Source of the DNA: Sulfuricurvum sp.
Lineage (GTDB): Bacteria; Campylobacterota; Campylobacteria; Campylobacterales; Sulfurimonadaceae
DNA length: 64,000 nt
Direction: 5' to 3'
Assembly: GCF_028681615.1 (NCBI RefSeq)
Contig: NZ_JAQUHV010000010.1
Coordinates: 1-64,000, forward strand
In this document: positions 1-64,000 of the stretch, one piece after another
Numbering within the stretch: the stretch's first letter is position 1
Layout: each line of letters begins with the position of its first letter
The notes under the pieces: generated by a model
Told to the model about the DNA's origin: nothing
Database searches by the model: none
What the model saw: the letters and a program-made list of their open reading frames with translations, nothing else
Program-made: the position numbers and the translations under genes

Positions 1-56
1 CCGGCAAGAAGAACCCCTTGTCCACCGACGCCTGTAAATCGTATCGTATGTCTCAT
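1..56 (-). CDS. korC: 2-oxoglutarate:ferredoxin oxidoreductase subunit gamma, 5' end only
   Basis: Only the first 18 codons are inside the window; the gene runs off the left edge. The translation starts MRHTIRFTGVGGQGV, the glycine-rich opening typical of the gamma subunit of 2-oxoacid:acceptor oxidoreductases. A GGAG ribosome-binding site lies a few bases before the ATG. It follows korB by 9 bases on the same strand, so it is the last gene seen of korDABC. The product would complete the enzyme that interconverts 2-oxoglutarate and succinyl-CoA plus CO2 with ferredoxin. Identity rests on the short N-terminus plus the operon position. Confidence 0.85.
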   Translation of the reverse strand, partial: MRHTIRFTGVGGQGVLLA

Positions 57-65
57 GGTTTCTCC

Positions 66-920
66 TTAGATTTTTTTCGCAAAATCGTCTTGCGTGATTT
101 TTGCACGTTTACCTTGTGCCGCTTCGATTACCATGTCATAAAGATCACAGTATTCTGCTTGTTCAACTTCACGCAATACACCCGTAGGGAATTTATTCAT
201 TTGCTCTTCCGGTGACAAAGCTTCCCATTTTTTCAATGGAACGGTGATGCTGTCGATCCACTCAAGATTTTCCATTGCACTTGCCATTTTGTTTTTACGG
301 CCAAGGTTGATATGGCAGTTAGACATAATGTCAAAGAATGAGAATCCTTTATGAGAGAACCCTTTTACAAAGATTTTTTCCAATTTTTTCGGATCAAGCA
401 TCGTTTCACGTGCTACGAATGACGCACCCGCACCGATCGCCAATTTACACGCATCGAAAGTTGGATCGATATTCCCGTTTTGTGCCGATACACACCACAT
501 ACCTTGTGGAGTCGTCGGAGAAATTTGAGAATTGGTCAAACCGTAAATAAAGTTATTGATCAAGATAAAGTTCAAATCGATATTACGTCGGCATCCGTGA
601 ATTGTATGGTTACCACCGATCGCCAACCCGTCACCGTCACCGGCTACAACGATTACATTTGCATCAGGACGAGTCAATTTGATACCTGTAGCGTATGCAA
701 CCGTACGACCGTGTGTCGTATGAACCGTATTACAGTTGATGTATGAGCTGAAACGTCCAGAACAACCGATCCCCGATACGACACATACTTTGTCCATGTC
801 CCATCCCATTTTTTCAATGGCACGGATACATGCTTTAAGAATAACACCATCACCACATCCCCAACACCAGAGTGTCGGCATTTTATCTACACGTAGATAT
901 TGATCATAATTGAAAGCCAT
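66..920 (-). CDS. korB: 2-oxoglutarate:ferredoxin oxidoreductase subunit beta (TPP-binding)
   Basis: A 284-residue protein of the thiamine-pyrophosphate-binding beta family. The TPP motif is visible: GDGDG at residues 94-98 and the closing NN at 122-123. A Cys pair (CWGCGDG, residues 19-25) sits near the N-terminus, as in related 2-oxoacid oxidoreductase beta subunits. The start codon overlaps the korA stop by one base (TAATG), which suggests translational coupling. Together with KorA, KorC and KorD it would reductively carboxylate succinyl-CoA to 2-oxoglutarate in the reductive TCA cycle, or run in reverse in an oxidative cycle. The substrate is inferred from the sucCD neighbours. Confidence 0.94.
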   Translation of the reverse strand: MAFNYDQYLRVDKMPTLWCWGCGDGVILKACIRAIEKMGWDMDKVCVVSGIGCSGRFSSYINCNTVHTTHGRTVAYATGIKLTRPDANVIVVAGDGDGLAIGGNHTIHGCRRNIDLNFILINNFIYGLTNSQISPTTPQGMWCVSAQNGNIDPTFDACKLAIGAGASFVARETMLDPKKLEKIFVKGFSHKGFSFFDIMSNCHINLGRKNKMASAMENLEWIDSITVPLKKWEALSPEEQMNKFPTGVLREVEQAEYCDLYDMVIEAAQGKRAKITQDDFAKKI

Positions 921-2071
921 TAGAACATCTCCTTAACTTTAGCTACCATTTCAAGTGGTGCAATCGGACGACCGTTTGCTTTGTGAAGTGTACCGAAGTC
1001 ACTTCTACCCATTACACGTTCGATCTCTTTGAGGTATTGACCCATATTAAGCTCTGTTACAAAAATCTTGTCGAATTTTTGACCGATCTCTTTTAGCTTT
1101 TTAGCCGGACTTGGCCAGATAGTGATCGGGCGGAAAAGACCAGCTTTTATACCGTCATTGCGAAGTTTCATAACCGCTTCTTTCGCTCCGCGAGAGATAC
1201 TTCCGTACGCGATCATACATACTTCGGCATCATCCATCATAAACTCTTCATAATCCGGTTGATCATCCAAACCGTCATTTTCAGCCGCTACTGTGTTGAT
1301 TTTACCGACAAGACGTTCGATATTGAACTGGCATTGTGCCGCATCTTCGGTAGGGAAACCGGTTGGACCGTGGTGAAGACCTGTAACATGATAACGATAT
1401 CCTTCGAACATCGGATTCAATACTGCCGGAGTGTTCATCGGAACATCGTACGGACGATAGTCTTCCGGTTTTCCATCAAAACGTTTACGATTTTTGATCG
1501 AAGCTTTGATTTCTTCTAAATCAGGAAGAACTGCTTTACCGTGCATATGTCCTACTGTTTCATCCAAAAGAACGAATACCGGAGTCATATACGTTTCAGC
1601 CAAATTGAATGCACGTACCGTTTGAGTATAACACTCTTCGAGTGAACCGGCACACAATGTGATTGACGCATAGTCACCGTGAGTCGGATATTGTGCTTGA
1701 CCGATGTCGGCTTGAGATACACGTGTCGGAAGACCGGTTGAAGGACCACCACGCATAACGTTAACGATAACCAATGGAACTTCAGCGATGAAGCCCAAAC
1801 CGATTTGTTCCGCTTTAAGTGAAATCCCCGGACCTGAAGTTGCCGTCATTGCTTTGGTACCCGCCATAGAAGCACCGAGCGCTACGGAAATACCGGCGAT
1901 CTCATCTTCCATTTGGATAAATTTTCCACCGACAGTCGGCAAAAGATCAGACATCTCATGCATGACTTCAGATGACGGAGTAATCGGATATCCTCCGAAA
2001 AACATACACCCTGCATCAAAAGCACCGAGTGCTGATAATTCGTTACCTGTTGAAATTACTTCTCTTGCCAT
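920..2071 (-). CDS. korA: 2-oxoglutarate:ferredoxin oxidoreductase subunit alpha
   Basis: A 383-residue alpha subunit of a 2-oxoacid:ferredoxin oxidoreductase. The N-terminal half has the expected pyruvate-ferredoxin oxidoreductase fold features (GCMFFGGYPITPSSE near residue 21, then KAMTATSGPGISL near residue 73, the binding loop seen in this family). The C-terminal half is the Rossmann-like domain II (AYGSISRGAKEAV). It is coupled to korD upstream and korB downstream by one-base stop/start overlaps. It works as a cytoplasmic complex with KorBCD in the TCA/reductive TCA cycle. Confidence 0.94.
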   Translation of the reverse strand: MAREVISTGNELSALGAFDAGCMFFGGYPITPSSEVMHEMSDLLPTVGGKFIQMEDEIAGISVALGASMAGTKAMTATSGPGISLKAEQIGLGFIAEVPLVIVNVMRGGPSTGLPTRVSQADIGQAQYPTHGDYASITLCAGSLEECYTQTVRAFNLAETYMTPVFVLLDETVGHMHGKAVLPDLEEIKASIKNRKRFDGKPEDYRPYDVPMNTPAVLNPMFEGYRYHVTGLHHGPTGFPTEDAAQCQFNIERLVGKINTVAAENDGLDDQPDYEEFMMDDAEVCMIAYGSISRGAKEAVMKLRNDGIKAGLFRPITIWPSPAKKLKEIGQKFDKIFVTELNMGQYLKEIERVMGRSDFGTLHKANGRPIAPLEMVAKVKEMF

Positions 2072-2400
2072 TATTTCACTCCTACTTGGTCTAAAGACAT
2101 ATACTTGTTAGCAATAATAGCGGCTTGACGCTCTTTTGCTTCGTCAGTAAGTTTTGCGAATTTATAATCGGCTTTGTCTGCAACATAAATTGCAAAGTCC
2201 GGACATGTAAGTTCACACTCATTACAGCCGATACAACTTTCGGGATGATCGATAGAGATCATAGCACCTAACGTTGATGTAGGCTCATAACGCATACCAA
2301 GTACACCTGATGGACATACTGATACACAAATATCACACGCTTTACAGTTATCGGTATTTACCCATACAGGGACATTACCGGGGTTGATCGTTTTAAACAT
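2071..2400 (-). CDS. korD: 2-oxoglutarate:ferredoxin oxidoreductase subunit delta (2x[4Fe-4S] ferredoxin)
   Basis: A 109-residue bacterial-type ferredoxin subunit with two complete [4Fe-4S] motifs: C19-C22-C25-C29 followed by P, and C56-C59-C62-C66 followed by P. It is first of the four kor genes in transcription order. Its start is preceded by an AGGAG-type site and, further up, by a strong hairpin (2429-2447). It would shuttle electrons between ferredoxin and the KorAB active site. Confidence 0.94.
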   Translation of the reverse strand: MFKTINPGNVPVWVNTDNCKACDICVSVCPSGVLGMRYEPTSTLGAMISIDHPESCIGCNECELTCPDFAIYVADKADYKFAKLTDEAKERQAAIIANKYMSLDQVGVK

Positions 2401-2428
2401 CTGCTCTCCTACATTTTAGTTTGAACAT

Positions 2429-2447
2429 CGCGGAAAACATTTCCGCG
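2429..2447 (-). other. Hairpin upstream of korD
   Basis: An 8-bp perfect stem (CGCGGAAA/TTTCCGCG) with a 3-base loop lies in the 98-bp gap between the small HMA gene and korD. No U-tract follows it on the transcribed (minus) strand, so it is not a convincing terminator. An mRNA-processing or stabilising role between the sucCD and kor segments is a guess. Confidence 0.45.
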
Positions 2448-2498
2448 TCTACACTGGCCGATACGGCATCGAATCTACGCACTCAGGCGAAATTCACA

Positions 2499-2801
2499 TT
2501 ATTTTTTTGTCTCGTCATCCGCTGAAAATTTGCCTACTGCACATGAGACAAAACTCTTGAGCTTTAGAGCGGCATTATCCATAACACCCTCTTCCTCACC
2601 GTTTAGAGGATATCCGAGGCTTCTTAATATAGCCTTAAAGTGTGCTGATTGCGCCTCATCAAGAATATCTGCTGTTACTTTGCGAGGCTCGCACGAGAGG
2701 TCAACACTGACCTCTTCAAATCCACCCTCTTTGAGTGCTTTCGTAATCGTATTGGCACACCCGCCGCAACGAATATTGGCAACTTCAAAGACGGTGATCA
2801 T
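2499..2801 (-). CDS. Small heavy-metal-associated (HMA-like) protein in the TCA operon
   Basis: A 100-residue protein. The first ~65 residues resemble an HMA/copper-chaperone fold: a short beta strand, then RCGGCANTI with C12 and C15 as a metal-binding CxxC, then a helix, and 'ILRSLGYPL' near residue 60 as in CopZ-type domains. A second part with a lone SCAVG cysteine follows. The start overlaps the sucD stop by one base (TAATG), so it is translated with sucCD. HMA proteins bind Cu(I) or similar soft metals. Why one sits between sucD and korD is unknown; a role in cluster assembly or metal protection of the ferredoxin-dependent enzyme is speculation. Confidence 0.8.
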   Translation of the reverse strand: MITVFEVANIRCGGCANTITKALKEGGFEEVSVDLSCEPRKVTADILDEAQSAHFKAILRSLGYPLNGEEEGVMDNAALKLKSFVSCAVGKFSADDETKK

Positions 2802-3673
2802 TATTTTTTCATCACTTCGGCAAGTGCTTTACCGATATCTGCCGGAGAGACAACAACTCTTACGCCAGCCGCTTCAAGCGCCGCCATTTTTTCTGCTGCC
2901 GTACCTGCACCTCCGGAGATAATCGCCCCTGCATGTCCCATACGTTTACCGGCAGGTGCTGTTTGACCTGCGATAAACGCAACAACCGGTTTCGTGATGT
3001 GTTCTTTGATATACGCCGCGGCTTGGATTTCCAAATCACCGCCGATCTCACCGATCATAACGATTGCATGTGTTTCCGGATCTGCTTCAAACATCGGAAG
3101 GAGTTGTTTGTAGCTCAAACCGATGATCGGGTCACCGCCGATACCGACCGCTGTTGTAATACCGTATCCCTCTTTTACAACCTGATTTGCAGACTCATAC
3201 GTCAACGTTCCCGATTTAGAGATCAAACCGACATTTCCTTTTTTGAAAATGAAGCCCGGCATAATACCGATTTTACACTCTTCTGCCGTAATGATACCCG
3301 GACAGTTCGGCCCGATTGTCATCATGTCTTTCTTAACCGCATACGCTTTTGCAAACATCATATCTTTAACCGGGGCACCCTCGGTAATGATGACCGCAAG
3401 GCTGATCCCGGCGTCAGCAGCTTCCATAACCGCATCGGAAACAAAAGCCGGCGGTACGAAGATCATAGAAACCGTCGCACCGGTAGCGGCTACCGCTTCG
3501 GCTACCGTATTGAATACCGGTTGACCGAGGTGTTCTTGTCCCCCTTTACCCGGTGTAACACCGCCGACGATTTTAGTACCGTATGCCATACATTGCTCTG
3601 CATGGAACGTCCCCTCTTTACCTGTAAACCCTTGAACGATTACTTTTGTATCTTTATTAACCAAAATAGACAT
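2801..3673 (-). CDS. sucD: Succinyl-CoA synthetase subunit alpha
   Basis: A 290-residue ADP-forming succinate-CoA ligase alpha subunit. The CoA-binding loop ([10 protein letters not shown], residues 15-24) and the phosphorylated histidine region ([15 protein letters not shown], catalytic H247) are both intact. It lies 3 bases after sucC and overlaps the next small gene by one base. It interconverts succinate, CoA and ATP with succinyl-CoA, feeding the KorABCD complex encoded just downstream. Confidence 0.96.
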
Positions 3674-3676
3674 TAA

Positions 3677-4846
3677 TTACTCTCCCTTAGCTGCTGCAAC
3701 GGCTTTGCGCGCACCGTCTGCAAGATCGGTTGCCGCTATGATATTCGCGATACCGGCATTGTTCAAAATTTCTGCCGCTTCGATAGCGTTAGTTCCGTCA
3801 AGTCGTACGATAACAGGCACATTGACGTTTGTGATTTTTGTTGCTTCGATGATCCCGTTGGCAACGCGGTCACAACGTACGATTCCACCGAAAATATTGA
3901 CAAAAATCGCTTTTACGTTCGGATCTTTGAGAATAATATCAAACCCTTTGGCAACCGTTTCCGCACTTGCAGAACCGCCGACATCCAAGAAGTTAGCCGG
4001 TTTTCCGCCTTCATAGTTGATGGTATCCATTGTGCCCATCGCAAGACCGGCACCGTTAACCATACATCCGACATCACCGTCAAGCTTGATATAGCTAAGT
4101 CCGAATTTACCCGCTTCGATTTCAGTCGGTTCTTCTTCGCTCAAATCACGCATTTCATTGACTTGAGATTGACGATAAAGAGCATTGTTGTCAAAGCCCA
4201 TTTTAGCATCCAGTGCCAAGAATTTACCGTCACCGGTTTTAACCAACGGATTGATTTCGATCATTTCGGCATCATGATCCATATATACTTTATAAAGTGC
4301 AGATGCAAATTTAATAAACGTATTGATCTCTTCAACCGGAAGACCCAAACCGAATGCCAATTTACGGCCGTGGAACGATTGGAAACCGGTCAACGGGTCG
4401 ATAGACACTTTGATGATTTTTTCAGGAGTGTTATGTGCAACCTCTTCGATCGCCATACCGCCCTCTGTAGAAGCCATCATGATCGGCATTTCAAGTGCAC
4501 GGTCAAGAAGGAGCCCAAGATAATACTCTTTTTTGATATCCGCACCCTCTTCGATGTAGACTTTTTGAACAAGTTTACCCTCAGGCCCTGTTTGGTGTGT
4601 TACCAGTTGCATACCCAAGATTTGAGAAGCCATTTCACGTACTTCAGAAGTTGAACGAGCCAGTTTAACACCGCCGCCTAAACCGCGTCCGCCTGCATGG
4701 ATTTGAGCTTTGACAACCCAAATATTTCCACCGAGCTCTTGAGCCGCTTTAACAGCCTCATCGGGCGTAAATGCAATGTGACCACGCAGTGTCGGTACGT
4801 TGTACTTTTTGAATAATTCTTTTGCTTGATATTCGTGAATATTCAT
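3677..4846 (-). CDS. sucC: Succinyl-CoA synthetase subunit beta
   Basis: A 389-residue ATP-grasp beta subunit of succinate-CoA ligase, starting [15 protein letters not shown] as is usual for the family. The chosen ATG at 4846 is placed 5 bases after AGGAGG. A TTG one codon earlier would be too close to that site. The glycine-rich phosphate loop ([13 protein letters not shown] near residue 51) and the C-terminal flavodoxin-like domain ([12 protein letters not shown]) are present. It pairs with SucD. Confidence 0.96.
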
Positions 4847-4865
4847 CAATTCCTCCTGTTTAAGT

Positions 4866-6257
4866 TTACGCTATAGGTCTTGTCATCTCTTCAGGGATGA
4901 CATATTTATCAAACTCTTCAGCTGTAAGAAGACCGAGTTTTATCGCAGTCTCTTTCAGTGTCGAGTTTTCTTTGTGTGCTGTTTTGGCAATTTTTGCCGC
5001 ATTTTCATATCCGATGTACGGATTCAACGCCGTAACCAACATCAATGAGTTATTCAAATACGCATTGATTTGTTCACGAACCGGCTCAATTCCGATTGCA
5101 CAATTATCGTTAAACGATACAATCGAATCGGCCAACAATCTCACAGACTGTAAAAAGTTATACGCAATGACCGGTTTGAAGACATTCAATTCAAAGTTAC
5201 CTTGACTTGCCGCGAAACCGATACACGCATCGTTACCCATTACTTGACACGCTACCATCGTAACCGCTTCGCTCTGAGTCGGATTGACTTTGCCCGGCAT
5301 GATCGATGAACCCGGCTCGTTTTCCGGAATGGTGATCTCACCGATACCGCAACGAGGACCGGATGCTAGCCAACGAACGTCATTTGCAATTTTCATCATG
5401 TCTGCCGCAAGCGCTTTAAGGGCTCCGTGTGCAAAGACAAGGGCATCATGGCTTGTCAACGCATGGAATTTATTTGGAGCCGTCACAAATTTATGACCGG
5501 TAAGCTCCGTCAATTTTGCCGCTACACGTGTTCCTAACTCAGGGTGTGCATTAAGCCCAGTTCCGACCGCCGTACCGCCAAGGGCAAGTTCGCGAACCGA
5601 TTCAAGAGAATCTTTCGCCATTTTTTCGCATTTGTTGAGCATCTCAACCCAGCCGCTGATCTCTTGACCCAGCGTAAGCGGTGTGGCATCTTGCAAATGG
5701 GTACGACCGATTTTAACGATGTCGCTAAATGCAACCGACTTGTTAATCAATGTGTTACGAAGATGGTCAATCGCAGGAAGCAAACGGGTCTCAACCGCGA
5801 TTACTGCCGCTACGTGCAACGCTGTCGGGTAGGTATCGTTTGAACTTTGTGATTTATTGACATCATCATTCGGATGAACCAATTTTTGTGTACGGAAATC
5901 ACCGCCAAGAATCTCAGTCGCACGACTTGCCAATACTTCGTTATTGTTCATATTGGACTGGGTGCCTGAACCGGTTTGCCATACGACAAGCGGATAATGC
6001 GCATCCAATTTTCCATCGAGCATCTCATCTGCCGCCTGAGCAATCGCATCCGCTTTCTCTTTAGAGAGCATTCCAAGATCGCAGTTAACAAGTGCAACCG
6101 CTTTTTTTAGAAGTGAAAAAGCTCTTGTAATCTCATACGGCATTTTTTCTTCGCCGATTTGGAAGTTTTCCAATGAACGCTGTGTTTGCGCCCCCCAATA
6201 GGTGTCATTCGGAACCCGAATTTCCCCCATTGTGTCTTTTTCTACGCGAAAGCCCAT
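4866..6257 (-). CDS. fumC: Fumarate hydratase, class II
   Basis: A 463-residue class II (iron-independent) fumarase. The superfamily signature [11 protein letters not shown] (residues 316-326) and the [10 protein letters not shown] stretch with H187 are intact. The length matches the family. Its start overlaps the mdh stop by one base. It interconverts fumarate and malate between the Mdh and succinate steps, so mdh-fumC-sucCD-kor reads as a metabolic sequence. Confidence 0.95.
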
Positions 6258-7216
6258 TATTCTGCTCCTTGAAAGAAATTGTTGGTATTAAGAGTATCGA
6301 TCAATGTTTGTACCGACTTGCATGATGCAGCGAACATCTCTTTTTCTGCATCGTTCAATGTCACTTCGATAATTTTTTCGGCACCGTTGGCTCCCAGCAT
6401 AACCGGGACCCCGCTCACAACATCATGGAATCCGTATTCACCTTCGAGATAGACGGCGCACGGGTGAATTTGTTTTGTATCTTTCAAAATCGCTTCAACC
6501 ATAATTGCCGTTGCTTTAGCCGGTGCATAATAGGCCGAACCGGTTTGAAGAAGCGCTACGATTTCCGCTCCCCCTTTACGGGTACGTTGTACGATCTCTT
6601 CAATTTCATCATGCGTCAAAACATCCGAGAGGGGAACCCCGGCAACCGTCGAATAACGAGGTAACGGAACCATATCGTCACCATGTCCCCCCATAACGGA
6701 TGCACGGATCTGACCTCCGCCGTAACCCAGTTTTTCCTGAATAAATGCCGCCATACGCGCACTGTCCAAAACACCTGCCATACCGATAACACGGCTGCGA
6801 TCGAAGCCGCTTTCACGTAACGCGACATAAGTCATTGCATCCAACGGGTTGGAGACCATAATCACGATTGCATTCGGAGAGTATTGTGCAACGCCTTCGA
6901 TGACTTCACGCGTTACTTTCGCATTAATCATCAATAGATCATCACGGCTCATGCCCGGCAAACGCGGGCTTCCTGCCGTAATTACGACTACATCGCAGTC
7001 CGTCATATCTGCCATTGTTTCGGCAACGCTTACCACTGAGTGACTACGTACCGCAGCAGCGGCTTGAGACATATCAAGTGCTTTACCTTTTGCAATTTCG
7101 ATTTTGTTATCGCGTAAAATAATTTCATGGCAAGAGCCAAGCATAGCAAGTGAGTAGGCGATCGTTGATCCGACATTTCCAGCACCGACGATCCCGACAC
7201 GTTTTCCTTTTACCAT
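6257..7216 (-). CDS. mdh: Malate dehydrogenase (LDH-like type)
   Basis: A 319-residue NAD(P)-dependent malate dehydrogenase of the lactate-dehydrogenase-like group. The Rossmann motif GAGNVGS is at 11-17, the substrate-specificity arginine is R85 in [11 protein letters not shown] (lactate dehydrogenases have Gln there), and the catalytic H178 is in GGHGDD. An AAGGAG site precedes the ATG. It is the first gene of the mdh-fumC-sucCD-kor operon, separated from icd by a terminator. Confidence 0.94.
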
Positions 7217-7265
7217 TTTCCTACTCCTTGTGTCATATCAGTATTCCCTTTTAGTAAAAGAGAAA

Positions 7266-7291
7266 TAAAAGACGATTAATCGCCTTTTATC
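7266..7291 (-). other. Inverted repeat upstream of mdh
   Basis: Two 12-base arms (ATAAAAGACGAT and ATCGCCTTTTAT) separated by TA pair with one G-U wobble on the minus strand. The repeat lies between the icd terminator and mdh. It may be a second, backup terminator for icd or an operator for mdh; the sequence does not decide. Confidence 0.45.
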
Positions 7292-7310
7292 TATAGATCC
7301 TATCTACAGA

Positions 7311-7339
7311 TAAAAAGCGATTGGGGAAATTCCCCAATC
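7311..7339 (-). terminator. Rho-independent terminator of icd
   Basis: Twelve bases past the icd stop, an 8-bp GC-rich stem (GATTGGGG/CCCCAATC, loop of 5) is followed on the minus strand by GCTTTTTA. This is a classic intrinsic terminator and separates icd from the mdh operon. Confidence 0.85.
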
Positions 7340-7350
7340 CATTGTTCGAT

Positions 7351-9546
7351 TTAGATAGCGGCAATAATTGCGTTAAGTGTTGCACTTGGGCGCATTGCTT
7401 TTTCAGTTTTTGCGTTATCCGGGTGGAAATAACCGCCGATATCCTGTGCTTTTCCTTCTACTGAGAGAAGTTCTTCCATGATTTTAGCTTCATTTTCACT
7501 AAGAGCTTTAGCAACCGCAGCAAATCGACTTGCGAGTTCTGCATCTGTAGTTTGCTCAGCCAAAGCTTTTGCCCAATATTGAGCCAAGAAGAAATGGCTT
7601 GCTTTATTATCCGGTTCTCCCGCTTTTCGTGAAGGCTCTTTATTATTGTCAAGGTAAGCCGCATTCGCTTCATCAAGCGCTGCAGTCAATGCTGACAACT
7701 TGTTGCTTTTTTCTGTTTTGTTAATATGGCGCATCGCCTCTGCCAAAGCAAGGAATTCACCGAGTGAATCCCAGCGAAGGTGACCTTCATTCACAAATTG
7801 TTCAACGTGCTTCGGAGCCGATCCGCCTGCACCTGTTTCAAATAATCCGCCGCCTGCAAGCAATGGAACGATTGAAAGCATTTTAGCCGATGTACCAAGT
7901 TCCAAAATTGGGAACAAGTCAGTCAAATAGTCACGTAGTACGTTACCGGTTGCTGAAATAGTATTTTGTCCTGCACGAACACGTTTCAATGAAAACGCCA
8001 TCGCTTTTTCAGGTGCCAAGATATGGTACTCAATATTTCCTTTATTAAATTCAGGAAGGTACTCATTCACTTTTTTAATGATGTTCGCATCATGTGCACG
8101 GTTTTCATCCAACCAGAACACTACCGGAACGTTTTCGATTTCTGCACGCTCTACCGCAAGACGTACCCAGTCTTTGATCGGGATATCTTTTGCACGAGAC
8201 ATACGCCAGATATCACCTTTCTCAACGTTGAACGTCATCAATACGCCACTGTCATCAGTAACGGTTACTACACCGTCTTCAGCAATTTCAAACGTTGTCG
8301 GGTGAGAACCGTATTCTTCCGCTTTTTGTGCCATCAAACCGACATTGGATACAGAACCCATCGTTGTAACGTCGAATTGACCGTTCTTTTTGCAATCCTC
8401 TATGATCTCAGAGTACATTGTTGCATAACAACGATCCGGAATCGTAACGACACATTGTTCTACTTTTCCTGCCGGATTCCACATTTTACCGCCGTCACGT
8501 ACGACAACAGGAAGTGAAGCATCGATAATAACATCGTTTGATGCATGTAGGTTAGTGATCCCTTTATCAGAATCAACCATCGCCATAGCCGGTTGAGTCG
8601 GGTAAACCGCCATGATAGCCGCTTCGATTTCCGCTTTTTTATCCGAAGGCAATTTTGCCAATTTTTTGTAAAGATCACCAAGACCGAGATTCGGGTTAAC
8701 ACCGATCTCTTTGAAATCAGCCGCATATTTTTCAAATACGTCTTTGAAGAATACAGAAACAGCATGACCGAACATGATCGGATCACTTACTTTCATCATG
8801 GTCGCTTTGAGGTGAATCGACCAAAGAATATTTTTCTCTTTTGCTTCAGCGATAGAATCCGCCAAGAAAGAGCGAAGCGCTTTTGCGCTCATGAATGTAC
8901 CGTCAAGAACTTCTTTGTCTTTTGCATCGATCTCTTTTAATGTTTTACCGTTAAGTGCAATCGTTACTTTGCCGTCACCGTTTTTGATGACTGATTGCTC
9001 ATTCGCATAGAAATCACCGCTGTTCATGTGAGCAACACGAGTTTTTGAACCCTCATCCCATGCACGAAGTTTGTGAGGATTTTTCTTAGCAAAGTTTTTA
9101 ACCGCAACCGCAGCACGGCGATCCGAGTTACCTTCACGAAGAACCGGATTAACGGCAGAGCCCAAACACGTTGCATAACGGGCAAAAATCTCTTTTTCTT
9201 CATCTGTTTTAGGCTCTTCCGGATAATTCGGAAGATCATAACCTTGTGATTGAAGTTCTTCAATACACGCTTTAAGCTGTGGAATTGAAGCTGAAATATT
9301 TGGAAGCTTAATGATAACGCCGTCAGGTTGAGTTGCAATAACACCTAATTCAGCGAGATTATCCGGAATGCGTTGAGCATCAGTCATTCTTTCCGGAAAG
9401 GTTGCGATAACACGACCTGCAAGTGAAATATCACTTGTGACAACTTCTACACCTGCTGCTTTTGTAAATGCGTTTACGATTGGAAGTAGCGAATATGTCG
9501 CTAAAGCCGGAGCTTCATCAATTACTGACCAAATGATTTTTGCCAT
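7351..9546 (-). CDS. icd: Isocitrate dehydrogenase (NADP), monomeric type
   Basis: A 731-residue monomeric NADP-dependent isocitrate dehydrogenase; the ~80-kDa size separates it from the ~420-residue dimeric enzyme. It opens [21 protein letters not shown] and contains [17 protein letters not shown] and the [16 protein letters not shown] region typical of this family. A GGAG site stands 8 bases before the ATG. It converts isocitrate and 2-oxoglutarate plus CO2, adjoining the KorABCD step. It appears to be a single-gene transcript, with a terminator after it. Confidence 0.95.
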
Positions 9547-9647
9547 CAGGTTCTCCTGTCATTATTTTTATACAAGCATCATAACACTACTGAGGGGGAG
9601 TTTTTCTATTTAAACTCCAAAAAAGGATAAAAAGTTGCAAATATGTT

Positions 9648-10613
9648 TCATTTTGTAGCATTTACTATGTTTTTATGGTGTGTAGAAAAGTAACTACTGT
9701 AAATATGCTCCCCATTTTTCCCTCTAACGAAATAGAGGTAATCGGTATGCGCCGGATTAAGTGCGGCATGGATGGCTTCTTTAGAGACATTACATACCGG
9801 ATACAAAGGAATACCCTTGATTTTGTACGTATTATAGGGAGTTGTGTCCGTTCTTATCCGTTTTGCCGTAACTTTTTGATGGGAGTATTCACCGTAGTTT
9901 AATGAGCCGTCCATTTGGAGTCTCATCCCCTTTTGTATCCGATTATCAATAACCGAGCTAACAAACGGCATATCTTCTTCAGAAGCTGCCTCTTTTTGAA
10001 TTACCGATGCTTTTGTTACAATTTGTAACCATTTATCTTTATCAAATGGGGTATGATACTCATCTGCCCAGCTTCTCATCTTCTTATCCGACTCGGCTAA
10101 AAGATGGACAATCAGTTTTTCTTCATCGGTATCGTTTGGAATACTATAGGTATCCGGAACAAAATTACCCTCTTTATAGAGTGCATGTTTATCATACGCC
10201 TTTTGCAAAAGGTTGACATCGAGTAAAAGCTGATCCGCAATCTGTTGCAAAAATACAACTGTCGTTTCACCGGGGATTAATGTAATTTCTCGTGTTGCCG
10301 CTTTTGCGGTAGTAAGTTGATAGAGATACTCAAAACGGCTCATTTTTTCTTCTTTGATATCAATCCACCCTTTTTGAGGAGCTCCCATCAAGCGTAAAAT
10401 AAATGCATCTATAAAGTGAACATTTACCCCTTCAGACTGGAGGTGTGATATACTTTTAAAGACGGAACCTTGCGGAATATAAACAATTTTGGGTGATGTA
10501 ACAGTAGAAAACAGGTAAGTCATGAAAGAAAAAATCATCACCAGTATTATCCCGAAAACCCATCGAAATATTGTTCTTTTTTTAGGCTTTACTTTTTTGA
10601 TCGGTTTTTTCAC
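9648..10613 (-). CDS. mltG: Endolytic peptidoglycan transglycosylase MltG (YceG family)
   Basis: A 321-residue inner-membrane murein transglycosylase. There is one transmembrane segment (about 16-36), a LysM-like region, then the YceG domain with catalytic E208 in VIQKEAASEEDMP and RLQMDGSLNYG. The enzyme cuts nascent glycan strands to end their elongation. The only start that keeps the membrane anchor is a GTG at 10613 with no obvious ribosome-binding site. That start overlaps the divergent gene at 10522 by 92 bases. An ATG at codon 26 would remove half of the anchor, so the long form is preferred, with modest confidence in the exact start. Confidence 0.9.
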   Translation of the reverse strand: MKKPIKKVKPKKRTIFRWVFGIILVMIFSFMTYLFSTVTSPKIVYIPQGSVFKSISHLQSEGVNVHFIDAFILRLMGAPQKGWIDIKEEKMSRFEYLYQLTTAKAATREITLIPGETTVVFLQQIADQLLLDVNLLQKAYDKHALYKEGNFVPDTYSIPNDTDEEKLIVHLLAESDKKMRSWADEYHTPFDKDKWLQIVTKASVIQKEAASEEDMPFVSSVIDNRIQKGMRLQMDGSLNYGEYSHQKVTAKRIRTDTTPYNTYKIKGIPLYPVCNVSKEAIHAALNPAHTDYLYFVRGKNGEHIYSSYFSTHHKNIVNATK

Positions 10614-13600
10614 GTTTATCGCTTTACTAGAAGGTATTAGAATTGATCACCTGACATTTAAAGGTGTCATAATTGAGCAATTATATCTCAAATGGAACAA
10701 TGCACTACTGATTCGTGCCTCAAAAATAGACCTAAGTGCTCTCAAAAGTGATAATACCCCTATTACCTTAAAACCCCTCTCTAAACTCCCGCCGCTAGTG
10801 CGTAACATACAACGTTGGGTAGACCGGATCGACATTGATACTATTCAATATAAAAAGATCTATTCCTCTCTCCACTACCGCAAAGGCTCCAACGGAGAGT
10901 TTGTATTACAACATGGCCATTACACATGCCACGGTACCTATACTCTCGATGAAAAATCTTTTAATCTTTCACTCCCGCCTTGCCGTATCGATGATGCCAA
11001 TATTTCTCTAACATTAAATATCGAACTGTTAAAACAGACGCTTACATCCAATCTCATCGTTAATTTGCCTGAAACTCCTACTCTACGTATTTCGGCATCA
11101 GGAGATACCGATACATTGAGCTTTAAAATGTTTGCGGATCAGGAGTTCAGCACTATTAAGCCGCTTGTAAAAGTATTTGACCTTGACCCTCAGGTACAGC
11201 CTTGGATTAGCGAATACGCGAAAGCCCGTTCGATTACCCTTCACCGTCTGGAAGGAAAATTTCATTATGACAAGCCTGACGAGCTGTTAGAGTCTCTCCG
11301 GGCTGAAGCAACGGTTGAGCAAGGAGAATACACGTTTGCACAAAGGTTTGAACCTATAAAAGCACCGCGTGTTGATCTCTCGTTCCATCACGGAAAACTC
11401 TATATTACCCCGATTCAAGGTATGTTCTATACACTGCCTACCGAACAAAGTTCACTTTTCATTGATTTTTCTACACAACACACGATGCTAACTACTCATA
11501 TTAAAACCGCTCATGCAATGCTGAATGATCCGATCTTGTCTCTCTTGCATTTTTATCAAATCGATCTTCCGATAAAACAGACATCCGGTACCTGCGATGT
11601 CGACTTGAATCTCTCCGTCGATCTGCATACGCTGGATACTACCGCTCAGGGTGTATTTCGTCCTAGCGCATCGGATATTTTACTGGATCAAATTGCTCTA
11701 AGATCAGAAGGCGGAAGAGTCAATCTCAATAATACGCATGTCAGTTTTGAAAATTTTACGGCCCATTACGGAGATAACATCGCCGATGCCTTCGTAAAAG
11801 GAGACTATGACGCCTCTTCTGACCGTGGAATTGTCTCTATCAGTGCCTACGAAGTCTCTCCATTAACCAATAAACAGCATTTAAATCTCCGTCATCCGCT
11901 TAAAGTCAACTATATAATAACGCCTAAAGAAGATACTCTCGATATCGCTTCCTCCCAATGGAACATTCTCGGAAAACCGCTGAATATTGATGCATTTCAT
12001 GCTCCATTTGACTATCATAACGCCCGCAGCACTCTAAAATCAGTTCATTTTAGTCTCGACAATACGATTCACGGAACAATCGATGCATTGTTGGACGGTT
12101 CTAACAAACAAACCGATATTCAAATACAACTCGACGACTTTAAACTAGGGGATGTTCAGCTCCAACAGACCCCTCTGAAATTTGGTCTGCACTATGATTA
12201 TGACGGCATTGTACTCAACAGTAATAACGCTTCTGCGTGGTCCGTCCATCAACTCCCGCTGCTGGTTTCACCGTTTAGCGTATCCATGAACGGTGATGAG
12301 CTTATTTTTAAAGACATCGAAACCGTCTTAGGGGATCTATTAAAAGGTAAATTTAGCGGAAAATATCAGATAGGTACACAAAAAGGCTCTATTCTTATCA
12401 CTGACATGATCCCCTTGAGTCCAAAAATATTCCCTATTCTGGATGCTCAAAAGTCGTTAAATCTGAATGTGGATGCATCCAAAGATGAAATTGTATTGGA
12501 TGTTGATGCTTTGAAAGCCCGATTTACAACTATTCCGCACGGATGGAAAATGGCGCTGAGCGATATTTCACTCCTTTCCCAAAAATCTCCACTTCTTCGC
12601 AAATATAATATCGATAACGGCTATCTCAATCTCTTTTATTCACCTGAGAGCTCTCACTACAATTTTAACGGTTCGGTTATCTATCCATACCCTATTATGA
12701 TGCTCAATGACAAACCTGTTACCCGCTATAACTTTAGCGGCGTCTATCATGAAGGTGAAACCAAACTTCGGATTAACGATCGGCTTGTCCTCACCCGCAA
12801 CGGTGAAAAAATAGATATCACTGCCAAAAATGCCGGTATTAATATGCCTCAACTCTTCCGCTTTCTCTCAGAGCATCAACCTGAAGAGAGCCCTGGAATA
12901 GCGTCAGAAAGCAGAACTCAAAGTCATACGGATGAAACAACACTCCCCGTACAGATTCATGCTTCCAATACCTATCTTTATCTAATGAAGGGGCGTAAAA
13001 TCGTTGCAGACAGTTTGGATGCTTCAGTGCATGATGACGATATGGATGCGACACTCGCACATATGGGCGGAACTGCAACGCTAAAAATACGCAACGGTCT
13101 GTTTATGATCAATGGAAATGGATTTAACGATACGTTTATGGAACACCTCTTCTTATTCAGTGATTTTACCGGAGGGAAGTTTTCGTTTCAGGCTAAAGGA
13201 GAAGCTGAGGCATTTGACGGGGTTATGAGAGTAGAGAACTCTATTTTGAAAGATTATAAGGTACTGAATAACGTATTGGCATTTATCAATACGGTACCGT
13301 CATTAGCAACATTTTCACTTCCAAATTACAATACAAAAGGTCTTCCGCTGAAAGAAGGGTATGCCCATTTTGATTATAATCGCGGTATTGTCCATGTCGA
13401 CAATTTCACCCTTAATTCACCGGAGATGAAAATACTCGGAGACGGGAGTGCCGATTTGAAAACGCAGACATTAAAAGGAGAACTTACCCTTAAAACCGAT
13501 CTTGGCTCGGTGTTAGGTAAAGTTCCGGTTGTAGGGTATATATTGCTTGGAAATGACGGTTCACTCTCTACTACCCTCACTATTAGCGGAAAACTCGATG

Positions 13601-13719
13601 ATCCGAAAGTAGAGACGGCTATTGCAAAAGAGATTGTTACGGCACCGTTTAATATCCTGAAACGGACATTGGTTTATCCGTTTTTATGGATGATGCCGGA
13701 TGAGAAGAAGAAAAAATAA
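10522..13719 (+). CDS. AsmA-like / DUF3971-type envelope protein
   Basis: A 1065-residue protein with one N-terminal membrane anchor (about 18-38), then a very long beta-rich periplasmic region, ending in an AsmA-like C-terminal segment (residues ~880-1040: KGEAEAFDGVMRVENS, GLPLKEGYAHFDYNRG, LGSVLGKVPVVGYILLGNDG). This last motif set is typical of the AsmA/TamB/YhdP group, which form hydrophobic grooves implicated in moving phospholipids to the outer membrane. It lies head to head with mltG and their coding ends overlap. Family assignment is from pattern recognition of the C-terminus and the N-terminal anchor; the central part is not recognisable by eye. Confidence 0.85.
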   Translation: MKEKIITSIIPKTHRNIVLFLGFTFLIGFFTFIALLEGIRIDHLTFKGVIIEQLYLKWNNALLIRASKIDLSALKSDNTPITLKPLSKLPPLVRNIQRWVDRIDIDTIQYKKIYSSLHYRKGSNGEFVLQHGHYTCHGTYTLDEKSFNLSLPPCRIDDANISLTLNIELLKQTLTSNLIVNLPETPTLRISASGDTDTLSFKMFADQEFSTIKPLVKVFDLDPQVQPWISEYAKARSITLHRLEGKFHYDKPDELLESLRAEATVEQGEYTFAQRFEPIKAPRVDLSFHHGKLYITPIQGMFYTLPTEQSSLFIDFSTQHTMLTTHIKTAHAMLNDPILSLLHFYQIDLPIKQTSGTCDVDLNLSVDLHTLDTTAQGVFRPSASDILLDQIALRSEGGRVNLNNTHVSFENFTAHYGDNIADAFVKGDYDASSDRGIVSISAYEVSPLTNKQHLNLRHPLKVNYIITPKEDTLDIASSQWNILGKPLNIDAFHAPFDYHNARSTLKSVHFSLDNTIHGTIDALLDGSNKQTDIQIQLDDFKLGDVQLQQTPLKFGLHYDYDGIVLNSNNASAWSVHQLPLLVSPFSVSMNGDELIFKDIETVLGDLLKGKFSGKYQIGTQKGSILITDMIPLSPKIFPILDAQKSLNLNVDASKDEIVLDVDALKARFTTIPHGWKMALSDISLLSQKSPLLRKYNIDNGYLNLFYSPESSHYNFNGSVIYPYPIMMLNDKPVTRYNFSGVYHEGETKLRINDRLVLTRNGEKIDITAKNAGINMPQLFRFLSEHQPEESPGIASESRTQSHTDETTLPVQIHASNTYLYLMKGRKIVADSLDASVHDDDMDATLAHMGGTATLKIRNGLFMINGNGFNDTFMEHLFLFSDFTGGKFSFQAKGEAEAFDGVMRVENSILKDYKVLNNVLAFINTVPSLATFSLPNYNTKGLPLKEGYAHFDYNRGIVHVDNFTLNSPEMKILGDGSADLKTQTLKGELTLKTDLGSVLGKVPVVGYILLGNDGSLSTTLTISGKLDDPKVETAIAKEIVTAPFNILKRTLVYPFLWMMPDEKKKK

Positions 13720-13729
13720 TTTTTTATGC

Positions 13730-14437
13730 TCAGCTAAAAAGCTGAATACTCCAAAAGACTAAAAAACCGGCAAACAACCAAAGCGTCGAGGAAGGTTTTT
13801 CCTCGATCACATGTGCCTCAACCAAGAGTTCATCGGTTACCAGATACAGCAATGCCGCCACACCGAAAGCGAGAATCGCACTGATCACACTTGTAGAAGC
13901 ACCGGATAAAAGATAGTTCCCCAAGAGTGTACAACTCAGTACCACACCTGCAAGCATGAGTGTCATAAAAATAACACGCCACCCTTTAATCGTGTCCGAT
14001 ACGAGAGATAATCCGAGGAACAAAAGCTCAACCGATAAACCGAGCGCCAAAATCAATCCCGTACTGCCTCCGGCGGCAAATCCGGCACCGATAATAAAGC
14101 CATCCACTGCCACATCAATAAAAGTCGCCGCTATCAGACCGTAATTGAAAGCGTTATCACCCAAATGTTCCGTCTTTGCTTCTAAACGTATGCTCCACAG
14201 CTTCATAATATACATCAAAATACCGCCGATGCTAAAAGCACTGATCAATATCCATGCAGGTGCGTGTTCTCGCCCGATTTCCGGCAAAACTTCTACCGCC
14301 AAAGCGGCAAGAACGACCCCTGCAGCAAAATGCTGAATAAGACTGCGCGCATGATGGGAAGGGTTCCAAAAAATAGCCAGTAATCCTCCGAGTGAAGCGA
14401 CAACAGCAGGAATAGCCATAGCAAGCCAAGGTGACAT
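13730..14437 (-). CDS. ZIP-family metal transporter-like protein
   Basis: A 235-residue integral membrane protein with about eight hydrophobic segments. The stretch QHFAAGVVLAALAVEVLPE (from about residue 35) matches the ZIP-family metal-site helix (H-x-x-x-G-V-x-L...E-x-x-P). Further segments include FIDVAVDGFIIGAG, another ZIP-type helix. ZIP proteins import divalent metals such as zinc or iron into the cytoplasm. An AAAGGA site precedes the ATG. It sits 9 bases after the LolC/E-like gene, as third gene of secA-lolC-zip. Metal specificity cannot be read from sequence. Confidence 0.82.
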   Translation of the reverse strand: MSPWLAMAIPAVVASLGGLLAIFWNPSHHARSLIQHFAAGVVLAALAVEVLPEIGREHAPAWILISAFSIGGILMYIMKLWSIRLEAKTEHLGDNAFNYGLIAATFIDVAVDGFIIGAGFAAGGSTGLILALGLSVELLFLGLSLVSDTIKGWRVIFMTLMLAGVVLSCTLLGNYLLSGASTSVISAILAFGVAALLYLVTDELLVEAHVIEEKPSSTLWLFAGFLVFWSIQLFS

Positions 14438-14446
14438 AAATATCCT

Positions 14447-15643
14447 TTATTCGTTTCTTAGTACAGTTAGAACATCCACTTCAGATGCTTTCTTCGCCGG
14501 ATACCAGGCTGAGAGTAACACAATGATAAAAGCTCCGATTATGATCGAAAAGAAATCAACCACACTCAAATCAAGCGGCAACGTAGAGGTTGGATACACA
14601 TCCGCAGGCAGAGAAATTATATCAAATGTTCCCAATACCCACATTCCTAAGAAGCCTAATATCGCGCCTGTCGTAATCCCTAATACACCGATAACGATTC
14701 CAAGGATTAAAAAGATTTTTTTCACCTCGTGTTTGGATGCTCCGAGTGAGATCAAAAGGGCAATTTCGCTGCGTCGATTCATCACAGTCATCAAAAGCGA
14801 AGAGATGATATTGATCGCGGCAATCAGAATAATCAACATTAAAACGATAAAGAGTGACATTTTCTCCATTTTGAGCGCAGCAAAAAAGTTACCGTTGTCT
14901 TCCCACCATCCGCGGATCGAAACAGTATCGGGCAGTACCTCTGCGATACGTTTGATGTCGGCTTCGGGATTTGGAGAGTGGATATGGATACCGTCATAAA
15001 GATTTGACGGAATACCCAAAATGCGCTGTAATGCATCCAAGGAAGTATAGGAGAAGCCTTTGTCATACGCACTAAGTCCCGAATTAAAACTCGAAACTAC
15101 GGTAAAGCGTTTAATTTTAGGGGTCAATGCCAAACCGCCCGGCTCCATTTGGGTAAAGATATAGGTAAGTTTTTCTCCGTTCGTTAGCAGAAATTCTTCT
15201 TTTAGAGACTTCCCGACCATTACCTGAAACCCTTTTGGGACACCTTCTTTTAGCCCTTCTGCGACGATACGGTTTACTTTTGCTTCTTGGGAAAAATCGA
15301 CACCGAACAAATATCCGCCCTCCATCTGATCGCCGCCACGGGAGAGGACAGCTGAAGTCACATAAGGGCTAAAAGATAAATCGGGAAATTTTTTGCGTAA
15401 CTGATCAACCAATAAGGTATCGCATGTTGCGTAAAATTTGGGCTGAATAGTAAGAGGATAGTTCATAACGGTGAGTTTCTTTTTAAACTCATTGTCAAAA
15501 CCGTTCATCAGTGCCATCGCGATGATGAGCACCATCACACCCAGTGCGATTCCGGAGAACGCCAAAAGTGCTGAGAGAAAAATAAAAGGCTGCTCTTTGT
15601 CAAAGCGCAAAAATCGTTTGACAAGATAAGAGACAATATTCAA
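14447..15643 (-). CDS. lolC: Lipoprotein-releasing ABC transporter permease (LolC/LolE-like)
   Basis: A 398-residue permease of the LolC/LolE type: one N-terminal transmembrane helix ([30 protein letters not shown]), a ~200-residue periplasmic MacB-like domain, then three C-terminal helices with the FtsX-like core ([22 protein letters not shown]). The start is taken as the TTG at 15643, inside the 4-base TTGA overlap with the secA stop, giving [18 protein letters not shown] as in homologues. A longer frame into secA is possible but has no family support. With LolA nearby it fits outer-membrane lipoprotein sorting. Only one LolC/E-like gene is seen, so it may work as a homodimer. Confidence 0.88.
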
Positions 15644-18207
15644 GAGGCAAATACCCCTTTTTTCGGTCCGGATTTGCCGCAGCAGTTTTTGTATTTGAGA
15701 CCGCTTCCGCAAGGGCAATCGTCATTTCGTGAGATCTTTTTCTCTTCATTCTCATGTTCCTGATGATTGAGGCTCATACGAAATGCTTCCTGCTTTTTTT
15801 CTAGTTCCATTTGACGGGCAAGTGCTTCGGCTTCTTCCTCAGCGCTGTCGACTCTGAATCGGATGACATGCAATGTTTTGATTGTATCGTATTTGATCGT
15901 CTCTACCAACTCGCTAAAGAGGTTAAAACTCTCTTTTTTGTATTCGACCAACGGATCTTTTTGGTTGTAGGCACGAAGACGGATACCTGTTTTCATGCTG
16001 TCCATTTGATAAAGGTGTTCACGCCATGCGGTATCAAGCGTTTTAAGATAAATTTCCCGCTCGATTTCGCTTCGAAGTTTGTCATCAACAACCGACATTT
16101 TTTCATCATACTCGGATTTCAAAGCATTCAAAAGTGTTGTTCGGATAGATTCGGCACTTTTCTCTGTAAAGATTGAACTATCGATGTCCGTATTGGTCTC
16201 TTCTCTAAACATCAATACAAGACGTTCCAAATCGATCTCATCTTCTGAAATTCCATCGTACACCCCGCACAATGTCAACGTACGATTGACATATTCACTG
16301 CGGATCAGATCGATTTTCTCAGCAATTGCATACGTTGGATTGAGCAATTCTCCGCGGAATTTATACACAATTTTACGTTGTTCGTTGGCAACATCATCAT
16401 ACTCAACGATGTTTTTACGCCCTTCAAAGTGCATATTTTCAACTTTTTTCTGCGCTTTTTCAACTGCTCGTGTGACCATGGTCGATTCGATGTATTCGCC
16501 ATCTTCGACACCCAAGCGTTCCATAATCGATTTGATTTTGTCCGAACCGAAAATACGGAGTAAACTGTCTTCTAATGAGAGGTAAAACTGACTCGTTCCC
16601 GGATCACCCTGACGTCCTGAACGTCCGCGAAGCTGATTGTCGATACGGCGGTTTTCATGTCGTTCGGTTCCGAGGATATAAAGACCTCCGAGCGCTTTTA
16701 TCTCATCACTGACTTTAATGTCTACCCCACGTCCCGCCATGTTGGTCGCGATGGTAACGGCCCCTTTTTCACCGGCACTTTTAATGATCTCAGATTCTTG
16801 AGTATGGTTTTTTGCATTAAGAACGGTATGAGGAATTTTTTCTTTTTTGATCAATTCATGCAATTTTTCTGATTTTTCAATTGATGCCGTACCGATCAAT
16901 ACCGGCTGTCCTTTAGAATGCAGTTCTTTGACTTTTTTGATGACTGCATCAAATTTTTCCGCTTCCGTTTTGTAAATCAAGTCATTCAAGTCTTGACGAA
17001 TAACAGGTACGTTGGTCGGGATTGAGATAACATCTAGATTGTAGATTTGGGCAAATTCAGTTGCTTCAGTTTGTGCCGTACCGGTCATACCGCCAATTTT
17101 TGCGTACATTCTGAAATAGTTTTGGTAGGTAATATCCGCAAGAGTCTGAGTCTCTTCTTTGATAATAACCCCCTCTTTTGCTTCCAAAGCCTGATGCAGT
17201 CCCTCTGAGTAACGACGTCCTTCAGATAGACGTCCCGTAAACTCATCGACGATTACGATTTGTCCGTCTTGGATAACATAATCGACATCGATTTCAAAAA
17301 TATAGTTCGCTTTCAGCGCTTGATCGAGGTGATGTGAAAGTGCTGAGTTTTCAATGCTGTAGAGGTTATCGACTCCGAATAGCTCTTCGGCGCGTCCAAT
17401 CCCCTCCTCGGTGATCAAAATGAGGCGATCTTTCTCATCCACCGTAAAATGTTCATCTTTGACCAAAGCTTTAGCAACAGCATCGGCACGGGTATAGTTC
17501 TCTAACGTACGGTTAGTCGGACCGGAGATAATTAGCGGTGTACGTGCTTCATCGATCAAAATTGAGTCAACCTCATCGACAATAACATAGGCATGACCGC
17601 GTTGAACCATATGCTCGCGCGTATAGGTCATATTGTCACGAAGATAATCAAATCCGAACTCATTATTCGTACCGTAAGTGATGTCGCAAGCATATTGATC
17701 ACGTTTGTTTGTCGGATTGTATCCCTCTTCAACCAATATCCCGGTTGAATACCCTAAAAAGGAATAAAGTGCAGACATCTGCGTTCCGTCACGGGATGCG
17801 AGATAATCATTGACCGTGACGACATGAACCCCTCTGCCGCTCATTGCATTGAGTGCAACCGCTAATGTTGCAACGAGGGTTTTCCCCTCCCCTGTTTTCA
17901 TCTCAGCGATTCGTCCTTCATGCAAAACCATACCGCCGATAAGCTGAACGTCAAAATGACGCATTCCTAAAACACGCTTACTCGCTTCACGCGTAATTGC
18001 AAACGAATCGACCAGAACATCGTCCATACTCTTGGTACCATTTTGTACCGACTCTTTGAGAATATGAAATGCCTGCTGTAACTCTTCATCACTCATAGCA
18101 CTAAAATAAGATTCACGGGCGTTGATCGCCTCTACATTTTTACGATATTTTTTGACTTCTCGATCGTTTTTGGTACCGAAAATTTTTCCGACAAGCGATT
18201 GGAGCAT
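15640..18207 (-). CDS. secA: Preprotein translocase ATPase SecA
   Basis: An 855-residue SecA motor. Walker A is in [15 protein letters not shown] near residue 105, the DEAD-like Walker B is [15 protein letters not shown], and the C-terminal zinc motif ([17 protein letters not shown]) is complete. It drives Sec-dependent export through SecYEG at the inner membrane. The ATG is preceded by GAAGG. Its stop overlaps the lolC start. It is divergent from lolA across an 87-130 bp promoter region. Confidence 0.97.
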
Positions 18208-18266
18208 TAAAAGCCTTCATTATGAACAGTATTGAAAAAGTCGCAGATTTTAACATACGAAATCTA

Positions 18267-18296
18267 TTGTTTTGGTTAATGAGCATAGGGTATAAT
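18267..18296 (+). promoter_or_regulatory. Sigma-70-type promoter for lolA
   Basis: A perfect TATAAT -10 box is at 18291-18296 with TTGTTT at 18267-18272 and an 18-base spacer. The ATG of the longest lolA frame (18295) lies inside this -10 box, so that ATG cannot be on the transcript. This supports the downstream GTG start. Confidence 0.65.
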
Positions 18297-18324
18297 GTCA
18301 AAATCAACTAATCAAGGAATTTAT

Positions 18325-18843
18325 GTGCGTTTTTTTCCCCTGTTTTTTTTACTTACACTAACCGTTTTTGCTTCGCCGAAAGAACTGAACTCGTTTAACG
18401 CTAAATTTGTCCAGACCATTATCGATGACAACGGGAAAAAAATAATCTACCATGGTGAGCTGTGGGCAGACAAACCGCAAAACGCATTATGGGTTTATCA
18501 AAAACCGATCCAAAAAAGTGTTTATATTAACGGTCAAAAAATCACCGTTATTGAACCGCAAATCGAACAAGTGACAATTCGCAGTCTCGATGACGAAATC
18601 GATTTTTTACAAATTATCCAAAAAGCAAAAAAGATAGATGAAAACCGATACTCCGCAACCGTCAAAGGACAGACGTATAGCGTTGTATTCAAAAATGATC
18701 TGCTTACCTCTATCAGTTATAAAGACGGGTATGACAACAGTGTTGCAATTGTGTTTAATAACCCGGTTCAGAACAAACCGATCGAATCCGGCCGATTCAA
18801 ACCGGTCATACCTGCAGATTTTGATATTCTCAGAGATCGCTAA
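18325..18843 (+). CDS. lolA: Outer-membrane lipoprotein carrier protein LolA
   Basis: A 172-residue periplasmic LolA. The chosen start is GTG at 18325, 7 bases after AAGGA, giving a clean signal peptide (MRFFPLFFLLTLTVFAS). The alternative ATG at 18295 overlaps the promoter. The mature part has the LolA pattern: NSFNAKFVQTI, YHGELWADKPQNALWVY and KSVYINGQKITVIEP. It would carry lipoproteins from the LolC/E-type complex to the outer membrane. The partner permease gene is on the other side of secA. Confidence 0.88.
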   Translation: MRFFPLFFLLTLTVFASPKELNSFNAKFVQTIIDDNGKKIIYHGELWADKPQNALWVYQKPIQKSVYINGQKITVIEPQIEQVTIRSLDDEIDFLQIIQKAKKIDENRYSATVKGQTYSVVFKNDLLTSISYKDGYDNSVAIVFNNPVQNKPIESGRFKPVIPADFDILRDR

Positions 18844-18847
18844 CGTG

Positions 18848-19762
18848 TTAATGGTGTATGCATCGCTCTAATACCTGTTCCCGCCCCTCTTTACCGATCT
18901 CACATTGAAACGTTGTATGGTTGATCCCTATCTCTTCGAGAGCATGTGTGAGATCATGCAGTATGCTATTGGTTGCACTCAGCGTCAAGTCTTCGCAAAA
19001 GTTGAGACGAGCTTCGAGGAATACTGTTTCATCGTCCAACTGCCATAAATGAATATGGTGAATGCTTTCAATCGTGTTGAACATTCTGACTTTTTCTACA
19101 ATCGCATCTACAGAAATATGTTCCGGTGAAAACTGCATCAACATACTGCCTGATTCACGAACGATTCCATACGAGGAGCGGATGAGATAAAATGAGATGA
19201 GTAAGGATAAAAGAGGATCTATCCAATACCATCCGTAAAAGTAGATCATCGCTCCGCCAGCCAATACGGCAAACGACGTCATCAGATCTCCCATCAAATG
19301 CAAATAAGCGGACCGGATGTTTAGGTTATGACCGGCATCCCGGTGCAACAACCATGCAGAGAGACCGTTCACGGCAATCCCCAATGCAGCCAGTGCCATG
19401 ACCCATGTCGAATCGATTGCCTGCGGAGCTAAAAATCGGTGAATGGATTCGATAATCAGATAGAGTGATACCGCGATCAGAACCGAAGCATTAAACAACG
19501 CTGCAAGGATTTCGGCACGTTTAAATCCGAATGTTTGACGGATATTTTGGGGACGATGCGACAAGCGGTGGGCATAATAGCTGATGATGAGACTCATCAC
19601 ATCGCTAAAGTTATGCAGGGCATCACTGAGAAGTGCCAATGAACCCGATAGTATCCCCCCGATAAATTGTGCTGCGGTGATTACTACGTTAAGCAGTACA
19701 CTAAAAAGGAGTTTGCCTCCACTGATATCACTGTCGTGATGATGGTGATGATGATGGTCCAT
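18848..19762 (-). CDS. Cation diffusion facilitator (CDF) metal exporter
   Basis: A 304-residue CDF/CzcD-ZitB-type transporter with six transmembrane helices and a C-terminal cytoplasmic domain. The N-terminus has seven consecutive histidines (residues 3-9), a likely metal-collecting tail. The transport site is seen as D47 and D54 around H50 (SDALHNFSD) in helix 2 and HLMGD in helix 5. These Asp/His sites suggest zinc (or cadmium/cobalt) efflux driven by protons. It converges on lolA with a 4-base gap. Confidence 0.92.
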   Translation of the reverse strand: MDHHHHHHHDSDISGGKLLFSVLLNVVITAAQFIGGILSGSLALLSDALHNFSDVMSLIISYYAHRLSHRPQNIRQTFGFKRAEILAALFNASVLIAVSLYLIIESIHRFLAPQAIDSTWVMALAALGIAVNGLSAWLLHRDAGHNLNIRSAYLHLMGDLMTSFAVLAGGAMIYFYGWYWIDPLLSLLISFYLIRSSYGIVRESGSMLMQFSPEHISVDAIVEKVRMFNTIESIHHIHLWQLDDETVFLEARLNFCEDLTLSATNSILHDLTHALEEIGINHTTFQCEIGKEGREQVLERCIHH

Positions 19763-19906
19763 TAATATCTGCCAGAATTGAAATTGAGAAACTTTATCGT
19801 AAATAACTTTAAAGCGGTTGGATGTTACCCATTAGTTACTGTTTCAAAATTATTCTTACACTCGAGTAAGATTTTTTTTCTTGCTACACCCGACAAGGAG
19901 TATGCC

Positions 19907-20587
19907 ATGACCGTTAGTTCCAACTACAGCAATGCGTATTCGTCTTACACTTCTTCCGCAATATCCTCTTCTCAACAATCGAACAAACCGAGTTTTGAGG
20001 ATTTGGCAAAAGAGTTACTGACTTCGATGGACACCAATAACAACGGATCGATCGATTCAGCCGAATTTAGTGCGGCGGCACAAGCGCTTGCAGCCACTTC
20101 AAGCAGCAGCGACAGTTCTTCAAGCAGCAGTTCTACTGCAAGCAATTCATCCGTCACAGATGCTTTTAACGCACTCGACACCAATAGTGACGGCACTTTG
20201 AGCACCGATGAACTCATGGCCGCACTACAAAATACAAAGCCTAAAGGGCACGAAGGCGGTATGCCGCCACCTCCGCCACCGAGCGATTCATCCTCAACTG
20301 CATCGAGCACTTCAAGCAGCAGTGAGATTTTTGATGCAATGGATACAAATCAAGATGGAAACGTCAGTGTTGATGAATTACTGGCTGCATTAGGAAATTC
20401 AAAAACAGATTCGTCCACTAAAAATGGCACATCTTCTGCAACGGATTCTTCTACTGCGTCATCAACGACTCAATCCAGTACTTCATCTCAAAAATTGAGT
20501 GATCTTATGCTCAAAAACATTCTCTCCTACTACGGTAATAATGCCTCTTCAACCGATACAACTTCGCTTCTAAGTATCAGTGCGTAA
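19907..20587 (+). CDS. Ser-rich protein with three EF-hand calcium sites
   Basis: A 226-residue protein. The ATG at 19907 follows AAGGAG by about 7 bases; a 43-codon upstream extension lacks such a site. Three canonical EF-hand loops are visible at residues 42-53 (DTNNNGSIDSAE), 91-102 (DTNSDGTLSTDE) and 146-157 (DTNQDGNVSVDE). They are separated by Ser/Thr-rich linkers and one polyproline run near 120-125. No signal peptide is seen; the protein has the low-complexity look of exported or surface-associated proteins. It probably binds calcium. Function unknown. Confidence 0.82.
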   Translation: MTVSSNYSNAYSSYTSSAISSSQQSNKPSFEDLAKELLTSMDTNNNGSIDSAEFSAAAQALAATSSSSDSSSSSSSTASNSSVTDAFNALDTNSDGTLSTDELMAALQNTKPKGHEGGMPPPPPPSDSSSTASSTSSSSEIFDAMDTNQDGNVSVDELLAALGNSKTDSSTKNGTSSATDSSTASSTTQSSTSSQKLSDLMLKNILSYYGNNASSTDTTSLLSISA

Positions 20588-20593
20588 TGAGTA

Positions 20594-20625
20594 CATGCCC
20601 ATTTTGGGCATGCCTCAAATTTTAG
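20594..20625. terminator. Terminator hairpin between convergent genes
   Basis: A 7-bp stem (CATGCCC/GGGCATG, loop ATTTT) lies just after the EF-hand gene stop and next to the MscS stop on the other strand. A short T-rich stretch follows on plus. It probably ends the EF-hand transcript and perhaps both. Confidence 0.6.
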
Positions 20626-21547
20626 TATTCTCCGGAATGTTCTCTGAATGAATATGAAGCTTTGGAAATGAGACAATTTCAGACGTTTGCGATGCCATTT
20701 GTATTTTTCCTTCGCTTTTTTCTGCTTCCACTAAAAAACGGGTAAATAGCTGATCTCGGGTAGAACGTCGTTTTTTGAAATCGACTACATAACGTAACGT
20801 GAATTCAATCCAGTTATCGGTAGCCGCAATCGTTACCATCGGCTCGATTGTCGCATATTCAACTGCATAAAGTTTTGATAAGTTATGCCAACTTTCACGA
20901 ACGGACTCTGTAAAATCACCGACAACATCGTTGGCGATATTCATTAATGTAAGTCGCGTGTATTCAACAGAACTTCCGTATCGAATCGGAAGTATAATTT
21001 CATCCCATAAAAAAGGAAACTCTCCCGAATAATTATAGACAGGGTCCTTGAAAATAAAACTGTTCGTTACCCGAACGATCCTTCCGTTGTACAGATCACT
21101 ATTGACCCATGCTCCGCACTCCATTAGCGTAGTACGCAAAATCCCTATGTCAATGACATCGCCGTAAATGGATCCGATTTTAATCCGGTCTCCGACACGA
21201 TAAAAAGATGAAAAGGTAATCGCGAGCCATCCTGCAATACTGATGATCACTTCTTGAAGGGCAAACGCTATCCCCCCTGCAATCACCCCAATCGCTACTG
21301 CAAATCCACTCATATCCTTTTTAAAGGTTGCAATGACAATCACTGTAAAAATCAAATAAGCGATAAGGGTAACGGCTTTTCGCATTCGATACCGTGTTGT
21401 ACTTTCGTCGACTAACGTGTTAATACGGGATTTGAGAATATAAACCATACCCATAATCATGAAAAAAGCAAGTAATACAACGGATAATTTTACAATCAAA
21501 GGATAAAGCCCTATCCACTGACTCCATTTTTGCAGAATGTCATTCAT
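20615..21547 (-). CDS. MscS-family mechanosensitive ion channel
   Basis: A 310-residue small-conductance mechanosensitive channel. There are hydrophobic helices at about 12-36, 50-68 and 77-96. The pore-lining segment AVAIGVIAGGIAFALQEVIISIAGWLAI has the Gly/Ala pattern of MscS TM3, followed by the beta domain (YRVGDRIKIGSIYGDVIDIGILRTTL). It releases solutes on hypo-osmotic shock. It is downstream of nhaD and an outer-membrane protein gene on the same strand. Confidence 0.92.
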   Translation of the reverse strand: MNDILQKWSQWIGLYPLIVKLSVVLLAFFMIMGMVYILKSRINTLVDESTTRYRMRKAVTLIAYLIFTVIVIATFKKDMSGFAVAIGVIAGGIAFALQEVIISIAGWLAITFSSFYRVGDRIKIGSIYGDVIDIGILRTTLMECGAWVNSDLYNGRIVRVTNSFIFKDPVYNYSGEFPFLWDEIILPIRYGSSVEYTRLTLMNIANDVVGDFTESVRESWHNLSKLYAVEYATIEPMVTIAATDNWIEFTLRYVVDFKKRRSTRDQLFTRFLVEAEKSEGKIQMASQTSEIVSFPKLHIHSENIPENTKI

Positions 21548-21588
21548 CTTTACCCTTTTAAGTCAAGAATACTATTTCATCAACTCAT

Positions 21589-22659
21589 TTAGATTATATC
21601 ATTTACATTGACTCTGTTAATAGGTGTAATTTCCGGCAAAGTAAGATGAAATAAATGATTTTTTTCTTTAAACAACTGCGGAAGTCGAGAGCTTATTTGA
21701 TCGGTATTGAAACGATAGCTAAGGCCGAATTGACATATATTTTGATTCATATCCATACTATTGTAGTGCCGTTCCGCCGACAAAAAGGCTTTCATGGAAT
21801 CTTTAAAATTATGCGTATACTTTATTCCGGCAACTTTATTGTTGACCATGTCATTACTGGAATATAAACTCATTTGAGTATAGTCATTCTCCCGATATTT
21901 CAACTCCAAACGATTCGAACCCATAAAGGTTGTCTCTTCTTTATTATAATTCATAGCAAAGATCGCTTTTAATTTCGGTGATAGCCTCAATACGGCTGCC
22001 ATTTCGGTAGAAATTTTCCTATTTTTTTGTATATATTCCTCAAAATTATTATCTGAGATCAAACCTGTATTTTTTCCTTCTACATCATAATAAACGAAAG
22101 AAGTTTGAATCTCTTGCAACGGAAATTCTTCATCAAAAAGGTCATATGAATACTCGGCGCCTACCGTTTTCTGAGCTGATCTGACATACGGATCCAAAAA
22201 TCTTGTCAAATAGGCACCGGAGAGTTTGATTTGACCTTCTTGAAGCTTAAGATTTTGAGAGACGACAAATTTGTCCATAGTCGGTGATTCAGCTGCACCG
22301 ATATACGTCCCCATAGTGCCTCCGGGATAAAGGGCCTTGAAATCAACATTAAAAACAGAGCTGTCTTCTACTTGGTGCAGTGTGCTGTTGGACCCGATGT
22401 TTATGCTGAACCATTGATTGTTAGTATAAACGAATTGGGTCGAGATATTGTTTTCGCGCGGTGCTATGGATAAATTTTGAATGATGTCGCTGTCATGCTT
22501 GATAAAATTGATCCCTTTTTCATTCGCAACGACCGTAGAAGAGTCACTCAACGAATCGGATCGGGCATTCTGAGATGTTAAAAAAAACAACACTAAAACA
22601 GGATAGGCAAAAAAACGCGTTATCCACGAAAAAGAGACTGTCATTGTTGCTTTTTTCAT
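21589..22659 (-). CDS. Predicted outer-membrane protein, unknown family
   Basis: A 356-residue protein with a signal peptide (hydrophobic residues ~17-29, cleavage near NARSD). The mature part alternates hydrophobic and polar residues with many aromatic residues, such as QFVYTNNQWFSINIG, KLSGAYLTRFLDPYV, QTSFVYYDVEG and QFGLSYRFN, as in beta-barrels. I do not recognise the family. It lies between nhaD and an MscS channel on the same strand. The C-terminus (VNVNDII) lacks the usual terminal aromatic residue. Confidence 0.65.
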   Translation of the reverse strand: MKKATMTVSFSWITRFFAYPVLVLFFLTSQNARSDSLSDSSTVVANEKGINFIKHDSDIIQNLSIAPRENNISTQFVYTNNQWFSINIGSNSTLHQVEDSSVFNVDFKALYPGGTMGTYIGAAESPTMDKFVVSQNLKLQEGQIKLSGAYLTRFLDPYVRSAQKTVGAEYSYDLFDEEFPLQEIQTSFVYYDVEGKNTGLISDNNFEEYIQKNRKISTEMAAVLRLSPKLKAIFAMNYNKEETTFMGSNRLELKYRENDYTQMSLYSSNDMVNNKVAGIKYTHNFKDSMKAFLSAERHYNSMDMNQNICQFGLSYRFNTDQISSRLPQLFKEKNHLFHLTLPEITPINRVNVNDII

Positions 22660-22681
22660 ATTACAAACTTATTCCAAAAAA

Positions 22682-24007
22682 TTAATTGAACCCTAAAACG
22701 ATAAATTGAAGATACCATATTCCAATCGAAACAGTATACCCGATTAATACCGTCCAAGCCAATTTCATGTGGGATGAAAACGTATAAATTCCGTGCATCC
22801 GTCCCATCACCCCTACGCCTGCGGCACTTCCGAAACTGATAAGCGATCCTCCGACACCTGCTGTCAGCGTCAAAAGCATCCATTGGGTATAGTCGATCTG
22901 AGGGTTAGCTTTCAATACCGCTGACATGACCGGAACGTTATCGATAATAGCTGAAACAAACCCGACTCCGATATTGACGAGGGTGGGATCGATAACATCA
23001 TAGAGTTTGCTAATGTATTCCAAAAATCCTGCGAAATAGAGTGCTCCGACGGCAGCCAATATCCCAAAGAAAAAGAGAAGCGTATTGTTCTCGATTCTGC
23101 TGATCGATTTAAAGATATTGACATCTTGTTTGTGCCGACGTTTTAACGTGTACGTATACAATTGTAAAATGGAAAGACCAAAAAGCATTCCCCACATCGG
23201 AGGAAGATGCATTACCTGTTTAGAGATGACCGACATTGCAATCGTTGCAATTCCGATGACTATAATGACCTTTCCCCCTTTGAGGATTTCAATGCTTTCA
23301 GCCGTTTTAGTATCACCCTCTTTATTCGGGTCTTCGTTAGGAATATAGCGGTAAAGAAGATAAGCCGTTACAAGCCAGCCCAAAAACGAAGCCGGAAAAA
23401 GATAGAGAAAATCACTGAATTCCCCTTTTTGTGCCGTCCACGCCATAAGAGTCGTAATGTCTCCAAACGGACTCCATGCACCTCCGGCATTCGATGCCAC
23501 AACGACATTAATCGCACTGGGGACTAAAAAGGCCTTATTTTCTTTTTCAATCGTGATCAATACGGTTGAGAGGATCAAAGCTGTCGTCAGGTTGTCGGCA
23601 ATCGGAGAGATGAAGAAAGCAAGAACACCCGTAATCCAAAACAATTGACGGTAACTGTACCCTTTTGCGATCAGTTTTCCTTTGAGGGCATTGAAAACAC
23701 CTCTCTCAATCAACGCTTCAACAAACGTCATTGCGACGTACAAGAAAAAGAAAATCTGCGCGATTTCATAAACAAGATGGGTTATCTCATAGTGAAAAGC
23801 CTCAAAATCCAAACCGAAAACCGCATAATATCCTCCGATGAGGATATAGAGAAAGGTCCCCATAAAGAGTGCGGGCTTAGCCTTATCTATGTGATATTTT
23901 TCTTCCATCGCAATGAAGTAATATCCGATGATGAAAATAAGCAGCAGCATCCATCCGAAAGGATGGACTGAAAGATCAATGCCGTCTAACTGCATATCCG
24001 ATGTCAT
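22682..24007 (-). CDS. nhaD: Na+/H+ antiporter, NhaD type
   Basis: A 441-residue integral membrane protein of the ion transporter superfamily, NhaD branch, with about 11-12 helices. Characteristic segments are FFISPIADNLTTALI, NVVVASNAGGAWSPFGDITTLM, SAIIDNVPVMSAV and GVGGSLISFGSAAGVGVMG. The start is the ATG at 24007, preceded by AAGGAG at 7 bases; a 22-codon longer frame lacks this. It exchanges cytoplasmic Na+ for protons. Confidence 0.92.
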   Translation of the reverse strand: MTSDMQLDGIDLSVHPFGWMLLLIFIIGYYFIAMEEKYHIDKAKPALFMGTFLYILIGGYYAVFGLDFEAFHYEITHLVYEIAQIFFFLYVAMTFVEALIERGVFNALKGKLIAKGYSYRQLFWITGVLAFFISPIADNLTTALILSTVLITIEKENKAFLVPSAINVVVASNAGGAWSPFGDITTLMAWTAQKGEFSDFLYLFPASFLGWLVTAYLLYRYIPNEDPNKEGDTKTAESIEILKGGKVIIVIGIATIAMSVISKQVMHLPPMWGMLFGLSILQLYTYTLKRRHKQDVNIFKSISRIENNTLLFFFGILAAVGALYFAGFLEYISKLYDVIDPTLVNIGVGFVSAIIDNVPVMSAVLKANPQIDYTQWMLLTLTAGVGGSLISFGSAAGVGVMGRMHGIYTFSSHMKLAWTVLIGYTVSIGIWYLQFIVLGFN

Positions 24008-24201
24008 GATCTTCTCCTTTGTTGAGACTATTTTTTTACATGCTAATTGGTTGCTTCCAGTATAATCAATCAAAGTAAATATAAAAAATTAATTCTCAAA
24101 TAAGCTAGATTTAATTTAAAAAATTAAGATATAAATTATGTAATTAATTTACCGTTTAATGTTTTAGTATATAGTTAGGGGCATAGTTTAAAAGGTTATA
24201 T

Positions 24202-24969
24202 ATGAAACGTATCGTAATTAAAGTCGGAAGCGGTGTTTTGACGGAGAACAACACCATTGCAAAAGAAAGAATGCTCAATCTGGTCGCTCTCGTAGCCAAG
24301 CTTCAAGAACGCTTTGAGATCATTTTGGTCACTTCGGGAGCAGTCGCTTCAGGATATACGGCATTAAAGCTCAACCGAAAAGAACAAATCAGTAAAAAAG
24401 TACTAGCTTCTTTGGGACAACCGATTTTGATGAGCAGTTATAAACGTAAATTTGAAAAACACAACGTAACAATTTCACAGATTCTCCTCACCGAAGAGGA
24501 TTTCGACTCACGAAAGAGAACTGCCATTTTTACAGAAATCATCGACACACTTTTGACCCACAAGATCCTCCCTATCGTCAACGAAAATGATATTTCCACC
24601 ACACCCGAACAGGTATTCGGTGACAATGACCAGCTCTCCGCCCATGTCGCCCACTATATGGATGCCGATTTACTTGTAATATTAAGTGATATAAACGGTT
24701 ATTATGACAAAAATCCCTCTGAATACCCTGATGCCACCATCCTAAAAGAGGTCAATTCCATCTCATCTGAAGCATTGAATGCCGAACACTCCCCGAACAA
24801 TGCATTTGCAACCGGAGGAATCGTTACAAAATTAATGGCGGCACAGTTCCTTTTGGAGCGCGGACGAAAGATGTTTTTATGCAGCGGATATGATTTAAGC
24901 GATATCGAAAGCTATCTTCTAGACGGTGTTCATAGAAGAGGTACCCTTTTCATTTCCGCATCGCGATAA
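24202..24969 (+). CDS. proB: Glutamate 5-kinase, short form without PUA domain
   Basis: A 255-residue amino-acid kinase: IKVGSGVLTE at the N-terminus, VTSGAVASGY, the IVNENDISTT and FGDNDQLSAHVA substrate loops and the GGIVTKLMAAQ motif. It phosphorylates L-glutamate in the first step of proline synthesis. It ends after the kinase fold; the C-terminal PUA domain of the ~367-residue E. coli enzyme is absent, as in other short ProBs. No other proline gene is adjacent. Confidence 0.9.
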   Translation: MKRIVIKVGSGVLTENNTIAKERMLNLVALVAKLQERFEIILVTSGAVASGYTALKLNRKEQISKKVLASLGQPILMSSYKRKFEKHNVTISQILLTEEDFDSRKRTAIFTEIIDTLLTHKILPIVNENDISTTPEQVFGDNDQLSAHVAHYMDADLLVILSDINGYYDKNPSEYPDATILKEVNSISSEALNAEHSPNNAFATGGIVTKLMAAQFLLERGRKMFLCSGYDLSDIESYLLDGVHRRGTLFISASR

Positions 24970-24987
24970 TGGGTTAACCGCCCTGCT

Positions 24988-25005
24988 CATATTCCTAGGA
25001 ATATG
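24988..25005. repeat. 18-bp perfect palindrome before the response-regulator promoter
   Basis: CATATTCCT followed by AGGAATATG reads identically on both strands. It lies after proB and about 29 bases before the -10 box of the response-regulator gene. It could be a weak terminator (a T-rich stretch follows) or an operator. Confidence 0.5.
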
Positions 25006-25033
25006 TGATACTTTTTATTTACTTTCCCCCCGA

Positions 25034-25039
25034 TATAAT
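25034..25039 (+). promoter_or_regulatory. -10 box of the response-regulator gene; predicted leaderless start
   Basis: A perfect TATAAT ends 7 bases before the A of the ATG at 25047. Transcription from it would start at or within one or two bases of the start codon, giving a leaderless or nearly leaderless mRNA. No Shine-Dalgarno sequence is present before this ATG, which agrees. Confidence 0.55.
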
Positions 25040-25046
25040 CGCCTTT

Positions 25047-25715
25047 ATGATTAACGTATTAATGATTGAAGATGATATTGAACTGGCTCAACTGCTAAAA
25101 ACGCGCCTAATGAAAGATGATATTGAGGTTACGACAGCATCGACTCCACTGGAAGGTCTGAGTCTGTTTCAAAAACGCTCTTTTGATTTGTTGGTGCTTG
25201 ATCTCTCGTTGCCGCAAATGGACGGCATGGAGATATGCCGCCTTATTCGCCAAGAGAGTGCCGTTCCTATCATCATCTCCTCTGCACGCTCCGATATACG
25301 AGACAAGATGATGGGATTTTCGCGCGGTGCCGATGATTATCTCCCCAAACCCTATGACCCGCAAGAGCTGATATTCCGTATCGATGCCATTATGCGCCGA
25401 CTTCATCCTGCCATGGCGCATAAAACCACCCCGTTTATCGTGGATGACGAACGGCATGAAATCAGCAAAAACGGCTCGATTCTACGGCTGACCCAAGCCG
25501 AATACGATATCGTTTCCTACATGATCAAAAAAGACCGATATGCCATTTCACGCGAAGAGCTGCTCCTTAATATCGGCTCGATAAAATATGAGAGCAGCCT
25601 AAAAAGTATCGATGTTATTATGGGACGTCTACGCCAAAAAATCGGCGATGATCCTAAAAATCCGCGGTTTGTCGTCTCAGTGCGAGGAGTAGGATATAAA
25701 TTTGTCAATGAATAA
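25047..25715 (+). CDS. OmpR-family response regulator, ArsR (acid-response) like
   Basis: A 222-residue response regulator. The receiver domain has the phospho-acceptor D52 (LVLDLSLPQMDG), and the C-terminal winged helix shows LTQAEYDIVSYMIKK and SVRGVGYKF. The ATG at 25047 is 7 bases after a TATAAT box. It overlaps the kinase gene by 8 bases. The pair resembles Helicobacter/Campylobacter ArsRS, where Ars stands for acid-responsive signalling; it is not the arsenic repressor. Targets are unknown. Confidence 0.9.
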   Translation: MINVLMIEDDIELAQLLKTRLMKDDIEVTTASTPLEGLSLFQKRSFDLLVLDLSLPQMDGMEICRLIRQESAVPIIISSARSDIRDKMMGFSRGADDYLPKPYDPQELIFRIDAIMRRLHPAMAHKTTPFIVDDERHEISKNGSILRLTQAEYDIVSYMIKKDRYAISREELLLNIGSIKYESSLKSIDVIMGRLRQKIGDDPKNPRFVVSVRGVGYKFVNE

Positions 25716-26958
25716 ACACTCTATCCTGAGGCTCATTACCCTCTTTTTCCTTTTTATCTTTACCCTTATCAATGTCCTCTTTTGGATCGCGCACCAATAT
25801 TTTCGTGAGCAGCATCAAGAAGAACAGCTGCGCCGTTTTATGATCGCCGAGAGACTGGTCCATCACAAAAATGGAAATTTTGATCGTGAGTTGAAACAGC
25901 TGATGATCCGCGTCTCATTCCACAGCCCGAAGCTCATCCTCACTGAGGGGGAAACGCTTCGGACCTATCCTTTCGGAAAGATGGTCGAATACCATCACAA
26001 ACACTATTTCGTGACAACCCCTCCGCCGAAAATGCTGTTTGAGCGGATGAATCGGAAGCACATGTTTGAACCGCATCCACTTCCGTATCGTGAGTTCACT
26101 CAAGTCGTAATCGAAGACTTGGCACCGCATTCCACATTGCCCTTTTGGAGTATCATCACCATTATCGATCTGCTGATTTTGCTCTTTTTTGGCTATTTGA
26201 TTCGTAAACTTCTTCCTCTCCAGCGTCTAAAAGATGCCATCATCCATTTCAAAGAGGGAGATACCCATCTCAAAATGCCGATAGACGGCAAAGATGAAAT
26301 TGCTCAAATAACCCATGAGTTCAATCTCGTACTGCAAAAAATCGCTTCGATGAAAGAGGCTCGGTCTCTGTTTTTACGCAATATTCTGCATGAGCTTAAA
26401 ACACCGATCATGAAAGGCTCTTTGAGTGCAGACTGTATCGATTCTTCTGAAGATCGAGAGCGGCTCAAACGTATTTTTAACCGGATGGATTATTTGTTAA
26501 ACGAGTTTTCCAAAATGGAACAATTTAGCAGCGGTGAATGGTACCTCAACCTTCAGGAATACCGTTTTGTGGATATTCTCGATCATACCTGCGATATCTT
26601 ATTGTGTGAGAAAAAAAATATCACGGTCAAAGGTGAAGAGTCGGCCCTCATCGTCAAAGTCGATTTCGAGCTATTTGCAATCGCGTTGAAAAATCTCCTC
26701 GACAACGCATTCAAATACTCTACTGCCAAACCAACCCTTCTGATATTGGCACATTCGATAGAGATATGTTCTCTGGGTGATCCTCTGCCGGATGAAAACC
26801 GAACCTTTAGCAAACCCTTTAACCGAACCTATGAAAGTTCGGAGAATGGATTGGGGCTGGGTCTTTATATCTCTAACGCGATCTTGTTAAAGCATGGATT
26901 TAAACTTGACTATCAATATGCCGCCGGAATGAACTGTTTTAGGATTCGGCTGCACTAA
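25708..26958 (+). CDS. ArsS-like sensor histidine kinase
   Basis: A 416-residue kinase: transmembrane helices at about 8-28 and 146-165 flank a ~115-residue periplasmic sensor that is rich in histidine (VHHKNG, EYHHKHY, KHMFEPHPLPY). A HAMP-like linker follows, then the H-box with H228 in LHELKTPIMKGSL, the N-box KNLLDNAFKYS and a C-terminal GLGLGLYIS box. HELKTPIxKG is typical of the ArsS family. Histidine-rich sensing fits pH or metal detection. It overlaps the regulator gene by 8 bases. Confidence 0.9.
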   Translation: MNKHSILRLITLFFLFIFTLINVLFWIAHQYFREQHQEEQLRRFMIAERLVHHKNGNFDRELKQLMIRVSFHSPKLILTEGETLRTYPFGKMVEYHHKHYFVTTPPPKMLFERMNRKHMFEPHPLPYREFTQVVIEDLAPHSTLPFWSIITIIDLLILLFFGYLIRKLLPLQRLKDAIIHFKEGDTHLKMPIDGKDEIAQITHEFNLVLQKIASMKEARSLFLRNILHELKTPIMKGSLSADCIDSSEDRERLKRIFNRMDYLLNEFSKMEQFSSGEWYLNLQEYRFVDILDHTCDILLCEKKNITVKGEESALIVKVDFELFAIALKNLLDNAFKYSTAKPTLLILAHSIEICSLGDPLPDENRTFSKPFNRTYESSENGLGLGLYISNAILLKHGFKLDYQYAAGMNCFRIRLH

Positions 26959-26962
26959 ATGA

Positions 26963-28330
26963 TCAATCTTTTACTGATTTTAAAATAAAAAAACAGTACT
27001 TTTGCTCGCTTCCGCCGGGGGTAATATGCGTCTCATCAATGAGATCGATAAGTTCAAAACGCCCCTGAATACAATTTTCCATCCGTTCTTTATTGTACTG
27101 ACGCACCGGCAACGCGCTGCAGCTGTCCGGTCCGTCTACCGCAAACGTGCCGATGATGGCGTGCCCATCGGGAGAAAGTGAACGGTATAGCGTATCCATA
27201 TAGGCATGCTGTTCCTCCTCTTTTTGCAGAAAATGAAATACCGCACGGTCATGCCATACGTCAAACTGCTTATCCGAAGCAAAAGTACAGACGTCACCGA
27301 CATGATAGACGGGAATATCGGCGGATGCTCCCAGCCGTTTTTTGACAATTTCCAGCGCGCTTGATGAGATATCGAGAAGTGAGATGTCTCTATAGCCCAA
27401 GTCGATCAGACGATCTGAGAGCGTAGAAACACCGCACCCGACATCGATGATTGCGTCTTTTGGGGTCGAGCCTATTTTTTGCAGCAATGCCAGCGAAATC
27501 GAGGGCTCTTTTTGATACCACCCTACTTTGCTCATATCCTTGGTCGTATAGACGTTTTCCCAGTGGCGCTGCTTGACGTTTCCGTCCCCTTTGGTTGAGC
27601 GAAATGTCGCACCCGCAGTCGTCGGGGCTGTCGTATAGTGATTGGTTCCAGTGCACTCGATATTCACAAACCCCGCTTCGCTCATCATCAGGGTTAACGC
27701 CTCTTTTTTGAGGGTTCCCTCCACGCAGTTGGCCCAGTCCCCCTCCGAAACGCTTTGCGCACAACACGACGTGGCGCAGCCCCCTTCGGATATATCGATC
27801 ATATCGGCGAAATAGAGCTTGCCCTGAGGTTTCAGGACACGAAATATCTCTTCGAATACCTTGGGTTTGGAGGAAGCGAGGTTGATCGCACCGTTGGAGA
27901 TGACGATATCGACGCTTTCATTCTCAACGGGGAGATGTTCGAGATTCCCCTCTAGGACTTCGACATTGCTCAAGCCCGCTTCTTTGGCGTGACGGCGTGC
28001 GGTTTCGACCATCAGCGGCGTGATATCCACTCCGATCGCCTTTCCGCTCTCACCCACCAGCAATGACGCAACACACAGATCGACACCCGCACCGCATCCT
28101 AAATCCAATACAGTCGATCCCTTTGGGAATTCTCCGAGCTCGAACGGATTTCCCACCGCGGCACAATAGTCCCACATCGCCAAAGGAAGTTTCTCGGTCC
28201 ACTCCTCTTTGTAGCCGTGGTTTCGGGCATTTGTCAGGCCTTTGTCCCATCCGAAATCTTTATCCGGATTTTGGGCCAGATTGCTGTAGAGTGCGATGAC
28301 GCCTTGGAGTGCACATTGAGATGAAGCCAT
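26963..28330 (-). CDS. Fused double SAM methyltransferase (ArsM-like half plus second class I half)
   Basis: A 455-residue protein with two class I methyltransferase folds. Domain 1 (about 55-230) resembles arsenite methyltransferase: GNP at 60-62, SAM loop VLDLGCGAGVD at 74-84, EHLPVENESVDIVISN and a downstream WANCVEGTL. The catalytic Cys expected in the ISNC position of ArsM is Gly147. Domain 2 (about 257-455) has its own SAM loop (IIDVGCGVS) and begins W-E-N-V-Y-T-T-K...VGWYQKEPS, a stand-alone family elsewhere. A Cys cluster (CATSCC, 185-190) lies between. An AGGA site precedes the ATG. Substrate unknown; arsenic methylation is doubtful given Gly147. Confidence 0.82.
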   Translation of the reverse strand: MASSQCALQGVIALYSNLAQNPDKDFGWDKGLTNARNHGYKEEWTEKLPLAMWDYCAAVGNPFELGEFPKGSTVLDLGCGAGVDLCVASLLVGESGKAIGVDITPLMVETARRHAKEAGLSNVEVLEGNLEHLPVENESVDIVISNGAINLASSKPKVFEEIFRVLKPQGKLYFADMIDISEGGCATSCCAQSVSEGDWANCVEGTLKKEALTLMMSEAGFVNIECTGTNHYTTAPTTAGATFRSTKGDGNVKQRHWENVYTTKDMSKVGWYQKEPSISLALLQKIGSTPKDAIIDVGCGVSTLSDRLIDLGYRDISLLDISSSALEIVKKRLGASADIPVYHVGDVCTFASDKQFDVWHDRAVFHFLQKEEEQHAYMDTLYRSLSPDGHAIIGTFAVDGPDSCSALPVRQYNKERMENCIQGRFELIDLIDETHITPGGSEQKYCFFILKSVKD

Positions 28331-28398
28331 GGTGATCCTAACGGTAAAAAGTTTGTTATTTTACAGAATAATTCCTCGTATAGTCATTTGATGTCAGC

Positions 28399-28404
28399 TA
28401 TAAT
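28399..28404 (+). promoter_or_regulatory. Candidate -10 box for the lapG-like gene
   Basis: TATAAT in the 194-bp divergent gap. It would leave a leader of about 115 bases before the GTG at 28525. No recognised riboswitch core is seen in the leader. Confidence 0.35.
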
Positions 28405-28524
28405 GCCTATATCTTAGGGGTATAAGCGCGAAATAAGAAATTAGAATATTTTTTGATTTATACTTATCCATAAAAAAATTTCGTTATTTTTGTGATGTTG
28501 ATGTCTACTTTTAAGGAGTCCTCG

Positions 28525-29208
28525 GTGAATATATCATTAGTATCGATAATAACTTTATTGGTTTTATTATTAGGTGGATGTGCACAGCAGCCGAAAATTG
28601 ATAAAAGCATCGAAACACCTATTGTTGAGGACAGTTACAAAATATATCCACAGAGTTTTGCAAACGAAATCGAAAAAGAGTACGGTATTTTTGCGAAACG
28701 TAGGGCACTTGCACTGGTAGAGACGATGAACGAAGCGAAGTACCTTGACGACATGGGGAAAATGGAGAAAGTCAACGATTTTTTTAACGCATTTCCGTAT
28801 GAATCTGATGAAAAGATATGGGGTATCAGCGATTACTGGGCTACACGACTGGAGTTCATCGGAAAAGGCAAAGGAGACTGCGAAGATTATGTCATCGCCA
28901 AATACTTTACTCTCAAAGAGCTTGGAGTGAAGACTTCCAAGCTCTTTATGACATATGTGAAGTCGTTACGCCTCAAGACATCCCATGTAGTGCTCTCCTA
29001 CTATGAAACAGAGCACTCTATTCCCCTGATCATGGACAATTACAATTACAAGATCCTACCTGCAAACGTGCGGACAGATCTCGTACCTATTTACAGCTTT
29101 AGTGGAGACGATCTTTTCCAGGCTAAGCAGGCACAAATCGGTAAGATGCTCCCAGCTTCGACAAGACAGACCCGAGCCTGGGATGAATTAGTAATAAAGC
29201 GATACTAA
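28525..29208 (+). CDS. LapG-like transglutaminase-type cysteine protease, lipoprotein
   Basis: A 227-residue bacterial transglutaminase-like cysteine proteinase. The start is GTG at 28525, 6 bases after AAGGAG, giving a lipoprotein signal with lipobox LGGC (C19). The catalytic triad is C119 (KGDCEDYV), H154 (TSHVV) and D171 (IMDN), with spacing close to LapG. LapG enzymes clip giant surface adhesins in the periplasm and are held in check by LapD, a c-di-GMP receptor. No lapD or adhesin gene is next to it; arsB follows on the other strand after a tRNA-derived fragment. Confidence 0.85.
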   Translation: MNISLVSIITLLVLLLGGCAQQPKIDKSIETPIVEDSYKIYPQSFANEIEKEYGIFAKRRALALVETMNEAKYLDDMGKMEKVNDFFNAFPYESDEKIWGISDYWATRLEFIGKGKGDCEDYVIAKYFTLKELGVKTSKLFMTYVKSLRLKTSHVVLSYYETEHSIPLIMDNYNYKILPANVRTDLVPIYSFSGDDLFQAKQAQIGKMLPASTRQTRAWDELVIKRY

Positions 29209-29210
29209 TT

Positions 29211-29234
29211 ACCTTCGGGTTATGAGCCCGACGA
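29211..29234 (-). repeat. 24-base fragment of initiator tRNA (anticodon arm)
   Basis: The minus strand of these 24 bases is identical to bases 62589-62612, the anticodon stem-loop of the intact initiator tRNA, including the CAT anticodon and the three G-C pairs. No other part of the tRNA is present on either side. It begins two bases after the lapG-like stop. It looks like an integration scar at a tRNA, or a hairpin that happens to copy it. Confidence 0.75.
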
Positions 29235-29271
29235 TCTATTACAAAAAGAAAACAGCAGAAAAAATTAAATT

Positions 29272-30525
29272 CTAAAGCAGCCCAATCAACGCCACCAACA
29301 ACACCGGTGGCGTAATCACCAGTCCCACTTTCATATATTCGCCCCAACCGATTTTAACCCCTTTTTGCGCCAAAACGTGAAGCCAGAGCAACGTCGCGAG
29401 CGAGCCGATAGGGGTCATTTTCGGCCCGAGGTTGGAGCCGAGGATATTGGCATACGCTAACGCATGATTCCCTGCTTCGCCGATCGCGATATCCATCACC
29501 ATGATGGTCGGCATATTGTTCATAACCGAGCTGAGAATCGCGGAGAGAAAGCCCGTTCCGATAACGGCATACACATTCCCCATACTTTGCAATTCGGTGA
29601 TCACCCCTGCGAGATAGGTGGTCAATCCCCCGTTTTTGAGACCGTAGACGACAACGTAGAGCCCGATACTGAACCACACCACCTGCCACGGTGCCGCTTT
29701 AATCGTTAGAAACGGTTTTGTCGCTTTAAAATAGGTCGCTATAGCCAGAAAGACCAGTGCACCTCCGAGTGCAAATACCGATACGGGAAGATGATAATGA
29801 TCTCCGATAAAATACCCCGCCATGAGCAGAGCCAAAAACCACCAGCTCAGCCGAAACATCGTCCTATTTTTAATCGCGGATTCCGGAGTGGCCAATTGGG
29901 TGATGTCGATATGGATCGGGATATCTTTGCGAAAGTAGATCCAGAGTACGGCGATGGAGGCGATGATACTGAGTAGATTCGGAAGGAACATTGTCTTGGC
30001 ATATTCCCAGAACCCGATGTGAAAATACCCTGCCGTCACGATATTGGTAAGATTTGAGATAACCAACGGATTGGAAGCACTGTCGCCGATAAATCCTCCC
30101 GCCATCAAAAAAGCGAAAACGGCGACGGGGTTCATCTTGAGATGTTTCATTTTGGCCAGAACGATCGGGGTGAGGATCAGCGCCGCACCGTCGTTGGCAA
30201 ACAATGCCGAAACCAAAGCACCGAGTATGAGGATATAGACAAACATGAAATTGCCGTTTCCGCCTGATAGGCGCGCCATCTTGAGCGCTGCCCATTCGAA
30301 AAATCCGATCTCATCAAGTACCATCGAGAGGAGTATGATTCCGATAAACGCCAGTGTCGCATCCCAGACGATGGAGGTGACCGTCCAGACATCGGCGATA
30401 CTCACAACCCCCAATGCCACAGCCGCGACTGCCCCGATAACAGCCGTAGTACCGATCTGCAAACCTCGCGGCTGCCATATGACAAAAACGAGCGTCGCTA
30501 AAAAAAGCCCTATGGCGGTTATCAT
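29272..30525 (-). CDS. arsB: Arsenite efflux permease ArsB
   Basis: A 417-residue ArsB-type ion transporter with about 12 helices. Typical segments include LFANDGAALILTPIVLAKM, GGFIGDSASNPLVISNLTNIV, the NNMPTIMVMD stretch and ILGSNLGPKMTPIGSLATLLWLH. It expels arsenite or antimonite from the cytoplasm. No arsA ATPase gene is nearby, so it probably works as a carrier. It follows arsC by 17 bases on the same strand. Confidence 0.94.
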   Translation of the reverse strand: MITAIGLFLATLVFVIWQPRGLQIGTTAVIGAVAAVALGVVSIADVWTVTSIVWDATLAFIGIILLSMVLDEIGFFEWAALKMARLSGGNGNFMFVYILILGALVSALFANDGAALILTPIVLAKMKHLKMNPVAVFAFLMAGGFIGDSASNPLVISNLTNIVTAGYFHIGFWEYAKTMFLPNLLSIIASIAVLWIYFRKDIPIHIDITQLATPESAIKNRTMFRLSWWFLALLMAGYFIGDHYHLPVSVFALGGALVFLAIATYFKATKPFLTIKAAPWQVVWFSIGLYVVVYGLKNGGLTTYLAGVITELQSMGNVYAVIGTGFLSAILSSVMNNMPTIMVMDIAIGEAGNHALAYANILGSNLGPKMTPIGSLATLLWLHVLAQKGVKIGWGEYMKVGLVITPPVLLVALIGLL

Positions 30526-30542
30526 GGTATATCCTTCTTTAT

Positions 30543-30959
30543 TTAATCAGCCAAAAAAGCTTTTACATACTCTTCGATCGAATCACGGACAGCACGAACC
30601 TGCTGCATGATCTCCTCATCGCTTCCGACAAAAGTCGACGGGTCTTTCAAACTCCAATGTTCGTTTTTCATTACACCCGGAAATACGGGACATTGTTCCG
30701 CTACTTCCGCATCGCATACGGAAATCACATGGGTAAAATGGTGCCCCTCTTTATAGAGTTCAAAAATACATTTGGTTTGATTCTGAGAAAGATCAAACCC
30801 TTTTTCTGCCATAGCCCGAACTACATAGGGATTAAGTTCACCCGGTTCGATTCCCGCACTTTCTGCACTCTCATTTTCATGCGCATACTTATTGAAAAAT
30901 GCCTCGGCCATTTGACCTCGCGCACTGTTATGACTGCAAACAAACAATATTCTTAACAC
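30543..30959 (-). CDS. arsC: Arsenate reductase ArsC, thioredoxin-coupled type (copy 1)
   Basis: A 138-residue low-molecular-weight-phosphatase-type arsenate reductase. The P-loop is C8-x5-R14 (VCSHNSARGQMAE). The other two redox cysteines are C82 and C90 (VCDAEVAEQCPVFPG), matching the three-Cys thioredoxin-dependent class. It converts arsenate to arsenite for export by ArsB, encoded just after it. It is divergent from arsR across the operator region. Confidence 0.93.
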   Translation of the reverse strand: MLRILFVCSHNSARGQMAEAFFNKYAHENESAESAGIEPGELNPYVVRAMAEKGFDLSQNQTKCIFELYKEGHHFTHVISVCDAEVAEQCPVFPGVMKNEHWSLKDPSTFVGSDEEIMQQVRAVRDSIEEYVKAFLAD

Positions 30960-31008
30960 TCGATAACCCTTTGTATATTTTGATGGAATTGTAGCGTATT
31001 TTAGAATA

Positions 31009-31034
31009 AATATATCAATATATCTTGATATATT
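31009..31034. promoter_or_regulatory. Palindromic operator between arsCB and arsR
   Basis: Perfect 10-base inverted arms AATATATCAA / TTGATATATT separated by 6 bases, centred in the 115-bp gap between divergent arsC and arsR. This position and symmetry fit an ArsR-dimer operator controlling both directions. Binding is inferred. Confidence 0.7.
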
Positions 31035-31074
31035 ATTTTAATTACGTTACACTTTCATAAATCGGAGGTATTCT

Positions 31075-31398
31075 ATGGATGTTTTTTTGGAAACGGTGTC
31101 GGCGCTTAATGATGAAACCCGCATCAAACTCCTCGCATTTTTAGATACGCACGGAGCGTTGTGCGTCTGTGATCTGCAGGAGAGTTTCGGGATGATCCAA
31201 TCTCGCCTCTCACGGCACCTGAAAATCCTTAAAGACGGAGGGTTTTTACGGGTAGATCGGTGCGGAACATGGGCGTATTACTCTATCCGCAGCCCGTTGG
31301 ATCGTTTCCGAAGCGAAGCGTTGGCTGAAATCCGCTGTCTGGGGATCGAACTCCCCCCACTCGTCAAATTATCTCAAAACGAAGGTTGTACTCTATGA
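31075..31398 (+). CDS. arsR: ArsR/SmtB-family arsenic-responsive repressor
   Basis: A 107-residue winged-helix repressor. The arsenic-sensing box is LCVCDL with C30 and C32, placed in the helix before the recognition helix (QSRLSRHLKILKDGGFLRV). A further C63 could be a third ligand. It is expected to release DNA when As(III) binds. GGAGG precedes the ATG. Its stop overlaps the next arsC start (ATGA), so it leads the operon that runs to the rhodanese at 34892. Confidence 0.93.
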   Translation: MDVFLETVSALNDETRIKLLAFLDTHGALCVCDLQESFGMIQSRLSRHLKILKDGGFLRVDRCGTWAYYSIRSPLDRFRSEALAEIRCLGIELPPLVKLSQNEGCTL

Positions 31399-31799
31399 AA
31401 AATGTTTTAATCCTCTGCACCGGCAACAGCTGCCGCTCTATCATGGGTGAAGCGTTGATCAATGCCAAAATGGGCGATTGCGTGTATGCGCAAAGCTCGG
31501 GTGTCAAAGCGAGCGGCAAAGTCAATCCGAACGCTCAGGCGCTGCTGGAAGAAAAAGGGTACTGGAGAGACGAATACCATTCCAAAGTGATCGATACCGT
31601 CATCGATACCCCATTTGATCTCGTTGTAACTGTCTGCGATCACGCCCATGAGACCTGTCCGATGTTCCCTAAAGCGGTCAAAACGATCCATGTCGCGTTC
31701 GAAGACCCGAGCGGAAAAGCGGTAGAAGAATATGCTAAAACACTCGATCTGATCGAAGCAACTCTGCTTCCTATCATTAAAGCGGAGCTGTGCGACTGA
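31395..31799 (+). CDS. arsC: Arsenate reductase ArsC, thioredoxin-coupled type (copy 2)
   Basis: A 134-residue protein of the same three-Cys family as copy 1: C8-x5-R14 (CTGNSCRS), C81 and C88 (CDHAHETCPMFP). The start is the ATG at 31395 in the ATGA overlap with arsR. It differs clearly in sequence from copy 1, so it is not a recent duplication. It is coupled to arsP by a one-base overlap. Confidence 0.92.
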   Translation: MKNVLILCTGNSCRSIMGEALINAKMGDCVYAQSSGVKASGKVNPNAQALLEEKGYWRDEYHSKVIDTVIDTPFDLVVTVCDHAHETCPMFPKAVKTIHVAFEDPSGKAVEEYAKTLDLIEATLLPIIKAELCD

Positions 31800-32743
31800 T
31801 GTGGCAGGAACTGAGCGGAAAAATCATTCTCGAATGGCTGGGGTTTTCAGGCCGTCTGGGCGAAGCACTCCATTTTTTCCTCTATGATACGATCAAAATC
31901 TGGTTTTTACTCCTCTCCATCATTTTTGCCGTATCCTTTTTACGCACTTGGTTCAATACCGAAAAAGTGCGTGCTTATCTGGCCGGAAAACGGGAATTTA
32001 CGGGCAATATCCTCGCGGCGCTGTTTGGGATCATTACCCCGTTTTGCACCTGCTCGGCAATCCCCCTCTTTCTGGGATTTTTGCAGGCACGCATCCCCAT
32101 CGGTGTGACGTTCAGCTTTCTCATCAGCGCCCCGCTGAACAATGAGATCGCAATCGCCATGCTCTTTGGCTTATTCGGCTGGAAGATCACGGCCATCTAT
32201 ATCGGATTCGGCCTTTTTGTCGCCATATTGGGAGGCTGGATTATCGGCCGTTTCAACGTCGAAAAATACGTCCTCATTACTGTGCCGCCTCTCTCAGGCG
32301 ATATCGAGCTACCGACCTATAATCCTCCATTTCGTGAGCGTGTAAATGAAGCATGGATCAACACACGCGATATTTTCCATAAAATCTATCTCTGGGTCAT
32401 GGTCGGTGTCGGTGTCGGTGCATGGTTCCACGGCTATGTTCCGGCCGAGTTTATCGCGCAGTATGCCGGAGGAGATGCATGGTATACGGTTCCCGTCGCC
32501 GTGTTAATGGGGATACCGATGTACTCGTCCGCCGCCGGGGTTATGCCTCTGGTGGAAGTTCTGACCCAAAAAGGGATGCTGCTTGGGTCTGCACTGTCGT
32601 TTATGATGGCGGTAACGGCGCTCAGCCTCCCTGAGGCAATCATCCTAAAACAGATTCTCCATATCCGCCTGATCGCCCTCTTTTTTGCGATCATCGGTGC
32701 GGGTATAATGGGGATCGGATTTATCTTTAACACCATTTTATAG
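31799..32743 (+). CDS. arsP: ArsP-family (DUF318) permease
   Basis: A 314-residue permease with about eight helices. The family's conserved TPFCTCSAIPLF (C83, C85) and the SAPLNNE motif are present. ArsP proteins export trivalent organoarsenicals such as methylarsenite; others in the family have unknown substrates. The ATG overlaps the arsC stop by one base (TGATG). A small Cys-rich gene follows after 8 bases. Confidence 0.9.
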   Translation: MWQELSGKIILEWLGFSGRLGEALHFFLYDTIKIWFLLLSIIFAVSFLRTWFNTEKVRAYLAGKREFTGNILAALFGIITPFCTCSAIPLFLGFLQARIPIGVTFSFLISAPLNNEIAIAMLFGLFGWKITAIYIGFGLFVAILGGWIIGRFNVEKYVLITVPPLSGDIELPTYNPPFRERVNEAWINTRDIFHKIYLWVMVGVGVGAWFHGYVPAEFIAQYAGGDAWYTVPVAVLMGIPMYSSAAGVMPLVEVLTQKGMLLGSALSFMMAVTALSLPEAIILKQILHIRLIALFFAIIGAGIMGIGFIFNTIL

Positions 32744-32751
32744 GAATTAAT

Positions 32752-33012
32752 ATGAATATCGAAATCAGTAACCAAAAAGGCGGAGTCAAAGCTTTTATAA
32801 GCGGGTTTAGCACCGAAATACTCGGAGCCAAAATAGAGGCATGCCAAAATGGTCAATGCGACTGTGCATGCGATCCTGAATTAATGCAAAAGATCAGTTC
32901 TATTGAACTTTCATCTACCGATGGCGGTTCTGCGATCACCATTACCGGAGATGTCGATGCACAAACCCTCGCACCGATGATGCGAGAATGTCTATTAGGA
33001 AATAAAGAATAA
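32752..33012 (+). CDS. Small Cys-rich protein of unknown function in the arsP operon
   Basis: An 86-residue protein I do not recognise. It has a tight cysteine cluster C31-C36-C38-C40 (CQNGQCDCACD) and one more cysteine, C80, near the C-terminus. The rest alternates like a small alpha/beta domain (SIELSSTDGGSAITITGDVDAQTLAPMMREC). No signal peptide, so it is cytoplasmic. The cluster suits binding of a thiophilic metal or metalloid. It is preceded by an AGGAA site and follows arsP by 8 bases, so it belongs to the operon. Role not known. Confidence 0.78.
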   Translation: MNIEISNQKGGVKAFISGFSTEILGAKIEACQNGQCDCACDPELMQKISSIELSSTDGGSAITITGDVDAQTLAPMMRECLLGNKE

Positions 33013-33024
33013 ACTTTGTGAATC

Positions 33025-33106
33025 TTCCGCACTTATGCGGAAAGCTTTAGGGGATTGCGAAGGACAAGCTTGTCCTTGCCGCCCAGATGGGTTTTGCTCA
33101 TTTGGG
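33025..33106 (+). repeat. Three consecutive hairpins inside the ars operon
   Basis: Within the 119-bp gap between the Cys-rich gene and the mini-thioredoxin gene there are three perfect or near-perfect stems: 33025-33042 (TTCCGCA/TGCGGAA), 33060-33077 (an 18-base perfect palindrome centred on AAGCTT) and 33082-33106 (CCCAGATG/CATTTGGG with a G-U pair in RNA). None has a U-tract, so they do not look like terminators. They may set differential mRNA stability or represent a REP-like element. Confidence 0.65.
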
Positions 33107-33131
33107 TGCATAACATCAAATAGGAGCAAAA

Positions 33132-33368
33132 ATGAAAATAGAAATCTTAGGTACCGGATGCGCGAAATGCAAAACTCTCGAAGAGGCGACTAAACAGGCT
33201 GTCGCTCAAAGCGGACAATTTGCCCAGATCGAAAAGGTCGAAGATATCATGAAAATCATGGAGTACGGCGTGATGAGTACCCCTGGCCTCGTGATCGACG
33301 GAAAAGTCGTCAGTACCGGCAAAGTATTAAGCGTTAATGAGATCAAAGAGCTGATCAAAGCGCAGTAG
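33132..33368 (+). CDS. Mini-thioredoxin (redox-active disulfide protein family)
   Basis: A 78-residue cytoplasmic thioredoxin-fold protein with the active site C10-A-K-C13 and the cis-Pro region MSTPGLVIDGK. Such proteins exchange disulfides or bind metals. An AGGAG site precedes the ATG. The next gene, a CcdA-like permease, starts immediately after its stop, so the two may form an electron-transfer pair. It is a paralogue of the protein at 51272. Confidence 0.88.
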   Translation: MKIEILGTGCAKCKTLEEATKQAVAQSGQFAQIEKVEDIMKIMEYGVMSTPGLVIDGKVVSTGKVLSVNEIKELIKAQ

Positions 33369-34073
33369 ATGGAAAGTTTTCTCTTAGGACTTCTCGAAAC
33401 CCACGGAGCATTGGTATTTGCCGGAGCTTTTAGTGTCGGAGCCCTAACCTCGCTTGCCCCCTGTTCTATCATCTCCGTCCCGCTGCTGGTGGGAAGCGCA
33501 CTGGGGATGAGTTCTCATCTCACTCCGCGCGAACGGGTAACGTTTACCTATCTCTTCTCCTTGATGTTTGCGTTTGGGGTGACGGTGAGTTTTTCGATCC
33601 TTGCGTATATGGTGGCGAAAATGGGGTACTTTTTCTCTGTCGCGCCGCTGGAAGCGTATATCGCCGGGGCGATTGCGGCCATCGCGATCGGTCTGTATTC
33701 TCTGGGGATACTCCCTGAGGTTATCGACAAATCGCGCTGGATGAGCCGTCTCATCACCCTACGCTATGCGGGGGCACTGTTGATCGGGATGCTGTTTGGC
33801 CTCGTCTCCACCCCGTGTGCTTCGGCTCCGCTGGTGGCGATCATCACGGTAGCCTCCAATGCTCCCGATTGGTACGCATATGCCCTTGTCCTCACCTTTG
33901 CACTGGGGCATTCGCTCTTGCTGCTGGCGGCGGGAGTATCGGTGGGATTTGCCCAAAGTGTCGCCTCCAGCACAAAAATAGCGTTAATAACCGGATGGAT
34001 CACCAAAATCTTCTCCTTTGCCCTGATCGGTATCGGAGTCTATTTTTTCACCCTTGCCTACGAGCAATTTTAA
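33369..34073 (+). CDS. CcdA/DsbD-like thiol electron-transfer membrane protein
   Basis: A 234-residue protein with six predicted transmembrane helices and the two reactive cysteines of the CcdA family: C32 in SLAPCS and C150 in VSTPCAS. CcdA passes electrons from cytoplasmic thioredoxin to periplasmic thioredoxin-like proteins. Here it lies between a cytoplasmic mini-thioredoxin and a periplasmic thioredoxin-like protein, the exact layout expected for a relay. That the relay serves arsenic or organoarsenic handling is inference from the operon. Confidence 0.87.
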   Translation: MESFLLGLLETHGALVFAGAFSVGALTSLAPCSIISVPLLVGSALGMSSHLTPRERVTFTYLFSLMFAFGVTVSFSILAYMVAKMGYFFSVAPLEAYIAGAIAAIAIGLYSLGILPEVIDKSRWMSRLITLRYAGALLIGMLFGLVSTPCASAPLVAIITVASNAPDWYAYALVLTFALGHSLLLLAAGVSVGFAQSVASSTKIALITGWITKIFSFALIGIGVYFFTLAYEQF

Positions 34074-34082
34074 AGGATTATC

Positions 34083-34451
34083 ATGTTTAAACTCATTTCA
34101 CTTCTTGCTTTTTGCGCATCGTTATTCTCCGCCGAACTGCAACCGCGCCCGTATGCACTGGTCCTTCAAGAGATAGGCAAAGGGCAAACGGTTATGGTCG
34201 AAGCGGGTTCTACCAAATGCAATGCCTGTAAAGAGATGGGGGCACTGCTCTACCGTGAAATGGAACTCAACCCCAAACGAAAGATATTTTTTGTCAATGT
34301 TGCAGAAGAGCGTAGCGCGGCGCGTGCTATGAAAATCCAGATGATCCCGACACAGATAGTCTACGATCCGCAGGGGCGTGAAATCGACCGTCATATCGGC
34401 GGGTTTACCACCGATGCTCTGAAACAGTTTTTAGCCAAGAATAAAATCTAG
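34083..34451 (+). CDS. Periplasmic thioredoxin-like protein
   Basis: A 122-residue thioredoxin-fold protein with a signal peptide (MFKLISLLAFCASLFSAE) and active site C46-N-A-C49. The cis-Pro is in MIPTQIVYD. A small AAGGA site precedes the ATG. It is the likely periplasmic acceptor of electrons from the CcdA-like protein encoded just before it. Confidence 0.87.
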   Translation: MFKLISLLAFCASLFSAELQPRPYALVLQEIGKGQTVMVEAGSTKCNACKEMGALLYREMELNPKRKIFFVNVAEERSAARAMKIQMIPTQIVYDPQGREIDRHIGGFTTDALKQFLAKNKI

Positions 34452-34460
34452 GAGAAATAT

Positions 34461-34892
34461 ATGAAAAGAATATTAGCGATTCTTCTGTTCGCAGGTTCAC
34501 TTAGCGGCGAAACATTCGACCATTACCTCAAACGCTTCGATTACAATGAACGTACCGAAATGAAGATCAAAAGTCTTGAGGCCGTTGAACTCTACAAAAT
34601 GGGTGAGGTCGAGTTCGTAGACATACGTTTCAAAGAAGAACAGGCCATTTGGAGTTTTCCTTTTATGAAAATGATACCTCTGAACGAACTGCCGGACCGT
34701 TTAAACGAACTCGATAAAAATAAAACCATTGTAACCGTCTGCCCTCATTACGACCGTGCTGAGATGGCTCGTATCTTTTTGACTCTGAAGGGGTTTAAAA
34801 GCCGATATTTGACCGATGGACTGATAGGGCTTGCAGGTTACCTACGCGGTGATGAGGCAAAAGAGTTTATAGAAGAAATGAAGAAGAGATAA
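34461..34892 (+). CDS. Periplasmic rhodanese-like protein
   Basis: A 143-residue protein with a signal peptide (MKRILAILLFAGSLSGE) and a rhodanese domain: VEFVDIRFKEE and the active-site loop VTVCPHYDRA with C94. Rhodaneses carry sulfane sulfur on this cysteine. Last gene of the arsR-arsP operon, 9 bases after the thioredoxin-like gene. Substrate unknown; a persulfide partner for the adjacent thiol relay is possible. Confidence 0.83.
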   Translation: MKRILAILLFAGSLSGETFDHYLKRFDYNERTEMKIKSLEAVELYKMGEVEFVDIRFKEEQAIWSFPFMKMIPLNELPDRLNELDKNKTIVTVCPHYDRAEMARIFLTLKGFKSRYLTDGLIGLAGYLRGDEAKEFIEEMKKR

Positions 34893-34938
34893 GATGAATT
34901 TTTTTTAACATTGTGATTAATTGTTGATATGTTTTAGT

Positions 34939-34944
34939 TATAAT
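34939..34944 (+). promoter_or_regulatory. Candidate -10 box for the GGDEF gene
   Basis: TATAAT in the 79-bp gap after the rhodanese gene, 27 bases before the ATG at 34972. No clear -35 box. Confidence 0.4.
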
Positions 34945-34971
34945 TATTCTAAAAAGCATTGATACAAATTT

Positions 34972-36831
34972 ATGGATAAAAATTACAAATCCTACTTTTT
35001 AGGATATTTCATCATCTTTGGGATACTCATCACCGTCCTAAGTTCTCTCATCAGTTACAAAATTCATATGATTGATATAGAGGGTTCTGTAAAAAAATAT
35101 GCCCAAGAAGTATCGATCAGCAGAAAAAATTATATTCTGCAACCCCACATCGATCAAATGGACGATATTGTTAACTCAATCGCCAACGATCAAGCCATGA
35201 AAGATTTTGTTCAGACCGGGAACCTGCTAAAAAAACGTGAACTTCAAAATCTTTTTTTAACTCTCACTAACTCCAATAAAGCCATCATGCAAACACGATT
35301 TATCGATGCAAACGGCCAAGAGGTCATTAGAGTAAATCGTGATAACGGACAAAGCCTTCCCTATATTGTCAAAGAATCGGATCTTCAAAATAAAAAAGGG
35401 CGAGATTATTTTCAGGCTGTCAGCAAACTGAATAGACCGGTAATTTGGCATTCGAAACTCGATCTCAATATTGAAAACGGTAAAATAGAAGTCCCCTATC
35501 GTCCCACTATCCGAATCGCCGTCCCCCTTTTTAATGAGGGAAAATTTTCCGGAATGGTCATTTGCAACATGCTTTCCGGCGAGTTATTTAAATCCGTAGA
35601 AAATTCACCTCTGTTTGATCTTTTTATCATAGACAAAGAGGGAAACTATATTCTTCATCCCGACAATAAATTTGCATGGAACAAATATACCGGAGTAAAG
35701 CGGGATCTTTATGAAGATTTCCCCGAAGACGCATCCTCTATCTTGGCAGGTCGTGCATCAGGTACTAATTTTTTCGCCTATCCGTTGAATTCTATTTTGA
35801 ATAATGACGATAAAGCGATTTTAATACTAAAACCAAAAGCAACTATGATCAGCTCATTAAAAAACACCAATAAGATCGTAACGGTTATCGTTGCCCTTTT
35901 AAGTCTTCTGATCAGTATCCCATTGGCGATATACGCCGCACGATCACCTATTAAGCTTCAGCGCGCCTTGCATAACTCTAATGTGGAACTAAAGCGTTTT
36001 TCCGATATTATCGACCGATATGTCATCAGTGCCACCACTAAAACCAGCGGAATCATCACCAGTATCAGTACCGCCTTCGCAAACATAAGCGGATTCAGCA
36101 AAGCAGAGCTTATCGGCGAAAAGATGAATATCATCCGTCATCCTGATACTCCTAAAGCAGTGTTCCAAGATTTATGGAACACGATATTACAGGGAAGTTC
36201 ATGGGAAGGTGAAATTAAAAATAAAGCAAAAAGCGGTGATTCTTATTGGCTTGGACAAACGATCATTCCAATCAAAGATGAAAACGGCACTATTACCTCT
36301 TTTATGTCGGTAGGAACCGATCACACAGCTAAAAAAGAGCTGGAAGCCATTGCAATGGTCGATAAATTAACCCATCTCTATAACAGACGAAAAATGGATG
36401 AATGTCTGTATATCGAAGTGGAAAAATCAAAGCGCTATAGTAAACCGTTATCCCTCATCATGATCGATATCGATTATTTTAAAAAAGTCAATGACACCTA
36501 TGGACACCAAACTGGTGATGCAGTCTTACAAAAAGTGGCTGAGCTCATAAATAACAATACTCGAAAAATTGACTGTTGTGCACGATACGGCGGTGAAGAG
36601 TTCCTGATAATGTGTCCTGAAACACCGGAAGAAGGGGTTTTGACTCTTGCAGAGCAGATCAGAAGGACGATTGAAGCGTATGAATTTGAGACCGTTAAAC
36701 ACCTAACAATCAGTCTGGGAGTTTCGACATACAGTGAAACCGATGACATGATGACATTGATTAAAAAATGCGATGAAGCTTTATACAAAGCAAAACACCA
36801 AGGGAGAAATCAAGTCGTCTTTTATTCCTAA
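34972..36831 (+). CDS. Membrane diguanylate cyclase with periplasmic sensor and PAS domain
   Basis: A 619-residue protein: helix at about 9-27, a ~270-residue periplasmic dCache-like sensor (RFIDANGQEVIRVNRDNG is typical), a second helix near 300-322, a PAS domain (~340-455, FSKAELIGEKMNIIRHPDTP) and a GGDEF domain (~460-619) with GGEEF in the active site (RYGGEEFLIM). It should make cyclic di-GMP in response to a periplasmic ligand. The first ~330 residues give no clue to which ligand. Confidence 0.92.
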   Translation: MDKNYKSYFLGYFIIFGILITVLSSLISYKIHMIDIEGSVKKYAQEVSISRKNYILQPHIDQMDDIVNSIANDQAMKDFVQTGNLLKKRELQNLFLTLTNSNKAIMQTRFIDANGQEVIRVNRDNGQSLPYIVKESDLQNKKGRDYFQAVSKLNRPVIWHSKLDLNIENGKIEVPYRPTIRIAVPLFNEGKFSGMVICNMLSGELFKSVENSPLFDLFIIDKEGNYILHPDNKFAWNKYTGVKRDLYEDFPEDASSILAGRASGTNFFAYPLNSILNNDDKAILILKPKATMISSLKNTNKIVTVIVALLSLLISIPLAIYAARSPIKLQRALHNSNVELKRFSDIIDRYVISATTKTSGIITSISTAFANISGFSKAELIGEKMNIIRHPDTPKAVFQDLWNTILQGSSWEGEIKNKAKSGDSYWLGQTIIPIKDENGTITSFMSVGTDHTAKKELEAIAMVDKLTHLYNRRKMDECLYIEVEKSKRYSKPLSLIMIDIDYFKKVNDTYGHQTGDAVLQKVAELINNNTRKIDCCARYGGEEFLIMCPETPEEGVLTLAEQIRRTIEAYEFETVKHLTISLGVSTYSETDDMMTLIKKCDEALYKAKHQGRNQVVFYS

Positions 36832-36845
36832 GCAAACAAACGAAA

Positions 36846-36874
36846 GGGCATTAATGTTTTAAATATTAATGCCC
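36846..36874 (-). terminator. Terminator overlapping the SulP stop codon
   Basis: A 10-bp stem (GGGCATTAAT/ATTAATGCCC, loop 9) covers the stop of the minus-strand SulP gene. On minus it is followed by a T-rich stretch (CTTTCGTTTGTTTG). It may also stop the convergent GGDEF transcript. Confidence 0.65.
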
Positions 36875-38359
36875 ACCCATCACTTTTTCGATCTCTGAGG
36901 GTTTATCATGTATACCGAAACGGTCAATGATGGTTCGGCTCGCTTCGTTTTGACCTACCACTTCGACCTCTTTCCCCTCTTTACGCAGTTTTATCACCGC
37001 TTTATCGAGTGCATACACCGCTGAAATATCCCAAAAATGGGCCCGTGTTACGTCGATAATGACATTTTTTACGTCTTCTTTGTAATCAAACGCATCGGCA
37101 AAACGGTCGGCTGAATTGAAAAATATCTGTCCGATAAATTTATAGACCCGCGTACTGCTGGTCTCTTCATAGGATTTCTCCCAGTACATAAAATGGCTGA
37201 TTTTATTGGCAAAAAAGAGCGATGCAAGCAGCACGCCGCTCAAAACACCATATGCGAGATTATGGGTAAATACGACGACTATAACCGTTGTTAACATCAC
37301 GATATTCGTCGAAAGAGGCAAGGTTTTCAACCCCTTGATCGATGCCCAGTTAAATGTCCCGATCGATACCATGATCATGACTGCAACCAATGCTGCCATC
37401 GGGATAATTTTGATCCAATCGGACATAAATACGACCATAATAAGCAAAAGCACCCCGGCAACAAGGGTCGACAGACGCCCGCGTCCACCGGATTTGATGT
37501 TGATAACCGACTGTCCGATCATACCGCATCCGGCCATCCCTCCGATACACCCCGTAGCAATATTGGCGATCCCCTGCCCTTTGGCTTCGCGGTTCTTATC
37601 GCTGTCGGTATCGGTCATATCATCGACGATAGTGGCCGTCATAAACGATTCCAACAAACCCACTGCGGCCAAAGCTGCCGAATAGGGAAAAACAATCGAT
37701 AGGGTTTCCATAGTAAACGGAACGTCCGGCCATAAAAAGATCGGCAATGTATCGGGTAGCGCCCCCATATCCCCGACCGTTCGTACATCGATCCCCATCG
37801 TTACGACAACGACCGTAAGGACTAAAATCGTGACCAGCGGAGAGGGAATGAGTTCTCCTAGTTTCGGGACATACGGGAAGAGATAGATAATCCCGAGGCC
37901 GGCCGCAGTAAGTGCGTAAACATGCCATGTGACATTCGTGAGCTCAGGCAACTGAGCCATAAAAATCAAAATCGCCAACGCATTGACAAACCCGATCACA
38001 ACGGTTCGGGAGACAAAACTCATGAGTGAGCCCAGTTTCAAATACCCTGCCGCCAACTGAAGCACGCCCGTCATTATCGTAGCAACTAAAAGATACTGCA
38101 AACCGTGATCTCTGACCAGCGTCACCATCAACAGCGCCATCGACCCAGTAGCCGCAGAGATCATCCCTGCACGTCCTCCGACAAAGGCGATGACCGCCGC
38201 GATACAAAATGAGGCATACAACCCCACTTTCGGATCTACTCCTGCAATAATCGAAAAAGCGATCGATTCGGGAATAAGTGCGAGAGCGACGACGATACCG
38301 GCGAGAATATCCCCGCGAATATTGCCGAACCACTCTTGTTTTGATGACATCAATAGCAT
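36866..38359 (-). CDS. SulP-family anion transporter with STAS domain (copy 1)
   Basis: A 497-residue SulP permease. The N-terminal membrane core ([35 protein letters not shown]) is typical, and a C-terminal STAS domain (about 395-490; [23 protein letters not shown]) follows. SulP proteins carry sulfate, bicarbonate or other small anions. The ATG is 5 bases after AAGGA. The gene stands alone. Substrate not decidable here. Confidence 0.9.
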
Positions 38360-38563
38360 TCAAATCCTTATGACAAATACAAAAACTCACAAAAAAGGTG
38401 GGAGAGAGAAGAGAATTTGCAGATATAGATGTAGAAATTCTAACCAAAACGACCTAAACTCGGGGTAAAATTGAAAAATCTTCCTCCTTTAGTACCCATT
38501 TTGGCTTTGAAGTGATAGAATAAATCAATAAGAGAGTTAATTTAATGTTGTAATAAGAGAATA

Positions 38564-39388
38564 ATGAGGTTTTTCCTGCTTTTAGTTTTACCGTGTCTTA
38601 TGTATGGAGGAGAACGGTTGGCATTTTCAGGAGCTACGACCATACAGCCTATTATGGAATACATCGCTCCATATTATGCCAATGAAAATGGTTATACCCT
38701 CTCAATCGAAGGGGGCGGCAGCGATCAGGGGATTAAAAATGTTCTTTCCGGCAAAAGCAACATCGGAATGGTTAATCGTCCGCTTAGCAGCGAAGAAAAA
38801 GCCTCGTTAGACTATACCACTATCGGTTATGATGCAACAGCATTCATCGTCCATAAAAGCAATCCTGTCAATGGAATAACCCGAGGGCAACTGATCGATA
38901 TTTACAAAGGAAAAATCACCAATTGGAAGCAGATTGGAGGAAATGACCGACCCATTATTCTCATATCCAAAAAGCCTGATCGCGGAACAATGCGTATCAT
39001 TGAAGAGGAGACAGGTCTTTTTCATCCGTCCAATCCTAAAAACAAGGATGAAACGAAAAAAATCTCTCGTAATACATGGGATTCAGGATCCAATAATGAT
39101 GCGATTGTTTGGGTCGGCGGGTTGCTTGATGCAATCGGATTTGTCTCGTCAGGAAGTGCTGTCAGTACTATTCAAGACGGCATGCCGATCAAAATTCTTT
39201 CCTATGAAGGTGTAATGCCCAACGAACAAACCATTTTCTCCCACCGTTATCCTATTGTACGGGAGCTGAATATTATTTACACCAAAAACAATCCGAAAGC
39301 CAAAAAATTTGCATCCTTTATCCTCTCTTCGACTGGACAGCAAGCCGTCTCACATACAAACTATATCCGGATAGATCATGGAAAATAA
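38564..39388 (+). CDS. PstS-like periplasmic binding protein coupled to a diguanylate cyclase
   Basis: A 274-residue phosphate-binding-protein-like periplasmic protein with a short signal peptide (MRFFLLLVLPCLMYGG). The family pattern is clear: FSGATTIQPIMEYIAPYY, IEGGGSDQGIKNVLSGKSNIGMVNRPLS, GITRGQLIDIYKGKITNWKQIGG and DSGSNNDA. It lacks pst transport genes nearby. Its stop overlaps the start of the next gene, a membrane GGDEF protein, by 11 bases. This suggests a sensor, not a transporter subunit, for phosphate or a similar oxyanion. Confidence 0.87.
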   Translation: MRFFLLLVLPCLMYGGERLAFSGATTIQPIMEYIAPYYANENGYTLSIEGGGSDQGIKNVLSGKSNIGMVNRPLSSEEKASLDYTTIGYDATAFIVHKSNPVNGITRGQLIDIYKGKITNWKQIGGNDRPIILISKKPDRGTMRIIEEETGLFHPSNPKNKDETKKISRNTWDSGSNNDAIVWVGGLLDAIGFVSSGSAVSTIQDGMPIKILSYEGVMPNEQTIFSHRYPIVRELNIIYTKNNPKAKKFASFILSSTGQQAVSHTNYIRIDHGK

Positions 39389-40841
39389 AAATTTTATTTT
39401 TAAACTGATCGGGGCCAATACCCTTATTATCCTTTTGGTTTTTGGAACGTTCTATACCGTATTTAATTTTTTAAACTTTCAACTTGCCAAGAACACTCAG
39501 CAGCGTCAAAATATGACATCTTTTATTCACTCATGCGATCATGTTTCGGTCAATCTTTATCAATCGGCTATGTTAAACAATCCCGATTATCTCACTGGTG
39601 CGGCACTGTCATCCAATAACGCTTTATATTTTATGCACAATCTCTCCAAAAGTGGATTTGACACCCGTTCGCTGAAACAGAATTATTACGATTTTTTTCG
39701 CCAGACGGTTTTGACAACCTCTTTGGTTCTTGAACACCGACTGGATGAAGCACATGTAGCGGATCATATAAGCCAAAAGAAATATCAAATTCTGCACTCG
39801 GCATTCTTAGAGATGCGAGAAAAAATCAATCAAGAGCAAGAACGGATCATTATGGCAATTAATACCCTAATGGTCTTTTCTGCCATCTTGCTGGTCATCA
39901 TCATTATTGCCAATATTTTGATCCTTTTCCGTTCTTTCAAATCGATACGGGCCAAAGAGAGTGAACGTTCCGAAATGATTGCCGCTTTGGGAGACGGTGT
40001 GTACGGAATCAATGGAGAAGGGAATTGTATTTTTATCAACCGATCGGCACTTGATATGCTCGGATTTTCGGAAGAAGAGGTAATAGGACAAAATCAACAC
40101 CGTTTATTTCATCATCACAGATCCGATGGAACCGTCTATCCGGAAAAAGATTGCCCGATCCACCTCTCAGAACAAGATCGTACAATACGCCATACAGAAG
40201 AGACTTTTATCCGTAAAGACGGCTCACTGTTACCGGTGAGTTTAACGGTTGCCCCACTTGGGACAGATCGATCCATTGTTGTTTTTCAGGACATAACGGT
40301 CCAAAAAGAAGAGCAGGCTCTACTGGATCGTTATGCCAACTACGATGCACTGACCACTTTACCGAATAGAAGACTTTTTACCATATTAGCTGAACAGATG
40401 ATAGCTCAGGCCAATCGTGACAATAAAATTATTTCGATCGGATTTTTGGATTTGGACGGATTTAAGCAGGTCAACGATACATATGGCCATGAAGTCGGAG
40501 ACACTCTTTTACAAGAGGTGGCGAAACGATTTAAATCAACGTTACGCCAATCCGATCTTGTTGCCCGGTTTGGAGGTGATGAATTTGTTGTTCTTCTTAC
40601 TTCAATTAATACAAAAAATGAAGCAGAGCTGTCATTTATGCGGCTTATCAGCCAAGTCTCTGAACCAATCGTTGTCAATGGCATTGCAATCAAAGTTGGA
40701 GTGAGTATTGGCTATACCTTGTATCCGCAAGACAGTGGTGATATTGACCTGCTGATTCGGCATGCTGACATTGCTATGTATGATGCAAAGCAATCCGGAA
40801 AAGGTCGAATTAGACGATATCAAAATCAAGAGATCATCTAA
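39378..40841 (+). CDS. Membrane diguanylate cyclase with PAS domain
   Basis: A 487-residue protein: helices at about 8-32 and 160-185 flank a ~125-residue periplasmic helical domain, then a PAS domain (~195-310; ALGDGVYGINGEGNCIFINRSALDMLGF) and a GGDEF domain with active site RFGGDEFVVLL. It should make c-di-GMP. The start lies inside the PstS-like gene, so the binding protein probably delivers its ligand state to the periplasmic domain. Confidence 0.91.
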   Translation: MENKNFIFKLIGANTLIILLVFGTFYTVFNFLNFQLAKNTQQRQNMTSFIHSCDHVSVNLYQSAMLNNPDYLTGAALSSNNALYFMHNLSKSGFDTRSLKQNYYDFFRQTVLTTSLVLEHRLDEAHVADHISQKKYQILHSAFLEMREKINQEQERIIMAINTLMVFSAILLVIIIIANILILFRSFKSIRAKESERSEMIAALGDGVYGINGEGNCIFINRSALDMLGFSEEEVIGQNQHRLFHHHRSDGTVYPEKDCPIHLSEQDRTIRHTEETFIRKDGSLLPVSLTVAPLGTDRSIVVFQDITVQKEEQALLDRYANYDALTTLPNRRLFTILAEQMIAQANRDNKIISIGFLDLDGFKQVNDTYGHEVGDTLLQEVAKRFKSTLRQSDLVARFGGDEFVVLLTSINTKNEAELSFMRLISQVSEPIVVNGIAIKVGVSIGYTLYPQDSGDIDLLIRHADIAMYDAKQSGKGRIRRYQNQEII

Positions 40842-40861
40842 ATGCAACAGTGCATCCCTCT

Positions 40862-42031
40862 ATGAAAATAGTATCGCTTAATCGTAATATCATCGCCCTG
40901 GGGGCAAACAGTTTCTTCACCGATTTCTCCACAGAGATGATCCTACCTCTTCTGCCAATCTTTTTGGAGCGTTTTTTACATGCGAGCAAAAGTGAAATCG
41001 GTCTGATCGAAGGGACAGCCGAATTCGGAGTCGCGATGCTGATCGCCTTATCGGGCTTCTACTCGGATCGCCTCGGAAAACGCAAAGGGATCACCGTATT
41101 CGGATACGGCATGTCCAACCTCATCAAACCCCTCGCATTTTTTGCGCAGACTGCTACGATGATCGCTATGATCCGTATAGGTGATCGTTTAGCGAAAGGG
41201 GTACGTGTCGCTCCGAGAGATGCCCTCATCAGCGCCTATACCCCTAAAGAGATCAGCGGCTTTGTCTTCGGGTTTCACAAAATGATGGACGGTGCGGGAG
41301 CACTTGCAGGTTCGCTGACCGCGTTTGGCGTCTTATGGTTCTGGGGTGAGAGCGAATCGACATTTCGCAGTGTTTTTGCCATCAGTCTCATACCGGGTCT
41401 TATATCCATGATGATTCTCGTTTTTTTGGTTACCGACGTCCCCTTTACCCCTGCCTCGATCCGCCGGTTCCGTCCTGAGGCACTCCCCACACCGTTTTAT
41501 GTTCTGGTGGGTTTTCAGAGCCTCTTTAGCCTTTTTGCGATGAATTACTCGTTTATGCTTCTCAAAGCAGAAAGTAACGGTATCGCTCTAGTCATGATCC
41601 CCCTCGCCTATTCCCTCTACAATCTCACCCAATCAGCATTAGCCATACCGATCGGAAAAGCAGCCGACCGTTTCGGTAAACCGGCATTGCTCGCATTTAT
41701 CTACCTAGCCTTTGGCTCGGGTGCGCTCGCCATGGCGACAGGCTCGATTTGGGGCGTATGGCTCGGATTCGGGATTTACGGGTTTTTTGCCGGAGGATTT
41801 AATGCACTGGCAAAAGCAATCATCTCAGACACCGCTCCGCAAGAATTAAAAGCAACCGCATACGGTGTCTATTATACGGCAGTCGGCATCATGACATTCA
41901 TCTCTTTGAGCGGGGCAGGATGGTTATGGGATCACTACGGAAGCAATATCCCTTTTATCATCGCATCCTCTTCAGCACTGCTTTTGGCAATTGCCCTTTT
42001 TAGTATGCGTGATCGATTAAACCACTATTAG
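40862..42031 (+). CDS. MFS transporter
   Basis: A 389-residue major facilitator with about 12 helices. The inter-helix motif YSDRLGKRKG is the MFS signature between helices 2 and 3, and it reappears weakly as KAADRFGKPA in the second half. The start is the ATG at 40862; a GTG four codons earlier is possible. No clear ribosome-binding site precedes either, and the gene is 20 bases after the GGDEF gene. Substrate unknown. It converges on the ABC operon with a 4-base overlap. Confidence 0.88.
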   Translation: MKIVSLNRNIIALGANSFFTDFSTEMILPLLPIFLERFLHASKSEIGLIEGTAEFGVAMLIALSGFYSDRLGKRKGITVFGYGMSNLIKPLAFFAQTATMIAMIRIGDRLAKGVRVAPRDALISAYTPKEISGFVFGFHKMMDGAGALAGSLTAFGVLWFWGESESTFRSVFAISLIPGLISMMILVFLVTDVPFTPASIRRFRPEALPTPFYVLVGFQSLFSLFAMNYSFMLLKAESNGIALVMIPLAYSLYNLTQSALAIPIGKAADRFGKPALLAFIYLAFGSGALAMATGSIWGVWLGFGIYGFFAGGFNALAKAIISDTAPQELKATAYGVYYTAVGIMTFISLSGAGWLWDHYGSNIPFIIASSSALLLAIALFSMRDRLNHY

Positions 42032-43110
42032 AACAACCGCCCGATTTTTCGAAAACCGATCAGATACATAATCCCGCTGACCGCAATAACTCCGAGAAAA
42101 TACGGCCATAAATCGATCCACTCCGTCCCGCGGTAAAAAATACTCTCGCTTCCCTCGATGTAGTAACGTAGCGGAGAAATAAGCGATACATACTGCAATA
42201 CCGGATGCATGGCATAAATAGGTGTCCATGCTCCGCTCAAGAAGATAAGCGGCATCATAATAACGATGGAGAGCTGTGCCACCTGCATCACATCACGGGC
42301 TACTGCCGCGATAAACAGACCGATTCCCGAACCGGCAAAAACAAAGAAAAAGCTCAATAATAAAAAGGCACTGAGCGACCCGTTTAACGGCACATTAAAA
42401 ATGCCTAATACAATAAACCCCAAAGAGATCACGATACCGCTCATAACCACAATGATCTGCGAAAACGATTTTGCCAGAATAATGACCTTCGGATTTACCG
42501 GCATGAGAAGCATCAAATCCCACGTCCCCTGCTCTTTTTCACGCACAAATACCACAGCCGTCAATATGATAGAGAGCATCGTTATAATGGAAAGCAATTC
42601 GGTCAGTGCCATGAAGGTATGGTTGTCGGCATTTTGATTGAAAAGTTTATGGGTTACGATATCGACAGGGATGTTTACCTTTGAGATATCCAAAACGATA
42701 TGCTGGAGGTAATTCAGTGTAGTATAGGCCTGTGATGCCGCCGTAGCATCCATTAATATATCGAGCTGTGCCCTTTTGTTTTGGCGCCATTTTTTTTCAA
42801 AATCCTCATCAAATACGAGTCCGACGATGATCTCTTTATCGAAAATAGCACGGCTGAGTTCAGCTTGACTGTTAAAACGGTGCGGTGATAGAAATTCGGG
42901 ACCGTGCAGATGGGTGAGAATCTTTTGGCTTAAACCCCCTGCAGTATCGTCTACATATCCTACGGCTACATTTCTAGGATTAATTTCTATCCCGCTTCCC
43001 GCGATGTATACCTCCATCGTAAACATGTACAACACGACCAAGACAAGCTGCCACGATCGTATAAAACTGATCAGCTCTTTTCCGACGATCGACCAAAATA
43101 TTCGGCTCAT
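42028..43110 (-). CDS. ABC-2 type exporter permease (YbhR/YhhJ-like), second permease
   Basis: A 360-residue ABC-2 permease: N-terminal helix, a ~150-residue periplasmic domain (IEINPRNVAVGYVDDTAGGLSQ) and five C-terminal helices with FVREKEQGTWDLMLLMPVNPKVIILAKS, the typical cytoplasmic loop. It starts inside the end of the first permease gene (4-base overlap). With the double ATPase and HlyD protein it forms a tripartite drug-type exporter. Confidence 0.9.
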   Translation of the reverse strand: MSRIFWSIVGKELISFIRSWQLVLVVLYMFTMEVYIAGSGIEINPRNVAVGYVDDTAGGLSQKILTHLHGPEFLSPHRFNSQAELSRAIFDKEIIVGLVFDEDFEKKWRQNKRAQLDILMDATAASQAYTTLNYLQHIVLDISKVNIPVDIVTHKLFNQNADNHTFMALTELLSIITMLSIILTAVVFVREKEQGTWDLMLLMPVNPKVIILAKSFSQIIVVMSGIVISLGFIVLGIFNVPLNGSLSAFLLLSFFFVFAGSGIGLFIAAVARDVMQVAQLSIVIMMPLIFLSGAWTPIYAMHPVLQYVSLISPLRYYIEGSESIFYRGTEWIDLWPYFLGVIAVSGIMYLIGFRKIGRLF

Positions 43111-44219
43111 TTGATCTCCTTTCGCAGCAAAAGAGTACCGAGGCTCAAAAAAATAATCCCATACAATGCCAAAATCACCAAATAGAGTTGGGTTTTCTCC
43201 GACGCGAGACCTTCACCGACCAAAAAGACATCATAGAGAATATGGTTGTAATACATCACCGGGAAAAGATGGGCTTCATAGCGGGACATCCCGACCATCG
43301 AGGATATCGGCATGATGATCCCTGAATACATAAATCCGGGAATAATCGTCACCATTACCGTTAATACTACGGCAACGATCTGGGTTTTGGTTATAACCGA
43401 AATCAAAATCCCGATCGAAATACTGACGAGGATATAGAGTTCCGAAGCCACCCAATAGATCCAAAAACTCCCCCGAAACGGAACTTCAAAAAGATACAGA
43501 GCCCACAACAACAGAATAAAAATATTGAGAGAATGGAGCAAAAAAACCGGAATCAGTTTTGCGGCTATAAACTCCGCTTTTGAAAGCGGTGATGCATAAA
43601 AATTGAAAATCGTCCCCCTCTCTTTTTCTTTGACGATAAGCAATGCGGCGATGATAGCAGGAGCTACCAGCAGGACTAATCCGATCAGACCCGGAACAAT
43701 GGCATCTTCATCCCGCATAGCCTGATTGAAGAGGGTTCTCTGATTGATCTCAATGGAGCCTTTCGTTGCATTGGGAATCAAGCCTGCCGCCGCATTAAGA
43801 ATCACCCCCTGCACATAGCTCTCTATCGTCGAACCGCGGCTTGGAAAAGCCGCATCGACATAAACTCCGATCTGTGTAGACTGTCCCTTCAACAGCCGTT
43901 TTTCAAAAGAGGCAGGGATAATAATAATCGCATCGCTCTGGGCTTGCTTAATCTTTCTCAGAGCTTCGGATTCATTCATAACGGTTGTTGTCGTATTGAA
44001 ATATTTGGAGTGTTCAAACTTGCTTACCAACAGATTTGAAAGACGGCTTTGATCATTATCGATAATTGCGATCCTCGCATGGGTCACCTCCATCCGTATC
44101 CCGTATCCGAACAACAGCATAAGCATCGTCGGCAAAAGATAAACCATAATAATCAGCCGTGATCGTAGAAGTTCGCTCATCTCTTTGAGGATATAGGCCT
44201 TGAGTATCCCCTTCCTCAT
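43107..44219 (-). CDS. ABC-2 type exporter permease (YbhS-like), first permease
   Basis: A 370-residue ABC-2 permease with the same layout: N-terminal helix (LIIMVYLLPTMLMLLFGYGI), periplasmic domain and C-terminal helices with LIVKEKERGTIFNFYASPLSKAEFIAAKL. It overlaps the ATPase gene by 4 bases and the second permease by 4 bases. The two permeases probably form a heterodimer. Confidence 0.9.
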   Translation of the reverse strand: MRKGILKAYILKEMSELLRSRLIIMVYLLPTMLMLLFGYGIRMEVTHARIAIIDNDQSRLSNLLVSKFEHSKYFNTTTTVMNESEALRKIKQAQSDAIIIIPASFEKRLLKGQSTQIGVYVDAAFPSRGSTIESYVQGVILNAAAGLIPNATKGSIEINQRTLFNQAMRDEDAIVPGLIGLVLLVAPAIIAALLIVKEKERGTIFNFYASPLSKAEFIAAKLIPVFLLHSLNIFILLLWALYLFEVPFRGSFWIYWVASELYILVSISIGILISVITKTQIVAVVLTVMVTIIPGFMYSGIIMPISSMVGMSRYEAHLFPVMYYNHILYDVFLVGEGLASEKTQLYLVILALYGIIFLSLGTLLLRKEIK

Positions 44220-45841
44220 CGGTAATACTCCAAAAAGATCTCTTCAAATGTTTGTGCGTTCGGATGTGCCTCATACAGATTAGCAATCGTATCGTCCGCA
44301 ACTTTGCGCCCGTCACGCATCAGAACGATCCGATCACAAAATTCCGCTTCGCTCATGTAATGCGTCGTAATCAAAATCGCAATTTTCCATTTCTCTTTGA
44401 GTGCTACCAGCAGCTGCCAAAACTGGGCACGCGCTATCGCATCGACTCCCGATGTCGGCTCATCCAAAAACAATATCACCGGTTCATGCAAGAGTGCGGC
44501 TGCAAGTGAGAACCGCTGATTAATCCCCAACGGAAGTTCCGTAGGGATCGCATCCATATACCCTTCAAATCCAAGTTCCGCCGCATACCGGGCTATTCTT
44601 TTGATCGCTGTATCCATCGGAATCTGATGCATAGAAGCAAAATAATGGAGATTCTCCCGCACCGTCATATCGTTATAGAGAGCAAAATGCTGACTCACAT
44701 AGCCGATGGAACTTTTAAGCGCCTGACGATCTTTAGCGGTGGCTATCCGTTTTCCTAATAGACTCAATTCTCCACCGTCAATCGGCAAAAGTCCCAAAAG
44801 CATTTTGATAAAGGTCGTTTTACCGGCTCCGTTGGCACCGAGCAGTCCCAAAATCTCCCCTCTGTTCAGCTGAATATCAACGCCGTCATTGGCGACAAAA
44901 TCGCCGAAGATCTTGCTTAACCCGCGCGCCTCCATTACTACGGAAGAAAAAGTATTATCTCCGTCACGTGGAGTTATTTCGACAGGAGGAAGAAGACGCT
45001 TTTTTTGAAGTGCATTGACAAAGAACAAAGCTTCCAGTGTAGGTTCAGTGTGTTCAGCCGAAAGCGGCTCCAGCGAATAGGTTGTATCGAGGGTACTCAT
45101 CGAATCACTACTCGCAGATGGAGTTAAGGCATACGTCATCTCCCGTACCGATTCGATCAATTCTTTCGCACTTCCCTGAGCGATAATCTCTCCGTTATCA
45201 AACAGCAATACCCGATCCATTTGCGCTGCTTCTTGCATATATGCCGTACTGACAATGGCAATTGTTCCCTCATCACGGCGTATTTGATCGAGGATCTTCC
45301 ATAACTCAATTCGGCTCAGCGGATCGACTCCCGTAGTCGGCTCATCCAAAATCAGAAGTTTCGGACGATGCAGAAGTGTACAGATCAAAGAGAGTTTTTG
45401 CATCATTCCACCGCTCAGGTTGCCGGCTCTTCTGTCGACGAATTTATCCAGACCTGCCATACGAAGCAGTCTGTTTTTATATTCATTAAAACGCTCATCC
45501 TGCTTGATAGAGCGAATATTGGCAAAAAAACTAAGATGTTCATCGACCGTGAGCAGTTCATAAAGCACTAATCCGATCCCCTGAGGCATAAGTCCTATCT
45601 GTGATTTTAGCTTTTCAGCTTCGGAAGGAGAGTGATAAATATGATTTTGGAAGGAGATCTCCCCCTCAAATCGGATCACACCCGCAATAGCGTGCATCAG
45701 TGAACTTTTGCCGGCACCGTCGGCACCGATAAAACCGATAATTTCACCTTCGTTGACGGTTAAGGAAGCGTCTTTGATCGCAATGCGTTTGTTATGCGAG
45801 ACACTCACTTGTCCAAGGTTCAGCATTCCCATCGTCTGCAT
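44216..45841 (-). CDS. Double-ATPase ABC exporter subunit (YbhF-like)
   Basis: A 541-residue protein with two complete ABC ATPase domains. The first has Walker A GADGAGKSS near residue 40 and signature LSGGMMQK. The second has GANGAGKTT near residue 340, with the signature degenerate (LGINQRFSLAA instead of LSGGQ). Walker B is LLILDEPTTGVDP and VILFLDEPTSGVDA. It powers export with the two permeases that follow. It begins 5 bases after the HlyD-like gene. Confidence 0.92.
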   Translation of the reverse strand: MQTMGMLNLGQVSVSHNKRIAIKDASLTVNEGEIIGFIGADGAGKSSLMHAIAGVIRFEGEISFQNHIYHSPSEAEKLKSQIGLMPQGIGLVLYELLTVDEHLSFFANIRSIKQDERFNEYKNRLLRMAGLDKFVDRRAGNLSGGMMQKLSLICTLLHRPKLLILDEPTTGVDPLSRIELWKILDQIRRDEGTIAIVSTAYMQEAAQMDRVLLFDNGEIIAQGSAKELIESVREMTYALTPSASSDSMSTLDTTYSLEPLSAEHTEPTLEALFFVNALQKKRLLPPVEITPRDGDNTFSSVVMEARGLSKIFGDFVANDGVDIQLNRGEILGLLGANGAGKTTFIKMLLGLLPIDGGELSLLGKRIATAKDRQALKSSIGYVSQHFALYNDMTVRENLHYFASMHQIPMDTAIKRIARYAAELGFEGYMDAIPTELPLGINQRFSLAAALLHEPVILFLDEPTSGVDAIARAQFWQLLVALKEKWKIAILITTHYMSEAEFCDRIVLMRDGRKVADDTIANLYEAHPNAQTFEEIFLEYYR

Positions 45842-45846
45842 CCGTG

Positions 45847-47013
45847 TTATTCGGGTACTGCATGCAAGCTCGTAGGCAGCCCTTTACCATCCAATGAGAT
45901 AACACCCACGGCCGGAATCCCTAATTTCAAAAGAGGATCTACGTTTAGAGGCTGCAGATGTACGGCAAAAACCCGCTGGATACGGTCACTCGCTACACTT
46001 ACTTCTTTTGGGGTAAATTCTGCTTTTTGCTCTATCCGAGCCACTTTGGCCGCAATGGCATGATCGGGATCAGAATCTAAAAAGATGACGGCAGGATCAC
46101 CGATTTTAATTTTCCCGTTTTTCAGCGTATCGACAAAAATTTTCAGATAAAGGCTCTTCGGATCAATCAAGGTCGCGACCGCCATTCCCGAACCGATGAC
46201 TTCACCGTTATTGGCAATCTTTTCCATAACAAATCCATCCACCGGAGATCGAAGCTCCATTTCGGAAAGAACGGCATTCATCTGTGTTTGAGAAGCTTTT
46301 AATGCTTTGATCCCCGATTCCGAGGCTTTGATCCCCTCACGCAATGCTGCGATTTTTTGCTGAGCAGCAGAAGCTTCAACCTGATCGCTTTGCGATATAT
46401 CGATCGCTTTACTGAGCTGCTCGCGTTTGTCCATTAACGAAGAAAGCTGGTCTTTATCACCTTGAAGTTTCAACATAACCATTTCGAGCTGATGTTTTTC
46501 AATCAGACGATTGGAAAAAAGATTGTTCAAACGTTCACTGTCCCGCTGATCTTGGGAGACCACACTTTTTTGGGTATTGATCATCGCATCGAGCTCATCC
46601 AGCTGTGATTTTTTTATCGAACTGTTTGCTTTTGCTTTGACCAAAGATTCAGGGAGACTTTTTTCTGCAATGGAGAGTTCGATCTCTCTGGCGGCAAGCT
46701 GCTGTATCAGTGCTTCAATCTGGGCATCAATTTGGGCTTTTTGGGCTTTTTGCTCCGCACTGTCGATAATCGCGATAACGGCTCCTTTTTGTATCGCTTC
46801 GCCCTCATAAATATCCATTTTAGCGATACGACCGGGGTATTTTGCATTCATATTTATCAAATCGCCGTCGATTCGCCCGCTCCCCTGCACCAAATTCTCA
46901 GGAAGTTCTTTGGTATGAAGTTTGAGATAAATCAACACTGCTGCAATGCCAAAAAGGACTGCGGCAGCAACACCCAACCAATATTTTTTAGCGATCTGAA
47001 GCATACTATCCAT
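45847..47013 (-). CDS. HlyD/EmrA-type membrane fusion protein
   Basis: A 388-residue periplasmic adaptor: one N-terminal helix (YWLGVAAAVLFGIAAVLIYLKL), a biotinyl-lipoyl half (GRIAKMDIYEGEAIQKGAVIAIID), a long coiled coil (about 95-260, repeated LEAQ-like heptads) and the second lipoyl half (LRSPVDGFVMEKIANNGEVIGSG). It links the inner-membrane ABC parts to TolC. It is first gene of the four-gene operon and divergent from the tolC-like gene. Confidence 0.92.
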   Translation of the reverse strand: MDSMLQIAKKYWLGVAAAVLFGIAAVLIYLKLHTKELPENLVQGSGRIDGDLINMNAKYPGRIAKMDIYEGEAIQKGAVIAIIDSAEQKAQKAQIDAQIEALIQQLAAREIELSIAEKSLPESLVKAKANSSIKKSQLDELDAMINTQKSVVSQDQRDSERLNNLFSNRLIEKHQLEMVMLKLQGDKDQLSSLMDKREQLSKAIDISQSDQVEASAAQQKIAALREGIKASESGIKALKASQTQMNAVLSEMELRSPVDGFVMEKIANNGEVIGSGMAVATLIDPKSLYLKIFVDTLKNGKIKIGDPAVIFLDSDPDHAIAAKVARIEQKAEFTPKEVSVASDRIQRVFAVHLQPLNVDPLLKLGIPAVGVISLDGKGLPTSLHAVPE

Positions 47014-47042
47014 TTCTCCGATTCGTCTTTTTTTGCTATTAC

Positions 47043-47061
47043 AGTATATTGTAGCTATACT
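47043..47061. promoter_or_regulatory. Inverted repeat between the exporter operon and tolC
   Basis: AGTATA and TATACT, 7 bases apart, lie in the 150-bp divergent gap. A shared operator for exporter and TolC is possible; no regulator gene is adjacent. Weak evidence. Confidence 0.35.
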
Positions 47062-47163
47062 ATATTCTTCTTGCTTAACTAAGAATGAATTAATTTTGTG
47101 GCGAATACAATTGGGTCAAAATGATCTCTTTTCTTTTGTAGTTAAACCAAACAAGGATCTCGT

Positions 47164-48459
47164 GTGAAACGATTGTTTCTTTTTATTCTCCCCACATGGA
47201 TTTGGGCTCAAAGCTACCCCGAAGTTATCTCTGTTCTGGATCATTCCCTGATGCTCCAAAGTGCACAGCAATTGGAGATAGCCGCTTATGAGAGTTATAA
47301 AGCGGCTGAGGGAAAAAACTTGCCGACATTGGATGCCAGTCTCAGCGCTATTAAATTCCAAGATACCCCTACCGTCACATTTGGATCGATGAAACTTCCG
47401 ATGGGGACAAAAAACCATACGGAAGGCTCACTTACGCTGACCTACCCTCTCTTCAGTGGTTTTGCCATCAGCTCCTCTATCGAAAAAGCAAAATTTTCCC
47501 ATGAAAAAGCTGCATTGGAAGTAGCCGATCTTAAACGAAACCTCTATGTCAACGCGACGAAACTCTACAGTGCCGTTGCCGTTGCCGATGAAATTATTGC
47601 AGCGCAGGAAGAGGCAAAATATGCGATCGGCGAATCGTATGCAAAGGCCAAAGGACTTTATGACAACGGTATGTTGGCCCCTGCGGAGCTGTATGCGATC
47701 GAAGCCAAAAAATTTGAAATCGATGCACAGATTACCGAGAGTAGAAACCGCAAATCCCAAGCGCTCAATCAACTCAGCTATCTCACCGGTGTAAAGATCG
47801 ATTCGGCCCATATACCGGAAAACACTCTCTCCATTCCGGACGAAAACGACATTTTAGCCCGAGCATTGGCAGAACGCGAAGATGTTCTCGCTCTGTCCAA
47901 ATCCATGGATATTGCCCAAAGTGACGTAAAGATTTCCAAAAGCCGATATTATCCCACTGTCGCACTCATCGGAAGTCTCAAAGGTCAGGGGGATTCATTG
48001 GAGTTTGACGGTGACGGCTACACCAACGGCAATAAAAGCTATGCAGGAGTTTCCGCTTCATGGAATCTTTTCAGCGGTTTCAGCGACATCCATACGACGG
48101 AAGCGGCAAAGGCAGCCAGACTTGCATCTTCAATCACACTAGAGGATTATAAACATCGTATCAGTACGGAAATCGAGAACGCCTATCTGGATATGCATGC
48201 CACCCAAAGCAAACTTGAAAGTGCACGGATGCAGGTAAAAGCCTCCGGCGAATACGCCAAACTTACACGCGGACGATTTGAGAACCAGCTCGTCGGTGCC
48301 GATGAACTCAGCCGATCAATTGCGGATCTCGCTTCCGCCAAAGCGAAAGCGGCGAATCTGGAAAGTGAACTCTTTAATCAAACTGCCGTTCTGTGGCTTG
48401 AGGGTGGATTAAACGCGTTTCAAGACAAAGTAATCGGGACATTCCGCAACACGCCCTAA
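47164..48459 (+). CDS. TolC-family outer-membrane efflux protein
   Basis: A 431-residue TolC-type protein starting at a GTG 6 bases after AAGGA. It has a signal peptide (MKRLFLFILPTWIWAQS) and two repeats of the outer-membrane efflux fold with long coiled-coil stretches. It supplies the outer-membrane channel for the divergently encoded HlyD-ABC exporter. Confidence 0.92.
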   Translation: MKRLFLFILPTWIWAQSYPEVISVLDHSLMLQSAQQLEIAAYESYKAAEGKNLPTLDASLSAIKFQDTPTVTFGSMKLPMGTKNHTEGSLTLTYPLFSGFAISSSIEKAKFSHEKAALEVADLKRNLYVNATKLYSAVAVADEIIAAQEEAKYAIGESYAKAKGLYDNGMLAPAELYAIEAKKFEIDAQITESRNRKSQALNQLSYLTGVKIDSAHIPENTLSIPDENDILARALAEREDVLALSKSMDIAQSDVKISKSRYYPTVALIGSLKGQGDSLEFDGDGYTNGNKSYAGVSASWNLFSGFSDIHTTEAAKAARLASSITLEDYKHRISTEIENAYLDMHATQSKLESARMQVKASGEYAKLTRGRFENQLVGADELSRSIADLASAKAKAANLESELFNQTAVLWLEGGLNAFQDKVIGTFRNTP

Positions 48460-48463
48460 CCGG

Positions 48464-48874
48464 TTATTTAAATGTCACTCCGCTGTATCGGTCATACACC
48501 CACTCTGCCACGGCTTGGCGCTCTTTTTCGGAGAGTTTCCCTTTGAGCGAAGGCATAATCCCGAATTTTTCTATCGCCATAGGATGGCACATACTGTACT
48601 GAACACTCGGATTTTGAATGTAGTCTTTGATGAATGCAACAATCACACGCCGTTTCACATCGTTGTCCTCATCGGCGATAATGATATTTTCTTTGAGCCG
48701 ATTTGATACCTCGACCATAGGCGGAGCTTTGAGCGTGGCTAAATGTTTCATCACCTCTTGTTTCTCCATCATTTCCACATGACACTTCATACAGTGTTTT
48801 TGATATACACCGTATCCATCCATACCCCACAGCGTATATCCCGCCAATACTGTTATCCACACCAATTTCATCAT
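48464..48874 (-). CDS. Monohaem c-type cytochrome
   Basis: A 136-residue periplasmic cytochrome c with a signal peptide (MMKLVWITVLAGYTLWGM) and one haem site C28-M-K-C31-H32. A candidate axial Met is in GIMPSLKGKLSEKE, as in small class I cytochromes. A further CH pair (SMCHPM) is not a haem site. It starts in a 4-base overlap with the FmdE-like gene, so the two are co-translated. Redox partner unknown. Confidence 0.85.
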   Translation of the reverse strand: MMKLVWITVLAGYTLWGMDGYGVYQKHCMKCHVEMMEKQEVMKHLATLKAPPMVEVSNRLKENIIIADEDNDVKRRVIVAFIKDYIQNPSVQYSMCHPMAIEKFGIMPSLKGKLSEKERQAVAEWVYDRYSGVTFK

Positions 48875-49491
48875 TTTTCTCCCACTACTTTTCTACAGCG
48901 AATCAGACGTTCATCATCACAATGATCGATCATAATTTTTCGCACCCTCTCTTGCCAAAGCGTTCCGAATAGATTACGTTCATCCTCATCGGCTTTTTTG
49001 GAGAGAATATGAGGAAGCAATGCCCCCATTCGGGGATCTGCTTCCACACATGATGGATCATAGTCCAAAAGGACACGTTCATTGGTATCGGTTCGTTCTA
49101 AAGCCATTTCACTCTCTATGTCCGCTTCAAAACAGACTAAATCTCTCCGATCGAACTTCCCGCCCAATCCATGGAAACCGCCTTTTTCGGTTGCACCGGT
49201 AATCATTGAAGCGACATTGGCGATTACTCCCACAACACCATCTCCAAGTTTACCCTTCATCAGCACTTTGATCTCACCCCGAACGGGTATCTCCTCAGCG
49301 TACAGCGACTTTAATCCGGATCGTGTCATCAAAAAAGCGCCTGCAACCGTTGGGCACGAGTGCCCTGCCAATTTCACGACATCTTGGTAACTGTATTCCA
49401 GCATGCCGTTTTCTGCTGCACCCAACACTTCAGCCAGCGGATCAAACATGCTAATCTGAGGTATAAGATTAAAAAAATAGGGAGCATTCAT
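48871..49491 (-). CDS. FmdE-family-like protein
   Basis: A 206-residue protein. The start is the ATG at 49491; an 18-codon longer frame has no family support. The stretch KLAGHSCPTVAGAFLMTRSGLKSLYAEEIPVRGEIKV (residues 40 onward) has the H-x-C metal-site pattern (H44, C46) and order of the FmdE domain (named after formylmethanofuran dehydrogenase subunit E), although methanogenesis is not implied. No signal peptide is visible, whereas its partner cytochrome is periplasmic. Function unknown. Confidence 0.75.
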   Translation of the reverse strand: MNAPYFFNLIPQISMFDPLAEVLGAAENGMLEYSYQDVVKLAGHSCPTVAGAFLMTRSGLKSLYAEEIPVRGEIKVLMKGKLGDGVVGVIANVASMITGATEKGGFHGLGGKFDRRDLVCFEADIESEMALERTDTNERVLLDYDPSCVEADPRMGALLPHILSKKADEDERNLFGTLWQERVRKIMIDHCDDERLIRCRKVVGEK

Positions 49492-49604
49492 CTTTACTCT
49501 TTTTATTGAAATATTGCTTGTGATTATAATGCGATAGCGAATCATTTGACTTGACCGAAATCAAGTGCTACACTTTCGGACACGTTATCCAAGGATGCTC
49601 TCCG

Positions 49605-51272
49605 ATGCTACGCAAGGTTCACGACTCTCTGGAGCCTAAACTCGTTACCCTCTTTCGTCGACAAGGCTACTCATGGCCTGATTTCAGTGCCGACGCCATC
49701 GCCGGTCTTGCCGTAGCCATCGTTGCGCTTCCTCTCGCAATGGCCATCGCTATCGCGTCAAATCTCCCCCCTGAACGGGGTCTCTTTACCGCTATCGTCG
49801 CAGGATTTTTAATCTCGGCACACGGCGGCAGCCGTTATCAGATCGGCGGCCCGACAGCAGCATTCATCGTAACCGTTGCTACCGTTGCGATGAAACACGG
49901 CTATGAAGGACTCGTCCTCGCAACCATCATGGCAGGGATGATCTTAATAGTTATGGCTTTTTTCCGTGCGGGAGAGATGATCAAATTTATCCCTTACCCG
50001 GTTATTGTCGGATTCACATCGGGGATTGCTCTGCTCATCGCATTTTCACAAATTCGCGATTTCTTCGGTCTTTCCATCACAACCGTTCCACCCGATTTCA
50101 TTGATAAACTCACCGTCTATGTCGCCCATCTTCACGAAACCAACTTTGCCGCAGTCCTCGTTGCACTGGCCTCGATCGGGATCATACTCCTCTCCAAACG
50201 CTATTTTCCGAAAATCCCGGGCCCTATCATCGTTGTCACCCTCTCAGGGCTTGCCGTGTGGGGGCTTAACCTCCCCATCGATACGATAGAAAGCCGTTTC
50301 GGTGCTATTCCATCAATGCTCCCTTCTCCGGTATGGCCCGAAATAACATTCGACAAACTGCGACTTATACTTCCCGATGCAATCACCATCGCAACCCTCG
50401 CCGCTATCGAATCGCTCCTTTCAGCTGTTGTCGCTGACGGAATGACCGGTACCCGTCATAAACCGAATGCCGAACTCTTAGGTCAAGGGATTGCCAATAT
50501 CGCATCCGGCATCTTCGGCGGTCTTCCCGCTACCGGTGCTATTGCACGAACCGCGACGAACATCAAAGCCGGTGCCCGTTCTCCGATAGCCGGAATGATG
50601 CATGCTCTATGGCTGTTTGTTTTTATGCTGCTCCTCTCTCCCCTGATCGTTAAAGTCCCTTTGGCAGCATTAGCGGCAATTTTGATGGTTGTCGCATGGA
50701 ATATGTCGGAAATCAAACACGTTCGTGAGATTATGCACTCACCTCGAAGCGATCGGATCGTCCTTTTGGTGACATTTCTTTTGACAGTACTGGTCGACCT
50801 GAATTTTGCGATCCAAGCCGGGATAGCCCTTGCTTCCATACTGTTTATCGACCAAATGATGAAATCGACGCAAATCCGAGCGGTGGAGAGTGAAGAAGAC
50901 GATCCTGATTCCATCCATAATAAAAAAATTCCGGAAGGTGTCGAAGTCTATGAGATTGACGGCCCGCTCTTTTTCGGCGTTGCTGAAAAGCTGGTTGACA
51001 CATTGCTGCTGTTTGAAAAACCGCCGATTATCTTTATACTGCGCATGCGCCATGTTCCCCTCATCGATGCCGCAGGTTTACATGCACTTGAGGTACTGCA
51101 CGAACGGCTTCATCACAACCATACCCGTTTGATTCTCTCAGGGGTCAATCCACAAGTACGCCGCTTTATAGGGACATCGCATATCGATGATAAAATCGGG
51201 AAAGACAATATCGTCGATCACATCGACAAAGCCATCATGAGGGCCAACGAAATCATAGGAGAAAAATTTTAA
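49605..51272 (+). CDS. SulP-family anion transporter with STAS domain (copy 2)
   Basis: A 555-residue SulP permease. The start is the ATG at 49605, 9 bases after AAGGA; the frame opens 18 codons earlier. It shows FSADAIAGLAVAIVALPLAMAIAIASNLPPERGLFTAIVAGFLIS and a C-terminal STAS domain (EVYEIDGPLFFGVAEKLVDTL, LIDAAGLHALEVLHERL). It differs from copy 1 and looks closer to the bicarbonate/sulfate SulP types. Its stop overlaps the mini-thioredoxin start (TAATG). Confidence 0.91.
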   Translation: MLRKVHDSLEPKLVTLFRRQGYSWPDFSADAIAGLAVAIVALPLAMAIAIASNLPPERGLFTAIVAGFLISAHGGSRYQIGGPTAAFIVTVATVAMKHGYEGLVLATIMAGMILIVMAFFRAGEMIKFIPYPVIVGFTSGIALLIAFSQIRDFFGLSITTVPPDFIDKLTVYVAHLHETNFAAVLVALASIGIILLSKRYFPKIPGPIIVVTLSGLAVWGLNLPIDTIESRFGAIPSMLPSPVWPEITFDKLRLILPDAITIATLAAIESLLSAVVADGMTGTRHKPNAELLGQGIANIASGIFGGLPATGAIARTATNIKAGARSPIAGMMHALWLFVFMLLLSPLIVKVPLAALAAILMVVAWNMSEIKHVREIMHSPRSDRIVLLVTFLLTVLVDLNFAIQAGIALASILFIDQMMKSTQIRAVESEEDDPDSIHNKKIPEGVEVYEIDGPLFFGVAEKLVDTLLLFEKPPIIFILRMRHVPLIDAAGLHALEVLHERLHHNHTRLILSGVNPQVRRFIGTSHIDDKIGKDNIVDHIDKAIMRANEIIGEKF

Positions 51273-51529
51273 TGCAGATTATACTATTTGGAACGGGATG
51301 TGAAATGTGCCGCGAAATCGCTCACAATATTGAAACCGCTATCGCGTCACAAGAATATGAGATCAATTTCGAAAAAACATCCGATCTCCACCGGATGCTC
51401 TCGTACGGGATCAAAAGTACCCCTTCCGTCGTCATTGATGAAACTGTCGTCTCCATCTCAACCTATTTGAGTATTGATGACGTATTGGCACTTATACGCG
51501 CGAATTACAACTCTGAACATCAAAACTAA
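51272..51529 (+). CDS. Mini-thioredoxin coupled to SulP
   Basis: An 85-residue thioredoxin-fold protein with active site C10-E-M-C13 and IKSTPSVVIDE as cis-Pro region. It is a paralogue of the mini-thioredoxin at 33132 (shared GTGC start and KSTP/MSTP motif). Translation is coupled to SulP by TAATG. A redox switch acting on the transporter or its STAS domain is a hypothesis. Its end overlaps the convergent GGDEF-EAL gene by 38 bases. Confidence 0.85.
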   Translation: MQIILFGTGCEMCREIAHNIETAIASQEYEINFEKTSDLHRMLSYGIKSTPSVVIDETVVSISTYLSIDDVLALIRANYNSEHQN

Positions 51530-53837
51530 GAAGTTCTTCAAACTTATTGACTTGTACCGGCTTACTGCACAAATACCCTTGAAAATAACGGCAATCGTGC
51601 CGTTCTAAAAATTCAAACTGCTCGACCGTCTCCACCCCTTCGGCAATGACATCAAGATCAAAGATTTTCGCCATAGTGAGTATCGTTTCGACCAATACCG
51701 CATCATCTGTGTCGCTCATGATATCGCGTATAAAGCTTCTGTCAATTTTCAATGTCGTAAAGGGAAGCCGTTTGAGATAAGCAAGTGATGAATATCCCGT
51801 ACCGAAATCGTCCATAGAGAGATTAATCCCGAATTCACGAAGCCGTTGCATCTTCTCGATCACAGTATCGAGTTTGTCGATAATCATCGATTCAGTCAGT
51901 TCTATTTCGACCATTGAGGGCAAAATTCCCGTTTCGGTAACGATAGCGATCACTTTATCGACAAAATTATTTTGTCTAAACTGTATCGCACTGACATTGA
52001 TAGCGATACGCTCAATTTCGCCTCCCTTCGGATGGTGTTTTTTCCATTCGATAAACTGAGTACAGGATTGTTTCATAACCCATTCGCCAATCGGTACGAT
52101 AAGTCCGCTCTCTTCTGCAATACTGATCATCTCATCCGGCATTATCAGCCCCATTTCAGGGTGATTCCATCGCAAAAGCGCTTCAGCTCCGATAATTTTT
52201 TTGGTTTTGATTTCAATGACAGGTTGATAATAGAGTTCCAATTCACCGTTTTTGATTGCATGACGCATACCGTTTTCCAAAAAGAGCCGTTTCTTAATCC
52301 ATTCATCCATTTGGGTTTGATAAAAGCGGGTCGTGTTTCTCCCCTCTTTCTTTGCCTGGTACATTGCCGTATCGGCATATTTAAGTAAATCATCCGCATT
52401 TTGGCTGTCAGAACCCACCAATGATATTCCGATACTGGAACTGGTCATAATAGGTTCACTCTGTCCGACATTAAAAGGGTGTGAAAGCACTTCATGAATT
52501 TTTTCGGCAATCTTTTCTGCTTTGTTGGCGGCACTAAGCGGATCAGTTCCGAGTTCATTCAATAATATGACAAATTCATCCCCTCCAAGACGTGCTACCG
52601 TATCTTCTTCACGACATATAGAGGTCAAACGGGTTGCCGTTTCAATCAAAAGCAAATCGCCGATATGATGCCCTAACGAGTCATTAACGCTTTTGAAATG
52701 GTCTAAATCCAAAAACATGATCGCAATCAAACTGCGATGACGTCGATAATGGGCCAAAGACTGTTCAATCCGATCTTTCAGCAATACACGGTTCGGAATA
52801 TCGGTGAGCGCATCGAAATAGGCCTGATGCTTGATCTTAACTTCGGCATTAATCCGTTCGGTAATATCCGTAACGATGGCAACCCCGCCGATGATATTTT
52901 TTTTAGAATCGTACATCGGAGACGTGCGCAGCGTAATCCAAAGATCAATCTTATTGATCATGGTCGTATATGGGCCTTCATAATACCCTTTTTTAGCGCC
53001 GAAAGGCGCATTGAGCGCCTCATATAAGGAGTGATCCGGTAATTTTTTCAAATCCAAACCGATGATATGTGCCTTATCGATTTTCAATATTTGCATCATC
53101 TCAACATTAGAGTCTATGATTATCAAATCGCTGTTGTAGTAAAAAATACCTGCCGGAGCTTCTTTAAAAACCGTTTGAAAATGCTCTTCTGAAAGGGCCC
53201 ACGCCTGTGTCGCTTTTTCATGAAGCGTTTTTGATACGAGCGAACTCAAAATATTAGTATGTATTCGTCGGGATGCACTTGCTAAAAGAAGAAAAAAAGT
53301 AACGACCAAAATACCCATCATATGGTATTCCAAACCGCCGTTAAAAAACATCACACCAAACAAAGGGATAAGGAGAAAAAATAGAAAAAGAATTGCCAAT
53401 CCAAACAATGATGCCAAAGTACCCGATGCAATCGATGCGATTCCGGCAATCAGAAAGATGAGAAAAAATTGATGCAGCGCATTAGGAGATTTAAAAATAA
53501 AAAATGCCACGCTGCCCCATACAAATGCCGAAGTAAGCATCACATAGTAAAATTTTCTTTCCCAAGCATTACTGTCGTACCGTTGTGGATTCATACGATA
53601 AGTATACAGTACCTGCAAACGCCATACTAACGTGATCATTACGACTATAAACCAGAAAACCGTTATCAAAAAAATAGACGTCTGAAAAAACAGATACAAA
53701 ACAACCAATCCGGCAAAAAAGAGAGGAAAAACCGATGCAAAGGATTGTTTAAAAGCAATCGTTACTTGTTCACCGCGAATATGCTTTTTTTCTTCTGCAT
53801 CCAATTCCGATAAAAAATCTTTTTGTCTAAAAACCAT
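51492..53837 (-). CDS. Membrane GGDEF-EAL protein with PAS domain
   Basis: A 781-residue protein: about six helices in the first ~190 residues (a MASE-like membrane sensor), a PAS domain (~215-330; FQTVFKEAPAGIFYYNSD), GGDEF (~345-505; RLGGDEFVILL, likely active) and EAL (~515-770; GAEALLRWNHPEMG, with the DDFGTGYSSL loop). Both c-di-GMP synthesis and hydrolysis motifs look intact, so the net activity is not predictable. Confidence 0.92.
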   Translation of the reverse strand: MVFRQKDFLSELDAEEKKHIRGEQVTIAFKQSFASVFPLFFAGLVVLYLFFQTSIFLITVFWFIVVMITLVWRLQVLYTYRMNPQRYDSNAWERKFYYVMLTSAFVWGSVAFFIFKSPNALHQFFLIFLIAGIASIASGTLASLFGLAILFLFFLLIPLFGVMFFNGGLEYHMMGILVVTFFLLLASASRRIHTNILSSLVSKTLHEKATQAWALSEEHFQTVFKEAPAGIFYYNSDLIIIDSNVEMMQILKIDKAHIIGLDLKKLPDHSLYEALNAPFGAKKGYYEGPYTTMINKIDLWITLRTSPMYDSKKNIIGGVAIVTDITERINAEVKIKHQAYFDALTDIPNRVLLKDRIEQSLAHYRRHRSLIAIMFLDLDHFKSVNDSLGHHIGDLLLIETATRLTSICREEDTVARLGGDEFVILLNELGTDPLSAANKAEKIAEKIHEVLSHPFNVGQSEPIMTSSSIGISLVGSDSQNADDLLKYADTAMYQAKKEGRNTTRFYQTQMDEWIKKRLFLENGMRHAIKNGELELYYQPVIEIKTKKIIGAEALLRWNHPEMGLIMPDEMISIAEESGLIVPIGEWVMKQSCTQFIEWKKHHPKGGEIERIAINVSAIQFRQNNFVDKVIAIVTETGILPSMVEIELTESMIIDKLDTVIEKMQRLREFGINLSMDDFGTGYSSLAYLKRLPFTTLKIDRSFIRDIMSDTDDAVLVETILTMAKIFDLDVIAEGVETVEQFEFLERHDCRYFQGYLCSKPVQVNKFEELLSFDVQSCNSRV

Positions 53838-53918
53838 TTTACTCGCTTACTCTATTACTTCCCCTAAGAATAACGTAAAGCTAATGAAAAACAAATTTCG
53901 GTATGTTACAATTCAACG

Positions 53919-54782
53919 ATGAAACGACTCCTCATTTTACTTCTTTTTTGTCTCCGCCTCAGTGCTTATGAATTGAGCGAAAATTATGAATTTACCGACT
54001 ATACCGTCTATTCGGATGATCTCGTTCCCAACATACCTAAAAAGTTTGAAATTCTGCAAATTCCTGCCGATAAAAATCAATATCGTATCGATGCTCAGAT
54101 TATTGCCAAAACCTTTGAATTAAACGGGTTTGAGCTCAATATTTCAAAAACCCGTTATATCAATTTTACCCGTCACAGCCCGATAGACTTTACACCGATC
54201 AAACAGCAGTTGGCACAAATGCTTACTGAGTTTTATCCGACAATCCATATTCAAGAGATCATCATCACCCCGCGTGGTTATTTAGCAAAGCTCGGTAAAA
54301 ACGTTCACGGTGAGTTTGATAAACGATTTTATCAAAATGCTACAGGGACGTTTTATATCCTCGACAATGAAGGGCTCAGACATTATCTCGATTACACCGT
54401 CAATGCCACGCTCGGTGTACTCCATACCAACCAAAAGGTATCTCGAAAAGAGAGCCTGAACGGATTTAATACTCTGCTCAAAACCATCCCCTTCCAATCG
54501 TTCAAAGACAAGCCTCTTACGGCACTTCCCGCACACCCTTCTCGGTTTCGCTCCAGCCTCAAGCCTATGCAGCTTTTAACGCTGCGAAATATCGAAGAGA
54601 TCCCCTTGGTTTTAAAAAATACTCCGGTAACGGTTGAACTCCAAAACGGAGCGGTTGTCATAGAGTTTGAGGCCACCGCAACACAAGAGGGGCTACTCTA
54701 TGATATTATTACAATCCAAAAAAATGACGGCAAACGCGCCAAAGCCAAAGTGATCGGAGAAAATCGGGTGGAACTTCAATGA
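53919..54782 (+). CDS. flgA: Flagellar basal-body P-ring assembly protein FlgA
   Basis: A 287-residue periplasmic protein with a signal peptide (MKRLLILLLFCLRLSAYE). The C-terminal SAF/FlgA region is clear: NTPVTVELQNGAVVIEFEATA and YDIITIQKNDGKRAKAKVIGENRVEL. FlgA is a chaperone for the P ring. It leads a run of overlapping genes in which ubiX starts in its stop (ATGA). No other flagellar gene is in the window. Confidence 0.87.
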   Translation: MKRLLILLLFCLRLSAYELSENYEFTDYTVYSDDLVPNIPKKFEILQIPADKNQYRIDAQIIAKTFELNGFELNISKTRYINFTRHSPIDFTPIKQQLAQMLTEFYPTIHIQEIIITPRGYLAKLGKNVHGEFDKRFYQNATGTFYILDNEGLRHYLDYTVNATLGVLHTNQKVSRKESLNGFNTLLKTIPFQSFKDKPLTALPAHPSRFRSSLKPMQLLTLRNIEEIPLVLKNTPVTVELQNGAVVIEFEATATQEGLLYDIITIQKNDGKRAKAKVIGENRVELQ

Positions 54783-55309
54783 AAATCGTCGTAGGGATCA
54801 GCGGTGCAAGCGGTGCGGCTCTAGGACTTAAACTCTTGCACACCCTCCCGTCCGAGGTTCAAAAGCATCTTATCCTTTCCGAACATGCCCAAGTAGTCTT
54901 GGACAAAGAAGAGAACCTGAAGGTTCACCAAAACAACGAAATATGGGCATCGGTCGCATCCGGTTCCTATGGTGCCGATGCGATGATTATTACCCCGTGC
55001 AGTATGAATACACTCGCGAAAATCGCCTGCGGTATTGCCGATAATCTTATTACCCGTGCAGCTGCAGTGATGATCAAAGAACGACGCACCCTCATACTCG
55101 CTCCGCGTGAGATACCGTTTTCACCGATCGCATTGGAAAACATGCATAAACTTTCCATGCTGGGAGTTATTATCGCTCCCCCGGTATTGGCCTATTACGG
55201 TGAGCAAAACAGCCTTGAAGAGATGGAAAATTTTATGATCGGAAAATGGTTCGATCTTCTCGGCATACCAAACGATCTCTATAAACGCTGGAGTGATCAC
55301 AATGCATAA
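54779..55309 (+). CDS. ubiX: Flavin prenyltransferase UbiX
   Basis: A 176-residue flavoprotein: VVGISGASGAALGL at the N-terminus, PCSMNTLAKIACGIADNLITRAA and APREIPFSPIALENMHKLSMLG. It makes prenylated FMN for UbiD-type decarboxylases. In this lineage that usually serves menaquinone-type synthesis, which cannot be seen here. It overlaps flgA by 4 bases and coaD by 8. Confidence 0.94.
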   Translation: MKIVVGISGASGAALGLKLLHTLPSEVQKHLILSEHAQVVLDKEENLKVHQNNEIWASVASGSYGADAMIITPCSMNTLAKIACGIADNLITRAAAVMIKERRTLILAPREIPFSPIALENMHKLSMLGVIIAPPVLAYYGEQNSLEEMENFMIGKWFDLLGIPNDLYKRWSDHNA

Positions 55310-55793
55310 AATTGCACTTTATCCGGGTACATTTGACCCTATCACAAACGGACATTTCGACATTATTGAGCGGGCGATCAAACTGTTTGACGAAGTGATT
55401 GTTGCGGTTGCAGACTCCCAGGAAAAAAAACCGATGTTTACGTTACAAGAGCGAGTCGATATGGTTAAACTGTCAGTCAGAGGTTTAGAACGGGTTCAGG
55501 TTGTCGGCTTTGATAATCTTACGGTTGAACTCGCAAACACACTTGGAGCCACCGTTCTCATACGCGGACTTCGTGCCGTCAGTGATTTTGAGTTTGAACT
55601 GCAATTAGGGTATCTTAACAACTCCCTCGATCCCAATATCGAAACCGTCTATTTGATGCCGAAGCTCAAACATGCCTTTATCAGCTCATCCATTGTCCGT
55701 AATCTGTTGAAATTTAACGGCAAAACGGAGCATCTCCTCCCCGCACCGGTCCAAAACGTTATCTGGAGTATGAAATCATGTACATTGCCATAG
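55302..55793 (+). CDS. coaD: Phosphopantetheine adenylyltransferase
   Basis: A 163-residue nucleotidyltransferase with the PGTFDPITNGH motif (T/HxGH family) and FISSSIVR near the C-terminus. Catalyses the penultimate step of CoA synthesis. The start is the ATG at 55302, giving MHKIALYPG; it overlaps ubiX by 8 bases and tmk by 16. Confidence 0.95.
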   Translation: MHKIALYPGTFDPITNGHFDIIERAIKLFDEVIVAVADSQEKKPMFTLQERVDMVKLSVRGLERVQVVGFDNLTVELANTLGATVLIRGLRAVSDFEFELQLGYLNNSLDPNIETVYLMPKLKHAFISSSIVRNLLKFNGKTEHLLPAPVQNVIWSMKSCTLP

Positions 55794-56359
55794 AGGGGAT
55801 CGATACTGCCGGAAAAAGCACTCAAATCGAAGCACTCCGATCACACTTTCCGGATGCTCTGATTACCAAAGAACCGGGTGGTACTGCTGCAGGTCTTGAA
55901 ATCCGCAACATGGTCTTACACGGAAATCTCAAAAGCAAAACAGCAGAGCTTTTACTCTTTTTAGCGGATCGTGCCGAACATACCGAAGCTGTAATATTAC
56001 CCAATATGAACAGACTTATTATCAGCGACCGTTCCGCTGTTTCGGGAATGGCATATGCCAGTGTCCAGAACTTATGTGATGAATCGACCCTTGTCCTGCT
56101 TAACCGTCTCGCGACCAACGGAACTTTGCCGGACACGGTTTTTATCCTTAAACTCACACCCGACGAACTTGCAAATCGTTTGAATCAAAAAGAGCATGAC
56201 GTGATTGAATCACGTGGGATTGACTATCTGCTATCGATTCAAGAGTCTCTAATCGTATCCGCCTATGCATTGGGAATTCAAACCCATGTAATCGATGCGA
56301 CACAATCTATCGATATAATTACGAATGAAATTACCACCCTTATCAAAGGAGCCTTATGA
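55778..56359 (+). CDS. tmk: Thymidylate kinase
   Basis: A 193-residue dTMP kinase. Walker A is EGIDTAGKST near residue 6, and ISDRSAVSGMAYAS holds the DRS-type motif. It phosphorylates dTMP to dTDP. It overlaps coaD upstream and hisS downstream (ATGA). Confidence 0.94.
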   Translation: MYIAIEGIDTAGKSTQIEALRSHFPDALITKEPGGTAAGLEIRNMVLHGNLKSKTAELLLFLADRAEHTEAVILPNMNRLIISDRSAVSGMAYASVQNLCDESTLVLLNRLATNGTLPDTVFILKLTPDELANRLNQKEHDVIESRGIDYLLSIQESLIVSAYALGIQTHVIDATQSIDIITNEITTLIKGAL

Positions 56360-57570
56360 TCCAATCTCTGCGCGGAATGAACGATATCCTCTCCGAGGAC
56401 TATGAACGTTTTGAATATTTTTTAGCCACAGCTTCCACTATCGCCAAACGATACGGGTTTCATTACATCGAAACTCCCCTGCTCGAAGAAACGGCTCTGT
56501 TCAAACGCTCCGTCGGAGAATCCAGCGATATCGTCGGCAAAGAGATGTATCAATTCACCGATAAAGGGGAAAACGATGTCTGCCTTCGGCCGGAAGGGAC
56601 AGCAGGAGTCGTCCGTGCATTTGTCCAGCACAAACTGGATAAAAAAGGGGGAATCCACCGTTTTTATTACCACGGTCCAATGTTCCGATACGAACGCCCC
56701 CAGAAAGGTCGCCTAAGAGAGTTTCACCAGTTCGGCGTAGAAAGCTTTGGTGTTGCATCGGTCTATGAAGACGCGTTGATGATCATGATGGTCGCCGATA
56801 TTCTCAAAGCGCTCGGAATCGGGTACCGCCTGAAGCTCAACTCCCTCGGAGACCAAAACTGCATGCCCGCGTATCGCGAAAAACTCGTTTCCTTTATCGA
56901 GAGCTGTGGAGACGCGATCTGCGGCGATTGCGAACGACGTAAACTGACCAATCCGATCCGTGTGCTCGATTGTAAAAACGAAGCGTGTCAGAGTCTATAC
57001 GTCAATGCTCCAAAACTTATCCATAATCTGTGCGATGGATGCCAAAGCGATTTCGATACCCTAAAATCCATTTTGGACCAACATGCTATCGCCTATGAAA
57101 TCGATACCAACCTCGTCCGTGGATTGGATTATTATTCTAAAACCGCATTCGAATTTGTCAGTGATAACATCGGGAGCCAAAGCGCTATCGCCGGAGGCGG
57201 GCGCTATGACCGACTGATCGAATTTCTGGATGGAAAACCGACTCCCGCGGTCGGTTTTGCACTCGGAATCGAGCGATTGATGGAACTCATCGTCATGCCT
57301 GAGCCACAACGCGAGGGATACTATTTCGGTGCTATGGATGCAGAAGCGATCACCCCTGTCCTTTTGGCTGCTGAAAAAATTCGACGCACCCAAAAAGCTG
57401 TCGTAGAATACGAGCCGCGTTCACTAAAAGCGCATCTTAAGGGAGCTGATCGCATCAATGCACGCTATTGTGCCGTGATCGGGGAAAATGAGCTTGCTCA
57501 TAACACGATTTGGATTAAAGATTTGGTTGAAAAATCTGAGTCAGTCATCCCTATAAACGAACTTCTCTAA
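56356..57570 (+). CDS. hisS: Histidyl-tRNA synthetase
   Basis: A 404-residue class II synthetase. Motif 2 region FRYERPQKGRLREFHQFGVE, histidine-binding stretches LVRGLDYYSKTAFEF and IAGGGRYDRLIE, and motif 3 FALGIERL are present. Ligates histidine to tRNA-His. It starts in the tmk stop codon. Confidence 0.96.
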   Translation: MIQSLRGMNDILSEDYERFEYFLATASTIAKRYGFHYIETPLLEETALFKRSVGESSDIVGKEMYQFTDKGENDVCLRPEGTAGVVRAFVQHKLDKKGGIHRFYYHGPMFRYERPQKGRLREFHQFGVESFGVASVYEDALMIMMVADILKALGIGYRLKLNSLGDQNCMPAYREKLVSFIESCGDAICGDCERRKLTNPIRVLDCKNEACQSLYVNAPKLIHNLCDGCQSDFDTLKSILDQHAIAYEIDTNLVRGLDYYSKTAFEFVSDNIGSQSAIAGGGRYDRLIEFLDGKPTPAVGFALGIERLMELIVMPEPQREGYYFGAMDAEAITPVLLAAEKIRRTQKAVVEYEPRSLKAHLKGADRINARYCAVIGENELAHNTIWIKDLVEKSESVIPINELL

Positions 57571-57579
57571 AGGACAACT

Positions 57580-59409
57580 ATGCAAAATTACGGTATTGAC
57601 ATTTGGGGTGAAAACAACTTCATGATCGATCAGGGCGTTGTCAAAGTTAATTATAAAAGTTCCCCGTCACTCATTGAAATCAGCCAGAAAATTCGTAAAA
57701 CCAATCTGCGCGGGCCGTTGATTCTGCGTTTTCCCCATTTGATCGGCAAACAAATCGACCTTTTGTACTCTAATTTTCATCGTGCTATTTTTGAAAACGA
57801 TTATACCGGTAAATTCCGTGCGGTATTTCCTCTCAAAGTAAACCAATTTCCTGAGGCAGTAGACGCTATCGTTGAACTTGGAGAAAAATACGGGTATGGT
57901 TTGGAAGCGGGTTCCAAAGCCGAACTTGCCATTGCCATGGCAAAAACCGCTATCGGGTCCCCTATTACCGTCAATGGCTTTAAAGACGAAGAGATGGTAC
58001 GCCTTGGATTTATGGCAGCCCAAATGGGCCATAATATCACGATCACGATCGAAGGGTTGGGTGAACTGGAATGGATTATCGACGTCGCACAGTCATGCAA
58101 TCTAAAAATACCCAATATCGGTATTCGTATCCGTCTACAATCCGAGGGAAGCGGTATCTGGGCTAAAAGCAGCGGATTAGGCTCTAAATTCGGTCTCACA
58201 TCAACCGAGCTCATTGAAGCAATGAACATGCTCCAAGAAAATAATCTCGTTGAGCATTTCAGCATGATTCATTTCCATGTCGGAAGCCAAATGGAAGATA
58301 TCTCGACTCTCAAGCGGGTTTTGCGCGAAGCGGGAAATATTTATGCCGAACTGAAAAAAATGGGTGCGACTAAGCTTGGGGCGATCAACATCGGCGGTGG
58401 TTTAGCGGTCGAATATTCCCAACACACATCGGGGCGTTTACGCAACTATACCTTGGAAGAGTTTTCCAACAGTGTGGTGTTTCTACTGCGCGAAATCATG
58501 AATGCCAAAGGGGTCGAGCATCCGGATATTTTCACCGAATCAGGACGCTTTATCGTCGCTTCCCACTCAGTATTGATTGCTCCCGTCCTAGAGCTTTTTT
58601 CACACGATTATCAGGCCAAATCACTCAAACTTAAAGAGAATAATCCACCGCTCATCGAAGAGCTGAGAGAGCTTAATTCGCTGCTCTCACCACGCACCTG
58701 TATTGAATACATGCATGATGCACTCGATCATATGGAATCGCTTTTAACATTGTTTAATTTAGGTCATATCGATTTACAAGACCGATCAAACGCCGAGATT
58801 TTGGTACATCAGATCATCAAAAAATCGCTCTATCTTTCTCAGGACAACCCAATGCCTGAAATTGAACGGCTTCAAGTCAAACTTCAAGAACGGTATTTGA
58901 TCAATAGTTCGATTTTCCAAAGTATTCCCGATTACTGGGGATTGCAACAGCAATTTCCGATCATGCCGTTAAATCGTCTTGATGTTCCGGCAATACGTGC
59001 AGCAAGTTTGTGGGATATTACCTGTGACAGTGACGGTGAAATCCGCTTTAAACCGGAAACCCCTCTCTATCTGCATGATATAGATTTGGATGAAGAAGAA
59101 TATTTTCTCGGTTTTTTCAACGTCGGAGCCTACCAGGAGACATTGGGGATGAATCACAATTTATTTACCCATCCGAGTGAGTGTACGATTCTCATCAACG
59201 ACACGGGATATGAGATTGAAAACTTTACGGAATCTGATAATCTCCTCAATATTCTCGAAGATATCGGATATGACTCCTCAAAACTTCTAACCAACCTTAA
59301 AAATAAACTTGCTGTTAGCGATTTTAGGACAGAAGAAGAAAAAAGTGATACACTTCAAAAACTAGAAATGTACCTCTATCAAAACGGGTATCTCCGAACC
59401 ACACGCTAA
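57580..59409 (+). CDS. speA: Biosynthetic arginine decarboxylase
   Basis: A 609-residue PLP enzyme of fold type III. The lysine-bearing region VFPLKVNQFPEAVD near residue 88 and the HFHVGSQMEDIS and NIGGGLAVEYS motifs match SpeA. It makes agmatine for polyamine synthesis. An AAGGA-type site precedes the ATG. It is 9 bases after hisS. Confidence 0.94.
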   Translation: MQNYGIDIWGENNFMIDQGVVKVNYKSSPSLIEISQKIRKTNLRGPLILRFPHLIGKQIDLLYSNFHRAIFENDYTGKFRAVFPLKVNQFPEAVDAIVELGEKYGYGLEAGSKAELAIAMAKTAIGSPITVNGFKDEEMVRLGFMAAQMGHNITITIEGLGELEWIIDVAQSCNLKIPNIGIRIRLQSEGSGIWAKSSGLGSKFGLTSTELIEAMNMLQENNLVEHFSMIHFHVGSQMEDISTLKRVLREAGNIYAELKKMGATKLGAINIGGGLAVEYSQHTSGRLRNYTLEEFSNSVVFLLREIMNAKGVEHPDIFTESGRFIVASHSVLIAPVLELFSHDYQAKSLKLKENNPPLIEELRELNSLLSPRTCIEYMHDALDHMESLLTLFNLGHIDLQDRSNAEILVHQIIKKSLYLSQDNPMPEIERLQVKLQERYLINSSIFQSIPDYWGLQQQFPIMPLNRLDVPAIRAASLWDITCDSDGEIRFKPETPLYLHDIDLDEEEYFLGFFNVGAYQETLGMNHNLFTHPSECTILINDTGYEIENFTESDNLLNILEDIGYDSSKLLTNLKNKLAVSDFRTEEEKSDTLQKLEMYLYQNGYLRTTR

Positions 59410-59418
59410 GGATTGAAT

Positions 59419-60120
59419 TTGGGACTTTTTTCAGATATAGCCGAAGATTTTTCGAACGTTTATAAAAATGACCCGGCTATAAGTTCTAAAATTGAACTCT
59501 TTTTTAACTATCCGGGCGTATGGGCGATCTTTTGGTACCGTATCGCCAATCGTTTCTATCGAAAAGGGTTCCGCTCCATTGCCCGTCTCATCATGGGGCT
59601 TAATCAAATCATTACCAACATTGATATCCATCCGGGTGCGACGATAGGACGACGTGTTTTTATCGACCACGGCTTCGGTGTCGTTATCGGACAAACGACG
59701 GTTATCGAAGATGATGTCTTGATCTATCAAGGGGTAACACTCGGCGGTGTCAGCCTCATTGCCGGAAAACGCCATCCGACGATCAAAAGCGGTGTCGTTA
59801 TCGGTGCCGGAGCTAAAGTACTGGGCAATATCACGGTCGGTGCCAACTCTAAGATCGGAGCGAACTCCGTAGTAGTTCGTGAAGTACCCGACAATAGTAC
59901 GGCGATAGGGATTCCGGCTCACGTTATCCAAAAAGGGCGGGACAAAGATCCATTCAGCCATAACAAACTTCCCGATATCAATAAAGAGATGTTCGAATAC
60001 CTACTCCGACGTGTCGCTGTATTGGAACACTATATGGTTCAGGACAATAAAGAGATTTTGGAACAAGACTTACAGCTTGAAAATATCTATGAATCGTTTA
60101 TCAAGGCAATGAAACATTGA
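59419..60120 (+). CDS. cysE: Serine O-acetyltransferase
   Basis: A 233-residue left-handed beta-helix acetyltransferase (IHPGATIGRRVFIDHGFGVVIGQTTVIEDDV). Makes O-acetylserine for cysteine synthesis. The TTG at 59419 is taken as the start, 6 bases after AAGGA, giving MGLFSDI as in homologues. An earlier TTG at 59413 is only one base from that site. Downstream of speA by 9 bases. Confidence 0.92.
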   Translation: MGLFSDIAEDFSNVYKNDPAISSKIELFFNYPGVWAIFWYRIANRFYRKGFRSIARLIMGLNQIITNIDIHPGATIGRRVFIDHGFGVVIGQTTVIEDDVLIYQGVTLGGVSLIAGKRHPTIKSGVVIGAGAKVLGNITVGANSKIGANSVVVREVPDNSTAIGIPAHVIQKGRDKDPFSHNKLPDINKEMFEYLLRRVAVLEHYMVQDNKEILEQDLQLENIYESFIKAMKH

Positions 60121-60473
60121 TCGTTAAGATCATTTTTTTTACTGCATTAATTCTAATATCCACACTCGCTTTTCTTCCCGATTATTCAGGTCTTCCTCCG
60201 GTTGTCTCTTTGAGCGACAAACTCAATCATGCCGCCGCTTTTACTGTTTTGATACTTTTATATAAGTTTGCTTTTCCTCACAGCACGCAACGCATCGTTG
60301 TTTCTCTGTTACTCTATGCCGTGTTTATTGAGGTCGTCCAAGCATTTTTACCGACACGTGAAGCATCGCTGGAAGATATTTTTGCGGACAGTACCGGATT
60401 GGTTTTAGGAGTATTATTGTTCACATGGATGAATAAAAAGCGCCCCGAAACGGGGCGGGAAAGTGTTGATTAA
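60117..60473 (+). CDS. VanZ-like membrane protein
   Basis: A 118-residue membrane protein with about four helices and the VanZ-type motif SDKLNHAAAFTVLILLY and EVVQAFLPTREASLEDIFADSTGLVLG. It starts at a TTG overlapping the cysE stop. Its last codons (KKRPETGRE) also form the terminator hairpin of the convergent traT-like gene, and its stop overlaps that gene's stop by 4 bases. Function in this family outside glycopeptide resistance is unknown. Confidence 0.82.
   Translation: MIVKIIFFTALILISTLAFLPDYSGLPPVVSLSDKLNHAAAFTVLILLYKFAFPHSTQRIVVSLLLYAVFIEVVQAFLPTREASLEDIFADSTGLVLGVLLFTWMNKKRPETGRESVD
60432..60457 (-). terminator. Terminator of the TraT-like gene, inside the vanZ 3' end
   Basis: A 7-bp stem (CGCCCCG/CGGGGCG, loop 3) followed on the minus strand by CTTTTTATTC. 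It lies about 13 bases after the TraT-like stop. Both stem arms are vanZ codons on the plus strand. Confidence 0.8.
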
Positions 60474-61216
60474 AAAAGACCGGAGAGTGATTTCCCCAAT
60501 GCATCTTGCAATACCGGTTGTGCTTCAGCAAAATCGAGATTGACTTTATTCGCCGTACTCACGACACGAGTACGATAAGTTTTCCACTCCATTTTACCGC
60601 CTTGGATATCCTGATCCACATTCGTTGAACTGCCTTGTTTGAGCTTGGCTTTTTGAGTTTGGGTCACCATCTCTCCTGCCAACGGACGCTCACGGATCTG
60701 TACATCGGTAATCATACTATAGTAGGTATCATCTACAAGTGCATCCGCAACCACTCCGACAGCAGCACCGATCAGACCGCCTGCCGCAGCATTTGAGTTG
60801 GAATTATGCATGGCATATCCGGCAGTAGCACCCATAACGGCACCGCCGAATCCCCCTTCCAATGCACTTTGAGCTCCGCGAAGATCCGTTTTACCCACTT
60901 GCAGTACATTGACTTGAAGCATAAAATAGGCTTTTTGAGGACTTGTGGTGATCGAGTATCCGCGACTTATCAATGCATTGGTGAGAATCTCTTTCACTGC
61001 AATATCTTTATCAGAGGTATTGCGGACATCAACAAAAATCACCTTTTTTTCCGGCTCCGTCGGCTCTAAAAAAATAGTTTCTGACATTTTCGTTTGAACA
61101 TCCAGATTACGTTTCTTAATCGCAGTATGCGCCGCACCGCATCCGGTGAACTGGATCGCCACCATGCTGAACATCCCTGCTATCAAAAGCGATTTGGCAA
61201 TATTTTTTAATTCCAT
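60470..61216 (-). CDS. TraT-like complement-resistance lipoprotein
   Basis: A 248-residue outer-membrane lipoprotein. The start is the ATG at 61216 after GGAGG; a longer frame lacks such a site. The lipobox is FTGC with C26. The body has the TraT pattern: KIFVDVRNTSDKD-like segment, GFGGAVMGATAGYAM and AAAGGLIGAAVGVVADALVDDTYYSMITDVQIRERP. TraT on plasmids blocks surface contact; chromosomal homologues have unclear roles. Confidence 0.87.
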   Translation of the reverse strand: MELKNIAKSLLIAGMFSMVAIQFTGCGAAHTAIKKRNLDVQTKMSETIFLEPTEPEKKVIFVDVRNTSDKDIAVKEILTNALISRGYSITTSPQKAYFMLQVNVLQVGKTDLRGAQSALEGGFGGAVMGATAGYAMHNSNSNAAAGGLIGAAVGVVADALVDDTYYSMITDVQIRERPLAGEMVTQTQKAKLKQGSSTNVDQDIQGGKMEWKTYRTRVVSTANKVNLDFAEAQPVLQDALGKSLSGLF

Positions 61217-61262
61217 TTTGCTTCCTCCATTCTTATAATCATTGATTGTAAAACATCTACCC

Positions 61263-61297
61263 TTAAAAATGCATAACAACAATAAATATTTTTATGC
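61263..61297 (-). terminator. Terminator overlapping the ribB stop
   Basis: GCATAA pairs with TTATGC across a 15-base loop, followed on minus by ATTTTTAA. The first arm contains the ribB stop codon. The stem is short, so it is probably weak. Confidence 0.45.
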
Positions 61298-62320
61298 GGG
61301 ATTTATCGTCTCAACAACATCCAATCCAAAACCGCTAAGTCCCGCAAAATCAGATATTTTTGATTCTGCAATGAGGCGCATGTGTTTCACCCCTAGAGAT
61401 TTTAGAATTTGTGCCCCGATTCCGTACTCTTTCATATTGACCTGCTGATGGTGCGGTTTATTGATGAAAAGCAATACACCGCTGTTGTGTTTGAGATAAT
61501 TGATCGAATCGATCAAATGGGCGTATTTGCTTTGGTTGAGGAGCAAGTCGATATCCGGAACAACGTTATGGACTTTGACGTTTGCAGTCTCTCCCGCTTT
61601 GTAAAATACGATAGCGGTGTGTCGGTTGTTTTGGTGATCGACAAACTCGTACTTTTTGACATGTACGCCGAAAAACTCGATCTCTTCTTCCGAAACCGCT
61701 TTGACCAGGGTTTCATTCGCGAGACGGAATTCAACGATATCGGAGATATAAACGATTTTAAGATTATGTTTTACCGCAAAAACGTCCAAATCATCACGAC
61801 GAGCCATCGTTCCGTCATCTTTCATGATTTCACATATGACTGCAGACTCCGCCAGACCTGAAAGACGGCAGAGATCGACCGATCCTTCCGTATGTCCGAT
61901 CCGAACCAGTGTCCCGCCCTCTTTTGCGATGAGCGGAAAAATATGTCCCGGTGCAACCAATTCCGAAGGGTGAGAAAGAGGATTCGCCAAAATTTTGATT
62001 GTCATATCGCGCTCATAGGTTGAAATACCTGTTGTAGCAACCGTAGCGTCTACTGAGATCGTAAAAGCCGTTTCATGCATAGAAGTATTCGATTTAACCA
62101 TCGGCTCAAGGCTCAGACGTTTAGCAGTAGAAGGATTTATGGCCACACATATCAGCCCTTTGGCATGTGTGGCCATAAAATTAACATGATCCGGAGTCGA
62201 AAAAACCGAGGCGTAAACAAGATCTCCCTCGTTTTCTCGATCTTCGTCATCCACCATGATAACCATATGCCCTTTCTTAAATTCTTCGATAGCATCCAAA
62301 ACACGTTGCACTGCTGACAT
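61292..62320 (-). CDS. ribB: 3,4-dihydroxy-2-butanone 4-phosphate synthase with degenerate GTP cyclohydrolase II domain
   Basis: A 342-residue protein. Residues 1-205 are a complete RibB (VDDEDRENEGDL near residue 23, GHTEGSVDLCRLSG). Residues ~208-342 follow the GTP cyclohydrolase II fold but the zinc cysteines of that enzyme are missing, so only the dihydroxybutanone phosphate step of riboflavin synthesis is expected. The same arrangement is known for Helicobacter. A stand-alone ribA would be needed elsewhere. Confidence 0.92.
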   Translation of the reverse strand: MSAVQRVLDAIEEFKKGHMVIMVDDEDRENEGDLVYASVFSTPDHVNFMATHAKGLICVAINPSTAKRLSLEPMVKSNTSMHETAFTISVDATVATTGISTYERDMTIKILANPLSHPSELVAPGHIFPLIAKEGGTLVRIGHTEGSVDLCRLSGLAESAVICEIMKDDGTMARRDDLDVFAVKHNLKIVYISDIVEFRLANETLVKAVSEEEIEFFGVHVKKYEFVDHQNNRHTAIVFYKAGETANVKVHNVVPDIDLLLNQSKYAHLIDSINYLKHNSGVLLFINKPHHQQVNMKEYGIGAQILKSLGVKHMRLIAESKISDFAGLSGFGLDVVETINPA

Positions 62321-62352
62321 TCAATACTCTTTTGTAATTAATATAGTAAGCA

Positions 62353-62358
62353 ATTATA
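62353..62358 (-). promoter_or_regulatory. -10 box for ribB
   Basis: On minus this reads TATAAT, about 33 bases before the ribB ATG. The leader is too short for an FMN riboswitch. Confidence 0.5.
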
Positions 62359-62428
62359 GAGTAAAAGGGTTAAAAAACTATCACAATCAAAAAAATGTAC
62401 TTATTTAACTCCGTTATTATCGAAGCAC

Positions 62429-62457
62429 TTGACAAATTTGACAAAAGTGTCTATAAT
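62429..62457 (+). promoter_or_regulatory. Consensus sigma-70 promoter for the tRNA cluster
   Basis: Exact TTGACA (62429-62434) and exact TATAAT (62452-62457) with a 17-base spacer, the ideal form. Transcription should start near 62464, about 16 bases before the tRNA-Gln. Expected to be very strong. Confidence 0.85.
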
Positions 62458-62479
62458 TTCGGCCTCTTAACGAGAACAT

Positions 62480-62554
62480 TGGGGTGTCGCCAAGCGGTAA
62501 GGCAACTGGTTTTGGTCCAGTCATTCGGGGGTTCGAATCCCTCCTCCCCATCCA
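62480..62554 (+). tRNA. tRNA-Gln (TTG anticodon)
   Basis: A complete 75-base cloverleaf with encoded CCA. Anticodon loop TTTTGGT gives anticodon TTG. D stem GCC/GGC and anticodon stem ACTGG/CCAGT are perfect. The T stem has one G-U pair, and the acceptor stem has a U6-U67 mismatch while all other pairs are good. Confidence 0.93.
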
Positions 62555-62564
62555 CCTTTTATAC

Positions 62565-62641
<77 letters not shown>

Positions 62642-62700
62642 ATCTAGACTTAGACTTCTACCCTATATAAAGATAGACATTAGAAACCCACTTTTTTTAC

Positions 62701-62777
<77 letters not shown>

Positions 62778-62812
62778 ACATCCTCGATTAATCCTCAACC
62801 TACTTTATTATA

Positions 62813-62826
62813 TTGACTTACATCAA
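62813..62826 (+). promoter_or_regulatory. CRP/FNR-family-like binding site
   Basis: A 14-base site TTGAC-TTAC-ATCAA fits the TTGA(N6)TCAA core recognised by FNR/CRP relatives. It lies 56 bases before the rhodanese ATG. Binding is inferred from the consensus only. Confidence 0.5.
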
Positions 62827-62881
62827 ATTTTTTCTTATCTTGATTTGTTACTATGTTTGAATCTTTCTAAGAGGAATTCAA

Positions 62882-63307
62882 ATGTTTAAAATGTCATCTC
62901 TAATACTTACCTTACTCATAGTATCTGTATCAAGTTGGGCGGATGCACCGTCATTATCCGAAGAAACGAAAGTAATGCTGAAAGAAGCAAAAGCACACGT
63001 TGATCCTATCGAACCTCAAAAACTCAAAGAGTTAATGGCAGATGAAAAAATCATTTTATTGGATGTAAGAGATCCGGATGAATGGGAAAAAAGTACGATC
63101 CAGTATGACCGTCAGGTCAAGATTTCACGGGGATTTCTCGAAATAAAATATCCAAAACTAATCCTGGATAAATATTCTAAAGATGATACATTCGTGGTTT
63201 ATTGCGCATTGGAGCCAAGATCGGTATTTGCAGCGCAACGCCTACAACAATTGGGGTTCAAACACGTCATGTACCTTCAAGGCGGATTGAAAAATTTCAA
63301 TCCTTGA
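62882..63307 (+). CDS. Periplasmic rhodanese-domain protein
   Basis: A 141-residue protein with a signal peptide (SSLILTLLIVSVSSWA) and a rhodanese domain: ILLDVRDPDEWEKS and active-site loop VVYCALEPRS (C108). AGAGGA precedes the ATG. It converges on a sirohaem reductase gene. Likely sulfane-sulfur handling outside the cytoplasm; substrate unknown. Confidence 0.88.
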   Translation: MFKMSSLILTLLIVSVSSWADAPSLSEETKVMLKEAKAHVDPIEPQKLKELMADEKIILLDVRDPDEWEKSTIQYDRQVKISRGFLEIKYPKLILDKYSKDDTFVVYCALEPRSVFAAQRLQQLGFKHVMYLQGGLKNFNP

Positions 63308-63319
63308 TGACAAAAAGTT

Positions 63320-64000
63320 TCAAACTTCCCAGTATTTTTTGCTGGTAAGCAATTTTTTAATTTGAGGAGCGATCTCTGTATCGCTTTTCCCAACACTCCA
63401 TAGTTTTTTGCTCAACTGTCGTATCGTATCACTAAAATTGTCATCAATCAGTGGCAAATACGATGTTTTGGGAAAGCACTGAAAAAGCAGCTCTTTTTCT
63501 ATTATAAATTGATCTTCTTCACAAAGATTACCCTGAGTATCTATCGCATGCAATGTCATCGTAGAACCGCTTTCCAATTTCGCCAAAATCCATAGTGCAA
63601 TAAATTCTACGGAGTATTGATTTAATATATCTGTGGAAAAGGATTCAAACGTATCACACCCGCTCAGTTCATACTCATCTATAATACTATCGATCACCGA
63701 TCGAATATGTTCAAGCGGTACCATCTCAAACAGTTCTCTTCCTGTACTGATACCGGCAGAGTGTTCGGCACCGATATAGATACGAGCCCCTTTGTCTGTA
63801 TCACCGAAATTATTCGTACGCAGTCCGATGAGCCCGATATCGCAATGTTGATGTCTTCCACACCCTTTTGCACAGCCTGAAATTCCTATTTGAATACGAT
63901 GCTCATGTATTTTTTCCAACGGAAGCAATTGTGCATCGTCTTTAATATTCCAGAATGAGTAAGGGCAATAATGACTGCCTGCGCACGCTACAACGGTTTG
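63320..64000 (-). CDS. Sirohaem nitrite/sulfite reductase-like protein, 3' part
   Basis: The open frame continues past the right edge, so the N-terminus is missing; 226 residues are visible. Two cysteine pairs that ligate the [4Fe-4S]-sirohaem centre are present: C-x5-C (VVACAGSHYCPYSFW, just inside the edge) and C-x3-C (ISGCAKGCGRHQHCD). After that comes a C-terminal region without known motif. Nitrite or sulfite as substrate cannot be decided. A shorter reading from 63928 would lose the first cysteine pair and is rejected. Confidence 0.82.
   Translation of the reverse strand, partial: QTVVACAGSHYCPYSFWNIKDDAQLLPLEKIHEHRIQIGISGCAKGCGRHQHCDIGLIGLRTNNFGDTDKGARIYIGAEHSAGISTGRELFEMVPLEHIRSVIDSIIDEYELSGCDTFESFSTDILNQYSVEFIALWILAKLESGSTMTLHAIDTQGNLCEEDQFIIEKELLFQCFPKTSYLPLIDDNFSDTIRQLSKKLWSVGKSDTEIAPQIKKLLTSKKYWEV

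Follow-up and report, generated by a model that had tools for sequence, protein, structure and literature searches.

The gene of a PstS-like solute-binding protein in Sulfuricurvum sp. is coupled to that of a membrane GGDEF protein, and we found that this pairing is obligate in the genomes searched, with a shared receptor domain whose outputs have been exchanged. The pair lies in a window of 64,000 nucleotides (the whole stretch of DNA analysed, contig NZ_JAQUHV010000010.1). The conserved gene overlap, one-to-one co-occurrence, matching distances and exchanged output domains strongly support the view, put forward in the original prediction, that the two proteins form a two-part sensor. Signalling from the binding protein to the cyclase is very likely, and we consider it moderately probable that the pair as a whole is an extracytoplasmic oxyanion sensor, plausibly for arsenate/phosphate, which controls c-di-GMP.

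The features of the window are collected in Table 1; gene names given there or in the text without a family call were read by eye. Both open reading frames, including their 11-base overlap, are as the original prediction had described them, and the identities proposed (PstS-like and GGDEF) were borne out by Pfam (PBP_like_2; PAS and GGDEF). The binding protein is presumably secreted. The motifs of the cyclase are intact (GGDEF at residue 399 and the RxxD I-site, RQSD, at residue 390), and Pfam together with motif inspection revealed no EAL motif or domain in this PAS-GGDEF protein, which is predicted to make c-di-GMP.

Table 1. Location of the sensor pair, its parts and the neighbouring arsenic and transport genes in the window.
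Feature	Position	Strand	Remarks
PstS-like periplasmic solute-binding protein (sensor subunit)	38564..39388	+	274 aa; PF12849 E 1e-34; AF2 model
Membrane GGDEF protein, TM - periplasmic bundle - TM - PAS - GGDEF	39378..40841	+	487 aa; PAS + GGDEF, E 1.6e-48
Overlap of the two genes, 11 bases	39378..39388	+	likely translational coupling, inferred
Arg140 codon in the loop SKKPDRGT	38981..38983	+	Ser here in unpaired PstS-like paralogues
Periplasmic receptor domain, residues about 34-157	39477..39848	+	predicted four-helix bundle, without Pfam family
PAS domain, residues 196-306	39963..40295	+	Pfam
GGDEF domain, residues 320-476	40335..40805	+	Pfam
Arsenic-resistance cluster: arsB, arsC	29272..34892	-	NCBIfam, Pfam, synteny
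Same cluster: arsR, second arsC, SaoE-like permease, small protein, Trx-like, CcdA-like, thioredoxin, rhodanese	29272..34892	+	
MFS transporter	40850..42031	+	distal gene of the Sulfuricurvum ars locus

The overlap goes beyond chance, since related pairs overlap in all 19 loci measured (by 1, 4 or 11 bases), a set which includes the kinase of a spirochaete and the chemoreceptor of genome G305. Within the family, 20 homologues of the binding protein were identified in 17 of 151 genomes, and 16 of these overlap a downstream gene for a membrane signalling protein: three of the DGC1 type (PAS-GGDEF, as in the window), five hybrid kinases of about 1040 aa, and eight of the DGC2 type (another PAS-GGDEF, with the motif GGEEF). 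The remaining four comprise a tandem second copy behind a DGC2 gene, two weak matches (32 and 28% identity), which adjoin a chemoreceptor gene without overlapping it, and one homologue beside pst-like permease genes. At the level of the genus, the pair is carried by 4 of 41 genomes. As a control, the unpaired PF12849 proteins of the carrier genomes (20 in the 17 genomes) were considered, and none of the 19 inspected overlaps a signalling gene. In the 25-locus set, L058-L065 (Bacteroidota and one other bacterium) were set aside, six of these eight being pst-like by eye; L057 (a truncated match) and L051 (where the contig is short and the start of the partner gene uncertain) stand outside the counts, and L076 outside the inspected loci.

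Several other arrangements were observed. Genome G107 carries a DGC2 gene in tandem between two binding-protein genes (L030:6504-9734), distant PstS-like proteins lie beside chemoreceptors with a larger sensor domain (L036:3736-6574 and L037:5879-8683), and at two of the 19 control loci, both in f10 genomes, the unpaired PstS-like gene is transcribed divergently from a chemoreceptor gene (L114:1342-3823 and L116:1351-3834).

A profile of the binding protein, run at E 1e-30 against 397 genomes of the phylum, gave 17 matches in 15 genomes: 11 pair-type proteins in nine genomes, among them the tandem copy; two proteins of genus g25, of which the one inspected has pst-like genes as neighbours; and four of genus g39, all beside chemoreceptor genes. 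The overlap is absent in the g39 SBP-MCP pairs of L083, L085 and L086. The profile of the receptor domain produced ten matches in the same nine genomes, each of them adjoining a binding protein, and at E 1e-5 no receptor domain without a binding protein was detected among the 397 genomes. Since this profile was built partly from loci that it had itself found, the informative point is the lack of orphans. The distance matrices of the partners are correlated (r 0.949, a value inflated by shared ancestry), and none of 5000 permutations reached as high. Co-occurrence in other genomes, the check suggested along with the original prediction, speaks for the pair both in the overlap and in the position of the receptor domain.

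The N-terminal region of the window partner belongs to no Pfam family (five single weak matches were obtained among 19 members). Modelling predicts a four-helix bundle which runs into two membrane helices (pLDDT 87). The receptor profiles built separately for DGC1+HK and for DGC2 match each other (97.3%); the G305 chemoreceptor is matched by both (95.9 and 96.1%, respectively) and the spirochaete kinase by the DGC2 profile (99.2%). This indicates that cyclases, hybrid kinases and a chemoreceptor all use one binding protein with its receptor domain. The two therefore look like an exchangeable sensor, the same pair being wired to kinases or to a chemotaxis receptor in relatives. In three of the five kinase loci (L027, L028 and L029) a GGDEF gene follows the kinase gene (REC-GGDEF by family scan in L027), and the signal may thus end in c-di-GMP at these loci as well. 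The arr-linked chemoreceptors of f10 were also tried as carriers of the domain, without support: by profile, neither these nor the g39 chemoreceptors match it (0.3%). Directly upstream of the SBP-HK pair of L027 (L027:2554-5811) there are genes for another secreted-looking protein, of 276 aa, and then for an 808-aa kinase-like protein, possibly another binding-protein/kinase pair.

The predicted receptor fold is akin to the sensor domains of chemoreceptors and kinases, with LytSN among the best matches (Z 16 in VIA-align, little above the chance level for helical bundles), and Foldseek gave no match with an E-value up to 0.001. As helical bundles match easily and the Foldseek E-values are weak, the likeness to LytSN is support by analogy only. 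TorS is absent among the 50 fold matches listed for the domain, which excludes nothing.

The binding protein matches PBP_like_2 (PF12849) with 121 bits, against a cut-off of 27; the nearest NCBIfam model is TIGR02136 (PstS), which it matches with 146.3 bits, below the cut-off of 206.6. The best PDB matches of its AF2 model (pLDDT 90.7) are 4q8r and 4gd5 (TM 0.81 by query, 0.91 by target). Its nearest solved relatives are phosphate-binding proteins. The S-G-T loop, which we take, after PstS of E. coli, to be the phosphate-holding loop with the Ser as a contact residue, carries a consistent change: in the alignment, all 23 pair-type proteins have Arg140, where each of the 21 unpaired paralogues has Ser (the 19 mentioned above plus L075 and L019; the unpaired match G305:C1:901655, which has no locus, and the binding protein of G401 are outside these two sets, respectively). 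Thr142 is kept throughout, and closer relatives have a basic residue at position 136. In a tree of these 44 sequences, in which long branches meet in places, a single branch (89/82; recovered in 92% of bootstrap trees) separates the 23 pair-type proteins from the rest. Judged by the alignment, the anion site of the pair-type proteins is retained but altered.

Because Ser has given way to Arg in the phosphate loop, phosphate is not inferable as the ligand from the family name PstS. The ligand envisaged originally was an oxyanion, which is plausible from the fold and the family and which we regard as likely; phosphate itself is called into question by the Arg found in every pair-type protein. 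The window protein may nevertheless be a PstS paralogue that came to convey phosphate levels to c-di-GMP and lies among ars genes by coincidence. Such a phosphate sensor would agree with the family, the fold and several conserved positions of the anion loop (T25, S/T53, K/R136 and T142 in closer relatives), and in Pseudomonas PstS itself is described as activating the chemoreceptor CtpL (PMC4926252); set against the uniform exchange of Ser for Arg and the repeated linkage to ars/arr genes, it seems unlikely to us.

Across the genome, PF12849 is matched twice, by the window protein and by a PstS encoded on contig C18. Near the latter, a family scan identified an ABC ATPase and two BPD_transp_1 permeases, and phoU-like and two-component genes were recognised by eye. 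No pst transport genes were seen among the ORFs of the window (by eye, with a family scan of part of the ORFs), in line with the original prediction; the pst-type permease and ATPase genes are on contig C18. Compared with the PstS of a Pst transporter, the window protein shares the PBP_like_2 family and fold; it scores below the TIGR02136 cut-off, lacks the loop Ser and is not linked to pst genes. The binding protein might still work for a transporter, either the MFS encoded next to it or an ABC importer encoded elsewhere, in which case the overlap with the cyclase gene would reflect operon packing, and the MFS ORF does begin 8 bases behind the cyclase gene. However, the MFS gene belongs to the ars locus even where the pair is missing (it is there in 4 of 4 pair-less genomes inspected, G062, G084, G074 and G106, and was rejected as part of the pair), the nearby ABC genes (42028-45841) are of the ABC-2 export type with an adjoining HlyD gene and do not encode a binding-protein-dependent importer, and the receptor domain stays beside the binding protein in 10 of 10 cases across different outputs. 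We consider a transport role highly improbable. The window MFS had no match to the ArsJ or ArsK models in NCBIfam at E 1e-5.

The original prediction did not include the observation that the pair sits inside the Sulfuricurvum ars locus. This is the case in all four Sulfuricurvum carriers, and two different subfamilies are involved: a DGC1 pair directly precedes the MFS gene in G000, G070 and G014, and a DGC2 pair in G110, on the opposite strand, lies between the rhodanese gene and a cation-efflux-like gene which precedes the MFS gene. The binding protein of G110 is about 40% identical to that of the DGC1 pair. In G305, which represents another family, an SBP-MCP pair has an ars cluster of this kind on one side and arrCAB-like genes on the other; the ArrA of this genome reaches 1082.6 bits where the NCBIfam cut-off is 1600 (ArrA and ArrB were called below the NCBIfam cut-offs), and matches the solved ArrA 6cz7 near full length (E 2.8e-291). 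In family f10, SBP-MCP genes are found behind arrCAB in four of nine ArrA-like genomes, the other five loci being without them, and they are absent from the ArrA-like locus of G323, the tenth ArrA-like genome of the sample. A divergent gene for a PhnD-like protein, a kinase gene and a gene for a sigma-54-type regulator, resembling ArrXSR, occur beside arrCAB-like genes in L083-L086 and L107-L112 (these neighbours were family-scanned for L083 only).

By our own count, ars/arr linkage occurs in four of eight genomic contexts (Sulfuricurvum DGC1, Sulfuricurvum DGC2, G305 MCP and f10 MCP), and other genes are adjacent in the remaining ones (Sulfurimonas kinase, two Sulfurimonas DGC2 sites and spirochaete kinase); in G064, arsB is about 11 kb from the pair and the context was counted as not arsenic-linked. 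A rough binomial for four of eight, at an assumed chance of 1.3 to 3% each, gives 2e-6 to 5e-5, a post hoc figure which presumes random and independent placement of contexts that we drew up and counted ourselves. Mere co-occurrence with ars genes was rejected as an uninformative test of the ligand: of the 151 family genomes, 129 encode ArsB, so its presence says nothing and position alone is evidence.

In the four pair-less Sulfuricurvum genomes inspected, the locus spans arsB to the MFS gene, with the SulP gene further on, and the insert varies: crcB-DUF190 in G062, a cation-efflux-like gene in G074 and G106, and nothing extra in G084 (CrcB was assigned by Pfam, the other insert genes by eye). 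Such unrelated cargo suggests that the site may be a general insertion slot, which weakens any conclusion on the ligand; a hot spot for insertions has to be taken seriously as an alternative to a functional link with ars. Over the loci L141-L144, L024 and L031 the genes at this place vary (crcB-DUF190, a cation-efflux-like gene or SBP-DGC), and L142 has a gene for an EAL protein behind the MFS gene. In the window, the ars cluster is followed by a gene for a second membrane GGDEF protein (34972-36831; HK_sensor/dCache, PAS and GGDEF), whose orthologue in L023 is 84% identical.

Genes for SulP-type permeases also lie near the window pair (36866-38359 and 49551-51272), and by eye the kinase-type pairs of Sulfurimonas adjoin metX/metY and a DsrE-like gene. 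Together with the replacement of the phosphate-loop Ser by Arg140, these neighbours could fit the same two-part sensor being directed to a sulfur oxyanion (sulfate, sulfite or thiosulfate) or to another anion relevant to sulfur oxidisers. The distal SulP gene, however, is found near the ars/MFS genes in all four inspected pair-less genomes as well, and phosphate-binding proteins are the nearest solved relatives; in our opinion this specificity is quite improbable. The place of the pair in the ars locus points to arsenate, or the balance of arsenate and phosphate, as the most likely ligand, which would be our best guess from the gene context and the analogy with ArrX. Arsenate in particular is possible, at somewhat less than an even chance.

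For the arsenate/phosphate sensor, the following mechanism may be envisaged. The secreted PstS-like protein would close on an oxyanion, and either its bound or its free form would dock on the periplasmic four-helix bundle of the cyclase, as suggested by NspS-MbaA, from which the sign of the response would also have to be deduced. Docking could shift the transmembrane helices, and a signal passing through the second membrane helix and the PAS domain would alter GGDEF activity and the level of c-di-GMP. In the presence of arsenic the cell might then switch between motile and attached life, or adjust matrix production. We tentatively suggest, as a rather speculative extension, that there is besides AioX/ArrX a further lineage of arsenic-oxyanion sensors, which belongs to a different family and derives from PstS. 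An Arg-loop protein and a four-helix receptor domain would form an exchangeable cassette, with diguanylate cyclases, a chemoreceptor, and hybrid kinases that have GGDEF response regulators behind them as its outputs, and would couple c-di-GMP and movement to arsenate or to the ratio of arsenate to phosphate. If the guess concerning the ligand is true, arsenic chemistry is linked to c-di-GMP-dependent behaviour in sulfur-oxidising bacteria.

Control of cyclases by binding proteins is already known (PMC9602780; NspS-MbaA), and binding-protein domains are common in c-di-GMP proteins (PMC8846402). According to the latter, a review from 2022, SBP_bac_3 was the only one of 27 PBP-clan families that had been studied in c-di-GMP networks. 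In the open literature, searched by titles and the beginnings of abstracts (most subscription papers lie outside this scope), we found no PstS-type protein paired with a cyclase, nor its combination with this receptor domain, the Arg loop and the link with ars. As a PstS-type case the pair is small and open to experiment: Arg140 serves as a sequence marker, the receptor domain is delimited, and nature supplies swaps of the output.

The closest arrangement is that of NspS-MbaA of Vibrio cholerae and Sinorhizobium meliloti, in which, as outlined in PMC9993111, the gene of a periplasmic binding protein is likewise located upstream of a membrane GGDEF gene and overlaps it (by 16 bp and 3 bp, respectively, compared with 11 bases in the window), and the bound protein alters c-di-GMP output. 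In that account NspS is a PotD-like polyamine binder, unlike the PstS-like protein of the window, and MbaA is a GGDEF-EAL protein with a larger periplasmic region, whereas the window cyclase has a short helical bundle and PAS-GGDEF only. The window binding protein had no match at E 0.01 to polyamine-binding families in Pfam and NCBIfam. The XylFII-LytSN system has a binding protein of another family and a kinase output. Its helical-bundle receptor domain was solved with the periplasmic binding protein (PDB 5xsj/5xsd), and it shares about 10% identity with the window receptor domain.

PstS-CtpL of phosphate chemotaxis is similar in that a PstS-type protein activates a membrane receptor, as is proposed for the window; according to PMC4926252, that PstS also serves the Pst transporter, the output is chemotaxis, and the CtpL domain is larger and not a four-helix bundle. 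AioX, ArxX and ArrX are periplasmic oxyanion-binding proteins that are encoded beside arsenic genes and signal to a membrane receptor (PMC5908839), a likeness which extends to the window pair if its presumed ligand is correct; ArrX has a Kd of 1 uM for arsenate and 150 uM for phosphate (PMC5908839). These proteins are described as PhnD-like with a kinase output, while the window type falls in PBP_like_2 (TIGR02136-like) and is combined with GGDEF, kinase and MCP outputs, and the window binding protein had no match to PhnD-type families at E 0.01 in Pfam and NCBIfam. Both kinds of binding protein, PhnD-like (AioX/ArrX type) and PstS-like, are present in the arr locus of G368.
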